NCBI GenBank assembly: GCA_963924555.1
Contig: OZ004585.1
Coordinates: forward strand, 5,221,488-5,285,487
Reading direction: 5' to 3'
Length of the DNA: 64,000 nt
From: Crambe crambe
Lineage: Eukaryota > Porifera > Demospongiae > Poecilosclerida > Crambeidae
Shown here: piece after piece, positions 1 to 64,000 of the stretch
Numbering within the stretch: the first letter of the stretch is position 1
Layout: each line of letters starts with the position of its first letter
Position numbers and translations under genes: made by a program
The notes under the pieces: model-generated
What the model was told of the DNA's origin: nothing
Database searches by the model: none
What the model saw: the letters and a program-made list of their open reading frames with translations, nothing else

Positions 1-442
1 GATTCTTGGACTTGACCCCATGACTGAAGTGAATCTGTCATTAGCTTTCTCTCCTGATGTCGGTGTCTCAATGCTCAGAGTGTAAAACCTAGGCACTAGT
101 CTGGTTATGAATAAAGCCTTGATATGATATATAATGTGGTTATGCCAGCTAGATTGCTTTGAGAGTGCTGGCTAGCCACAAACAAACTGGTATTGGAGCA
201 GTGGAGCTGAAGGCAGGGTATACTCGTCCTACATTTTCATTTTGAGTACACTTTCATACCAATCCCTCTATAGCTAGCAGGTAATTAAATCATGATGCCA
301 AATCCCTTCCTTGACAAGAAATTATGAGCACAACTCTAAATTGAACCAAAAAATCCTTTGAAATGCATACATAGCTACTAAGTAGAAAAATGAATTTGTG
401 CTTCACAACAGAAAAGAAACATGCTCAGCAGAAAAATAATTA

Positions 443-605
443 CAGTGAAATCTGTAAGAGACCACCCTATTCAAAGACCACTTCTCTTTAAAGACCACTT
501 GGTTATTAATAGTGCTTGTACCATTAATTTTGTAAAGAGACCACCTGCATTAAGAGACCACCTTTTGGTGGCCCAGATGTCACTATATATAGACAGGTTT
601 CACTG
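443..605. mobile_element. TA-flanked MITE (Tc1/mariner-like ends), copy 1 only
   Basis: Imperfect terminal inverted repeats, CAGTGAAATCTG at the left and CAGGTTTCACTG at the right, are each flanked by TA, the target duplication of Tc1/mariner-type elements. The inside has several direct copies of AGAGACCACC. The matching place in copy 2 (about 29815) lacks it, so it inserted after the duplication or was lost from copy 2. It has no coding capacity. The superfamily is inferred from the TA only. Confidence 0.6.
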
Positions 606-1423
606 TATATGCATTTAAAATAACAGCATGCACAGTTATAGAACTATATTAATTTTATGCACACACAAAATTGAGTTTGACATGATAGGTAAAGATTGAA
701 TACCACTAGTGGTACTGTGCTACGTAATGAATAAAATGGTGTCCATATATATAGCCTCGCAGAACTGTCTGTATTTTCTATACAGTGGCTCAGAAATAGA
801 TATTCTATGATGGTTGTAGTAAGTACTCAAATAAATTCTAATGTGTCCACGAAAGCAGAAATATTTTGAAATAGAATATTATTTTTCAACTTAGTAGCTA
901 TGTATGTATCAGAGAGTGTAGTAGCACTGGTTAGTCCAGAATGGGCGTGGCTTCTCTCCAAATAAGACTTTCTGTATCTCTTCTATTCTTGCTACAGGCT
1001 CGACTAAACTGCTTACATCTGGAAAACAATACAGAAGATGATATGTCTGCTCAAACTCCTCCAGACCAGCGTCAACAATCGGCACCAGCCACCATCTATT
1101 TTTATGATTCGTTGATAGCAGGCTGTAACTTCATGATCCTTTCACATACGACAATCAAATTCATATCAACTTGTACAGTTATAACCACATAATATGCTTT
1201 TACCATCGTTATCCACAATCACTCTTATCGAACGACCTTTTATTAACGATACTAGGTCAGCCATTTTTAAAAATGACATCATGCACGTCTGTCATGATCA
1301 CTTGCACGCCAGCCAGAGATATCAGTACCCAGTGAACTATTAGCTTAGTAAAACATGAGTTGATACAGTATGTAAAGCCAAAAGGTCATATAAAAAGTAA
1401 AGAAATAAGTGAAGGGAAAAAAG

Positions 1424-1674
1424 TTTATGCTAGCTAAATAAAAGACCATGTAGTTGTACATTTATCTATAGCAGTTTCTGTGAACAAACATCTGCCTTCA
1501 ATAATGATACCTACACCACTGCTTAAACCAAACAAAAACACCTTTACACAATTAGCTAAAGCAGCTTGTAGGGATTATTATTGAAGGCAGCATAATTTTG
1601 ATGTTTGTTCACAGAAACTGCTATAGGTAAAAATACAGACTAACCCTACATGGCCTTTTTATTTAGCATAATTT
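1424..1674. repeat. Foldback repeat
   Basis: Nested inverted repeats. The outer arms read TATGCTAGCTAAATAAAAG at the left and its near reverse complement at the right. Inner arms of about 45 bp cover 1461-1507 and 1573-1630 and contain CAGTTTCTGTGAACAAACAT. It is absent from the matching part of copy 2. It is probably a non-autonomous foldback element. Confidence 0.6.
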
Positions 1675-1942
1675 TTTTCTCTTTCTCTTGTATAATATGT
1701 CCTTTGTGGCCATATAGCTACAAACAACCACTTGCCATCAAAGAAAGTGTAGATATCAAGCTAAACTTATTATTTCTACTTAAAGCCTACTTGGGGTTAT
1801 TAAAAGTACCGCGCTACATGCTCTATTATGCCATACAGCAGACTTATAGGTTGAGGGAGGAGCGATATACTATTCATATTACCTAGGATGCGGTTAGGGC
1901 AATATCAGGAAGCCAATACATTAATTTCCATTGTTGGCTTTA

Positions 1943-2035
1943 AAACAGTTAAACCATGCCTTGCCCTAGTGCTGTATAGTGTGGGCATCATGCAGTATAT
2001 CCTGTACAGCCCTCATAGGCATGGTTTAACTATTG
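1943..2035. repeat. Hairpin repeat, present in both copies
   Basis: Arms AGTTAAACCATGCC and GGCATGGTTTAACT enclose a second inverted pair around CTGTACAG. The same hairpin is at 30477-30592 in copy 2, with a longer matching stem, so it predates the 28-kb duplication. Confidence 0.6.
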
Positions 2036-2126
2036 CATAAGTTTGTGGGCACTATAAATTGTGTGTGAATACAGCAAAAGTTTGATCAAGCTAGTTATCA
2101 CCATTACGTACAAAACAATCAACTAC

Positions 2127-2934
2127 CTTCTCCTATCAATTTAACCAGCTGAATATGACGACCATGTATGATCAAGTTGGACTCATAAAAAATTCTGAAC
2201 ATTGAATTTTTTTCTCTCTCATCTTGAAGTGCTATAGAGTCCACTGCATCTGCAGGAATGTTTGATTCCAAGATTCATGCTTATCTTAAATCATTCCTTA
2301 CATACTTGTGCTACCAGAAGGTTCTGTATTTGCATTTCCATCTCTTGACCTACGTAGGTAAAAATTAAAATAATAGGGACTAATACTATTGCCCAGTAAG
2401 ATCTTTCAATGCTGACTCCCTTCAATTATTCTGTGTCCATGCATTGCAAAAAAATTCTAATAGGGACACTATTCTGTTTACCATTTTGGTGTTAGACACC
2501 TGACCTATCTTATTCACTATAGAAATAATTAAGATGTCAAGACACTTTAACATAACAAAATTAATCAAGACACTTTATTATTCTATGTCCCACACTATAC
2601 TGCTATAAAATGAAGGATACCTATGTATCTAGTTATAGGACACTTTATTCTGTATGTGCCACACTTTACTGCATGCTAGAACTAGTCGGGACACTTCATT
2701 CTGTGTTCCACTTCAGTGCTATAAAATATGGACACCTATTTATCCCAGAAGAGTCAACATTGAGAGGTTTATACTGTATTTTATCAACTTACATCACTTC
2801 TCTGATTTCTGTACTATTATCATGGCGGTTTTTGATAACATCATTTTTTATCCTCTTACAGACAATCCACAAGCATGTTGAAACCAAAATAACAATTATC
2901 ATCAATGGTACGGCCAGAATGAATAAGACAAAAT
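2127..2934 (-). CDS. A1 transmembrane and juxtamembrane exons
   Basis: Exon 2793-2934 encodes a hydrophobic helix starting [20 protein letters not shown], followed by the basic stop-transfer CKRIKN. The 44-bp exon 2306-2349 and exon 2127-2249 carry the cytoplasmic juxtamembrane part, ending [13 protein letters not shown]. These exons have the same sizes (142, 44 and 123 bp) in A2. A 1-bp length difference from A2 at about 2256-2260 lies upstream of the acceptor and is therefore intronic. Confidence 0.8.
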
Positions 2935-5900
2935 CTGAAACTGAATGTATGAAGTGTTTTTAACTTTCGTGAATATTCTTTAGAGACACTGACCACACCC
3001 ATTGTAGTTACATAATTATTATAGCCAGTTAGTTAGCTAAAGCCAAAAAACAAAGAATTAGCTACTAGTAGGAAATGTTAATTGTGAGGTATAAATTGAA
3101 GTGTGAACAGTACATGATTGAAACCTTGAAATCTTACCCCATAAAAGTTTCCCACCACGTATGGTATAATGATAGGATTTGATTCTGATCAATCTTCCAC
3201 ACGAGAAACGGTTGCTGTTATTTTTGTTCTTCAACACTAATCCAGTGCAGTTTTAGCTTATGAAGCAAGTAGTTATTTTTAAGCCATTTAATTGCAATTG
3301 TGCAAAACAAGACTTCCCTTACATTGTGTGGTGGTGGTATACTCATCTACCAGTGCTGTGATCACTGGCTATACACCAGAGTATGTTAAATATTATGTGT
3401 GCAACAGTGTTGAACTGCACGCATACTTTACCTCTGCATTCATCGCCACGCATCACATATCCTGCCCTGCAAGTACATGTGAAGTAACCATTGGTGTTAT
3501 TACATACTCTATTGGCATAAAGAGAACAGTTATGGAGTCCACGAGCACATTCATCTTCATCTAATAAGATTATAAAAAATTGTCATGTCAGAAAATCACT
3601 ATGTAGCTCCTCTTCATTGGACATTGGAACATTTTTATAACTGTAAACTTATAATTAGGATGAAACAAGCTATACAGAAGTGGCAGTGACATCTAATCAT
3701 GGTTTTTTTCTTTCACCTTGATGTAGGCGACCTGCTAATTCATGCAAATTCCGCTAAAAATAGCTATACAAAGTAATCATCTTTAACAGCTACAAGGATA
3801 AATACCTTCACATGTTCTTTGATCAAGTGACAGGATGTATCCAGACTCACACAAGCATATAAAAGAGCCATTGGTATTTTTACATGAATGACTGCAGGTG
3901 CTATTTTCACATTCGTTAATGTCTGCATGGTTGATAAAAAAATACCCATCACTTTTGGAATGAATTGGCACACTCCAGACTGCCTTATAGCATGCACAAG
4001 TAGTTAAGTGGTATTGGTGCATTTAATCTCCACAATGGAGTGATAAAAAGTGGAACTAGGGATGTAGCTCGAGAAATTATAAGTGAGCTAAGTCTAATAA
4101 TAACACATCAACACAGCCGAGCTGGGACTCTGGAAGCTCATGCAGAGTGCAGTCAGTATACAGTGTAAGAATGTAATCCACATGTATACTTTATAATAAT
4201 GATAATTGCAATATTGATTTGATAGCAAAGCCTAATATATAGGAACACTGAGAATTATTGCTAACTAGCTATAGCTATCAAGCTGACACATTCAAGTGTT
4301 ACTGCAACACACACCATTTAACATTGTATAGTCACTTTGCTTGATGTTAATTTTTTTACAGTGGCAGCTCATAATTATTTATAGCTACCTATAACAATCA
4401 TTGAGGTTACCAATGCAAATGTTGCTAGAAGGGTCTGCTGAATGATATCCATCACGACACCTGCATGTAAAGCTGCCATCATTATTGATGCAATGGGTTG
4501 AATCCAGGTCACAATTATGTGTTGCTGCAGTGTGACACTCATTAGTATCTAAAAATTTTGAAAATTATTTTCATGACTTTACAAAAAACAACAACTTTTC
4601 ACAGAATAATATGATGTATGATAATTGGGGTGAACAGAGTGATCCCAACACTAAGGAGTTGGTTGAAAATTTTCTTCCATGTTTGTATGTCCTAATGTTG
4701 TTTCTTTCATGATGATCTTGAGCATGCATATTCACCCACAATGCTTGCATTTCCCCATCACAGTCTGGCAACAAATAGTAGATTTGGTCAGTTATGTAAA
4801 ATTTTGGTAGCATAGAAATTGCCTTGAACTAAGCACTGGCTAAGTTCTCGAGTTTCAACTGGTCCGGAGTAGAAGTCTCAGTAAACAGCTGTAAAAGTTT
4901 GTTAGGCTAAAAGCTTAGGCAGCATTTAGCTAGAATTATGAAGTTACTAAGTTATCTATATTTTTTTCTTCCTTGAGCTTCGATCGGAGCTTGGCATTGA
5001 TAGAATGCAAGAAATGAGATTCTTTCTTATGTGAGTTCGAAACTACACCCTCCATCTTTGCTGTTCAATATTAATTTTAGTGTGGGGGTGGTGTATCTGG
5101 AAATAATGTTCATGCAGTTTACGGACACTTCCCTGAGCTTTTTAAGAGCTGTTACTCTGTGGCATCATAGAAGATAGGGGAGATAATGGTATTATGAATA
5201 TTATGAAACACTTTCTTGGAATCCATTTTCCTACATGGTTAGCCCTACCCCTTGCCCTACGTAAATACTGAAAGTCTATGATTTGTGAGGCATTTGGCAT
5301 TATCTTCAGAATGTAATCATTCCAAAATCTTTATGTACTTAATATATGGTTTGTAAACTTTTAATGAGTACGAGGGATGTATCCAGTTTAACCCTTTGGC
5401 ATCAAAAATCATGCACATGCATGCAGTTATCCAGGAGAAATATACTGCTCATCATTGGCATGTCGGCACTATCAGTAAACAGAGATCTCAGAAAACAATA
5501 TAACTATCTGGTAAACTCTTTGATTCAAGTGATTTCACTTTGAAGAAGCTTTGATATTTGCTTTCGGTACTCTTTTTTCTCTCCAAAGGAATGACTAGAA
5601 ATGCAGGCCTATACTTGCCTATGTTGTTTGGAGGAGAAGAAGCGGTCAAAAACAGTGGCTTGTGCAGCTCGAGCTGCAAGTCAGGTTGTCATGGGGATCA
5701 GTGTCCAATTTATCATGTGGTGTGTCGATCCCTTCTTGAGCCAGAGCTAGAAAAGAAGATGGCACTACTGAACGTAAAGGGCTAAAGCTCAAGGCCCGAG
5801 GGTGTGCAGTGTTCGAGGGCCAAGAGCTTTAAATCCAGATACTCCCAAGCAGGAGGGATAAATTATAATTATTTTTTGTGTCTGCCAAGTCCGAAGGCAG

Positions 5901-8900
5901 TGCGCAAAGCACCAGCTTGCTGTTGACCAGCTAGAATATTCTGTTTTTTATACTAGCTACTCTCAGAAAAGCTTGTTGGGTTTGAAATGTGGAATATTAT
6001 TCATTGACAACGGTGCACATTTATAATGATATTCATTGACCACTTTCCACATTTCAAACCCAACAAGCTTTTCGGAGAGTAGCCAGCATAAAAGGCAGAA
6101 CTTCCAAGCTGTCTTACTGCATGGGCTGGCCAATTTGTTCCTAGTTGCCCCACTAGGTCAGTGCCGAATCATGGTACCCTGCCCTGCATGGGTGAGTTAA
6201 GCACAGTGAGTGCGTGGGTGGGTGGCAGCTTTGGGCTGGGCATGACACAACAGGCTATATAGCTATAATATGTACAGTGAAGTAAATTTCTGTTTATTCA
6301 CCTGTACATGTTATCCCATCAACACCAATGGAGTATCCATCTCTACAGGTGCAAGTGTGATGTGTAGCATTACGTGTACAATTAAAAGTACAGTTATTGG
6401 TGATGCCGTCCTGACATTGCGTGTCATCTGTACGGGTGGGAAGAGGATAAAGAGTAAATAATTATAGAGGAGCAGATTTTTTTAAACATGGACTACCTTA
6501 AGCTTGTTGATAACCACTCTAGCAATAATGCACGGTGCTATACACTAGTATGCAAAGGCCATTACAATGGAAACTCTAGATACATAATTATGTATGGCAA
6601 CTCTTGATGCTTAGTGTGTGTTATTCCTTACACAATGTATTCCAGGACACAGAGTACCTACTCACCGCATTTTGAAATGATAGTTGTTTCATTAAAAGAG
6701 CCTACACGATTTTCCTTCTTGCAGGTAACACCAAGTCTCTCCACAGATCCCAGAGTAGTGAGATTAATAACCAAATGAGTATCATTGATCAAAACTGCTA
6801 AATAGGAATCATTCCCTAAAATGTGTGTGTCTGTGGTCCCATTTCCTGTGACAAACCAAGTCGTTGTTGGAACAGGTATGATATTGACATTCCGTGTCTT
6901 GCACTGCAGAACTGCAGTTTCGTCTGTGAAGTCATTGCCTTCCAGACAAAAATTGTTCCCAATATCATAAACTAATCCAGTTATCGGACGGACAACTGCA
7001 TGTGAAATGGAAAATGCTATTTATCATCAGTTAGCTACAATATGCACGAAGTGGAAATGCTATTAGGAGATCATGCATGGAGCACTTGGTTGAAGATGCA
7101 ATGCTAATAATGGATGTGACATCATAATGGTCTACATGCATTGAAGTAAAACCTCCGAATAACAACCACCTTTGGGGACAGGTCCTTTGCCTAGTTGAGA
7201 TTGAGGATGGCCTCTCTTCTTTTATAACCCGTCTAATATTTTATTGGTGAATAATTTTATTTTGTACCTGCAGTATTTGTATTCAAAACAAAACTTCTAT
7301 CTGAAAATAAACACTGTAAAGCTATTTAACTTACTTAAAGAATACAGGAGCTGCTGATCGAAAAAAAAGAAAAAAAAAAGAAAAAAAAAAAAAGAGCTAC
7401 TACACCAGATGGCTTCATGACAAATCTTAGAGCTTTCTTTCTACTAGTAGTTGTACTTGAGGACATAGTTATACATAGTTTCTGTTCAGAGTTTGGAGTG
7501 TCTGCTCATCTGGAAGGTCAATCTGTTCCACTTATTATAGAGCGTCTACATGGCTGCTCTTTAGGAGCTTGTTGTTCGGAGGTTTCAATTATACTTTGAA
7601 AGTTATTACAATTTACCTTATACATGTGTAGTTATCTTAGGTCTTAGAACTCTATCAATTATTATGCAATCACCTTGATTTACTCTTATTTCTGGACGAA
7701 TACCACCTATAAATAATTATTATGACAAGGAACTAAGTTCTGAAAGATAAAGAATGCAGGATGATTGAACTGCAGCTATACCGTAGCATACCTATGCATT
7801 CATCACGGTTACTAGGAGAAGGAAAATATCCAACAGAGCAGCTGCAGGTGAAACTACCATCCATATTGTTACAAACGCTATTAGCTGAACAGTTATGAAG
7901 ATCGTTCGCACATTCATTGATATCTAAAAAGGAAAAAATGAGTATTATACCAAGTAAACTAACGTACAATATCAATTTTGTGGAAATGTTCTTATTACAT
8001 GAAATTTACTAATGTACATGTATGTAAAAGCTAATCACAAGTGAGCAAGATAGTAAACACAAAATTTTCACCAGTATTCTTAGTAGCAAATTTGACTTAT
8101 TTTAGCTGCTGGATCAATTTCCCCCTTCTCATGAAGGTTAGCTGATATACAGTGTATATGGGAATTATTATAGTGTAAATTTCATGGCTTGCAAAGATTG
8201 ATTGCTGAGAACAATTCATTCCTGAACAAATCATTATAAACATAGAATGATATGCTATAAGGTGATGTACGTATGTACCTAAACATTGAATTCCATTTCC
8301 AAAAAAGCCTTGTTTGCAGGAACATATGAAGCTCCCATCAGTGTTAATGCATGACCCATCGGGGTGACAATTGTGAAGATTAGTTGCACACTCATTCAGA
8401 TCTATTTTTTTAAATGAAAGCAATGCAATGGCAATGACAGACACACAGACACAAGTAGTTGCAATATTCAGTCCACTAAACCATGGAGAAACCCTTTCCT
8501 TCCCTCCCCCCAATTCAAGGCTTTATCTTACCACGACAGCGTACTCCATTCTGGTCCAACTCAAAAAGGTAGCCTGGATTACAGAAGCACTGTGATGGAT
8601 TGCCATTGCTGAGCATGGGAAGACATCGGCATGCATGAATGGTCTCTGGATTACAGATACCTGGAGGGACATGATAATGAACAAAGATGAGAGGAAGTTA
8701 CCATGATGTGATGGAGAATTAAATATGGTACAACTTAAACCACACATTCCAAGAAAAATGATAGATGCTAGCCAATCTATTGCCTTGGAAAATGGTTATG
8801 TATAACACTGCTTGTGGTTAGCATCCTCCTACAGTATGTATGCAGCTGGGATCACCACTTACATGCATGCTGACAGCAATATCTTAGTCTAAGAAGTTGA

Positions 8901-11900
8901 AGCACTAAATGATTTTTCACTGCTTTTTATGTTGCACGAATATACCCTAGTTATATAAATATAGCTAACTATTCACATACTGGTCATGAAACAACTGTTT
9001 CCATTTCCACGGTAACCTTGTCGACAGTTGCAGCTAAAGGATCCATTGGTGTTGGAACAATTAGCATTCTCATCACAGGTGTCCAATTCGAGAGCACACT
9101 CGTCAATATCTGCCAGAAGAGAACATCAGAGAGCATAGTTGCACTCACTATTATATATATGGACTAGCTATGTAGTCTACATACAACGGAAGAACTTGTA
9201 TACCCATTTTAGTTCTGTATATCCAAAGAGCTACGTACCGACTTCTGTCATGCATGTTAGCAATAGTAAATTAGCCACTACAAACATCCTAACATCACAC
9301 TCTGACTTCTGACATGGTTGTAGGAAGCAGTCAGACAATTGACCATGGCCTAACCACCGACTGTTTCACCTAGCTACTGTTTCCAAACAACACTGTAAAG
9401 ATGATAATGCCCTGTAACTAACCAATCAGATTGCAGACCTAATGTTCTAAGATATTGCTCTAAAAATTCATAGCTTCAGGGTTTCCCAAGATCATCCAGG
9501 GATTTGGCCATAATAGGTGTCCGGGGATTTTATTAATTTATAATGGCTGAGTTATTATTGTGGTCAGTATTTTTTGATTAAGGAAATTATCTTCCTTATG
9601 GTTATTGCTTGAAGTTTCGATGACCATTGGGATATGATCCAAGGGATAACTTCTGGCTGGAGGCTCAGTGCAACCATTTATAGTTGATTTAGTTTAGCAA
9701 TAGCTATACATACTGAAGCTATACAGAGTCATTTGGAATTTGGGGTAGCTCAGTGTGAATTCCACCTCTCAGTAGCTATACTCAATACTGGCATATAAGT
9801 CCTGGGCATTAATTTTTCCATCCAATCAATTTAGGTCAAGTCACTTTAGTGGATCCTGTAGAACTACTATGTACACATGGGTTATAATACTTGCGTACCT
9901 TTACAGGTGAATCCATCCGCTGTCATGTAGTAACCAGGTTGGCATGTGCAAGAGTAGGAGCCATTATTGTTGAAACAAATGTCAGAACATCTATCAATAC
10001 CCATTTCACACTCGTCAATATCTGAAATAATAATTATAATTATACCGCAGTGATTTTTGCACTCTGAACCATATAGCTACAGCTATTCCCTTATTTGTGC
10101 ATTAATCAATCCACAAAAATTCCAGTTGCTTAAGAATAGCACTTAGGCAAATATTGGCAGTAAGCACTAATCATGATCGAATATTAATTAGATCCCAATT
10201 GTAAAAAAAACCTAGATAGCTATGACTGTAAGCTACTGTAAATACCTTCACACGTTCCATTTCTTGAAGTAAAGTTGAAGCCTTTATTGCAGAAACAATT
10301 TTTTGTCATACCTTCTCCTTCACACGTACAATTCTCATCAGGTAACTGTTGCTGACATCTAATCAAAGCTTCTAATATTTATGAAGCTTTGAGTAAATTA
10401 TACACTCTCCCTAACAACTTAATGCAACTGAATTTAGGAATAAGGAACACTGCACATACTTCTGCAAAACATTAAAACCTATTAATATTTACAAAGTTTA
10501 TTTGTATGAATTGAGCTAGGAAAAGTTTTAATGTTGCATTCTATAATCAATAACAATTTCTGCTCAAAGTGCTTAATCCCTTCTCCTAGATTCTATATAA
10601 TATTATGTGGAAACAACTGAGTGCAAAGGCAAGCTGTACTTTAATAAGGGAAAAAACATTTCTGTGAAATGAAAAAATCCCTACATATACGTCGGGTAGC
10701 TTCAAATTATAGTGTACGTATATGTAGGGATTGTTGGCTGGATATACAGAACAAAGATTGATCCCATTTCCACTCCCTACCCTTGTTTCCTTACTTTTTT
10801 GAGCAATGGTCATCCCTACATTTTTTTCATTTCACGGATATTTTTCCCCTTGCTTGTTCCTGGTCTTTTTTTCTCTCTCTTTATGGTTTCATGTATGTAT
10901 GCATAAATGCAAGAGTTCATTCTTCTATGTGTATGCAGTGACAGAAGTTTCTTGTTCTCCAATAGCATAGCAGCCTAATGATTTATCAGCGAGTTACGGC
11001 TTGAAATGTTGAGCGTATACTTGGAGGTCGAGGATGCAGATGAATCTGAAATAGAGTCCATGGTCCGGTAGATGGATTGGTGAATCTAGAATCCCCGAGT
11101 TGATAGAGTTCGAGTAGTCTATGATTGATCTAAAGCTAGCTAGCTAGCTTTTGGCTAGCTGAGTAATTTCGAAAAATTGGATATCAAATATATGCGCATG
11201 CGTATTATAAAAAAAATGGCTTCCAATAATTAAGTTAGTCAAGTACTGTGTTCCGTAGTGTGTCCTTTTTACATCGGCTCTTTTGAGGATTGATGAGTAC
11301 AAAAAATTGTAGTTGGTAGAATTTGGAGTGGATTTATCTAGAAATCATAGCTGTAGCTTGAGTAGTTTGAGAGATATGGTTGTCTAAGAAGAATAAGAAT
11401 GATAATAGAGAAGAAGAAGAATCCAGCGATTTACCTGCTTGCTGTATTTCTGAAACGGTAAGCTCCCTGGTCCTGTAACTTGGTCTGCACTTCGTAGTAG
11501 GCTCTAGTAGGCTGGATAATCATTCACAGTAGCTTTTGTTAAGTCTAAGTGGGGGAACTAGAATTTCACTTTTGTATTAGTCTATAGGCGGCGCGTGCAG
11601 CCGTCCGTGTCATCACTACATAGAGAGAGCTACCTCTCTCTCTGATAGGCTACCCACTCAATTATAAGTGTGTGAATGTCGATGGGGCCAATGTAAGTTC
11701 TAAGTGAAGTGTTTCGACAAGGTAAAGATCCTGGGTTATATTTCAATGATGCATATAACTGTAACTTTGCTTAGATTCTAAAAAATAGAAGGGGGTGGGG
11801 GAGGTCATTTTCATCACCCAGTCAAAGATCGGTGAAGTATGGATGGTGAAGAGTCATAGACTTTCAGCATTCAGTTGTAGAGAGCCAAAACTTATTATCT

Positions 11901-14900
11901 ACTAGAGCACTTAAGACTACTTTACTTTTATACACTTTGAGGTTGCTACTGACTGCTGAAACCTGGCCATTTTCAGCCATTTTTGACCTCTCGTATTTCT
12001 GAGGAAAAAGCAGCATTCGAGTTGATAGAGTGATCGAAGAGAAGAACTTGTGTTACTTGCTATCAAGAAATGGAGGACCTGTTATACTTTGCATCAGGTT
12101 GTCCAGTTGACTGAAGTGGGCATCATCGAGAATTTTCACTCTCGTTACAAGTATAATACTATTGGGTAAGCTCACTAGCTACAGTATAACTTAAGTATGA
12201 GACATTTTTCATGTAAGAACAAAAATAGATTATTATTTACTTGAATATGAATACGAATATTTAGAGCGATAGACTTTACGGTACAAAACACGTTTCACAC
12301 TTAGCTTAGCTAGCAGTTTGTTCATTCACTTCTTGTGTTTTTGTTGGAGTTTAACCAAATGTCCCTTTGAAAATACTTTAAACCAAAGGTGGGCTTCCTG
12401 ATCCGAAGGGGTAACTATCTAAGAACATGTTGTCTTCCATACATGTTATAGCTAATGTTTCCTGTTGCTAGATAGATTACAATTACTTTTTTGGTACTCC
12501 TGAAGTTTGTGTGGATATTGGAAAATATGCATGCCAGCATAGCACACCAGCAGCTAGTACTTCTCAAGAGAGTTTGCTACAGAGATTAGCCAATCTTCTG
12601 TGCAATCGTGCATATAGAGTGCATGAAGGAGAAACAACAGACAGATTCTTCTTCTGATGAGGTTGTGGTCGATCATTTCTGCTTGGAGAGCACCTTGATA
12701 AGCAGGTACATTTGTACCTATCAAAGGTCAAGGATCAAGGAGGAGTCCATACACTTTTGTAGCTGCGATGGTCCCTCACACAACTGGAGAACTCGTGGTC
12801 GTGCTAAATCTAGCTAGCCAGCTGGCATGCATGACGCACTATTTATTTTGCACACTTTCAGATTCTATCGAATTAAATAGCTACCGTCATTGGTATCTTT
12901 ATGAGGAAATTGTATAATATAATTCCCGTCAATATGTCCGGCTATATGGTACTACCAGTTTAATAAGGGAAAAAGCATTTCGTGAAATGAAAAAAGATGT
13001 AGGGATGACCACTGCTCAAAAAAGTAAGGAAACAAGAAGGATGGAAATGGGATCAATCTTTGTTCTGTATATCCAGCCAACAATCCCTACATATACGTAC
13101 ATTACTACACTATAATCTGAAGCTACCCGACGTATATGTAGGGATTGTGGGCTGGATATACAGAACAAAGATTGATCCCATTTCCATCCTTCTTGTTTCC
13201 TTACTTTTTTGAGCAGTGGTCATCCCTACATCTTTTTTCATTTCACGAAATGCTTTTTCCCTTACTTGTTCCTGGTCTTTTTTTCCTCTCTTTTATGGTT
13301 TTAGCTATGTATAAGAGTTCATTCTTCTATGCAGGGACAGATGAAAGAAGAATAGCACAGCAGCCCAATCATATTTATCAGGAGTCAAGGTGTTGTGTTA
13401 TTGTTGAGCTATACTTGGAGGTCGAAGATGCTGAAATAGAGTCTACCGTGGTGAATCTAAATCCCCGAGTCGATACAGTAGTCTATCATCATTATCTAGA
13501 GCTAGCTAGTTAGTTAGCTAGCTGAGACAGCTGAGTAATATTATAATTTCGAATAATTGGATATCAAATACATGCGCATGCGTATTATAGAAAAGATGGC
13601 TTCCTAATTGAATTAGTCAAGTGCTGTGCTCCGTAGTGTCTCCTTTTTCATCGACTCTTTCGAGGATCAACGAGTAGAAAAGATCGTAGTTCGTAGAATT
13701 TGGAGTGGATTTATCCAGAAATCATAGCTGTAGCTTGAGTGGTTCGAGAGATATGGTTGTCTAGGAAGAAGAATAATAATAGAGAAGAAGAAGAATCCAA
13801 CGATTTACCTGCTTGCCGTATTTCTGAAACGGTAAGCTCCCTGGTCCTGAAACTTGGTCTGCACATTGTAGTAGGCTCTAGTAGGCTGGATAATCATTCA
13901 CAGTAGCTTTTGTTAAGTCTAAGTGGGGGAACTAGAATTTCACTTTTGTATTAGTCTATAGGCGGCGCGCGCGGCCGTCCGGGTCATCACTACATAGAGA
14001 GTGCTACCGCACTCTCTGATTATATAATAATATTAGTGATAGTACTTGAGAAAAGGGGTCTTGTGGAGCAAGAATTCAAAACAGAGTTGATATCATTCTA
14101 AAGCTCTTAATCTGGAGATTTATATGATTCTTAAATCACCATTTTTTGTTCTGGAGTTATACTTAATTGAATTTTACATATCTCATGTACATTTTATATG
14201 TAGCTTGTAAACTTTACAAGCATTTAACAGCTTTTAATGTTTTGCTTGATAAGATCCCTTTTTCCCAAGTACTATCACTACATCAGTATACCCAACTTAT
14301 TGGGCAACCTGCCGAATATCTGTGATATATAATATAATATAGCTATACAGAGCTCATAAATTTTGGCAGTTTATTGAATTTAAAGATGAGGTAGTGTCTT
14401 ATTCTCTATGAAATAGGCTCTTACTGCCTGAATAGTCTGTGGGTAGGTGTCTTACTTGTCTTACTAGGTAAGAGACCTAGCCACACTACTAGAACATGAG
14501 ACTGAGCACCTGATTAAGGACTAAAGATCAAAGCATACTATGCATACCATATTTTCTAAACATTACCATTTTAACAATTAGCTACTATAGCATTTTGGGT
14601 CATCCTTATTTGTGGAGATTTTTCTTGTTGGAAATTATTAGCTACTTTTATCTTACTCATGAAAATACCTTACCATTAGATAATGATAAATTGAATTGTT
14701 GCATTAGCATTTCTCTTCCAGAGACACTAGGATTATCATATTCCACTGTAATGTTACATGTATATATTCCCACATCAGCTGATGGATTGAAGTTTAGGAC
14801 TATTAATTTCATGTCGTATTTACAGAGGGTAATATTTGATTCAATACAAGTCTGATGCTGTTGTACTCTGTACTTCTCAGTACTCTGACAGAGTTGGGTG

Positions 14901-16552
14901 GAGAAAGTTAGTCGATTAGAACAGAGGTACACTTCTTCACCATCCTTATAGACAGTTAGTTCTATGATTTTTTTGGTTCTATTACAAAATCCACCATCAA
15001 TAAACTTTACTCTGGTGTTTATTGATACATTTTCATTTGCTCTACCAATGATCTGCATGATTCTGGGACATACTTCAAATTCTCCAGGACATGATACAAA
15101 AAATGGCCTTCCTGCAGGATGATGTGGACACTAATACAATAGTGAAATTCCAGTTCCCCACTTGGACTTAACAATAGAAGTAACCTTCAAGGTTCTGAAG
15201 CATCTATATTCACCACACTACCTTCATCTATCTTACCATAATATGCCTAGCTTCATTCAAACACCTCAAAATGAAGTTGACTAGCTATAGGACCTTAGCT
15301 TAGGCATTCTCATTTTACATAGTAAAAGGTAAAAGGTCCTTCAACTGCTGACTCAAGAAAATCTGAATGAATCAAGTCATTTTATAATTTTGTCATTCTG
15401 TCCATATCTGCTGACTCAAGAAAACCTGATTGTAGCAATCAAATCATTTTGTTGATTTAGAAGAACTGTGCTGCTCACCTGCAGGTGAATAGCATGTGTT
15501 GTCTTCATGAGATCTCGATGGGTAAGTTTCAGTTGTACTCATCCCTTCTTGTCTATAGACTTTGACTTGTCATCTATATTATTAGCTATAACTTTCACCA
15601 AGACTCTATATTTAGAAACCTGGGGTTTAGTGACCCGAGTGCAGTGAGGGCACTACTAAGGGCTCAAGGATTATAATAATATAGATCTCGAGGAAGTGCT
15701 AAAGTTAGCTTGTAAGCTTTGTGCACAGAGATTCGAGCCAACGAGTTCATAATAAAATGGCCCGAGAGGAATGCCTTAAGAGAAGGTTTATACATGTGAC
15801 TCTCTGCTTCAGCAGAATTAGGAACCTATAAATATTGCTTGACTATAGACTAATAAATATTTTTCATTACTTGCTTCTTATGGGTATATAGCTAGATGGC
15901 CACTTCAAATGTATTAAATTTAATAAGGCATGCCAGGGATTGATACAGAGATCGTGAAAACCTGGGATTCCCCCCCCCCCCCCCCCCCCCCCCCCAAAAA
16001 AAAGAAAACCCCCCACCACTACCAAATTTATACAATGCGCCTATTTTCATTAAAATGTCTAAAATTTCACTTAGTAAGTTCAGGGCCTTCAATATGTATC
16101 ATACTACCGCACATTATGCATAGCTACTATGCTCCAACACACATTTGACACTCAGAATACACATGGTCCATACAATTACAATTTCCCCCTTCAAGCAAAA
16201 AATCCTGTATCAATTCCTGCATGCATTATGTTATTTCGAGCAATAAGACATTGTTCATACTAGCTATATAATTCTGCACATGCGACTGTATTACCTCGCA
16301 CGAACAAGCACAATGATGCTGGTTGTATAGTATTATTATCCACTCCACAATGGTAGGTGCCTTCTGCAAAACCATTAACCTCATGTATGGTCGACTCATT
16401 TCCATTTTGACGAAATGAATCATTCAGAGTTAAAGGTGCACCTAAACCATCCAGTGAGTCAATCCCATTCATGTATCTCCGTATGTACCAGGATGAAGAA
16501 GATGCATCAGGACCAGAGCACCGTGCTGATACTTGAATGTCAGAAAAGGGAT
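2127..16552 (-). CDS. Receptor tyrosine kinase A1 (Ig/EGF ectodomain), partial
   Basis: Minus-strand RTK gene; the kinase lies beyond the left edge and no signal-peptide exon was found. Exons in transcript order: 16295-16552, 14674-15111, 10246-10371, 9899-10021, 8981-9109, 8532-8660, 8279-8401, 7792-7923, 7268-7300, 6666-6995, 6302-6427, 4411-4548, 3806-3922, 3432-3560, 2793-2934, 2306-2349, 2127-2249. All have AG/GT borders and compatible phases, giving about 880 open codons. Order: Ig, Ig, six EGF, micro-exon, Ig, four EGF, TM, juxtamembrane. Several EGFs carry the calcium-binding D-x-N/D-E-C start. The last exon ends in LIGEG, the start of the kinase glycine loop, so the kinase should continue off-window. 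The role inferred from the family is a plasma-membrane receptor for an unknown ligand. No disabling change was seen in the part visible. Confidence 0.85.
3432..4548 (-). CDS. A1 EGF-like exons 8-10
   Basis: Three one-domain exons: 4411-4548, 3806-3922 and 3432-3560. Each starts after a split Asp codon (G|AT or G|AC), with six cysteines in EGF spacing and motifs such as [13 protein letters not shown] and [13 protein letters not shown]. The N-x-N-G-S/Y-F-x-C core supports calcium-binding EGF. All are phase 1-1. They are nearly identical to A2 32964-33101, 32368-32484 and 31994-32122; one visible change is NECENS in A1 versus NECDNS in A2. Confidence 0.85.
5946..6093. repeat. Foldback element, about 148 bp
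   Basis: Arms of about 45 bp: TTTATACTAGCTACTCTCAG on the left, and a near reverse complement ending GAGAGTAGCCAGCATAAA on the right, with the core GCTTGTTGGGTTTGAAATGT in both. It lies in the intron between EGF7 and EGF8 of A1 and is conserved at 34473-34620 in A2. Confidence 0.75.
6302..6427 (-). CDS. A1 EGF-like exon 7
   Basis: One EGF-like domain in a 126-bp, phase 1-1 exon, with the motif [14 protein letters not shown] and the closing GVDGITCTG. It lies between the third Ig domain and the membrane-proximal EGF set. The A2 counterpart is 34841-34966. Confidence 0.8.
6666..6995 (-). CDS. A1 third Ig-like domain
   Basis: 330-bp exon. Cysteines flank a [10 protein letters not shown] strand, consistent with an Ig fold, with Cys in AVLQCKTR and in GVTCKKENR. 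Several N-x-S/T glycosylation sites are present. The domain sits between EGF6 plus the micro-exon and EGF7. It is nearly identical to A2 35212-35541, with for example Thr versus Ser in LTTLGS/LTSLGS. Confidence 0.75.
7268..7300 (-). CDS. A1 33-bp micro-exon
   Basis: A 33-bp segment bordered by TTTTCAG and GTACAA splice sites. It is phase 1-1 and encodes [10 protein letters not shown], linking EGF6 to Ig3 in frame. Conserved without change at 35814-35846. Inferred from splice signals and phase; transcript evidence would be needed to prove it. Confidence 0.5.
7792..10371 (-). CDS. A1 EGF-like exons 1-6
   Basis: Six one-domain exons: 10246-10371, 9899-10021, 8981-9109, 8532-8660, 8279-8401, 7792-7923. 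Numbers 2, 3, 5 and 6 start with the calcium-binding D-I/L-D/N-E-C. Numbers 1 and 4 are a different EGF-like type with a close C-x-C pair ([15 protein letters not shown]). EGF1 of A1 keeps its first cysteine ([11 protein letters not shown]), which A2 has lost. All exons are symmetric phase 1-1. The role is likely a spacer or ligand-contact stalk. Confidence 0.85.
10643..10853. mobile_element. Foldback MITE family F1, copy with shortened left arm
   Basis: The right arm matches the full palindrome at 12962-13262 (GTAGGGATTGTTGGCTGG through TTTCATTTCACGG). The left arm keeps only its ends, AATAAGGGAAAAAACATTTC and TCCCTACATATACG, with the middle deleted. The same deletion is seen at 39198-39407, so it predates the 28-kb duplication. 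Confidence 0.75.
10643..11650 (+). repeat. About 1-kb repeat R1, first unit
   Basis: Begins with MITE F1 and continues through a GCGCATGCG word at about 11190, a GAAGAAGAAGAA stretch at about 11410, and a closing TACATAGAGAGAGCTACC hairpin. A diverged second unit is at 12962-14020. In copy 2 the units are 39198-40205 and 42290-44310. The orientation given is that of the GCGCATGCG-to-GAA order. Confidence 0.65.
12029..12657 (+). other. Two plus-strand coding-like open segments, unknown
   Basis: 12029-12165 follows an AG acceptor and is open for 45 codons ([18 protein letters not shown] start, FHSRYKYNT near the end), ending at a GTAAGC donor. 12472-12657 follows CCTGTTGCTAG and is open for 61 codons to TGA ([19 protein letters not shown] start). 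Both are kept in copy 2, where a 760-bp insert lies between them. The simple splice gives a phase mismatch, so the joining is unresolved. I do not recognise the product; it may be a decayed mobile-element gene or a gene nested in the intron. Confidence 0.3.
12962..13262. mobile_element. Foldback MITE family F1, near-perfect 300-bp palindrome
   Basis: The left end TAAGGGAAAAAGCATTTCGT and the right end are exact inverse copies over about 66 bp, and the arms continue with few mismatches to a loop near 13105-13120. The arms contain GTAGGGATGACCACTGCTC and CTGTATATCCAGCCAACAAT. There is no coding capacity. Other family copies: 10643-10853, 22996-23272, 30088-30230, 39198-39407, 42290-42605, 51247-51530. 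Confidence 0.85.
12962..14020 (+). repeat. About 1-kb repeat R1, second unit
   Basis: Diverged copy of 10643-11650 with the same order: MITE F1, GGTCGAAGATGC, GCGCATGCGTATTATA, the GAAGAAGAAGAATCC stretch, GGCGGCGCGCGCGGCC, and an end hairpin GAGAGTGCTACCGCACTCTC. Both units are in both 28-kb copies, so this duplication is the older one. Confidence 0.65.
14034..14283. repeat. Foldback repeat
   Basis: Arms TTAGTGATAGTACTTGAGAA and a matching TTCCCAAGTACTATCACTA enclose about 190 bp. Copy 2 has the same at about 44321-44572. Confidence 0.6.
14674..15111 (-). CDS. A1 second Ig-like domain
   Basis: 438-bp exon, phase 1-1. An Ig-type ending [11 protein letters not shown] follows a NFNPSADVG turn; extra cysteines ([12 protein letters not shown] near the start, QLCQSTEKY) suggest an added disulfide. 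It has N-x-T sites. About 34 residues after VKF differ at around ten positions from A2 although the flanks are nearly identical (see findings). Confidence 0.8.
15112..16294. other. A1 intron with about 1.1-kb extra sequence
   Basis: The A2 counterpart (45418-45579) is only 162 bp, so roughly 15170-16255 is extra DNA in copy 1, or was lost from copy 2. It contains a 26-base C run at 15970-15995 followed by A-rich DNA. No supported exon is seen. Confidence 0.6.
16295..16552 (-). CDS. A1 first Ig-like domain
   Basis: 258-bp phase 1-1 exon. Motifs [20 protein letters not shown] and [12 protein letters not shown] give the Ig Cys-Trp-Tyr-x-Cys pattern. Two codons shorter than A2 near the N end (FSDIQ versus FSVPVPQ). 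This is the most upstream exon recognised; an ATG in the same frame a few codons upstream would give a start without a signal peptide, so an unseen leader exon is likelier. Confidence 0.75.
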
Positions 16553-16726
16553 CTACAGCTAAAGATAGCATTTAGCTAAATTAGTTTTAAAATATCACAA
16601 TAGTTAGATAACGAGACTGAGGGATCTAAGTTATTTTTAGAACACTACTACAGTGATTCCTGCAACCGGATTGGTCAGTAGTTAGCGACCTACGTACATG
16701 AAACTAGGAGGTGACTACATATAGTC

Positions 16727-16998
16727 CATAGGTTCCAACTTTCTGAAATTAAAATTAGTGACATGCTACTGCACGCGTGAAAATTGTTGAAACCACGGCC
16801 GCTTCTGGTTAATCACACCCTCTTTATTAAGCAAGATAGCGAGTGTCTGTGGCTGCTTCCGTGGCAGACAATAGGCTTGTAGTTGAGTGTCTGTGGCTTC
16901 CGTGGCAGACAATGGCTTGTAGTAATTTCGTGTGTGGCACTTTGATGGAGTGAAATTACGTGGCTGCCATGGAGCTTTCGTGACAGTTGGAACCTATG
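16727..16998. mobile_element. 272-bp TIR element, copy 1 only
   Basis: Ends are CATAGGTTCCAACT and AGTTGGAACCTATG, perfect 14-bp inverted repeats, flanked by direct ATAGTC repeats (16721-16726, 16999-17004). Copy 2 has a single ATAGTC and no element at about 46030. An internal direct duplication contains GAGTGTCTGTGGCT. It is a non-autonomous DNA transposon; the superfamily is unclear. Confidence 0.8.
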
Positions 16999-17101
16999 AT
17001 AGTCTACTTCCTCTCAGGGCACATAGATACCTGTGGTGGCCACTATGTTGTTTTTCCTATAGCAACAATAATTATTATCAGCACTCATAAGAGTTTATTG
17101 T

Positions 17102-17270
17102 GTGGTGGACACTGAACAGACCCTTTACCAGACACACACATCATGCACTGTCATCATTTGCCCCTTTACCTATTCTTTGGGCACGTGTACCACTTTCATA
17201 CATTACTGGGCTCTGTCAGTTGTATTTTTTAATTAAAAATCATTATATTCATCAGTTCGTAGACACTACA
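17102..17270. mobile_element. 169-bp insertion, copy 1 only
   Basis: Extra DNA relative to copy 2, flanked by direct ATTGT repeats (17097-17101, 17271-17275). No clear terminal inverted repeat is seen. A short mobile element is the simplest reading. Confidence 0.45.
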
Positions 17271-17838
17271 ATTGTATGTTCTAATCTGTAATAGTTGTCT
17301 ACATTTGTAGCTAGTAGCTAGTGGGCTATGTGCTTGAAATAGTACGTAGAGTAGCTATACAAGAACAACCACTATAAAACAACAACCAACTGAGTACTAG
17401 CTACAAGAAAACTACTAGCTAGTTATGCTGTGGCCTTATTCCTACTTGTACCCAGAAATACAGTCATTTTCATGGGTGGCGGAAGCATTTTTTCAGTGGT
17501 CAGGCCAACAGAGGATCAGATACTACTTCACTCCTCGCATTGCACTGAAAGACCTTTCGCCAGACTAATCTGAGTGGAAAAAGAGCGCTCATTTTTCCAA
17601 ATTTTCTCTTAGGAAATCAGTTATGCCCACGATATCAGGGAGATTCAGAAAATGAACAGCTAGCTAGCTAGCCGCATGCGCGATTGACAACCACGCCCAC
17701 CTGATAGAAAATGTGGTCCAGCCAAAACCGGAGCAGCTGGACCGGTTCCACCGCCCATGATTTATTGATGGGCTAAGTCAGTAGAAGAGCTAGCTACTAG
17801 CTACTTTGGCTATTATAAACAGCATACTACTATTAGCA

Positions 17839-17988
17839 TGTGATAGCATGGTTAGCTGTAGTACGTATTTTGGGATTAATAGCACTTGTAATGCAGTAAA
17901 TAGCACAAGGCGAAGCTGAGTGCTATTACCCCTGCATTACTCGTGCTATTAATCCCAAATAGCTACCACCACTAACCATGCTATTACA
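17839..17988. repeat. Hairpin repeat
   Basis: Left arm TGATAGCATGGTTAGCTGTA then TTTGGGATTAATAGCAC; the right arm is its inverse with GTGCTATTAATCCCAAA and CTAACCATGCTATTACA. Copy 2 (about 47126-47262) has lost about 12 bp of the right arm. Confidence 0.65.
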
Positions 17989-18446
17989 TATAGCTACTAA
18001 CATGATCACTTATCCAGTACTATCTCTCTGTCAGTTACAATCTTAGCTTAGCTCCCATGAGTGGCAATAGTATGTGTGAGCCATTGAGTGGCAATTGTGT
18101 CTGTGGTGAAAGTATGGCTGAAATATCATCGGATAATGCATGGCTGGAAGAAAACACTCTCCATACTTGAGCAACAAGATATAAGACAGACACATTGAAA
18201 AATTAGATCCTGAAGTGGATGATCCATCCCAGGGGCGGATTTAGGCAGTCTTCTTCAGTGTTCTAGAAGACGGTCAATTATTTTGGATATTAGGTAAGTC
18301 AAAGTTCATTGTAAAGGCCCAGTGGGCATATAGAGTACAGAATTAAAAGTAAGAGTTCAGAATAGGTTAGCTAAAGAACACAGGTAGCTAACTGAACAGA
18401 GTTCAGTCAGAGTCAGTGACTAATGTATGGTATAACAAAACTAAAG

Positions 18447-18662
18447 TTAAAATAATTTAGCAAAGTGACACAGGTAGTCAAATAAGACAGAGTCAGAGTC
18501 TGAAACTGATGACAGTTCTTGCAAAAATTCATCCGAGGTAAAGTTGGCATCTACATGTGTAGTGATGACATGAGCGAGCAGGTGGTCCCTTTGAACACCG
18601 ACACTTTCACACACCGGGCACGCAGATGTAGCATGGGAAGGGAAAGCGATCACACGTACCAA
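18447..18662 (-). CDS. C2H2-finger-like open frame inside transposon
   Basis: 71 codons ending at TAA. CPVCESVGVQRDHLLAHVIT gives C-x2-C, then His spaced as in a C2H2 finger (H-x4-H seen in HVITTH), and a tail rich in Ser and Asp. It could be the last exon of a small transposon-borne or captured gene, with 18931-19137 upstream of it. Product unknown. Confidence 0.35.
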   Translation of the reverse strand: MVRVIAFPSHATSACPVCESVGVQRDHLLAHVITTHVDANFTSDEFLQELSSVSDSDSVLFDYLCHFAKLF

Positions 18663-18739
18663 GTTCTTCAGCCCATCAACACATCTCTCACCGCCATCCA
18701 GTGAGAGATGTGTTGAAAAGATCGTCAGCGCGTGCGCTG

Positions 18740-19361
18740 CTAGTCTGGCGTAGCGGCGACCCTTACCAACCCAAGGGAAGGAAAAGGATCTGGCGTGGGG
18801 ACATTAGCATCAACGATTTGTCACTTTGGAATTCCAGGAATGTTAATTTACAACAAGATTATCACGTGTGTGGTATAATCATAATTTTGCGCGCATCAAG
18901 AGCCTTGGTGGATGAAGTTGCTAAATATAACTAGATAGCTATATTAAAACTTTGACTAGATACCTCTAGTTTTTTCTTAACTTTGACAGACCTATTAAAG
19001 CATTTTCTACATATAAATCTATCATCTTCTTGGCCCTTGTCTCTTCCAAATTTCTTCAATACTTCCTCCCACAAAGAAAGAATGTCTGTGGAGTCAGATA
19101 TGATTCTTCTAGATCCCTTCTGCGTGAGCTCATACAATACTTATCTTCCATGTCTCTGCAATCGATCTTGAGCATTAAAAAGCTTAAGGCTGCACATTTA
19201 TTATTATACATCGTGTGTACGTCACAAAAATGCATCCATCAAGCGATCTGATTGGTGGCGTCAAAATCTTGACGTGAGACACAAGTCATTGATGCTAATG
19301 TCCTCAGACCCTTTTCCTTCCCTTGGGTTGGTAAGGGTCGCCGCTACGCCAGACTAGCGCG
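18740..19361. mobile_element. Inverted-repeat unit nested in hAT-like insertion
   Basis: Arms of about 80 bp. The left begins CTAGTCTGGCGTAGCGGCGA and the right is its inverse, both continuing through CCCTTACCAACCCAAGGGAA and GACATTAGCATCAA. A 59-bp hairpin with similar ends is at 53788-53846, so this is a repeat family. Confidence 0.7.
18931..19137 (-). CDS. Small zinc-knuckle-like open frame inside transposon
   Basis: Open frame with SLWEEVLKKFG followed by FICRKCFNRSVKVKKKLE, which resembles the second half of ZAD-like Cys4 domains of C2H2 proteins, and a good GTATCT donor after KKLE. The first cysteine pair may be in an upstream segment (about 19140-19195). Function unknown; it may pair with the finger segment at 18447-18662. 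Confidence 0.3.
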   Translation of the reverse strand: MYELTQKGSRRIISDSTDILSLWEEVLKKFGRDKGQEDDRFICRKCFNRSVKVKKKLEVSSQSFNIAI

Positions 19362-19612
19362 CTGCAGGCTTGTGCTTGTCTAAGCACTTAGCATTTGGTT
19401 AGTTTCAGCCAGTACAGTTTATAGCTAGCTACTAGAAGCTTAGCTAGCTACAGGCTACACTAATACAGCTGAAGCTGGACATCAAGTTTAATATTGTGAA
19501 GTGGGCGTGGCTAATCAAAAGGTGGGCGTGGCCACACACGCGCAAGTGACAGGTGGAAGACTATCAATTTCAAGGGCTAGATCCGCCCTGCCATCCTGCT
19601 CAGACCGCATAC

Positions 19613-21005
19613 GTACATGTACTTCCAGAACTATAGGCCTCTCTAATGCATTCAAGTGCAGTGATGATGATTCCAGCAGTGAATCATAGTTGTGACTGAA
19701 CTGCTGACACAAAAAAAAAAGTATCATAATACCAATTACAATCCATTCTGAGAAGCAGCATAAGCATGAAACCTACCTACCCATCCAGATACTAATAATA
19801 ATAATCATATCCCACCATGCTTTTGTATGCTTTGAGCTCTTTTTCAGCCATATGACTATAGGTGTCAGGATACTCATACATGTCCTTGAACTTCCAGCCA
19901 TACGTATCTTTCAGCCTTACTTTCATCACAAAAACAATTACCACTCAATGCCTCATGCATACCATTGCCACTCAAAATGGCTGCCAACATATTGCATGAT
20001 GTGTGTATAATAATTGACCACACCTTTCGAATATCACTTATAGCTATGTAAATACTTTTGTTATACATGATCTTTAGTGAATAACCAATGGATATACTGT
20101 AACAGTACCTTGCCCTAAAACCAGCTTGCTGCAATTCATGTTCAGCTGCGCATGCTGTGCCAACTAGCTAACCATTCACTAGGGAAATGCAAAGCATTGT
20201 GGGGCGAGCACGTATGCTCAGTTTACCCAAGGTCATCATGGAAATAAACTACAATGTTAGGACGTACGGACATATGATATCAGTACATTTGATGAAAGGT
20301 CATCATCACTACTAGTAGTACATATCAGTACATATTTATGGGTGAAAGGTCATCATCACTACTAGTAGTGTGGGGCTCGCTTTACTCACCCCAATAATGC
20401 CATTTCCCCCAAAATATGAATTTTTTACCCCTCGAAAATAACCAGCTATACGGTATTAACCTTACCTCCTCCTAGAGTGATAAGTGCATGCACTTATTAA
20501 CCCAAGTCTACGGTATTATTATATCATAACTTACTTCTCGATTCAATACCATTTCTTCTACAGATATCTTCCAGTCTACATCCCCAAACTAAAGAAAAGG
20601 TAGCTCCTTGTATTATTATGGATATCCACAGAATCATCTTGTATCTGTAGATGAATAAGGATAATCATTACAACAGAGTCAGCTTGATCAAAAATCTGCA
20701 CATGATGCCCTAACCGCATGTAGACATTAGCATTAATTACATGTACCTGGAGTGTAGACTGATATCTACATTTCAATGAGTCATGTCAGCTTGATCACTG
20801 CGTGCGCTCGCTTGCTGAACTGCTACGTAGCATTTGAAAGTGTAGCTAATAAGCTTTCTTTTGATACTAAAATCTCAAAATTCTTAATCTGCTCCAAGTA
20901 TGGCTGATTTGCAAAAGTTAACCTCCTTAAAATTAAAGCACAATAATTATTCCAACAGTTGTAGAGATTACTATAGCGCTGATTGGCTCCAACTTGTTTA
21001 TGCAT
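19613..21005 (-). other. Unrecognised coding-like segments, copy 1
   Basis: Minus-strand open segments kept in both 28-kb copies: YLEQIKNFEILVSKESLL (about 20830-20910), NANVYMRLGHHVQIFDQADS (about 20630-20740), DVDWKISVEEMVLNRE (about 20535-20583, before a GTAAGT donor), a run with EYPDTYSHMAEKELK (about 19810-19890) and HNYDSLLESSSLHLNALERP (about 19613-19703). In one segment copy 2 carries 18 extra bases in frame. I do not recognise the product and could not join the exons with confidence. The spacer position allows a gene starting near the CpG patch at 22.3 kb. Confidence 0.3.
20276..20371. repeat. Two-copy tandem repeat
   Basis: GAAAGGTCATCATCACTACT occurs twice, about 50 bp apart, each preceded by CAGTACAT and followed by AGTAGT. 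Same in copy 2 at about 48485-48578. Confidence 0.6.
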
Positions 21006-22199
21006 GAACTCCTAAAGCAGTTCCTATGATCCATTATGAAAAAACAATCAAGTTGGTGCTACCAATAAGGACAATGTACACATACCTGGGGCATTTTGGA
21101 GTGTAGATCTAGATATCAGAGAGTACAATAATATACTCTCTAAGTAGGGACGGCAAGAATGCCCCATTGGACTAATACATCACAGGAAAGGTTCGTCACA
21201 AGCTACATGCATGTGGAATTGCCTGAGGATAAGGCTAGAATCATCCCCTGCCTCCTTGATTCTGGACCTTGTGTCTAACTAGCAAACTGCATTTGCTGTT
21301 GTCCAGTCCAGGTGTTGTATCGATTCATTAGTCATAAAGCAGCTAACAATTTACACAAGTGAACTTCTCTCTTGAGAACTGTACTTTCGATGCTAACAGT
21401 ATTGTGAGTGATTTGCCAAAAACCCTAGCTAGGCACTGGGAATTTTACTCGATGCTCAAAGTCTCAAACCTTAATAAGCACACCCAAAGTATATTATGCA
21501 TAACACAAATAAAGGCCTTTAAAGATTATACTATTAGTGATATTCTAGATACATTTTATCAGGCTCATCCATCTCCGAATAATGCATAACTAACAATAAT
21601 AATTATTATTTACAAGTGAGTGCAAAAAATATTAAGTAGGGATGGCCCAAAAATTTACTACTGCAGCATCATATCAAACCAAGCTGTGTGCCAAAATCGT
21701 ACTTTGAATGCAGCATCATATCAAACCAGGCTTGGATTGAAGAAGCTAGTTCTCACCTCCTGGCATTGTTATTCAGTGTCAACTAAAGCCAAGAAAAGAG
21801 TGACAAGATACAAAAGGTAGTATAGATACAAGCATATAAAGTTCTGGTGATTTTGCTCCATGCACAAGGCTTTCATGGCTGATTAACTAGCTAGAAAAAC
21901 AGTAGAATGTAGTCATATTATATTATTGTGTTGTTGTTTTTTTAACTTACGTAATTATACTCCTCATCCCCAGCAGGTTAAAAAAATTTGCTAAGAATCT
22001 GGTTCCCAAACTTCTCTTATGTATGAGATAGATTCCAGTTTTACTATATAGAGCATGCTGGGTCATCCCTATAGCTAATTATTATATATTATATAGCTAG
22101 AGTGCTAGCTCACTCTCTGACTGTCTTACCTGAGAATGAAGATCACTTTAGCCTACTCCCTCATCAAATAGACGACAAAAAATAGCAACAACTACACCC

Positions 22200-22375
22200 C
22201 AAATTCAAAGCGAGGGTGGGCCTGAGTTCAGACTACGCATGCGCAGATTCAAGTTGGCGCCCAAATCCCGCCCGCGCCCTCGCGCGCCCGGCCGGCCGGC
22301 CGGCCGGCCGGCCAGGCGCCACGTCATGCGTGCACGTCACGCCGCCCGGACATGCGCATGGGCAGTTCATCGAGT
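22200..22375. promoter_or_regulatory. CpG-rich patch with NRF1-like words
   Basis: The only strongly GC-rich patch in the spacer: TACGCATGCGCAGAT, a run of GGCC units (about 22288-22311), CATGCGCATGGGC. NRF1-type GCATGCGC words mark promoters in many animals. Copy 2 (about 50485-50600) keeps the flanking words but has far fewer GGCC units. Promoter function and target are inference; the minus-strand segments to the left are the nearest candidates. Confidence 0.35.
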
Positions 22376-22995
22376 AATTTCATGGTAGAGTCATAAAACC
22401 TCATATCTATGGTAGAGTTTATTGGCATTGGAGAATCTCAGTGAAGATCTGAATCTTAGAATACAAGAGAGGAATGACTTAACTTCGATAGTATGACATA
22501 CATAGCCACAGAATAAGGGCGATCAATAACTTATGTTTGGTGACTTAAAATTATTGTGTCCTGGAGACTGGTAAACTTACTATTAGTACATAGCTATCAC
22601 CTCAGGATTGAAAACAAAATTGGCACACTATATTGGCAGGAAGTGAAATTGGAAGTGCTTGCTAGCTATAGGAGATACCGGTATAGCACTCGAGGCACTC
22701 AGTCAGTACTGCACATGCAGAGTTTATTATACCAATAGACATGCACGGCTGCATGGCTAGCACATAGCTAGATCTATGATTGAATACTGGATCTTATAAC
22801 AGCTTTCTTCCTCCATAAATTGCGCTCTATAGCTACATACACATAGGTGGAGGACAAGGTTATCCGTAATGTGCAGCTGGAGGCCACTGTGAGGGGGAGA
22901 GTGCGGGAGGGGGATGTGCCCCCTCCCATGCGAAGCTTTGGGTATTATTGAATACTGGATGCCCATTTCAGACTACAAAAAGCCAAACAATAATC

Positions 22996-23272
22996 AATAA
23001 GGATTTCCGTGAAATAAAAAAAAATGTAGGGATGACCATTGCTCAAAAAAAGGAAATGGGATCAATCTTTGTCCTGTATATCCAGCCAACAATCCCTACA
23101 TTTACGTCGGGTAGCTAGCTTCAGATTATAGTGTATGTATATGTAGGGATTGTTGGCTGGATATACAGAACAAAGATTGATCCCATTTCCACTCCCTACC
23201 CTTGTTTCCTTACTTTTTGAGCAGTGGTCATCCCTACATCTTTTTCATTTCACGGAAATGTTTTTTCCCTTA
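22996..23272. mobile_element. Foldback MITE family F1 at duplication edge
   Basis: Palindrome with arms AATAAGGATTTCCGTGAAAT and the inverse ending TTTTTTCCCTT, with the same core as 12962-13262. Homology between the two 28-kb copies ends about 40 bp right of this element. Confidence 0.75.
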
Positions 23273-23299
23273 CTTGTTCCTGGTCTTTTCTCTCTCTTT

Positions 23300-23330
23300 C
23301 TTATGTATGTATGCATACCTATATTCTATT
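23300..23330. other. Right edge of 28-kb tandem duplication (copy 1/copy 2 junction)
   Basis: Sequence matches copy 2 through TTATGTATGTATGCATA (to about 23315; copy 2 about 51572) and then differs completely. Left of the edge is the spacer of A1; right of it is the 3' flank of A2. Confidence 0.6.
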
Positions 23331-24461
23331 TCCAGAAGTTGGCAACTATGATCTATATTAATTCATAGCTATGTTTCGTACATTCAAACATTCTCTACGA
23401 CGATCATTCGGTAACATTGTTGGGGATACACCCTCACACTGGACATCAGATGACTTAGAACAGACTGTATACGATTCACGCGATTCATTACTAGGTATGC
23501 ATGGGACATGTCTCAGACATAACATTCCCCAACATGAAGTATAGTGGTGGCAGTTATCAGTGGCAGACCCAACTGCATGAGGTAGCCATCGATGCAAGGA
23601 GGGCAAGTTATCATCCCCCCTCCTTGTAGTTATCATTACATGGGGGCAACCCTGCTGGGGCCTCCAATATTCTATTTTGGGACGACCGCTGGGGCCCCCT
23701 AGCTCTATGTTCTATGAAGGGGCATATGCCCTCGCTGGGCCAAGATTACAAGTTTTGGGGGAGTGGCCCCTGCAGCATCATCGAATCTGTATTCCACATA
23801 GCTACATGTGGAAGGTAAATAGTAGTCCTAAGTGCAAATTGTTGTTAGCTACGTATATAGCTCCAGTCTTTGAGATATTTGCCACCAATAGGAGGTACCC
23901 TATTCACTGGATGAGTGAAATTTCACTGTATATGACATTTTTGATACAACTAGCTAATTAGCTACTGTATATGCAGTCCATTCGGGTAACATTTAGCTAC
24001 GTGGTGACTTTGATTTTCACAGATCTGAGTTTACCTTTACCTGACTTTGACTGAAAAGAAAGAAAAAAATAAAGAAAGAAAGGCCTACCACTAATTTTTT
24101 GCCTAGCTACTTTTTGTACAATTGTGCATTCAATATTCAATAACTCACTTTGTATCTTTTACACTAATTTTTAATCATTATGCAAAGTCAGGGATAAATG
24201 CATGGGCATAATCAAAAAAAAAATTTTGAGCATTAATTGCCTCATAGGTTTTAAAAATGTTGGTTCAGGCCTATTGGGTATGAAAATCAAGCTATAGTTA
24301 ATATTTTGATAAGTGTGCTTGCTGAACTCAAAACCAGCAGACACTGGTTGGTGAGGACTGTACATAGCCTCCAGTTTAGAATTCTATGCGAGGGCCATTT
24401 ATATTGGCAGAAGAGCATCACCCTAGGAGTAGTTCCCATCTAAGTTTCATGGTTTATGTAC

Positions 24462-24463
<2 letters not shown>

Positions 24464-24495
<32 letters not shown>
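24464..24495. repeat. (CT)n microsatellite
   Basis: About 16 CT units just downstream of the A2 stop codon. Confidence 0.9.
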
Positions 24496-24501
<6 letters not shown>

Positions 24502-24554
24502 GTTTATTCGAATAGAGAAAAGGGTAATACTTAATTTAGCAAACAATGGTAGCT

Positions 24555-26626
24555 TTAATACAAGTAGTTATAGCTATCCTCAGTAGCCTCAGAAAATTCA
24601 GAAAATGCTACATATCCAGCCACTTTTTCTAGTAATGAGTCAACTTTCTGCACTATGTCTTCAAAAGAGGGTCTCCTTTCAGGCGATTCACTCCAGCATT
24701 GAGTAATCAGATTATACCTGAAGTGAAAGGTAGAAGGTAAGTATGTATATAGCTACCTATTGGAAAGTTGAATTTGATGTACGTAACGAATCCTGCTATT
24801 TTAAAATATAGACTCAATTGAAATACTTTGGTTCCAAAGACGTTTCCAAGAGTTATGACATAGTACATATATACCACTTGCAAAGACTTCAGTATAGATA
24901 ATAGGAAGAGGTACAATGTAACTTGGAACCATAAAGGAATTTCATGCAAGGTAATGTTGTTTTTAAGCAGGCATGCTCACTCCACAATGTCTTTATGAAA
25001 TCTATAATTATAGCCCTTACACTTCAGAAGTGCAACTTGAATTGCTGGGTTTCTGCAGTCTCTGTCCACTCTTGAGATAGTCAAGCAGGGCCCAGGGGTG
25101 AATTCCAGGATAGGGGGTGAGACCAAGACTAAAGACTTCCCAGCATGTCACTCCATAGGACCACTGAAGTAATTAATTTTATTATACTGCTGTAATTGTG
25201 TACTTTGTAGTACATATATAATTAAACCCAGAAGACATGCCAAGTACAGTTAGCTAGATAGTAAATCATCTTACTACACCTGTCTTCTCAGAGAAGATCC
25301 GATCGAAAAGACTCTCTATGGCCATCCATTTAATAGGAAGTCTCTCGTGAGAGTCAGGTCTTTCTTCACTTCGTCCCTGTCTGAAGTAATTTTTAGAGTA
25401 CATGTCTTCTGTAAGACCAAAATCACCAACTTTGATAGTGAACTGGTCGTCTATCCTATTTTAAAAATGGGCAAATTATTATTTACTTACTGTTACAGAT
25501 AATTAGCTATAGAGGCCTACATACATGCAGTTGCGAGCAGCCAGGTCTCTGTGCACAAATTTCTGTGCTGACAAGTAATTCATTCCTTTGGCAATTTGGA
25601 AGCAGATTGATAGCAATTTTCTCTGGGTACTCTTAATCTAAGGCAAAATATTGTTTAGACATGTAGATAATGGATACAAGCTATTATCTGCATGAAGTAA
25701 TAATATAGACAGATTATGACAGCTTGGCTGCTTCAAAAGTCTTACAATGTTGCTTCATGCATTCTATAATAATTCAGAGAGTGTGCCTTTCAACAGATAT
25801 GCATGCATGATGCATGCTTAGTAGGGGAATGGGTGTGTTATGGAACAGTGAGATGTTATGGAACACTTTCTCAAAATCCATAATAATTATTTAGGTGGGA
25901 AAGTAAAAGTTTGTGTTTTACAATGCCCCACAGAATTATACCTAATATCCAACTGATGGCAACAGTCACTTTAAAGAAAGCATTAGACTTTTATAACATA
26001 GGCTCATAAGGGTACTGTGCCCTACATGACATTGTATACTATCTTAACTACAATAGAAACAGAGTGTTATTAGCTACGTAGCAATTAATTCCTGCAATTT
26101 CATACCATTGTTTCTCCAGCATCTCCAGCAATAGTAAAACAAGATCTCTCTTTCTTCAAGTAAGTTAAGAGATTACCATTAACCATGAATGGCATGACTA
26201 TATATGGGGTTTCTCCTACATCAATGCACACTCCTATCAGCTTCATCACATTTACATGGTCGAACCATCTCATCTTCTCACTCTCTATCATTAGGCCTTT
26301 TATATCGTTAACTGTGAAGGAATCTGAATGCATAAAATGAAGGGAGAATAATAATTATGCCTTGTTCAACAATTAAATAATTACCACTAGCGTTTAAGGA
26401 ACAAATAAAAATTTACAAAGATGACTTAAAGTTCTGAATTCTTCACAAAATACACACCAAAGTCCAGAATAGAGAGTTCATCATAGCTACTGCTTTCTAC
26501 ATAATACCATAGTGTGTCAGTATAATAGCTAATACTCACTTTTCAATGTCTTGACAGCTACTACTTCACCTGTAACCCTTCCTTGCCAGCCTGTGAGGTA
26601 GCTTTGGTACACCAGTCCATATTCTC
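24555..26626 (-). CDS. A2 tyrosine kinase domain exons
   Basis: Six exons. Visible kinase marks: glycine loop GEGEYGLVY (split across the upstream juxtamembrane exon), VAVK lysine, Glu in [28 protein letters not shown] catalytic loop (tyrosine-kinase form), DFG in KVGDFGL, activation loop with Tyr residues before IKWMAIESL, subdomain IX GVWSYG where DxWS is expected, and [12 protein letters not shown]. The tail ends YNYLY. The activation loop is five residues longer than in B. All other catalytic residues are present, so activity is possible but the Gly at IX makes it uncertain. Confidence 0.92.
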
Positions 26627-29600
26627 CTAAAATTATATCAGAGAGTATGGTAAGTAGGGATGGCATGGATTGCCCCATTACACTAATACTTAGTTTGTTT
26701 TTTTTTTGTTTTTTTTTGTTGTTGTTTTTTTCATAACTCCAGAATCAGCAACTAACTTGAAGACAGAATACCTTGTATGAAGAGCAGAAGACAAAGTAGT
26801 ATCATTTCACAGTGACTTCTAAAATCGCTATTTTCATCTGACCAGTTGTTCATCATGATCATGACCATCATCATCATCATCATCATCATTATCATCATTA
26901 TCATCATCATCAAACAACTTATTTCAGAAATGGTTCATTAAAATGTTATACCACACTACTCAAAATTGACTGCTTTATAATCAAGTTCAAAAAAGCATGT
27001 CATTTCCTACTTGCTAGCTTTCAACATACAATGTGGCAGACATTTTTATGCCCCGCTTCCCTATACACGTGATTCTTGGACCTTGACCCCACAACTGAAG
27101 TGAATCTGTCATTAGCTTTCTTTTGATGTTGGTCTATCAATGCTCAGGGCGTAAAACCTAGGCACTAGTCTGGTCATGAATCAAGCCTTGATGCAATACT
27201 AATCAAGTACGAGTGAATGCAAAAAATTTCTTCGAAATAAAAATGTGAAGTAGGGATGCTATTATAACTGCAGCTTCATTATGAAAACCAAGTACTGCAG
27301 CATCGAAGCAGTATGGCCCAAAAATCTAGCTGGAATATGTATTATAACTGCATGCAAGAGAGTGAACTTAGTGAAGTGACCCTTACCCATCATCAAGTAC
27401 GAGATACTATTCCTACTTCACTCCCTTGGCCCTTGATCATGGGAGTGAAGTAGGAATAGTATCTTGTACTTGATGATGGGTAAGGGTCACTTCACTAAGT
27501 TCACTCTCTTGCATGCAGTTATAATACATATTCCGGCTAGATTTTTGGGCCATACTGCTTCGATGCTGCAGTACTTGGTTTTCATAATGAAGCTGCAGTT
27601 ATAATAGCATCCCTACTTCACATTTTTATTTCGAAGAAATTTTTTGCATTCACTTGTTTGCATTCTTTTTCTTTGTGATTATGAAAATTGATAGACACTA
27701 AAGGTATAGCTAATGCTTCCTCAATTGAACTAAATTAATTTAATGATCAAATTTTATAGTATTTCATTCCGTTCAGGGAGGAGAGTTTGAAGGATGATCA
27801 TCTGCAGTGTAATGGAGTACTGAAAGGAGTGAACATTTAGAAAGTGAACGGCATTAGCTAATTGTTATGTATGTGATCACTGAAATAATTATTGAGATGG
27901 TACGTATGTCTTGCTTGAGGGAGGAGTATGGGGAGTTTATGCAGTGGCTGTGCATATTTGGTGTAGTGATCATAATGGCCACATCCTGTGCAGGTGTTAT
28001 ATGAGGAGAACTGCTATTAATTGCCCCACCCCTTTTATGAGGTAATATCCCGAAGATTATTTTCATACGAGGCCCAGTTAGATTTTAGGCTATCCCTACT
28101 TAACCTTTAGAAATTTTTTACGCTCACTTGTTTCTATCTTAGTGCTTGAAGTTGAATGAGGGAGGCTGCAGTACAGTACTATACAAAGCCAGCTCTACAT
28201 AAACCTTCTTTTGTAGGTACATACAGTGTCTCTGGTTGAAGAATTTGTTTAGCTATTTAAGTTTGGTTGATATGAAACTTTACAGCAACAGCAATGTAAA
28301 TGACATGTGCATGGCATGGTGAAGTGAGCTGACTACACTACAGCCAAGTACTGGCTATAATGCTATGCTACTATAGGATGCGAGCATCTGTACTGTAATT
28401 CAGCAAGGAGTGACTGGAACATCATCAGATAATAAATGAAAACTTTGGCTAGCTAAACTTACGTGGCTCCGCCTATAAGCCCCGCCCCCTTCAAAATGGC
28501 GTAGAAAGATTAGCAGTGTTCCAAGTGCTATAGAATAGTGAAGTAGAGCCTTAGTCAAAACTAATAGCAAAAGATCAGCCTCTAGGTGCCGCTCTAACAG
28601 ATGGCCAAAGCAGAATTTTGATGACTATAGCCAGTAAGTCGGTACGTCGATCTGATTATTATTATCCTTATTATTATTATAAAGAAATAGAACAAAAGTC
28701 AATTTTAGAACTCATTTTTTTCTTATGTTAGCGAATTTTTTTTGGCTTTTGAACATTCTCCTCTCTTCTTTGTAGATATAATAATTCACTGTAGCCTTCT
28801 GAGAACCTATAGAGTAAGGGTAGAAGAGAAAGAAGAGTTTTTAGTTTATACAGTCCTATGACCTTTGACCCGCCATCCCTACTTAGAGAGTGCTAGCGCA
28901 CTCTCTGATATCAGGTACATGCATAACACCAGTAAAAATTAAACACAAAATTAGGTCAATGGCGATCTTATTATTATAAACTGTATAGATACAAGCATTA
29001 GTCCTTCCAGATTTTATTTCAGCTCATGATGAAACCTTCAATGAATTACATAGCTGCAATACATGAACTATTAATTTGGATAGCAGGATCACAGCATCCA
29101 GTTGCCTATGTAATAGAGCATTATATCAAAAAGGTGATGAACATGCAAGTAAAGGGGAAAAAAATAAAAGTAGGGATGGCTGTGTGCAGTTCAAAAAAGT
29201 TCAGCAACAAGAGAGTGAACTTCAGTCAAGTAACCCTTTCCCCATCACCAATATTAACAAACTATGAACTAACTATTCCCACTCTTCTCCCTTTATATCT
29301 TATTTTGGCCTGTCATGGGAGTGAAGTAGGAATAGTGATTTGGTAATATTGGGGTTACTTGACTGAAGTTCACTCTCTTTTGGCTGAATTCTTTTGAACC
29401 ACACACACAAATCCCCACTTTTCTTGGAAAAAAATTTTTTTTTCCTTTATAATTATGATATTGTGGCTATGCCAGCTAAATTACTTTGAGAGTGCTGGCT
29501 AGCCACAGACAAACAGGTATTGGAAGGCACATAATATATTACGTATAAGGTATAAGGCACATAATATATTACGTATAAGGTATTCACCCTACTTTTTCAT

Positions 29601-32600
29601 TTTGAGTATATTTTCCCTCGGTAAATTTTTTCATACCAATCCCCCTATAGCTACCTAGCTAGCAGGTAATTAAATAATGATGCCAACCCCCTTTCTTGAC
29701 AAGAAATTATGAACACAACTCAAAATTGAACCTTTGAATTGCATAAGTAGAAAAATGAATTTGTGCTGCATAACAGAAGAGAAAAGATGAGAACATGCTC
29801 AGCAGACAGAAAAATTAATTATGTGGTATAAAAGATTGAATACCACTAGTGGTACTGCTATGTACGTAATGAATAAAATGGTGTCCATTATACAGCTTCG
29901 CAGAACTATCTGAATTTTCTATGCAATGGCTCAGAAATGGATATTCTATGATGGTGGTAGTAATAACAAAAATGAAACTTCAAAGTGCCTACGAAAGCAG
30001 AAACATTTTGAAATAGAATACTATTTTTCTGTACATATCAGAGAGTGCGGTAGCACTCTCTATTTAGGGTTAGTCCAGAATGGGCATGACTATAATCTGA
30101 AGCTACCTGACATATATGTAGGGATTGTTGGCTGGATATACAGAACAAAAGATTGATCCCATTTCCACTACTTTTTTGAGCAATGGTCATCCCTACATTT
30201 TTTTCATTTCACGGAAATGTTTTTTTCCCCTCATAATAATTATATGTCCTATGAAGCCATATAACTACAGACCACCACTTGCCATAAAAGAAGTGTAGAT
30301 ATCAAGCTAACTTATTATTTCTACTTAAAGCCTTAAAGCCTACTTGCGGTTAACACGCTACTGCTCTATATGCCATACAGCAGACTTGTTTACATAGGCT
30401 GAGCCAACAAGGGAGGAGCGAGGTATTATTCATATCACCTAGGATGCAATATCAAGAAGCCATTATAGGCGATAAAATAGTTAAACCATGCCTCACCTTA
30501 GTGCTGTACAGGATATATTGGGGCTCCACCCTCAGGTGTCATGCATTATATCCTGTACAACCCTCGTAGGCATGGTTTAACTATTATATAAGTTTGTGTA
30601 TTGTGTGTTTGGATATAGCAAAAGTTGGATCAAGCTAGTTATCACCAAACAATTAATTACCTTCTCCTATCAATTTAACCAGCTGAATATGACGACCAGG
30701 TATGATCAAGTTAGACTCATAAAAAATTCTGAACATTGAATTTTTTCCCTTCTCATCTCGAAGTGTTATAGAGTCCACTGCATCTGCAGGAATATTGATT
30801 CCAAGATTCATACTTATCTTAAATCATTCCTTACATGCATGTAGCTACATACTTGTTATAATAGAAGGTTCTGTACTTGCATTTCCATCTCTTGACCTAA
30901 ATTTAAAAAAAAATAATAGGTAATACTACTGCTCAGTAAGATCTTTCAATGCTGACTCCCTTTAATTATGTCCATGCACTGCAAAAAATTCTAATAGGGA
31001 CACTTTTCCGTTTACAAAAATAAGGACACCTGACCTGTCTTATTCCCTATAGAAATAATTAACATGTCAGGATACTTTAACATACAAAATTCATCAGGAC
31101 ACTTTATTATTCTATGTCCCACACTATAGCTACTGCTATAAAAAAAGGATGTATCTAGTTATAGGACACTTTATTCTGATGTGCCACACTCCACTGCATG
31201 CTAGAACTAGTCGGGACACTTCATTCTGTGTTCCACTCCAGTGCTATAAACATATGGACACCTATTTATCCCAGAAGAGTCAACATTGAGAGGTTTATAC
31301 TGTATTTTATCAACTTACATCACTTCTCTGAGTTTTGTACTATTATCACGGCGGTTTTTGATAACATCATTTTTGATCCTCTTACAGACAATCCACAAGC
31401 AAGTTGTAACAAAAATAACAACTATCACCAATGGTACAGCCAGAATGAATAAGACAAAATCTGAAACTGAATGTATGAAGTGTTTTTAACTATAATGACT
31501 TTTCGTGAATATTCTTTAGAGACACTGATCACACCCATTGTAGTTACATAATTATTATAGCCAGCTAGTTAGGTAGCTAAAGCCAAAAAAAAAAACACCA
31601 AAGAATTAGCTACTATTCATAATAGTAGGAAATGTTATTGTGAGGTAAATGAAGTGTGAACAGTACATAATCGAAACCCTGAAATCGTACCCCATAAAAG
31701 TATCCCACCACGTATGGTATAATATTTTGATTCTGATCAATCTTCCACACGAGGAACGGTTACTGTTATTTTTGTTCTTCAACACTAATCCAGTGCAGTT
31801 TTAGCTTATGGCACTCAAATGTAGGGAGCAAGTAGCTATTTTAATTGCAAGCTGATCGACTGTGCAAAACAAGACTTCCCTTATATTGTGTGGTGGTGGT
31901 ATACTCATCTACCAGTGCTGTGATCACTGGCTATACACCAGAGTATGTCAAATATTATGTGTGAAACAGTGTTGAACTGCACGCATACTTTACCTCTGCA
32001 TTCATCGCCACGCATCACATATCCTGCCCTGCAAGTACATGTGAAGTAACCATTGGTGTTATTACATACTCTATTGGCATAAAGAGAACAGTTATGGAGT
32101 CCACGAGCACATTCATCTTCATCTAAAAAGATTATAAAAAATTGTCATGTCAGAAAATCACTATGTAGCTCCTCTTCATTGGACATTGGAACATTTTTAT
32201 AACTGTAAACTTATAATTAGGATGAAACAAGCTATACAGAAGTGGCAGTGACATCTAATCATGGTTTTTTTCTTTCACCTTGATGTAGGCGACCTGCTAA
32301 TTCATGCAAATTCCGCTAAAAATAGCTATACAAAGTGATCATCTTTAACAGCTACAAGGATAAATACCTTCACATGTTCTTTGATCAAGTGACAGGATGT
32401 ATCCAGACTCACACAAGCATATAAAAGAGCCATTGGTATTTTTACATGAATGACTGCAGGTGCTATTGTCACATTCGTTAATGTCTGCATGGTTGATAAA
32501 AAAATACCCATCACTTTTGGAATGAATTGGCACACTCCAGACTGCCTTATAGCATGCACAAGTAGTTAAGTGGTATTGGTGCATTTAATCTCCACAATGG

Positions 32601-35600
32601 AGCAATAAAAAGTGGAACTAGGGATGTAGCTCGAGAAATTATAAGTGAGCTAAGTCTAATAACACACCGAGCTGGGACTCTGGAAGCTCATGCAGAGTGC
32701 AATCAGTATACAGTGTAAGAATATAATCCACATGTATACTTTATAATAATGATAATTGCAATATTGATTTGATAGCAAAGCCTAATATATAGGAACACTG
32801 AGAATTATTGCTAGCTAGCTATAGCTATCAAGCTGACACATTCAAGTGTTACTGCAACACACACCATTTAACATTGTATAGTCACTTTGCTTGATGTTAA
32901 TTTTTTTTACAGTGGCAGCTCATAATTATTTATAGCTACCTATAACATAATCATTGAAGTTACCAATGCAAATGTTGTTAGGAGGGTCTGCTGAATGATA
33001 TCCATCACGACACCTGCATGTAAAGCTGCCATCATTATTGATGCAATGGGTTGAATCCAGGTCACAATTATGTGTTGCTGCAGTGTGACACTCATTAGTA
33101 TCTAAAATTTTTGAAAATTATTTCATGACTTTACTTTAAAAAAAACAACAACTTATCACAGAATAATAATTAGCTATAATTATGATGTATGATAATTGGG
33201 GTGAACTGAGTGATCCCAACACTAAGGAGTTGGTTGAAAATTTTCTTCCATGTTTGTATGTCCTAATGTTGTTTGAGTATGCAATCACAGTCTGGCAAAA
33301 CAAATAGTAGATTTGGTCAGTTATGTAAAATTTTGGTAGCATAGAAATTGCCTTGAACTAAGCACTGGCTAAGTTCTCAAGTTTTGACTGGAGTAGAAGT
33401 CTCAGTAAACAGCTGTAAAAGTTTTGTTAGGCTAAAACCTTAGGCAGCATTTAGCTAGAATTATGAAGTTACTAAGTTATCTATATTTTTTTCTTCCTTG
33501 AGCTTCGATCGGAGCTTGGCATTGATAGAATGCAAGAAATGAGATTCTTTCTTATGTGAGTTCGAAACTACGTACACCCTCCATCTTTGCTGTTCAATAT
33601 TAATTTTAGTGTGGGGGTGGTGTATCTGGAAATAATGTTCATGCAGTTTACGGACACTTCCCTGAGCTTTTTAAGAGCTGTTACTCTGGCATCATAGAAG
33701 ATAGGGGAGATAATGGTATTATGAATATTATGAAACACTTTCTTGGAATCCATTTTCCTACATGGTTAGCCCTACCCCTTGCCCTACGTAAATACTGAAA
33801 GTCTATGATTTGTGAGGCATTTGGCATTATCTTCAGAATGTAATCATTCAAAAATCTTTATGTACTTAATATATGGTTTGTAAACTTTTAATGAGTACGA
33901 GGGATGTATCCAGTTTAACCCTTTGGCATCAAAAATCATGCACATGCATGCAGTTATCCAGGAGAAATATACTGCTCATTATTGGCATGTCGGCACTATC
34001 AGTAAACAGAGATCTCAGAAAACAATATAACTATCTGGTAAACTCTTTGATTCAAGTGATTTCACTTTGAAGAAGCTTTGATATTTGCTTTCGGTACTCT
34101 TTTTTCTCTCCAAAGGAATGACTAGAAATGCAGGCCTATACTTGCCTATGTTGTTTGGAGGAGAAGAAGCGGTCAAAAACAGTGGCTTGTGCAGCTCGAG
34201 CTGCAAGTCAGGTTGTCATGGGGATCAGTGTCCAATTTATCACGTGGTGTGTCGATCCCTTCTTGAGCCAGAGCTAGAGAAGAAGACGGCACTACTGAAT
34301 GTAAAGGGCTAAAGCTCGAGGCCCGAGGGTGTGCAGTGTCCGAGGGCCAAGAGCTTTAAATCCAGATACTCCCGAGCAGGAGGGATAAATCATAATTATT
34401 TTTTGTGTCTGCCAAGTCCGAAGGCAGTGCGCAAAGCACCAGCTTGCTGTTGACCAGCTAGAATATTCTGTTTTTTATACTAGCTACTCTCAGAAAAGCT
34501 TGTTGGGTTTGAAATGTGGAATATTATTCATTGACAACGGTGCACATTTATAATGATATTCATTGACCACTTTCCACATTTCAAACCCAACAAGCTTTTC
34601 GGAGAGTAGCCAGCATAAAAGGCAGAACTTCCAAGCTGTCTTACTGCATGGGCTGGCCAATTTGTTCCTAGCTGCCCCACTAGGTCAGTGCCGAATCATG
34701 GTACCCTGCCCTGCGTGGGTGAGTTAAGCACAGTGAGTGCGTGCGTGGGTGGGTGGGTGGGTGGCAGCTTTGGGCTGGGCATGACACAACAGGCTATATA
34801 GCTATAATATGTACAGTGAAGTAAATTTCTGTTTATTCACCTGTACATGTTATCCCATCAACACCAATGGAGTATCCATCTCTACAGGTGCAAGTGTGAT
34901 GCGTAGCATTACGTGTACAATCAAAAGTACAGTTATTGGTGATGCCGTCCTGACATTGCGTGTCATCTGTACGGGTGGGAAGAGGATAAAGAGTAAATAA
35001 TTATAGAGGAGCAGATTTTTTAAACATGGACTACCTTAAGCTTGTTGTTGATAACCACTCTAGCAATAATGCACGGTGCTATACACTAGTATGCAAAAGG
35101 CCATTACAATGGAAACTCTAGATACATAATTATGTATCTATGGCAACTCTTGATGCTTAGTGTGTGTCATTCCTTACACAATGTATTCCAGGACACAGAG
35201 TACCTACTCACCGCATTTTGAAATGATAGTTGTTTCATTAAAAGAGCCTACACGATTTTCCTTCTTGCAGGTAACACCAAGTCTCTCCACAGATCCCAGA
35301 GAAGTGAGATTAACAACCAAATGAGTATCATTGATCAAAACTGCTAAATAGGAATCATTCCCTAAAATGTGTGTGTCTGTGGTCCCATTTCCTGTGACAA
35401 ACCAAGTCGTTGTTGGAACAGGTATGATATTGACATTCCGTGTCTTGCACTGCAGAACTGCAGTTTCGTCTGTGAAGTCATTGCCTTCCAGACAAAAATT
35501 GTTCCCAATATCATAAACTAATCCAGTTATCGGACGGACAACTGCATGTGAAATGGAAAATGCTATTTATCATCAGTTAGCTACAATATGCACGAAGTGG

Positions 35601-38600
35601 AAATGCTATTAGGAGATCATGCATGGAGCACTTGGTTGAAGATGCAATGCTAATAATGGATGTGACATCATAATGGTCTACATGCATTGAAGTAAAACCT
35701 CCGAATAACAACCACCTTTGGGGACAGGTCCTTTGCCTAGTTGAGATTGAGGTTGGTCTCTCTTCTTTTATAACCCGTCTAATATTTTATTGGTGAATAA
35801 TTTAATTTTGTACCTGCAGTATTTGTATTCAAAACAAAACTTCTATCTGAAAATAAACACTGTAAAGCTATTTAACTTACTTAAAGAATACAGGAGCTGC
35901 TGATCAAAAAAAAAAAAAAAAAAAAAGAAAAGAAAAAGAAAAAAGAGCAACTACTACACCAGATGGCTTCATGACAAATCTTAGAGCTTTCTTTCTACTA
36001 GTAGTTGTACTTGAGGACATAGTTATACATAGTTTCTGTTCAGAGTTTGGAGTGTCTGCTCATCTGGAAGGTCAATCTGTTCCACTTATTATAGAGCGTC
36101 TACATGGCTGCTCTTTAGGAGCTTGATGTTCGGAGGTTTCAATTATACTTTGAAAGTTATTACAATATACCTTATACATGTGTAGTTATCTTAGGTCTTA
36201 GAACTCTATCAATTATTATGCAATCACCTTGATTTACTCTTATTTCTGGACGAATACCACCTATAAATAATTATTATGACAAGGAACTAAGTTCTGAAGG
36301 ATAAAGAATGCAGGATGATTGAACTGCAGCTATACCGTAGCATACCTATGCATTCATCACGGTTACTAGGAGAAGGAAAATATCCAACAGAGCAGCTGCA
36401 GGTGAAACTACCATCCATATTGTTACAAACGCTATTAGCTGAACAGTTATGAAGATCGTTCGCACATTCATTGATATCTAAAAAGAAAAAAATGAGTATT
36501 ATACCAAGTGAACTAACATACAATATCAATTTTGTGGAAATGTTCTTATTACATGAAATTTACTAATGTACATGTATGTAAAAGCTAATCACAAGTGAGC
36601 AAGATAGTAAACACAAAATTTTCACCAGTATTTCTTAGTAGCAAATTTGACTTATTTTTAGCTCTCATGAAGGTTAGCTGATATACAGTGTATATGGGAA
36701 TTATTATAGTGCAAATTTCATGGCTTGCAAAGATTGATTGCTGAGAACAATTCATTCCTGAACAAATCATTATAAATATAGAATGATATGCTATAAGGTG
36801 ATGTACGTATGTACCTAAACATTGAATTCCATTTCCAAAAAAGCCTTGTTTGCAGGAACATATGAAGCTCCCATCAGTGTTAATGCATGACCCATCGGGG
36901 TGACAATTGTGAAGATTAGTTGCACACTCATTCAGATCTATTTTTTTAAATGAAAGCAATGCAATGGCAATGACAGACACACAGACACAAGGAGTTGCAA
37001 TATTCAGTCCACTAAACCATGGAGAAACCCTTTCCTTCCCTCCCCCCAATTCAAGGCTTTATCTTACCACGACAGCGTACTCCATTCTGGTCCAACTCAA
37101 AAAGGTAGCCTTGATTACAGAAGCACTGTGATGGATTGCCATTGCTGAGCATGGGAAGACATCGGCATGCATGAATGGTCTCTGGATTACAGATACCTGG
37201 AGGGACATGATAATGAACAAAGATGAGGGGAAGTTACCATGATGTGATGGAGAATTAAATATGGTACAACTTAAACCACACATTCCAAGAAAAATGATAG
37301 ATGCTAGCCAATCTATTGCCTTGGAAAATGGTTATGTATAACACTGCTTGTGGTTAGCATCCTCCTACAGTATGTATGCAGCTGGGACCACCACTTACAT
37401 GCATGCTGACAGCAATATCTTAGTCTAAGATGTTGAAGCACTAAATGATTTTTCACTGCTTTTTATGTTGCACGAATATACCCTAGTAATATAAATATAG
37501 CTAACTATTCACATACTGGTCATGAAACAACTGTTTCCATTTCCACGGTAACCTTGTCGACAGTTGCAGCTAAAGGATCCATTGGTGTTGGAACAATTAG
37601 CATTCTCATCACAGGTGTCCAATTCGAGAGCACACTCGTCAATATCTGCCAGAAGAGAACATCAGAGAGCATAGTTGCACTCACTATTATATATATGGAC
37701 TAGCTATGTAGTCTACATACAACGGAAGAACTTGTATACCCATTTTAGTTCTGTATATCCAAAGAGCTACGTACCGACTTCTGTCATGCATGTTAGCAAC
37801 AGTAAATTAGCCACTACAAACATCCTAACATCACACTCTGACTTCTGACATGGTTGTAGGAAGCAGTCAGACAATTGACCATGGCCTAACCACCGACTGT
37901 TTCACCTAGCTACTGTTTCCAAGCAACACTGTAAAGATGATAATGCCCTGTAACTAACCAATCAGATTGCAGACCTAATGTTCTAAGATATTGCTCTAAA
38001 AATTCATAGCTTCAGGGTTTCCCATGATCATCCAGGGATTTGGCCATAATAGGTGTCCGGGGATTTTATTTATTTATTATGGCTGAGTTATTATTGTGGT
38101 CAGTATTTTTTGATTAAGGAAATTATCTTCCTTATGGTTATTGCTTGAAGTTTCGATGACCATTGGGATATGATCCAAGGGATAACTTCTGGCTGGAGGC
38201 TCAGTGCAACCATTTATAGTTGATTTAGTTTAGCAATAGCTATACATACTGAAGCTATACAGAGTCATTTGGAATTTGGGGTAGCTCAGTGTGAATTCCA
38301 CCTCTCAGTAGCTATACTCAATACTGGCATATAAGTCCTGGGCATTAATTTTTCCATCCAATCAATTTAGGTCAAGTCACTTTAGTGGATCCTGTAGAAC
38401 TACTATGTACACATGGGTTATAATACTTGCGTACCTTTACAGGTGAATCCATCCGCTGTCATGTAGTAACCAGGTTGGCATGTGCAAGAGTAGGAGCCAT
38501 TATTGTTGAAACAAATGTCAGAACATCTATCAATACCCATTTCACACTCGTCAATATCTGAAATAATAATTATAATTATACCGCAGAGCACAATAAAATT

Positions 38601-41600
38601 TTTGTGATTTTTGCACTCTGAACCATATAGCTACAGCTATTCCCTTATTTTGTGCATTAATCAATCCACAAAAATTCCAGTTGCTTAAGAATAGCACTTA
38701 GGCAAATATTGGCAGTAAGCACTAATCATGATCGAATATTAATTAGATCCCAATTGTAAAAAAAACCTAGATAGCTATGACTGTAAGCTACTGTAAATAC
38801 CTTCACACGTTCCATTTCTTGAAGTAAAGTTGAAGCCTTTATTGCAGAAACAATTTTTTGTCATACCTTCTCCTTCACACGTACAATTCTCATCAGGTAA
38901 CTGTTGCTGATATCTAATCAAAGCTTCTAATATTTATGAAGCTTTGAGTAAATTATACACTCTCCCTAACAACTTAATGCAACTGAATTTAGGAATAAGG
39001 AACACTGCACATACTTCTGCAAAACATTAAAACCTATTAATATTTACAAAGTTTATTTGTATGAATTGAGCTAGGAAAAGTTATAATGTTGCATTCTATA
39101 ATCAATAACAATTTCTGCTCAAAGTGCTTAATCCCTTTTCCTAGATTCTATATAATATTATGTGGAAATAACTGAGTGCAAAGGCAAGCTGTACTTTAAT
39201 AAGGGAAAAAACATTTCTGTGAAATGAAAAAATCCCTACATATACGTCGGGTAGCTTCAAATTATAGTGTACGTATATGTAGGGATTGTTGGCTGGATAT
39301 ACAGAACAAAGATTGATCCCATTTCCACTCCCTACCCTTGTTTCCTTACTTTTTTGAGCAATGGTCATCCCTACATTTTTTTCATTTCACGGATATTTTT
39401 TCCCTTGCTTGTTCCTGGTCTTTTTTTCTCTCTCTTTATGGTTTCATGTATGTATGCATAAATGCAAGAGTTCATTCTTCTATGTGTATGCAGTGACAGA
39501 AGTTTCTTGTTCTCCAATAGCATAGCAGCCTAATGATTTATCAGCGAGTTACGGCTTGAAATGTTGAGCCTATACTTGGAGGTCGAGGATGCAGATGAAT
39601 CTGAAATAGAGTCCATGGTCCGGTAGATGGATTGGTGAATCTAGCTAGAATTCCCGAGTTGATAGAGTTCGAGTAGTCTATGATTGATCTAAAGCTAGCT
39701 AGCTAGCTTTTGGCTAGCTGAGTAATTTCGAAAAATTGGATATCAAATATATGCGCATGCGTATTATAAAAAAAATGGCTTCCAATAATTAAGTTAGTCA
39801 AGTACTGTGTTCCGTAGTGTGTCCTTTTTACATCGGCTCTTTTGAGGATTGATGAGTACAAAAGATTGTAGTTGGTAGAATTTGGAGTGGATTTATCTAG
39901 AAATCATAGCTGTAGCTTGAGTAGTTTGAGAGATATGGTTGTCTAAGAAGAATAAGAATGATAATAGAGAAGAAGAAGAATCCAGCGATTTACCTGCTTG
40001 CTGTATTTCTGAAACGGTAAGCTCCCTGGTCCTGTAACTTGGTCTGTACTTCGTAGTAGGCTCTAGTAGGCTGGATAATCATTCACAGTAGCTTTTGTTA
40101 AGTCTAAGTGGGGGAACTAGAATTTCACTTTTGTATTAGTCTATAGGCGGCGCGTGCAGCCGTCCGTGTCATCACTACATAGAGAGAGCTACCTCTCTCT
40201 CTGATAGGCTGCCCACTCAATTATAAGTGTGTGAATGTCGATGGGGCCAATGTAAGTTCTAAGTGAAGTGTTTCGACAAGGTAAAGATCCTGGGTTATAT
40301 TTCAATGATGCATATAACTGTAACTTTGCTTAGATTCTAAAAAATAGAAGGGGGTGGGGGAGGTCATTTTCATCACCCAGTCAAAGATCGGTGAAGTATG
40401 GATGGTGAAGAGTCATAGACTTTCAGCATTCAGTTGTAGAGAGCCAAAACTTATTATCTGCTAGAGCACTTAAGACTACTTTACTTTTATACACTTTGAG
40501 GTTGCTACTGACTGCTGAAACCTGGCCATTTTCAGCCATTTTTGACCTCTCGTATTTCTGAGGAAAAAGCAGCATTCGAGTTGATAGAGTGATCGAAGAG
40601 AAGAACTTGTGTTACTTGCTATCAAGAAATGGAGGACCTGTTATACTTTGCATCAGGTTGTCCAGCTGACTGAAGTGGGCATCATCGAGAATTTTCACTC
40701 TTGTTACAAGTATAATACTATTGGGTAAGCTCACTAGCTACAGTATAAGTATGAGACATTTTTCATGTAAGAACAAAAATAGATTATTATTGCAGCGAGC
40801 GAGCGCAGCGAGCGAGTTGACTCTCAGGTCATGACTCATTGAAATTTTAAATTATATATATATATATCTAGGTCTACACTCCAAAATGCCTCAGGCGTAC
40901 GTATGGTACGTGTCCCGAAATAGTAGCGCTGTGCGCGTGCATAATGCGCATGCTCCAATTAATCAAGCTAGATTGTTTTCTACATGCAGCCTTTTGTCAT
41001 AGGGCACTAGGCTTATCTAAGTAGATTGTAGGCGCTTGTTGTCTAAGTGCTTGTGGTAAGTATTTACAGCTTTCTATGTATGGAGCTTCCCGGTTGGAAC
41101 CACAACTTACATGACTCTTGTCTCTGACAGCAAGCACTGGAGCCTATCAGCTGCTCACTTGCTCACTGTCAAATGCTGCACATAATTATAGTAGTAGTTG
41201 TAGAGGCTCTAGCCTGGTACTTTGTTACATATAAACTCAACAGCAACTAAAGAGTTGTAGCACTAACTTGCTTGCTCACTGGCTATCAAAATTAATGTAT
41301 CAAAGTGAATTGTATAGGCACTTGGCTTATCTAAGTGCTTGTGGTAAGTATTTACAGCTTTTGATGCATGGAGATTTCTGGTTGGAACCACCACTTACAT
41401 GACTCTTGTCTCTGACACAATATAAAGCACTGGAGCCTATCATGCTCACTTGCTCACTGTCTAAACTAAACAGAAAAATCTTCTAAAGAGTTGTAGCACT
41501 AAAGAATACTTGCTTGCTCGCTCGCTCGCTGTCAACTGAATGTTGAACATTGCCCTAGTTTACTTGAATATGAATACGAATATTTAGAGCGATAGACTTT

Positions 41601-44016
41601 ACGGTACAAAACACGTTTCACACTTAGCTTAGCTAGCAGTTTGTTCATTCACTTCTTGTGTTTTTGTTGGAGTTTAACCAAATGTCCCTTTGAAAATACT
41701 TTAAACCAAAGGTGGGCTTCCTGATCCGAAGGGGTAACTATCTAAGAACATGTTGTCTTCCATACATGTTATAGCTAATGTTTCCTGTTGCTAGATAGAT
41801 TACAATTACTTTTTTGGTACTCCTGAAGTTTGTGTGGATATTGGAAAATATGCATGCCAGCATAGCACACCAGCAGCTAGTACTTCTCAAGAGAGTTTGC
41901 TACAGAGATTAGCCAATCTTCTGTGCAATCGTGCATATAGAGTGCATGAAGGAGAAACAACAGACAGATTCTTCTTCTGATGAGGTTGTGGTCGATCATT
42001 TCTGCTTGGAGAGCACCTTGATAAGCAGGTACATTTGTACCTATCAAAGGTCAAGGATCAAGGAGGAGTCCATACGCTTTTGTAGCTGCGATGGTCCCTC
42101 ACACAACTGGAGAACTCGTGGTCGTGCTAAATCTAGCTAGCCAGCTGGCATGCATGACGCACTATTTATTTTGCACACTTTCAGATTCTATCGAATTAAA
42201 TAGCTACCGTCATTGGTATCTTTATGAGGAAATTGTATAATATAATTCCAGTCAATATGTCCGGCTATATGGTACTACCAATTTAATAAGGGAAAAAGCA
42301 TTTCGTGAAATGAAAAAAGATGTATATTTCAATTTCATTGGTTTTTATCTAGAGACAGTAGGGATGACCACTGCTCAAAAAAGTAAGGAAACAAGAAGGA
42401 TGGAAATGGGATCAATCTTTGTTCTGTATATCCAGCCAACAATCCCTACATATACGTACATTACTACACTATAATCTGAAGCTACCCGACGTATATGTAG
42501 GGATTGTTGGCTGGATATACAGAACAAAGATTGATCCCATTTCCATCCTTCTTGTTTCCTTACTTTTTTGAGCAGTGGTCATCCCTACATCTTTTTTCAT
42601 TTCACGAAATGCTTTTTCCCTTACTTGTTCCTGGTCTTTTTTCCCTCTCTTTTATGGTTTTAGCTATGTATAAGAGTTCATTCTTCTATGCAGGGACAGA
42701 TGAAAGAAGAATAGCACAGCAGCCCAATCATATTTATCAGGAGTCAAGGTGTTGTGTTATTGTTGAGCTATACTTGGAGGTCGAAGATGCTGAAATAGAG
42801 TCTACCATGGTGAATCTAAATCCCCGAGTCGATACAGTAGTCTATCATCATTATCTAGAGCTAGCTAGTTAGTTAGCTAGCTAGCTAGCTAGAGACAGCT
42901 GAGTAATATTATAATTTTGAATAATTGGATATCAAATACATATATCCCACCTAATACATTTACTCCCATAGAGAAAAGTGCTCTTACTGTCATAAATTCC
43001 CTCCCTTAGGGTAAAGTGCGTTATGACTCATAACGCACAGTCATAACGCACTGTTCCCCAGGCTATGAATAACAACAGTTTTAGGTTTTCTGAAGCTGAC
43101 TGTTGGAAGAAGATGATAATGAAGATAATCTATGAGATAATGATCAGATAACATTGTCATTACCTAGCTATTACTAAAGAGTTTATTTCTGTCTCTGTAT
43201 TATGTTGGCAGTTTATAGCTGACTGTTGGAAGAAGATGATTATGAAGTTAACGATCAGTATATAACATTGTCATTAACTATTACTAAAGAATCTATTTCT
43301 GTCTCTGGGTAGTTTATAGCTGATTGTTGGAAAATGAAGAAGTCATCTGGTGCTGGGTCACAAGGAAACTTCTTTTTTTTTTTGCAATTTTCCACAAGAA
43401 GAAATTATTTCTAAGGCCCATTGGTATTTGGCGTCATACCTTCCGCTAGCTTCGCTGTCGCTAGCAAACACAAAACGTGGGTGGAGGAACTCGTTAATAG
43501 CTGGGTGTGGTGGGCATGGGAGGAGCCTCGTAGTTCGTAGTCTTGCTTGAGAGCACGAGGCTAGAGTTGGCGTCTGAACAACGGCACATCACAGGACAGG
43601 GACAAGCCATGGCAGGAGTTTTCGTTTTGTTTCGTAACTAAGGGGTAGCTACGCTCTAGCTACAGACCGACCAATGAAATCGTGCGCCCTGGGGATATAT
43701 AACAGTTAGAACACGGTAGTCCTGGTGATTATGGCCAAATAAACAACCTTATCCTCGGGCTGCGCCCTCGGATTCGGTTGTTTATTGGCCATAATCACCA
43801 GACTACCGTGTTCTAACTATTACATGCGCATGCGTATTATAGAAAAGATGGCTTCCTAATTGAATTAGCCAAGTGCTGTGCTCCGTAGTGTCTCCTTTTT
43901 CATCGACTCTTTCGAGGATCAATGAGTAGAAAAGATCGTAGTTCGTAGAATTTGGAGTGGATTTATCCAGAAATCATAGCTGTAGCTTGAGTGGTTCGAG
44001 AGATATGGTTGTCTAA

Positions 44017-44058
<42 letters not shown>

Positions 44059-45843
44059 TAATAATAATAGAGAAGAAGAAGAATCCAGCGATTTACCTGC
44101 TTGCCGTATTTCTGAAACGGTAAGCTCCCTGGTCCTGAAACTTGGTCTGCACATTGTAGTAGGCTCTAGTAGGCTGGATAATCATTCACAGTAGCTTTTG
44201 TTAGGTCTAAGTGGGGGAACTAGAATTTCACTTTTGTATTAGTCTATAGGCGGCGCGCGCGGCCGTCCGGGTCATCACTACATAGAGAGTGCTACCACAC
44301 TCTCTGATTATATAATAATATTAGTGACAGTACTTGAGAAAAGGGGTCTTGTGGAGCAAGAATTCAAAACAGAGTTGATATCATTCTAAAGCTCTTAATC
44401 TGGAGATTTATATGATTCTTAAATCACCATTTTTTGTTCTGGAGTTATACTTAATTGAATTTTACATCTCATGTACATTTTATATGTAGCTTGTAAACTT
44501 TACAAGCATTTAACAGCTTTTAATATTTTGCTTGATAAGACCCCTTTTCCCAAGTACTATCACTACATCAGTATACCCAACTTATTGGGCAACCTGCTGA
44601 ATATCTGTGATATATATATATAATTTATTTTAATATAGCTATACAGAGCTCATAAATTTTGGCAGTTTATTGAATTTAAAGATGAGGTAGTGTCTTATTC
44701 TCTATGAAATAGGCTCTTACTGCCTGAATAGTCTGTGGGTAGGTGTCTTACTTGTCTTACTAGGTAAGAGACCTAGCCACACTACTAGAACATGAGACTG
44801 AGCACCTGATTAAGGACTAAAGATCAAAGCATACTATGCATACCATATTTTCTAAACATTACCATTTTAACAATTAGCTACTATAGCATTTTGGGTCATC
44901 CTTATTTGTGGAGATTTTCATTTTTTTTTCTTGTTGGAAATTATTAGCTACTTTTATCTTACTCATGAAAATACCTTACCATTAGATAATGATAAATTGA
45001 ATTGTTGCATTAGCACTTCTCTTCCAGAGACACTACGATCATCATATTCCACTGTAATGTTACATGTATATATTCCCACATCAGCTGATGGATTGAAGTT
45101 TAGGAGTATTAATTTCATGTCGTATTTACAGAGGGTAATATTTGATTCAATACAAGTCTGATGCTGTTGTACTCTGTACTTCTCAGTACTTTGACAGAGT
45201 TGGGTGGAGAAAGTTAGTCGATTAAAACATAAGAATGGTTCTTCATCATCCTTATCGACAGTTAGTTTTACAATTTCTTTGGTTTTATTACAAAATCCAC
45301 CATCAACAAACTTTACTCTGGTGTTTATTGATACATTTTCATTTGCTCTACCAATGATCTGCATGATTCTGGGACATACTTCAAATTCTCCAGGACATGA
45401 TACAAAAAATGGCCTTCCTGCATGAAAGAAAAGGATTGTAGTGTCATTCAGAGGGAGTGGTAGCTATTTTTATGTAGGGATGATGTGGACACCGTATAAT
45501 TATAGACTAATACAATAGTGAAATTCCATTCCCCACTCATACTAGCTAATTCTGCACATGCCACTGTGAAATTTATTACCTCGTACAAACAAGCACAATG
45601 ATGCTGGTTGTATAGTGTTATTATCCACTCCACAATGGTAGGTGCCTTCTGCAAAACCATTCACTTCACGTATGATCAACTCATTTCCATTTTGGCGAAA
45701 TGAATCATTCAGAGTTAAAGGTGCACCTAAACCATCCAGTGAGTCAATCCCATTCATGTATCTCCGTATGTACCAGGATGAAGATGATGCATCAGGACCA
45801 GAACACCGTGCTGATACTTGAGGAACAGGAACAGAAAAGGGAT
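24555..45843 (-). CDS. Receptor tyrosine kinase A2 (Ig/EGF ectodomain)
   Basis: Exons in transcript order: 45580-45843, 44980-45417, 38801-38926, 38435-38557, 37517-37645, 37068-37196, 36815-36937, 36346-36477, 35814-35846, 35212-35541, 34841-34966, 32964-33101, 32368-32484, 31994-32122, 31319-31460, 30853-30896, 30661-30783, 26540-26626, 26106-26323, 25525-25637, 25275-25455, 25021-25163, 24555-24717. All borders are AG/GT and the total is one open frame of 1183 codons. Layout: Ig 1-88, Ig 89-234, EGF1-6 235-488, Ig 500-609, EGF7-10 610-779, TM about 781-807, kinase about 876-1165, short tail with three Tyr near the C end. The leader exon was not found. The family role is an autophosphorylating membrane receptor; the ligand is unknown. 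Odd points: Gly for Asp in subdomain IX and a lost EGF1 cysteine. Confidence 0.88.
26850..26912. repeat. (CAT)n microsatellite
   Basis: Imperfect run of ATC/CAT triplets inside the A2 intron. Confidence 0.85.
27213..27653. mobile_element. Near-perfect 441-bp palindrome (foldback element)
   Basis: Left end GTGAATGCAAAAAATTTCTT and its exact inverse at the right. The arms are about 215 bp with only scattered mismatches, and the centre is near CCTTGGCCCTTGATCA (27433). Motifs inside: AAGTAGGGATGC, CAGCATCGAAGCAGTATGGC, GTGAAGTGACCCTTACCCAT. A partial relative lies at 21610-21680. It would form a very stable hairpin as RNA. Confidence 0.9.
29170..29430. repeat. Degenerate foldback, relative of 27213-27653
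   Basis: Arms AGAGAGTGAACTTCAGTCAA and its inverse. Shares AAGTAGGGATGGC, the CTATTCC...GGAATAG centre and GGGAGTGAAGTAGGAATAGT with the large palindrome, but is more decayed. Confidence 0.65.
29524..29583. repeat. 30-bp direct tandem duplication
   Basis: AAGGCACATAATATATTACG followed by TATAAGGTAT occurs twice in exact tandem. Copy 1 lacks both copies at about 200-220. Confidence 0.85.
30088..30230. mobile_element. Half copy of MITE F1, copy 2 only
   Basis: Only the right arm (GTAGGGATTGTTGGCTGGAT to TTTCATTTCACGGAAATG) is present. Next to it is a TCAGAGAGTGCGGTAGCACTCTC hairpin end at about 30041, of which copy 1 keeps a broken trace (about 911-930). Confidence 0.65.
30477..30592. repeat. 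Hairpin repeat (copy 2)
   Basis: Counterpart of 1943-2035. Stem AGTTAAACCATGCCT with AGGCATGGTTTAACT and an inner CTGTACAGGATATA stem. Confidence 0.65.
30661..31460 (-). CDS. A2 transmembrane and juxtamembrane exons
   Basis: Exon 31319-31460 encodes the TM helix ([20 protein letters not shown] start) with the cytoplasmic stop CKRIKN. The 44-bp exon 30853-30896 ([14 protein letters not shown]) and exon 30661-30783 (ending [13 protein letters not shown]) form the juxtamembrane part. GRHIQL is shared with B, supporting a common origin. Confidence 0.88.
31994..33101 (-). CDS. A2 EGF-like exons 8-10
   Basis: Exons 32964-33101 ([13 protein letters not shown]), 32368-32484 ([13 protein letters not shown]) and 31994-32122 ([13 protein letters not shown]). 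Calcium-binding EGF pattern with Asn/Asp-Glu-Cys starts and GSF/GYF-x-C cores. All phase 1-1. They form the membrane-proximal stalk. Confidence 0.88.
34473..34620. repeat. Foldback element (copy 2 of 5946-6093)
   Basis: Same arms and loop as copy 1, in the intron between EGF7 and EGF8. Confidence 0.75.
34841..34966 (-). CDS. A2 EGF-like exon 7
   Basis: 126-bp phase 1-1 exon with [16 protein letters not shown] and GVDGITCTG. It follows Ig3. Confidence 0.82.
35212..35541 (-). CDS. A2 third Ig-like domain
   Basis: 330-bp exon with [18 protein letters not shown] and GVTCKKENR, an Ig-like Cys-Trp-Cys arrangement, and several N-x-S/T sites. It splits the EGF array into six plus four. Confidence 0.78.
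35814..35846 (-). CDS. A2 33-bp micro-exon
   Basis: TTTTCAG acceptor and GTACAA donor, phase 1-1, encoding [10 protein letters not shown] and joining EGF6 to Ig3. The alternative of skipping it also keeps the frame, so use may be optional. Confidence 0.5.
36346..38926 (-). CDS. A2 EGF-like exons 1-6
   Basis: Exons 38801-38926, 38435-38557, 37517-37645, 37068-37196, 36815-36937, 36346-36477. Same domain types as A1. EGF1 reads [12 protein letters not shown], with Tyr where A1 has the first EGF cysteine (codon at 38910-38912). The others keep all six cysteines. Confidence 0.87.
39198..39407. mobile_element. MITE F1 with shortened left arm (copy 2)
   Basis: Counterpart of 10643-10853 with the same internal deletion. 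Confidence 0.72.
40794..41557. mobile_element. About 760-bp insertion, copy 2 only
   Basis: Copy 1 runs straight from GATTATTATT to TACTTGAATATG (about 12240). The insert begins GCAGCGAGCGAGCGCAGCGA and ends near CTCGCTCGCTCGCTGTCAAC...TTGCCCTAG. It carries an internal duplication of about 150 bp (CTTATCTAAGTGCTTGTGGT, TTACATGACTCTTGTCTCTG). A relative is at 57365-57740. No coding region. Confidence 0.65.
42290..42605. mobile_element. MITE F1 palindrome with 36-bp arm insert
   Basis: Counterpart of 12962-13262, but the left arm is interrupted at about 42323-42358 by ATTTCAATTTCATTGG and following bases, not present in the right arm or in copy 1. Confidence 0.78.
42944..43822. mobile_element. 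About 880-bp insertion block, copy 2 only
   Basis: Inserted in GGATATCAAATACAT|GCGCATGCG of repeat R1, with ACAT at both edges. Contains a direct repeat (CTGACTGTTGGAAGAAGATG twice), ATAACGCA inverted repeats at about 43018-43050, and the hairpin 43701-43822 at its right end. Probably composite. Confidence 0.55.
43701..43822. repeat. 122-bp hairpin element
   Basis: Arms of about 45 bp: AACAGTTAGAACACGGTAGT at the left and the inverse ACTACCGTGTTCTAACT at the right, both continuing through GGTGATTATGGCCAA and AATAAACAAC. Likely a MITE. Confidence 0.75.
44016..44069. repeat. (AAT)n microsatellite, expanded in copy 2
   Basis: About 17 AAT units, where copy 1 (about 13768) has only three; it lies before the GAAGAAGAAGAATCC stretch of R1. 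Confidence 0.9.
44321..44572. repeat. Foldback repeat (copy 2 of 14034-14283)
   Basis: Arms TTAGTGACAGTACTTGAGAA and TTCCCAAGTACTATCACTA. Confidence 0.6.
44980..45417 (-). CDS. A2 second Ig-like domain
   Basis: 438-bp phase 1-1 exon, with [21 protein letters not shown] and [11 protein letters not shown]. Its central patch (after TRVKF, about 45221-45316) differs from A1 at roughly ten of 34 residues. Confidence 0.82.
45580..45843 (-). CDS. A2 first Ig-like domain
   Basis: 264-bp exon. [30 protein letters not shown] and [10 protein letters not shown] mark the Ig fold. It ends in phase 1 into Ig2. No leader exon could be assigned in the 6 kb upstream. Confidence 0.78.
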
Positions 45844-46754
45844 CTACAGCTAAAGATAGCATTTAGCTATATAAATAGCTAAATTAGTTAAAAATATCAA
45901 ATAGCTAATAGTTAGACAACAAGACTGAGGGATCTAAGTTATTTTTAGAACACTACTACAGTGACTCCTGCAACCTGATTGGTCAGTAGTTAGCTACCTA
46001 CGTACATGAAACTAGGAGGTGACTACATATAGTCTACTTCCTCTCAGGGCACATAGTTACCTGTGGTGGGCACTATCTAGATAGGTATGTATTGTTTTTC
46101 CTATAGCAATAATAATTATTTTCAGCAACAACATAGCACTCATAAGAGTTTATTGTATGTTCTAATCTGTAATAGTTGTCTACATTTGTAGCTAGTAGTG
46201 GGCTATGTGCTTGAAATAGTAATAGTGTTCTGATGTACATACGTAGAGTAGCTAAACAAGAACAACCACTATACATAGCTACGAAAACAACAACCAACTG
46301 AGTACTAGCTACAAGAAAACTACTAGCTAGTTATGTTGTGCCCTTATTCCTACTTGTACCCAGAAATACAGTCATTTTCATAGGTGGCGGAAGCATTTTT
46401 TCAGTGGTCAGGCCAACAGAGGATCAGATACTACTTCACTCCTCGCATTGCACTGAAAGACCTTTTGCTAGACTAATCTGAGTGGAAAGAGTGCTCATTT
46501 TTTCCGAATTTTCTCTTAGGAAATCAAAAATTCTGAGGCTGATGGGGTGTTTAACAGTTATGCCTACGATATCAGGGAGATTCAGAAAATGAATAGCTAG
46601 CTAGCTAGCTAGCCGCATGCGCGATTGACAACCACGACCAACCACACCCACCTGATAGAAAATGTGGTCCAGCCAAAACTGGAGCAGCCAGACCGGTTCC
46701 ACTGCCCATGATTTTTTGATGGGCTAAGTCAGTAGCTAGAAGAGCTACTACTTT

Positions 46755-47088
46755 CAGTGGCGGATCTAGAAAAATGGAAAGGAGGGTTCTAACTGTATCC
46801 GCGCACAAGCGCGGAAAATTTTTTAAGCTTAGCCACACCCACTTTATCTAACCACACCCTTTTGGTTAACTTTACCGCTGTTGCTAGCTGTTATTGGAGC
46901 TGGAAAAAACGGAGCAGCGGAGCCTGCAATCGATCGGATCGTAGAATATAGTCTCCAGAAGATCGAATTAGTAGTGCATACCTGTAGGTTAGGAGACTCT
47001 TATAGTTGCTAGAGTCTCCACCAAGACTCTGCCAGCCTGAAAGGGGGGGTTCCATGGAACCCTAGGAATCACCCTAAATCCACCACTG
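46755..47088. mobile_element. 334-bp hAT-like insertion, copy 2 only
   Basis: Ends CAGTGGCGGATCTAG and CTAAATCCACCACTG are inverse with two mismatches, flanked by ACTTT (46750-46754, 47089-47093). Copy 1 has the empty site (about 17800). Non-autonomous. Its ends resemble those of 18230-19590, so related elements hit both copies separately. Confidence 0.7.
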
Positions 47089-47783
47089 ACTTTGGCTATT
47101 ATGAACAGCATACTAGCTAGCTACTATTAGCATGTGATAGCATGGTTAGCTGTAGTACGTATTTTGGGATTAATAGCACTTGTAATGCAGTAAATAGTAC
47201 AAGGCGAAGCTGAGTGCTATTACCCCTGCATTACTCCCAAATAGCTACCACCGCCAACCATGCTATTACATATAGCTACTAACATGATCACTTATCCAGT
47301 ACTACCTCTCTGTCAGTTACAATCTTAGCAAATTATCGCTTATCATGTCTTGGGAGGCAGGTTCTAGGGAGGCTATTTCTTGGCTAGGGAGGCTATTTCT
47401 TGGGAGACAGTCTCCTGGGTAAGCTCAGGTTGATTGACAGAGGACCCTGAGGCTCTCTTCTTGAGCCACAATTCAAGAGACATTTTTAGCAGCTGCAAGT
47501 GCTCTTGATTAAGATTTGGAAATGCACTATTGTGGTAACCAAGACACACCTACAGTTTTTCAATAGGTCACACAAAACCACATGTATGTCACTTTTTAAA
47601 AAGTGGGCATGGCAAAGCCAAAAATTTTCCAGCTCACTTCGCTCACCATACTCAAGCCCCCCCCCATCAAAAAATGTTGTCTACACCCATGTGCATAGCT
47701 GGAAGAAAACACTTGAGCAACAAGATATAGGACAGACACATTGAAAAATTAGATCCTGAAGTGGATGATCCATCCTGCTCAGA

Positions 47784-49260
47784 CCACATACGTACATGTA
47801 CTTCCAGAACTAGAGGCCTCTCTAATGCATTCAAGTGCAGTGATGATGATTCCAGCAGTGAATCATAGTTGTGACCAAACTGCTGACACACAAAAAAAAT
47901 GTATCACAATACCAGTTACAATCCATTCTGAGAATCAGCATAAGCATGAAACCTACCTACCCATCCAGATACTAATATAATCATATCCCACCATGCTTTT
48001 GTATACTTTGAGCTCTTTTTCAGCCATGTGACTATAGGTGTCAGGATACTCGTACATGTCCTTGATACACTTCTCGAGTATTTCCTTCCAGCCATACGTA
48101 TCTTTCAGCCTTACTTCCACCACAAAAACAATTATACCACTCAATGCCTCATGCATACTATTGCCACTCAAAATGGCTGCCAACATAATATTGCATGATG
48201 TATGTATAATAATTGACCATGCCTTTCGAATATCACTTATAGCTACGTAAACGCTTTTGTAATACATGATCTTTAGTGAATAACCAATGGATATACTGTA
48301 ACAATACCTTGCCCTAAAACCAGCTTGCTGCAATTCATGTTCAACTGCGTATGCATGCTGTGCCAACTAGCTAACTATTCACTAGGGAAATGCAAAGCAT
48401 TGTGGGGCGAGTACGTATGCTCAGTTTACCCAAGGTCATCATGGAAATGAACTACAATGTTAGGACGTACGGACATATGATATCAGTACATTTGATGAAA
48501 GGTCATCATCACTACTAGTAGTACATATCAGTACATATTTATGGGTGAAAGGTCATCATCACTACTAGTAGTGTGGGGCTCGCTTTGCTCACCCCAATAA
48601 TGCCATTTCCCCCAAAATATGAATTTTTTACCCCTCGAAAATAACCAGCTATACGGTATTAACCTTACCTCCTAGAGTGATAAGTGCATGCACTTATTAA
48701 CCCAAGTCTACAGTATTGTTATATCACAACTTACTTCTCGATGGAATACTATTTCTTGTACAGATATCTTCCAGTCCACATCCCCAAACTAAAGAAAAGG
48801 TAGCTCCTTGAAGTATTATGGATATCCACAGAATCATCTTGTATCTGTAGATGAATAAGGATAATCATTACAACAGAGTCAGCTTGATCAAAAATCTGCA
48901 CATGATGCCCTAACCGCATGTAGACATTAGCATTACATGTGCCTGGAGTGTAGACTGATATCTACATTTCAATGAGTCATGTCAGCTTGATCACTGTGTG
49001 CGCTCACTTGCTGAACTGCTACGTAGCATTTGAAAGTGTAGCAAATAAGCTTTCTTTTGATACTAAAAACTCAAAATTCTTAATCTGCTCCAAGTAGATG
49101 GTTTCTATCATTATATGGCTGATCTGCAAAAGTTAAACTCCTTAAAATTAAAGCACAATAATAATTATTCCAACAGTTGTAGAGATTGTCTTTCTCCAAA
49201 TGATTAATAATTACTAGAGCTGATTGGCTCCAACTTGTTTGTGCATGAACTCCTAAAGCA
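47784..49260 (-). other. Unrecognised coding-like segments, copy 2
   Basis: Counterpart of 19613-21005. The longest open stretch (47953-48366) contains SISIGYSLKIMYYKSVYVAI, GNSMHEALSG, an in-frame six-residue addition EILEKC, and EYPDTYSHMAEKELKVYK. Further segments: VQEIVFHRE before GTAAGT (about 48730-48780), NANVYMRLGHHVQIFDQADS, and LEQIKNFEFLVSKESL. In-frame change between copies hints at real coding. Product unknown. Confidence 0.3.
48485..48578. repeat. Two-copy tandem repeat (copy 2)
   Basis: Same as 20276-20371. Confidence 0.55.
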
Positions 49261-50484
49261 GTTCCTATGATCCATTATGAAAAAACAATCAAGTTGGTGC
49301 TACCAATAAGGACAATGTACACATACCTGGGGCGTTTTGGAGTGTAGATCTAGATATCAGAGAGTACAATAATATACTCTCTAAGTAGGGACGGCACGAA
49401 TGCCCCATTGGACTAATACATCACAGGAAAGGTTCGCCACAAGCTACATGCATGTGGAATTGCCTGAGGATAAGGCTAGAATCATCCCCTGCCTCCTTGA
49501 TTCTGGACCTTGTGTCTGACTAGCAAACTGCATTTGCTGTCGTCCAGTCCAGGTGTTGTATCGATTGATTAGTCATAAAGCAGCTAACAATTTACACAAG
49601 TGAACTTCTCTCTTGAGAACTGTACTTTCGATGCTAACGGTATTGTGAGTGATTTGCCAAAAACCCTAGCTAGGCACTGGGAATTTTACTCGATGCTCAA
49701 AGTCTCAAACCTTAATAAGCACACCCAAAGTATATTATGCATAACACAAATAAAGGCCTTTAAAAATTATACTATTAGTGATATTCTAGATACATTTTAT
49801 CAGGCTCATCCATCTCCGAATAATGCATAACTAACAATAATATTATTTACAAGTGAGTGCAAAAAATATTAAGTAGGGATGGCCCAAAAATTTACTACTG
49901 CAGCATCATATCAAACCAAGCTGTGTGGCCCCAAAATCGTACTTTGAATGCAGCATCATATCAAACCAGGCTTGGATTGAAGAAGCTAGTTCTCACCTCC
50001 TGGCGTTGTTATTCAGTGTCAACTAAAGCCAAGAAAAGAGTGACAAGATACAAAAGGTAGTGTAGATACAAGCATATAACCTAAAAGTTCTGGTGATTTT
50101 GCTCCATGCACAAGGCTTTCATGGCTGATTAACTAGCTAGAAAAACAGTAGAACGTAGTCATATTATATTATTGTGTTGTTGTTTTTTTAACTTACGTAA
50201 TTATACTCCTCATCCCCAGCAGGTTAAAAAAATTTGCTAAGAATCTGGTTCCCAAACTTCTCTTATGTATGAGATAGATTCCAGTTTTACTATATAGAGC
50301 ATGCTGGGTCATCCCTATAGCTAATTATTATATATTATATAGCTAGAGTGCTAGCTCACTCTCTGACTGTCTTACCTGAGAATGAAGATCACTTTAGCCT
50401 ACTCCCTCATCAAATAGACGACGAAAAATAGCAACAACTACACCCCAAATTCAAAGCGAGGGTGGGCCTGAGTTCAGACTACGC

Positions 50485-50605
50485 ATGCGCAGATTCAAGT
50501 TGGCGCCCAAATCCCTCGCGCGCCCGGCGCGGCCGGCCGGCCATGCGCGCGCGCCAGGCGCACGTCATGCATGCACGTCACGCCGCCCGGACATGCGCAT
50601 GGGCA
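50485..50605. promoter_or_regulatory. GC-rich patch with NRF1-like words (copy 2)
   Basis: TACGCATGCGCAGAT, GGCCGGCCGGCC, ATGCGCGCGCG, CATGCGCATGGGC. A shorter GGCC run than copy 1. Promoter use is inference. Confidence 0.33.
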
Positions 50606-51246
50606 GTTCATCGAGTAATTTCATGGTAGAATCATAAAACCTCTTATATCTATGGTAGAGTTTATTGGCATTGGAGAATCTCAGTGAAGATCTGAATCTT
50701 AGAATACAAGAGAGGAATGACTCAACTTCGATAGTATGACATACATAGCCACAGAATAAGGACGATCAATAACTTATGTTTGGTGACTTAAAATTATTGT
50801 GTCCTGGAGACTGGTAAACTTACTATTAGTACATATAGCTATCACCTCAGGATTGAAAATAAAATTGGCACACTATATTGGCAGGAAGTGAAATTGGAAG
50901 TGCTTGTTAGCTATAGGAGATACCGGTATAGCACTCGAGGCACTCAGTCAGTACTGCACATGCAGAGTTTATTATATCAATAGACATGCACGGCTGCATG
51001 GCTAGCACATAGCTAGATCTATGTTTGAATACTGGATCTTATAACAGCTTTCTTCCTCCATAAATTGCGCTCTATAGCTACATACACATAGGTGGAGGAC
51101 AAGGTTATCCGTAATGTGCAGCTGGAGGCCACTGTGAGGGGGAGAGTGCGGGAGGGGGATGTGCCCCCTCCCACGCGAAGCTTTGGGTATTATTGAATAC
51201 TGGATGCCCATTTCAGACTACAAAAAGCCAAATAATAATTTTAATA

Positions 51247-51530
51247 TCAATAAGGATTTCCGTGAAATAAAAAAAAATGTAGGGATGACAATTGCTCAAA
51301 AAAGGAAATGGGATCAATCTTTGTCCTGTATATCTAGCCAACAATCCCTACATTTACGTCGGGTAGCTAGCTTCAGATTATAGTGTATGTAGCTATATGT
51401 AGGGATTGTTGGCTGGATATACAGAACAAAGTTTGATCCCATTTCCACTCCCTACCCTTGTTTCCTTACTTTTTGAGCAGTGGTCAGCCCTACATCTTTT
51501 TTATTTCACGGAAATGTTTTTTCCCTTACT
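51247..51530. mobile_element. MITE F1 at right edge of copy 2
   Basis: Counterpart of 22996-23272. Homology to copy 1 ends about 40 bp beyond it. Confidence 0.72.
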
Positions 51531-52228
51531 TGTTCCTGGTCTTTTCTCTCTCTTTCTTTATGTATGTATGCATAAATGTATCGATATGTCACACCTGTAT
51601 TTTGTATGGGGGCAATGCCCCCGTTCCTGCAAAAGAACGGGGGGAAATGCCCCCACTGCCCCCATGGTTCCTCCGCCTATGATACATTTACTCTTGAAAT
51701 TATTCTGTTCCAAATCATGCAAGCTAACCTTCATTCCCTTTCATACAAGGAGAGTTCATACAAGGAGAGATTTTTAAATAACAGTATGATTATTCTTTCC
51801 TTAATGTTCAAAGCATTTGCTTTTCAATAATTACTAGCTATACAACAGTTAATGTATAGCTAACAAGCAAAACTTAATCCTTGACCTTAAAGGTTACATC
51901 ATAGCTGCATACTGTATCTACTGTTAGTTGTGACTGCATGAGCCTAACTGGGCATTTCTAATCCTGAGGCAGTAATAAATATATGGCAATGTTCTGTGAT
52001 CACTCTTAATTTTCTTCATAATAAAAATCACATGTATATAGCTATAATGATGCAGTTTTATATCTATAGCTAATTATTATGGGTTAAATCTTTGCATAAT
52101 CCAGAGCACATAAAACATGGATAACTAGCTATAGTGAAATAATCATATGCTTGCATATCTAATAGCCTTATTAATTACAATGACACACAAAGTGATTACA
52201 AAAATGTTGTTCCTGTTAAGCTTAATGC

Positions 52229-54251
52229 TTACAGGCCCAATTTTCCAAAGAATGCTGAGAATTCAATATATCCAGCCACTCTTTCCAGTTGTGAGCTAAT
52301 TTCATGTACCAAGTCTTCAAAACAGGGTCTCTTTTCAGGTTCTTCATCCCAACATTGAGTAATTAGGTCATACCTGGAAGAGCAAGGTAGCTAGCTAGAC
52401 TTTTAGAATGAATTTGGATGATCATCATTAATAGAGTGTGGTAGGTAGGATGACCACACTCCAAGAAAGAAAAGAAGGAAAGAACGAAAAAAAGAGAAGA
52501 AGAAGAAGAAGAAGAAGAGAAGAAAAATGGTGGATGTCTAAGACTAGTTTGACTGATGAAACTCACACTTGATCAGTGCAACCATTACTGGGCTGCTCGA
52601 GTCTCTCTCCGCTTTTGAGAAATTTAACCAAAGTGAATGGATCAACAGCAGGGTAGGGGGTGTGGCCAAGACTGAATATTTCCCAACAAGTTACTCCAAA
52701 TGACCACTAAAATAAGCCAAAATATTTTGAATAAAAGTCCATGTGATTTCCTTCTATATCACTATGAAGGGAAGTTTTTCATGGCGGATACATTGGAGAT
52801 AGACAATTAATTAAATTTGTATGTATACATGTACAAATGTATCCCAACACTTATACTCACTACATCAGTCTTCTCAGAGAAGATTCCATCAAGAAGACTT
52901 TCCAAGGCCATCCACTTGACTGGGAGTTTCACTGAGGTCTCCTCCCTTTGTCTGAAATAATTAGTAGTGTATATTTCTTCACTGAGGCCGAAATCCCCCA
53001 CCTTGATCAAAAACTGCTCATCAATCCTGCATCAAAGTGTATGCATAATAGTTGAGTGGCTATACCAAATCAAATCTGACTGGCTGACATTAAGGTCATA
53101 GCTATAATTACAATAGCTATAGCTAATACTCCTCTAATTGATAATAGATTTCCTTCTCATGTAGCTAATTCTGTGGAGGCCATAGCTAGCTACATGTTGT
53201 AAAATAGCTAAGTAGCTAGCTAGCTATTGTTGTGATGTGATGAGAGCTGTGGGATCTGCATGAATGTTGGAGCTCTTGTACCAAAACAAAATAGCTACAT
53301 GAACAGATGCTACGGAAATGAATATTTTTGTATAGCTTTATGAAACTTACATGCAGTTGCGAGCAGCTAAGTCTCTATGCACGAACTTCTGTTCAGCAAG
53401 ATAACACATTCCTTTAGCAATTTGAAGGCACATTGACAGCAGCTTTCTTTGGGCATCTTCAATCTTACAAAAAAACACTTTTAATAAAAATGTACGTACA
53501 CTATAGCCATTATTATCTTTCTACCATTTCCTCTCCAGCACCTTCTGCTAAGGTAAGGTGGGGTCGGTTTTTCTTCAAGTATGCCAGGAGACAGCCATTT
53601 GCCATGAAGGGCATGACAATATATGGCCTTTCTCCTACATCAATGCAAACTCCAATCAGATTCATGACATTTGGGTGGCTGAACTTCTTCATCCTTTCAC
53701 TTTCTGCTATCAGATCTTCGACATTTTTAGCTGAATAGAAACCTGAATAGATACAGGATAAATGAAGTATTATTCACATAGGAAAAGGTTAGTCTGGCAG
53801 TGCCAACCCTTTAAAAAGGAGGTAAAGGGTCGGCGCCGCCAGATTAATGGATGGAATACAAATAAGAGTTACAGTTCCATAATGATCACACTGTATCCAT
53901 AACAATATGCTAGGATGATGAGCCTATTAAAGGAGTACCAACTCATACTACGCAACTACAGTCCTTCAACTTTAATGACATACACAGTAAAACAGTCTTG
54001 TCAAAATAACAGACATTATGTCCATTTTCTATTTTCTATTTTATGTCAAATTAACAAACTTTTGCTGTTAATAATCGTAAATGCATCTCATAATAAATGT
54101 TTTACTATGTATATACGTATGTATGTAGGTTATTAGCTACAGCACATAACTAACTAATAGTTACTTTTCAGAGTCTTGACAGCTACAACTTCAGCTGTAG
54201 TCCTTCCTTGCCAACCTGTGAGATAGCTTTGATATACCAGTCCAAACTCCC
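52229..54251 (-). CDS. B tyrosine kinase domain exons
   Basis: Six exons of nearly the same sizes as A2. GEFGLVY, VAVKTLK, Glu in [36 protein letters not shown], an activation loop with [26 protein letters not shown] and [12 protein letters not shown]. All residues needed for catalysis are visible, in contrast to the subdomain IX change in A2. The intron positions match A2 exactly. Confidence 0.93.
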
Positions 54252-57200
54252 CTATCATTCAGATGTACAGGTGAAAGTATGAAATATATAAAGCTATAGG
54301 ACGTAGCTAGGGAGAATGTTATATTGTAGCTATAATATAGATCAACCAAATTGCCCTTAATTTTTTTATTTCTAAGGTATACATGTTTTGTACCCACAGA
54401 GATGACTATGAGGCTGAAGTATTTTTACTTTATGTAGAAAGCAATCAATCCAATGATGGGTGGCTGTTTCTTTTCCTGCATGGGCTTCCTTCACCCAATA
54501 TTACTAGTAGATGTTTGCTACTGTTGACATTCTCAATAATTATATTTATGCAGTTATCTTATATCGTATGGCAGTCCAAAATTAGATGGACTTGCAGTAA
54601 TAATAATTACCTTGTCCTATGGTGTGTTCCAGCTGAATATGACGACCTGGTATCAGCAAGTTGGACTCAGATAAATTTCTGATGAATGATTCAGAAGGAC
54701 CAATTTTTCCAACTCCAAGTACAGTAGATTTCACTAGTACGTATAACAAAAAACATTAATCTATAGTATTCTAATTTATATACCATAATTGCCCATGAGA
54801 CTTGGTGAATCAGAAGCAAGAGGATTCTCAACTGACCTGCATGGAAAAGCTCAAGCTGTTAATGACCTACGTACGTATGAATCAGCTATACATAGGTATT
54901 TTTTAAAGAGACTTATTTAAACTGATATCAAGGGCTTTTAACTTCACCTTCAATTTTAGTATGTAGCTAGCTCTGTTTCAACTTTGTGGCTTGATATGCC
55001 ATGACTTGATATGCCATGGCTTGATACGCCCTTGTGATTAAGCTAGAGCCTATATGTAGCTATAGCTAGATAATCATTCTGCAGGCAATTTGAAATCAGT
55101 GGATAACATTACATTCTCCTTTGGAGTTCTACATCAAGGTGAGAATGAATTCTTTTGATTCTCTTCTTCTTAATGCAAAAGACTGCCAAAATTGAAACAG
55201 TTATTATTCCCAGCAGTAGCACAATGCTGATAAGGACTGAAACTGCAATCACGAATGATCCAGAAGAAATGTCACCTCTGTCTGGAGTCGAATTATTGGT
55301 GACTGCTGAGGAGGAAATGACAGTAGCTATAGTCATAGTTCAAAAGAGTTGTAACAAAAAGACTTGAGGTTTATTCAGAATGAGCACAATAGCTAGCTAA
55401 GTTACCTATGCCTGAAATCAAATTATTATCAACTGAGGTGGCACTACTCATAATTTCTGCATATTGGCAAGAGATAAAACAAGTTGCTATATAGCATGTG
55501 GCTGTAGAATTTTTTTTTTGCAGACATGCAGCCATCAGTCTCCTCAAGCTAAATGATTTCTTTCTGTACTAGCTAATGATCTTCTGAAGAAATAGATCAA
55601 TTAATGATTATGTACAATGTCTATTTTGATTCAATCATGTAGCCATGCTAGCAGTCCTATACCGACTCTCAGTCATTAAGTTAATTTGTAAGCCACCGAT
55701 TTTGCAAAGCTGTTTGACCATCTAGCTACTTGTTTCAACCTGGAAGGAAAAATCTGAACATAGCTAATAGTATATGCTCATGTCTGTCCATGCTCAAGTC
55801 CACATGAATGTCTAAGTTATGTAGCTAGCTATAGGGAAATGGAAGCATTGTGGGGTGCAACATCAGTATGATATAGCTAACTAGTGTGCAATTTCCCCAA
55901 TACACAATGGAGAGTGGTTTGTCTAACATAAGCACCAACTATATGGCCAGGTACGTAGCTATGAACTATAATCATTCAGCTTCTAACTTGAATGAGTTTT
56001 ATATGCTACTAATACTCACCGATATCATCTAATTGTTGAGGATATACAGTCAATGTGATATTGAAATCTATACTATCTCCCTTTAGTGATGAAGAGACCA
56101 GATTTTGCTCCACAATGCACTGAATGGTATAGTTTCTTTTTTGTGTTATGAAAAAATGCTCACCACTCCTGATCTCTAAAGTAGTGTTAATCATGAAAGT
56201 ATTGCCAATTATTCTTTGAGTTGTATTTATGGAGATCCCATTTTGTTCACAGTTGTCAGCTTGACAAGATGATCCATTAAGAACCCATTCTACACTGATA
56301 TTACTTCCTCTAGCATTGCACTGAAAGATAGCTGTATCACCAATTGTTATTGTCTGCAATGAAGGGGGGACTGTAACTGTTATTGCACTTTTCTCTAAAA
56401 ATAATAGATCAACATAATAACAGTGACATGCATTCCTCATGGAATATTACATACCTAGCACTTTGATTTCCATGAGGGGTCCAGTAATATCCAATATATT
56501 ACAACGTTGAGGATCAGAGCATTGTCTAAATTTTACTTTACATTGGAATATCCTCTTATCAGTAGGACTTGAAATCTGTAAAAAAAGGGTCCTGCTATCC
56601 TGAGAGAATATATGCTCTCTTGACTCTGAATCATTTGTTAATCGTATTGGAGTTGAATTCACAAATTCTTCCCACACTATATTAGTGTAAAGACTGCGTA
56701 CAGTAGGCAGTGGTATGGGGCATGTCAGCATTGCAGATGTATTACGGAATACATCGGTGGAGATGGTCTGATTTGATACAGTTGGGAGAGCTGCATTAAA
56801 ATATATTGACATTGGGCCCCATAATGTAATAGCACTTAGGAAAAGACTTAGTATACAATTTTACTTATACGTAGATTACAAATTAAGTTTGGTGAAAATC
56901 AGGCTTACGTAAGTCACTCTTATCTAGTTCTAAGTGTTTTACTGTGCCTGCATGATTCGGCTCGTGCTTTCAATCACTATAGCATCATTCGAGTGCACCA
57001 TGGCCATGCATTAAAACTCGTGGTGCTAGATCAGAGTGATCTAAACGATTTAGTGCTGATCACATGACTTGGGTTTAATCAAATCCCAGTTGGTCCTTAC
57101 AGAACATTCTTATGACTCACCATATATTCTTTTATAGTACCTAGCAAGCTCTGACACATGTTGGGTTCAATTAATTCAATTCAATTCTTGATCAATTCAA

Positions 57201-60200
57201 TTACTGATCAAATTCAAAAAAAAATGTTAGCTAAATTCCTAAGGCTTTCCTGTTTGAAACTAGTGAAATGCTAAAGTCTATAAAAGAGGACTCTCTTACT
57301 ATAAGTACTAGGATGGGTCAAGTAGGGCGGGTATTTGCCCCCCCCCCCCCCCCCCCCCCCTAAATTTGTAATAATTCAGCAACTGAGCTGACTCTCAGGT
57401 CATGACTCATTGAAATTGTAAAATATATATATATATCTAGGTCTATGCTCCAAAATGCCCCAGGTGTGACGATGGTATATAGGTGTCATGCAATAGTAGC
57501 GCCCTATGCACATGTGCCGGTTTGATTGATTTATAGCAAGATAGATAGTAGGCACTTGGCTTATCTGAATGGATTGTAGGCACTAGACTTATCTAAGTGC
57601 TTTGTGGTAAGCATTACAGCTTTCTGTGCATGCAACTGCCCACTTACATAACTCAACAGCACAAATGAATTAGCGAGCCTATCAGCTCTAGCTAAAAGCC
57701 ATAGGAATACTTGCTCGCTATCAAATGTTGCACTTGCCCTAGTATGTATATACACAAAAAAAATTCATGCTCTGCGCAGGAGGGTGCCCCTCCCATACCC
57801 TCCCCCTCGACACGGTCATCTATACCATGTGTTGATCCACTTTTCCTTTGCCTTTTCCTATCATAGTGACGGCATGTGGGTTGTTGCTACGGAGACCATC
57901 GAATTCTATGATAGCAGAACAGTTATGTTGCTGAAGGTCATAGTCCTAGTGCATCTTCCACTAGGCTCCTGTGTATCTTCAGCACTAGCTGTGCACTAAA
58001 CATTTTAGTATATAAAAGAGATTTAAAGTACACTTTTCAGAGAATCTAATAATTATTATTACAATAATTGTGCCCTCTTACGTACATTTCGTTGCTAGCT
58101 ATACTGTTGCTAGGTGAGCTATTATAATTGTGATATTTGTATGTTATATCCCCAGGCATTGAAAATATCTGCCCCAGTTATTTTTATATATTTCCCCAGA
58201 GTGTGTGCGTTATATCTCCCCACCAACTGAACATGTTACACGAATATAACCTAGTAAAAAATAAGTTTCTATCTGAACTTTGTGTATTGTTTTTAAGAAC
58301 TTTTCTGGATCCAGTTCTTCTTGCTAGCATGCTTTCCTCAGAATGCCCTGGTTGATCATGCATCCATTATGTAATGCCACATGATGGGCTGCCTCTTTGT
58401 CATCTTATCATAATTTTGCTATACCCTGAGCTGCACTGTCTGCCCCTTGATTGACTATAAATTTCATTCAATGTCGACACTATCACATGATGTTTATTTA
58501 ATATTCCACATGCGAGTTTCGAACAGATATTACTCACTAACTATACAATCTATGCCTGTTCAAGGTTGATTAACTATTTTAATACTGTGTAACATGTATG
58601 TAGCTACTAGCACTAGAGGTGCTAGTTGTTATTTTCAACATGCCAGTTGTACTTTGTTGCTTTCACTCTAGCAATCAATTTTGTGTTACTTTCACTCCAG
58701 CCAGTTGTTGTTTTCACTGCCATTTTTCTGTTTATTGCCCAGCAGATTGCACTCTCTACATCTGGAGTGAAGCACTTCTTAGGCTAAGATAATTGGCATT
58801 TTGCTGTCAGGTTTATCTCTATTGAGCATGCATATTGAATCAAATTTGTGATTTGAACTTCAATCCTGATGATATGTATGTATACATGTACCTACGTACA
58901 TATTGAAAATTTTTGTAGAGTAAGATTTGTTAGTGGGCTCACTTCGCTCACCCAATTACGTATTATTATTGGTTCATTTTCAATGTTTGAAATTTTAAAT
59001 AATTAATGCTTTTAAAAATAATTCTCTTTACTTTCAATTGGTTGTCAAAATTTATAGCTCATTCTGTTCTAATTGTGATCATACTGGATGGCACAGATGC
59101 CCCATCAGAAACATTTTACTTCACTGCGCTGGAATACTTACGTATCTTCAACTCCTGGCTTCAGTGCACATGCAATAGGACTAGACAGAAGACAGTTAGT
59201 TTAGCTATATGCTTTTTCCAAGTCACCTTTCCATCTCATCATCATTAAAAAGCAGAATAAAAGGTATAACACTAGAGCTATAGCTACACTCGATCCACCA
59301 ACCTTCATGATGGCAGACCTGTATTTTTTGCAGTGCACTATTAATATAAAAACAAATGATTCATTCCCCTCGTGTGTGACAGTGTGAAGAAGTGCTGGTG
59401 CTCTTAATTACCTTTAAGGAGTTTCATCTCTATGCTAATGAAACCATTCTTCTTATTCAAAGAGGTTTGTATTAAGCATTAAGCTATACAGCCTCCTATA
59501 GGCCTAACTAGCTCAATAACATGCTTCTAAAATACAGATACTATGCCTCCAGTGAAAATTGATATCGTGAGCATAATTATTGGGGTGAGCCTGAGCGAGC
59601 CCCACACTAGCGAGTCAGCTGAGAGATTTCTACTACATAATTCATATCTTTCGTACATTCTAACATTCTCTACGACAATCATCCGGTAACATTACATCAC
59701 ATCACATTGCGCATGTGCAAACTTTTAAAACATAATTCAGACTGCACTGATCACAGATAACATTATAGCTAGCTACACATTAAAAAAAATAACATAAAAC
59801 ACATACATAAAATTAAATTACTATCACACCCAGAGCACATGATTTTCTTCTTATGAAACCTTTGGTAAACATAAAATTGAAGCAATCCACATCAATCTGG
59901 ATCATCAGGCTCGCCCCAAAATGCACTGCATTATTCTAGTATGCGAATTAGCTCACTACTAACTATCCCTACTTCGCAGCATTCAACAAGAGCAACCTTA
60001 ACTCAGGGATCATAGTATTGTAGGTACAGGTTGGGGGTTTGGTAGGTAAAATCTAGTATAGTTTATACGATACTCACAGCCATCCATTTAGTAAACTAGC
60101 TGGCTAGCAACTTTTTTTCCAAGTAGCTACTGTCACAGTAGTATAATAGGAAGCATCCCTTCCAGCTTGCTCCAACAGTTAACTGACAACAAAAAGTGTT

Positions 60201-61936
60201 AAGTGCAAGTTTTGAACTTAACGGGTACTTAATACTTATGTGAACTACGTACATAACTGTTGAACTTACACTTACCCACTGCAAAACAACAACAAATGAA
60301 GAGCTAAAACAAATGAAGAGCTAACCAAAACCGATGTATTTAGCTACGTATGTACATCTTCAATTTTTAAGTTCAGTCTATAATTTATTACACAAGTCAG
60401 AGTGGAATATGGTGAGTTATTTCATGAGTAAGGCGGCTGTCTTTTTATGAGCCGAAGGCGAGTCAAAATATGTACAGCCTATGAGTGAAATGACTTGCCA
60501 TATTCCACGACGAGTGTGATAAATATTCATTCTATACTTGATAAACAAGTATCTGCAGTGTAAGTTGTTAGCTATGTTCATTTATAGCAGACAGGCTATT
60601 CCATAGATGTTGACTTGTAAGTGGCTAGGCAGCTGCATACAAAGAAAGCTGTAATACTCACCACTAAGCACTTAATAAGCCTAGCACCTACTATCCTCCA
60701 TACTGACAAAAGCAATCAGTTGCAAATTGCCTTGGAAGTTATGACTGTGCGCATGCTCAGTACAGTGTGAGATATAGGCAGTTAACTCACGCTTGGCCTA
60801 TGGGAAGATATACTATATTATTGTAACTATATCAAGTATAAAATAAATAGAAGTTATTCGATGGGTGAGTCAATTGAATGTCCATAGACTTGCATGGGTG
60901 GCATATGTATCTCCATAGTATTAGGGCATGATAACCTGCATGCTGCTGCAAAGAAACTTTGTACTTATGTATGCTTAGTATAAAATTATGCTCAGAAAAT
61001 TACAATTTAGCTTGCAAAGTTTTGGTTGTGATGAACAACAATATCTATGTATGTTCCTTGAAAATCTTTTTTGTGTGCAGAATGCATGTAGCTTCATATA
61101 TGGTAATTCATAACTTAGCATTCTTCCAGACAATATAGCAGGGTTTCATCTACTGGGGGGTGCAGGGGGGAAGCTTCCCCCCCCCCCCCCCAAAGTATTT
61201 CTTAGTTATAAGCAGCCATACATGTTAATTAGTTTTCGAGTTTTTTTTTCTCCTTCCAATACTGAGTGATATCTTCTGAATTCAGTTTCTTCACCAAGTC
61301 TGTGCACATTATTCTTAGCTGCCATTAGCTAATATCCCAAATAAGTACAGAATAAATTAATAACATGCAGTACCTACAAAAGTGGGTGCAGTCAAGGATT
61401 CCAAGGAGTTCTTCCCCCCCAAACAAAAAAATCCTAGATGAAACCCTATATAGCTATAGTTGATCAGAGAGATGCAGGTAGCTAAGTGGACAGCAATTTG
61501 GTTGCCCATGCATCCACAGATCTGCATGAAAGTATATAGCTACTTTGCATGAGAAATCACAGAGCTGACTAGCTAGCTAATCATCATGCAACAAAATAAT
61601 ATTTATTATAGTAGCTAGCTAATCTAGCAAATTACCAGCAAATGTGATATCTTCCGAGTGTTCGTCCCCTATGGTGCAGTGAACAATTGCCTCAGAATCC
61701 CTTGCAATATTGTAGGTCAGGTAGTTTCTATGGGTGTCTGTGGGCTGATCTCGGAGTAACGCACCCGTGCTATTGTGGAACTCAAATCTTGCATTTGAGC
61801 TAGCCCGGCCTCCACTGTCGATACATTCTAGTATCAATACGTTCTGAACTCCATTTGAATAAAAGTCCAAAGAAGGTCTACAAAGAATTATGTGGATGGA
61901 GCCACAAAAGAGCAAGTAAGTGAACAGAAATGCCAT
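52229..61936 (-). CDS. Receptor tyrosine kinase B (three Ig-like domains)
   Basis: Exons in transcript order: 61636-61936, 56455-56790, 56020-56394, 55113-55305, 54784-54836, 54611-54733, 54165-54251, 53525-53742, 53351-53463, 52861-53026, 52567-52706, 52229-52373. Total 2250 bp: one frame, 749 codons plus TAA. Layout: signal peptide about 1-20, three Ig-like domains to about 337, TM about 355-382, juxtamembrane to about 455, kinase about 458-735, tail ending GKLGL. It lacks the EGF array of A1 and A2 but shares GRHIQL, a GQGEFGLVY glycine loop, and exon phases. The key kinase residues are all present, including DVWSFG. The start ATG at 61934-61936 is chosen because it opens a hydrophobic leader. 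Plasma-membrane receptor; ligand unknown. Confidence 0.9.
52466..52526. repeat. (GAA)n-rich tract
   Basis: GAAGAAGAA run inside the last intron of B. Confidence 0.8.
53788..53846. repeat. 59-bp hairpin, CTAGTCTGGC family
   Basis: Arms TTAGTCTGGCAGTGCCAACC and GGCGCCGCCAGATTAA enclose a short A-rich loop. The ends resemble the arms of 18740-19361 (CTAGTCTGGCG...CGACCCTTACC). In a B intron. Confidence 0.55.
54611..55305 (-). CDS. B transmembrane and juxtamembrane exons
   Basis: Exon 55113-55305 has the TM helix ([20 protein letters not shown] start), then [10 protein letters not shown]. The 53-bp exon 54784-54836 and exon 54611-54733 (ending [17 protein letters not shown]) match the A2 44-bp and 123-bp exons in phase. 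Confidence 0.87.
56020..56790 (-). CDS. B second and third Ig-like domains
   Basis: 56455-56790: [26 protein letters not shown]. 56020-56394: [28 protein letters not shown]. Each is an Ig Cys-Trp-Cys unit in its own phase 1-1 exon, with several N-x-S/T sites. Confidence 0.85.
57339..57360. repeat. Poly-C run
   Basis: About 22 C in a row; similar runs at 15970-15995 and about 61178-61190. Confidence 0.9.
57365..57740. repeat. Diverged relative of the 40794-41557 insert
   Basis: Shares GACTCTCAGGTCATGACTCA, a TATATATATATCTAGGTCTA stretch, CTCCAAAATGCC, GGCACTTGGCTTATCT and a TTGCCCTAGT end with the copy-2 insert. Another fragment, in reverse, lies at about 60640-60790. Confidence 0.65.
60377..60537. 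repeat. Foldback repeat
   Basis: Left arm TATAATTTATTACACAAGTC then GTGGAATATGG; the right arm is its near inverse, ending GTGATAAATATTCATTCTATA. Interior has GGCGGCTGTC...GCCGAAGGCGAG. Confidence 0.6.
61636..61936 (-). CDS. B signal peptide and first Ig-like domain
   Basis: ATG followed by [18 protein letters not shown], a typical signal peptide, then [12 protein letters not shown] and [10 protein letters not shown], an Ig-like Cys pair. It ends in phase 1 at a GTAATT donor. In B the leader and Ig1 share one exon, unlike A1 and A2, where the leader must be separate. Confidence 0.85.
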
Positions 61937-62837
61937 AATCAGATGAAGCTATTATGGGAGGACGATGCAAGTTACCTGCAATTTAAGTACTAAAATTCTA
62001 TAGACAAGACCCCGGAAATTCTATTCGCTATACTCTAGCTTTTGCTGGGAGGTAGAGTCCCCACCCCCCTTCCCATGATATGTGCTATGTGATGCACCAC
62101 CAGTAGCTAATTAGCTCCTCACTATTTCTATAATAGCCATTGAAATAACTGTTATAACTGTTAATGATACTCTAGAGCCTTACATCATAGAGCTTTTTCA
62201 TCATGCTGTTTGTACGGAAGTCAGGCGGAAGTTATACGTGAAATATCAGCTCTCCTGATGTACAAGCGAATAGGCAGTTATTCAGTTATACCTGCAACAG
62301 TGGCGTGGCGTGCGTTGACTTGTAAATCATAGATTGCATTATATATTCACTAGCTTAGTAGTCTTAATAACCTGGCCAATTAGTATAAGGCTCTTCTTAC
62401 GGAGGTAGCATTTGAGCGATCTAGCAATCGACGTGTCAGATAGTGATTTAATTGGTGGGCGTGGCTTCCAGTAAAATATTTTGCGCGCAGCTTTTCTGAA
62501 AATATCAGCCATAAGGATTCAATCAAGTCAGTAGAATGCACTGAGTTACCCCAAATAGTAAACTGATGTACAGATTCATGCATTGACCAAAACATGAAAC
62601 TAGCTAAAAATACGCAACCACATGCATCTAGTCTGCCTAATATTTAGATAATAGAATACTGTGGGGAATACCAAAGTTTTTGCAGTGTCACCCCTCTGGT
62701 ACATGGTACAGATTCCCTTCCACTCCTGTTATACAACACTATAACATCACAAAATTAATTAATACAAGAAAACTCAAATTGGCCAAATAATTTAAAGAAA
62801 AGGGAAAAATTTTTAAGGCAAAAATATAATTTAGGAC
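61937..62837. other. Intergenic between aquaporin-like gene and B
   Basis: About 900 bp between the aquaporin-like stop codon and the B start codon. Likely contains the B promoter; a GGTGGGCGTGGC box is at about 62453-62466. No gene seen. Confidence 0.5.
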
Positions 62838-63015
62838 TCATAGTCGATTTGTGGAGTAACAGGCCTCTGGTCTTGAACAGTTCCAATCTTTCTTTGGTTG
62901 TTGAGGATGATTTGCCTCAATAACAAACCAGTAGAGAGGGGCAGCTATGGCCGCACCCACCATGGGGGCCACTATAGGCACCCACCACCAGTGGCGCACA
63001 CTACATTGTGAACAA
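62838..63015 (-). CDS. Aquaglyceroporin-like terminal exon
   Basis: Acceptor CTATTCCTGTAG, then codons for CSQCSVRHWWWVPIVAPMVG, a hydrophobic helix, NHPQQPKKDWNC and stop. This exon by itself is intact. Confidence 0.7.
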
Positions 63016-64000
63016 CTACAGGAATAGAACAGAAGAATAATGTGTTAGTGCATGAGTAGTTGAAATAAAAATAATAGTGAAAGGGTACAAAATCAAAATA
63101 TTTGCACAATTAAATTTCGCAAAATACGTGTGGATTTATGCTCAGTTCGAATATTTTGTATGTTGTTACTTGATATGCATGTGATTTAATTGCACAAACT
63201 TTAAATACATATTTGAAATTTATGAACCATATGAATGGTTTCATTTTAACCTTGTACCCTTCACAATTATAACTTGAGCTCATGGAGTTCAATGCCCCGC
63301 TGTTATAATTAATCCTGTGGCACTGATTAGCCTAGGTGCACAACCTCGTTCATCTCCCAATTTGGTAAGTCCTTGATTGATCATTAAAATGCACGTGCAA
63401 TCTATATCTGGCAGGATCAAATTAATTGATAGCCATGGAGGCAGGAAACACATGCATTCAAGCTACCAAGAGAGCATTCTTTATGCTATCATTATGGCTT
63501 CAAGAAAACGTTGATACATGATGCTCAATATTTGCTGGCACAACCTTTCAGGTCTGGTGAGTCCACTGATACTATACCTGATCTAGGAATCCATTGGCCA
63601 GACTGAGGTGAGGCTGAGGATAGCTAAGTAGTGAAAATTCCTCCAGTGCAGAGTGCTTGCTTTGGAAGAACTGTGCCATTTACAAAGCAGTTGTCAATTT
63701 TTCCTCCAAGTGCATCTACTCCTTTATACTGCTCGATGGCATCTACAACAAAAAAAGTGGTTACAGTGCAGTGGTATCTTACAATGAAAGAAATAAAAGT
63801 CAAGAGGCTTATCGGATGAATTATCCACAGGGCATTGCTACCTTCTGGAAATAGAACATATAGGGACAGTGTATGTGCACCATAGGCGCATGCAAAAATT
63901 TCTTTGACCAAACCCACTTTTATGTACATACTTTAGATACATACACAGATACACACACTCACCAACTGAGTATATAACCTCCAAGATAAGGACAGGAGTA
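62838..64000 (-). pseudogene. Aquaglyceroporin-like gene, 3' part, frameshifted
   Basis: Terminal exon 62838-63015 encodes HWWWVPIVAPMVGAAIAAPL, the sixth-helix signature of aquaglyceroporins, then a short tail to TGA. Upstream exon 63578-63742 encodes DAIEQYKGVDALGG, CTGGIFTT and, after a four-base TAGC excess at about 63621-63627, YPQPHLSLANGFLDQ in another frame (family pattern GIF-T-YP, LS--NGF-DQ). A donor-ended fragment 63963-64000 may be the next exon up. The exon that should carry the second NPA box is not recognisable in 63016-63577. The family moves water and glycerol across membranes. Either a decaying gene or a sequence error plus a missed exon; its 5' part is off-window. Confidence 0.6.

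Follow-up and report, generated by a model that had tools for sequence, protein, structure and literature searches.

Why do two neighbouring receptor kinase genes of the sponge Crambe crambe, A1 and A2, which are almost identical over long stretches, differ sharply within one short part of an immunoglobulin-like exon, Ig2? The genes form a tandem duplication with a unit offset of ~28-30 kb within the window, the 64,000-nucleotide stretch analysed here (contig C8, 5221488-5285487). Each unit lies on the minus strand in the order Ig1, Ig2, EGF exons with an Ig-like exon (Ig3) among them, transmembrane segment and tyrosine kinase. The features are as follows, in window coordinates unless the contig is named.

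14919..15001, minus strand: hypervariable patch of A1 (15 of 20 exon differences, 10 residues changed)
45225..45307, minus strand: A2 counterpart of the patch, from comparison with A1
14674..15111, minus strand: A1 Ig2 exon, V-set-like (phase 1-1, acceptor TGCAG, donor GTAAGG)
44980..45417, minus strand: A2 Ig2 exon
14674..14809, minus strand: 3' third of the A1 Ig2 exon, a second fast stretch (omega 2.1 in the five closest copies)
16296..16529, minus strand: A1 Ig1, conserved among paralogs (A1-A2 dS 0.158)
45581..45814, minus strand: A2 Ig1, from the Ig1 search of flanks
3430..10354, minus strand: A1 EGF exons with Ig3 (6664-6990), near-identical to A2
31992..38909, minus strand: A2 EGF exons with Ig3 (35210-35536)
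2870..2932, minus strand: A1 transmembrane segment, by hydropathy
31396..31458, minus strand: A2 transmembrane segment, by hydropathy
24561..30823, minus strand: A2 juxtamembrane and tyrosine kinase exons, HRDLAARN present
C8:5219488-5221297, minus strand: A1 kinase, left of the window
4757..15116 in A1 and 33284-45422 in A2, no strand: near-identical central region around the patch, by alignment

The central region consists of several collinear aligned pieces with insertions between them, and its divergence outside the Ig2 exon is 0.65-0.84%. Both units carry the sequence features of a receptor tyrosine kinase, a transmembrane segment and a kinase: Pfam PF07714 matched three of five scanned A2 exons (two above the cut-off), and the catalytic-loop motif HRDLAARN was found in A1 and A2. 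The Ig3 exon had no Pfam match. The Ig1-Ig2 part and the EGF-kinase part have the same order and strand and a compatible phase, from which we predict, and assume below, that they lie on one transcript.

A patch of replacements in a clustered Ig2 family

Between the Ig2 coding stretches of A1 (14672-15112) and A2 (44978-45418), each of 441 bp, we found 20 base differences. Fifteen of them lie within 14905-15005 (101 bp), the outermost at 14919 and 15001 (A2: 45225-45307). The earlier note had reported about 15 differences in about 100 bp, most of them altering amino acids and changing roughly ten residues, between almost identical flanks and EGF exons, and the counts bear it out on each point. 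Exactly ten residues are changed in the patch (I38V, R45K, K48E, I50V, E51K, Y55D, G58D, V61P, Y62F and S65F), two codons differ silently (I49, and L63 with CTC/TTA), and the ratio of nonsynonymous to synonymous changes (N:S) is 12:3. On the 5' side of the patch 0 of 111 bp differ and just after it 1 of 87 bp, and the residue differences number 0-2 per exon over the nine EGF/Ig3 exons that were compared.

Among 17,455 windows of 85 bases (17,989 aligned positions), the patch ranked first with 15 mismatches. At the background divergence of 0.8% (4757-12237) its Poisson probability is ~1×10−15. Other divergent windows, with 13 mismatches at 3206-3290, 13 at 2482-2571 and 11 at 1995-2086, lie in 1988-4757, which is divergent throughout (3.7%); at this rate, that of the most divergent segment, the probability of the patch would be 1.2×10−6 per window and ~2.5×10−4 over 211 windows. 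The patch is confirmed as real and lies well outside chance.

Genome-wide searches covered the 143.1-Mb assembly. The Ig2 protein gave 41 matches. C8 carries 26 of them, at 3.90-6.16 Mb, with one copy appearing among these as two pieces, and the six closest copies (A1, A2 and L011-L014) lie within 0.4 Mb. We found no report of this receptor family in the limited collection of literature searched. Thirty of the 41 matches were fetched, 18 of them with an Ig1 found in the flanking sequence; the Ig1 of L011-L014 lies outside the fetched flanks. Ig1 is more conserved than Ig2, as in L031 and A1 with 95% identity in Ig1 and 53% in Ig2. L011-L014 (C8:4.886/4.922 Mb and 5.151/5.186 Mb) form a two-copy block repeated ~265 kb apart, and the identical Ig2 exons of L013 and L014 point to a recent duplication or a retained haplotype. 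The Ig2 exons of L015 and L016 differ by one base.

The fold of Ig2 was approached through 16 of the 30 fetched copies, chosen to span the family and aligned for motif and profile work. A1 Ig2 itself had no Pfam match. The V-set profile matched 5 of the 16 at E up to 10, A1 not among them, and the best score, 24.2 bits (E 4.2×10−5), was below the cut-off of 26. The D, G and Y of the D-x-G-x-Y motif are invariant in the 16 copies, and the family profile gave weak matches to Ig chains in PDB (best E 0.016). One of two scanned Ig1 exons was weakly V-set-like. In one Ig2 paralog, residues 62-127 align to positions 31-97 of the V-set profile (E 0.025); by these weak profile coordinates the patch would correspond to B-C-C' of the V-set fold. 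In A1, the last third of the exon holds the D-x-G-x-Y motif and an FG-loop-like part behind it, where length varies, and this second fast stretch would take in the place of the FG loop. Just after the motif, A1 (14756-14761) and A2 at the counterpart position carry a two-residue insertion, T-C, which gives a cysteine and is missing from the other 28 aligned Ig2 copies.

Tests of selection along the exon

Codon models were fitted with purpose-written code that kept the branch lengths at their IQ-TREE values. In the segment model, omega was estimated for each of four segments (5', patch, middle and 3') and dS was shared among them. The codon models leave out L014, whose exon is the same as that of L013, and the partial copy L038, and were run on sets of nine copies and 19 others. 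For the five closest distinct copies, the omega values were 0.35, 2.0, 0.22 and 2.1 (LRT 50.0, p=7.8×10−11), and fixing the patch omega at 1 gave an LRT of 5.28. In these close copies, the rate of residue change relative to silent change is ~6-10 times higher in the patch and the 3' third than in the 5' and middle segments. With nine copies the values were 0.32, 1.33, 0.33 and 0.97, and the LRT of the patch against 1 was only 2.05. When A1 or A2 was dropped singly, the patch omega was 1.5-1.6, indistinguishable from 1; with both removed (seven copies), the segments gave 0.35, 1.04, 0.35 and 0.82 (p=5.8×10−6), the patch omega not being above 1.

Site tests presuppose a single tree, an assumption that gene conversion breaks. 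With nine copies the M1a-M2a comparison gave an LRT of 12.8 (p=0.0016) and M8a-M8 13.1, and of the 31 sites listed, 14 were in the patch and 13 in the 3' third, 27 together. Five copies gave an M1a-M2a LRT of 17.3, with the M2a class at omega 3.8. The 19 other paralogs were flat (0.46, 0.47, 0.36 and 0.47; p=0.23), omega=1 was rejected for their patch (LRT 48.7) and M1a-M2a gave 0.6; an M7-M8 LRT of 10.6, from a rough fit, may reflect some positive selection among them. Hypervariability of the whole Ig2 family was rejected on the flat omega of these 19 copies.

In pairwise counts between A1 and L011, N:S was 4:7 in the flanks and 15:2 in the patch (Fisher p=0.010). Two further Fisher tests were not significant: L011-L013 (patch, p=0.10) and A1-L013 (patch plus 3' third, p=0.07). 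A1 and A2 alone gave a dN of 0.16 and a dS of 0.14 (omega ~1.2, indistinguishable from 1), and the patch N:S of 12:3 equals the 4:1 of the rest of the exon (Fisher p=1.0). When compared with the related copies, codon 63, L in both A1 and A2 (CTC/TTA), looks as if F (TTC) had changed to L twice in parallel. The patch would then contain ~1 silent change; even 1 silent change among the 15 is not significant (P=0.13). The diversifying selection proposed in the earlier note, and the raised dN/dS expected with it, are supported among the five closest copies but not for the A1/A2 pair by itself.

Probable homogenisation of the flanks and the origin of the patch

The nine EGF/Ig3 exons of A1 and A2 have one silent change in ~287 sites and the kinase exons 10 in ~159. 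The Ig1 dS between A1 and A2 is about that of A1 to L015 (0.129), and divergence along the duplication is patchy, ~0.8% in the centre and 2-4% outside. Judged by the near-identity of EGF/Ig3 at silent sites set against the divergence of Ig1 and kinase, the central ~10 kb appears to have been recently homogenised. From this one genome, the Ig1 dS of 0.16 suggests a greater age for the pair than for the near-identical tract in which the patch lies. The patch is ~110 bp inside the edge of this central region and diverges about as much as Ig1. The earlier note had offered a conversion tract from another paralog as an alternative to selection. In the genome-wide search no copy was found with either tract: scoring the best candidates, the 101-bp A1 tract had 18 matches, the best at 90% apart from itself, and the A2 tract 10, the best at 88%. 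Gene conversion seems more plausible as a process acting on the flanks and making them identical than as the donor of the patch.

Our preferred reading, held with a little more than even confidence, is that the patch belongs to a recognition face under diversifying selection, kept divergent while conversion homogenises its flanks. We infer the recognition function from where and how the patch varies: the B-C-C' patch and the FG-like stretch behind D-x-G-x-Y would form one putative ligand-facing surface, on which diversifying selection would make and keep differences. Neighbouring copies, through conversion or unequal exchange, would stay alike in the rest of the exon and in ~10 kb beside it. 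A diversified surface on a homogenised remainder would leave A1 and A2 nearly alike in stalk and signalling half and different in their recognition faces, the patch being an older divergence that escaped the recent homogenisation nearby or was restored after it. Candidate partners are a self marker, other sponge cells, symbionts or microbes. The closest relatives of the two genes also show their greatest variation in this stretch, which would fit a surface recognising changing partners.

The same pattern might arise without positive selection if A1 and A2 are old duplicates in which recent conversion missed 100 bp of weakly constrained sequence (omega ~1), an account that we consider possible though rather unlikely. 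Both N and S are raised in the patch and fit Ig1-level divergence without constraint (N: 12 seen, 12.3 expected; S: 3 seen, 3.6 expected), the patchy divergence and the Ig1 dS agree with such a history, and without A1 and A2 the patch omega is 1.04. The five-copy patch omega of 2.0 (LRT against 1: 5.3) and the M2a class at 3.8 argue for selection instead; moreover, constraint on this stretch in the 19 other paralogs (0.47) shows that it is not intrinsically free to vary, and codon 63, read as parallel F-to-L changes, would bring the silent count down to ~1. Whether A1 or A2 could have received the patch from a paralog or allele outside this assembly is a separate matter, and we think it unlikely. 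Such a tract would account for the local clustering, with its three-base codon swap (GTG/CCA), for a raw silent divergence above the local background (3 changes seen, 0.18 expected, P=0.0009; P=0.17 if there was one silent change), and for the mosaic at codons 45, 48, 55 and 58, where A1 or A2 shares codons with L011 or L013. A separate genealogy for the patch was not supported, however: in the tree of the patch (distances and trees used five copies) A1 and A2 remained the favoured sisters, with AU p values of 0.04 and 0.17 for the alternatives, and in the codon list of eight copies none of the seven others has the A2 codon at 49, 50, 55, 61, 62 or 65. The genome-wide ceilings of 90% and 88% among the best candidates scored also speak against a donor.

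We give hardly any credence to an assembly effect, whether alleles placed one after the other that now pass for A1 and A2 or for the near-identical blocks farther apart, or an error in the consensus at the patch. Retained haplotypes can give near-identical distant copies such as L013/L014 and L015/L016, and divergent Alr1 alleles of Hydractinia were retained as separate genes (PMC11067881). Against this, one contig carries A1 and A2 as a tandem pair whose introns differ in content, neither gene has a broken frame or splice site, and differences that change codons yet keep the frame are not what sequencing errors would tend to produce. A run of 26 C at 15970-15995, in the A1 Ig1-Ig2 intron and missing from A2, is a possible weak point of the assembly.

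Known recognition systems and gene architecture

Variable Ig domains of sponge Ig kinases have been proposed to serve self/non-self recognition, and later reports on the Geodia cydonium receptor are said to describe polymorphic Ig domains. Exchange among copies is a feature of the Hydractinia Alr family. Like the Geodia kinases, A1 and A2 are sponge proteins that would link an Ig-like ectodomain to a tyrosine kinase; unlike them, they belong to a large clustered family, have EGF repeats between Ig and kinase and carry a patch with a measured omega (for the Geodia Ig-domain receptor tyrosine kinase, Schaecke et al. 1994, as cited in PMC12018476). Hydractinia Alr, in contrast to A1 and A2, is cnidarian and has a proven control of the allorecognition response (PMC11067881), and A1 and A2 differ from it in the kinase behind. 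One Alr-like trait was found, the clustering of IgSF paralogs on C8. A hypervariable ectodomain under diversifying selection would be a second, the comparisons behind it being between close paralogs. The sea urchin Sp185/333 and plant R-gene clusters are repeat-rich and diversified by conversion, duplication and deletion (PMC5103432); the C8 family is likewise clustered and repeat-rich, the proteins being different.

By analogy, the known parallels are the Ig kinases of sponges and the Alr complex of Hydractinia, and an allorecognition role of A1 and A2 is putative. Sponges reject grafts with fine specificity, behind which a polymorphic genetic system is expected; the aggregation factor is one candidate named, and its adhesion genes were not enriched after grafting in that study (PMC5450542). 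A compact patch, diversified by selection among close paralogs, in clustered Ig receptors with a kinase behind offers named coordinates to genotype against fusion or rejection, and would be a clear case of selection and homogenisation on neighbouring 100-bp stretches. The wider proposal, that the C8 array is a sponge recognition complex of adjacent Ig-Ig receptors, in which A1 and A2 have an EGF-tyrosine-kinase half and the V-set-like face, made of the patch and the FG-like stretch, is a polymorphic determinant of self/non-self or partner specificity, kept divergent against conversion, would be a long shot.

The best relative of the EGF-Ig3-kinase half outside C8 lies on C10 (L057, C10:4639500-4654484; Ig3 88%, kinase exon 89%). 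It starts with two other N-terminal exons, which also occur in the third receptor of the window and were not found in the A1 or A2 unit. L011, L020 and L022 have a different, transmembrane-like exon downstream of Ig2, and no such exon was seen between the A1 Ig2 and EGF exons. Because the C10 relative differs at its N-terminus and other C8 Ig2 copies have the transmembrane-like exon, A1 and A2 (3430-16529 and 31992-45814) seem to be chimeras in which an Ig-Ig module of the C8 type was joined to an EGF kinase.

The third receptor kinase gene (53531-61873, minus strand) is of another type, with three N-terminal exons and a kinase; one of these exons was above a Pfam Ig cut-off, one was weakly Ig-like and one had no match. 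It resembles the receptor left of A1 in L039. At 25278-25280 the A2 kinase has Gly for the A1 Asp in the D-V-(W) motif behind the KWMA segment. This Asp is usually conserved, and the A2 kinase activity may be impaired by the change. Long palindromes at 27209-27657, 12964-13264 and 42358-42588 are 97%, 92% and 90% self-complementary and are probably fold-back mobile elements. Among 12 fetched stretches with silicatein-type exons, three have Ser for the catalytic Cys, which points to a demosponge as the source, three have Cys and six have no readable motif; the Cys is present in four larger loci.
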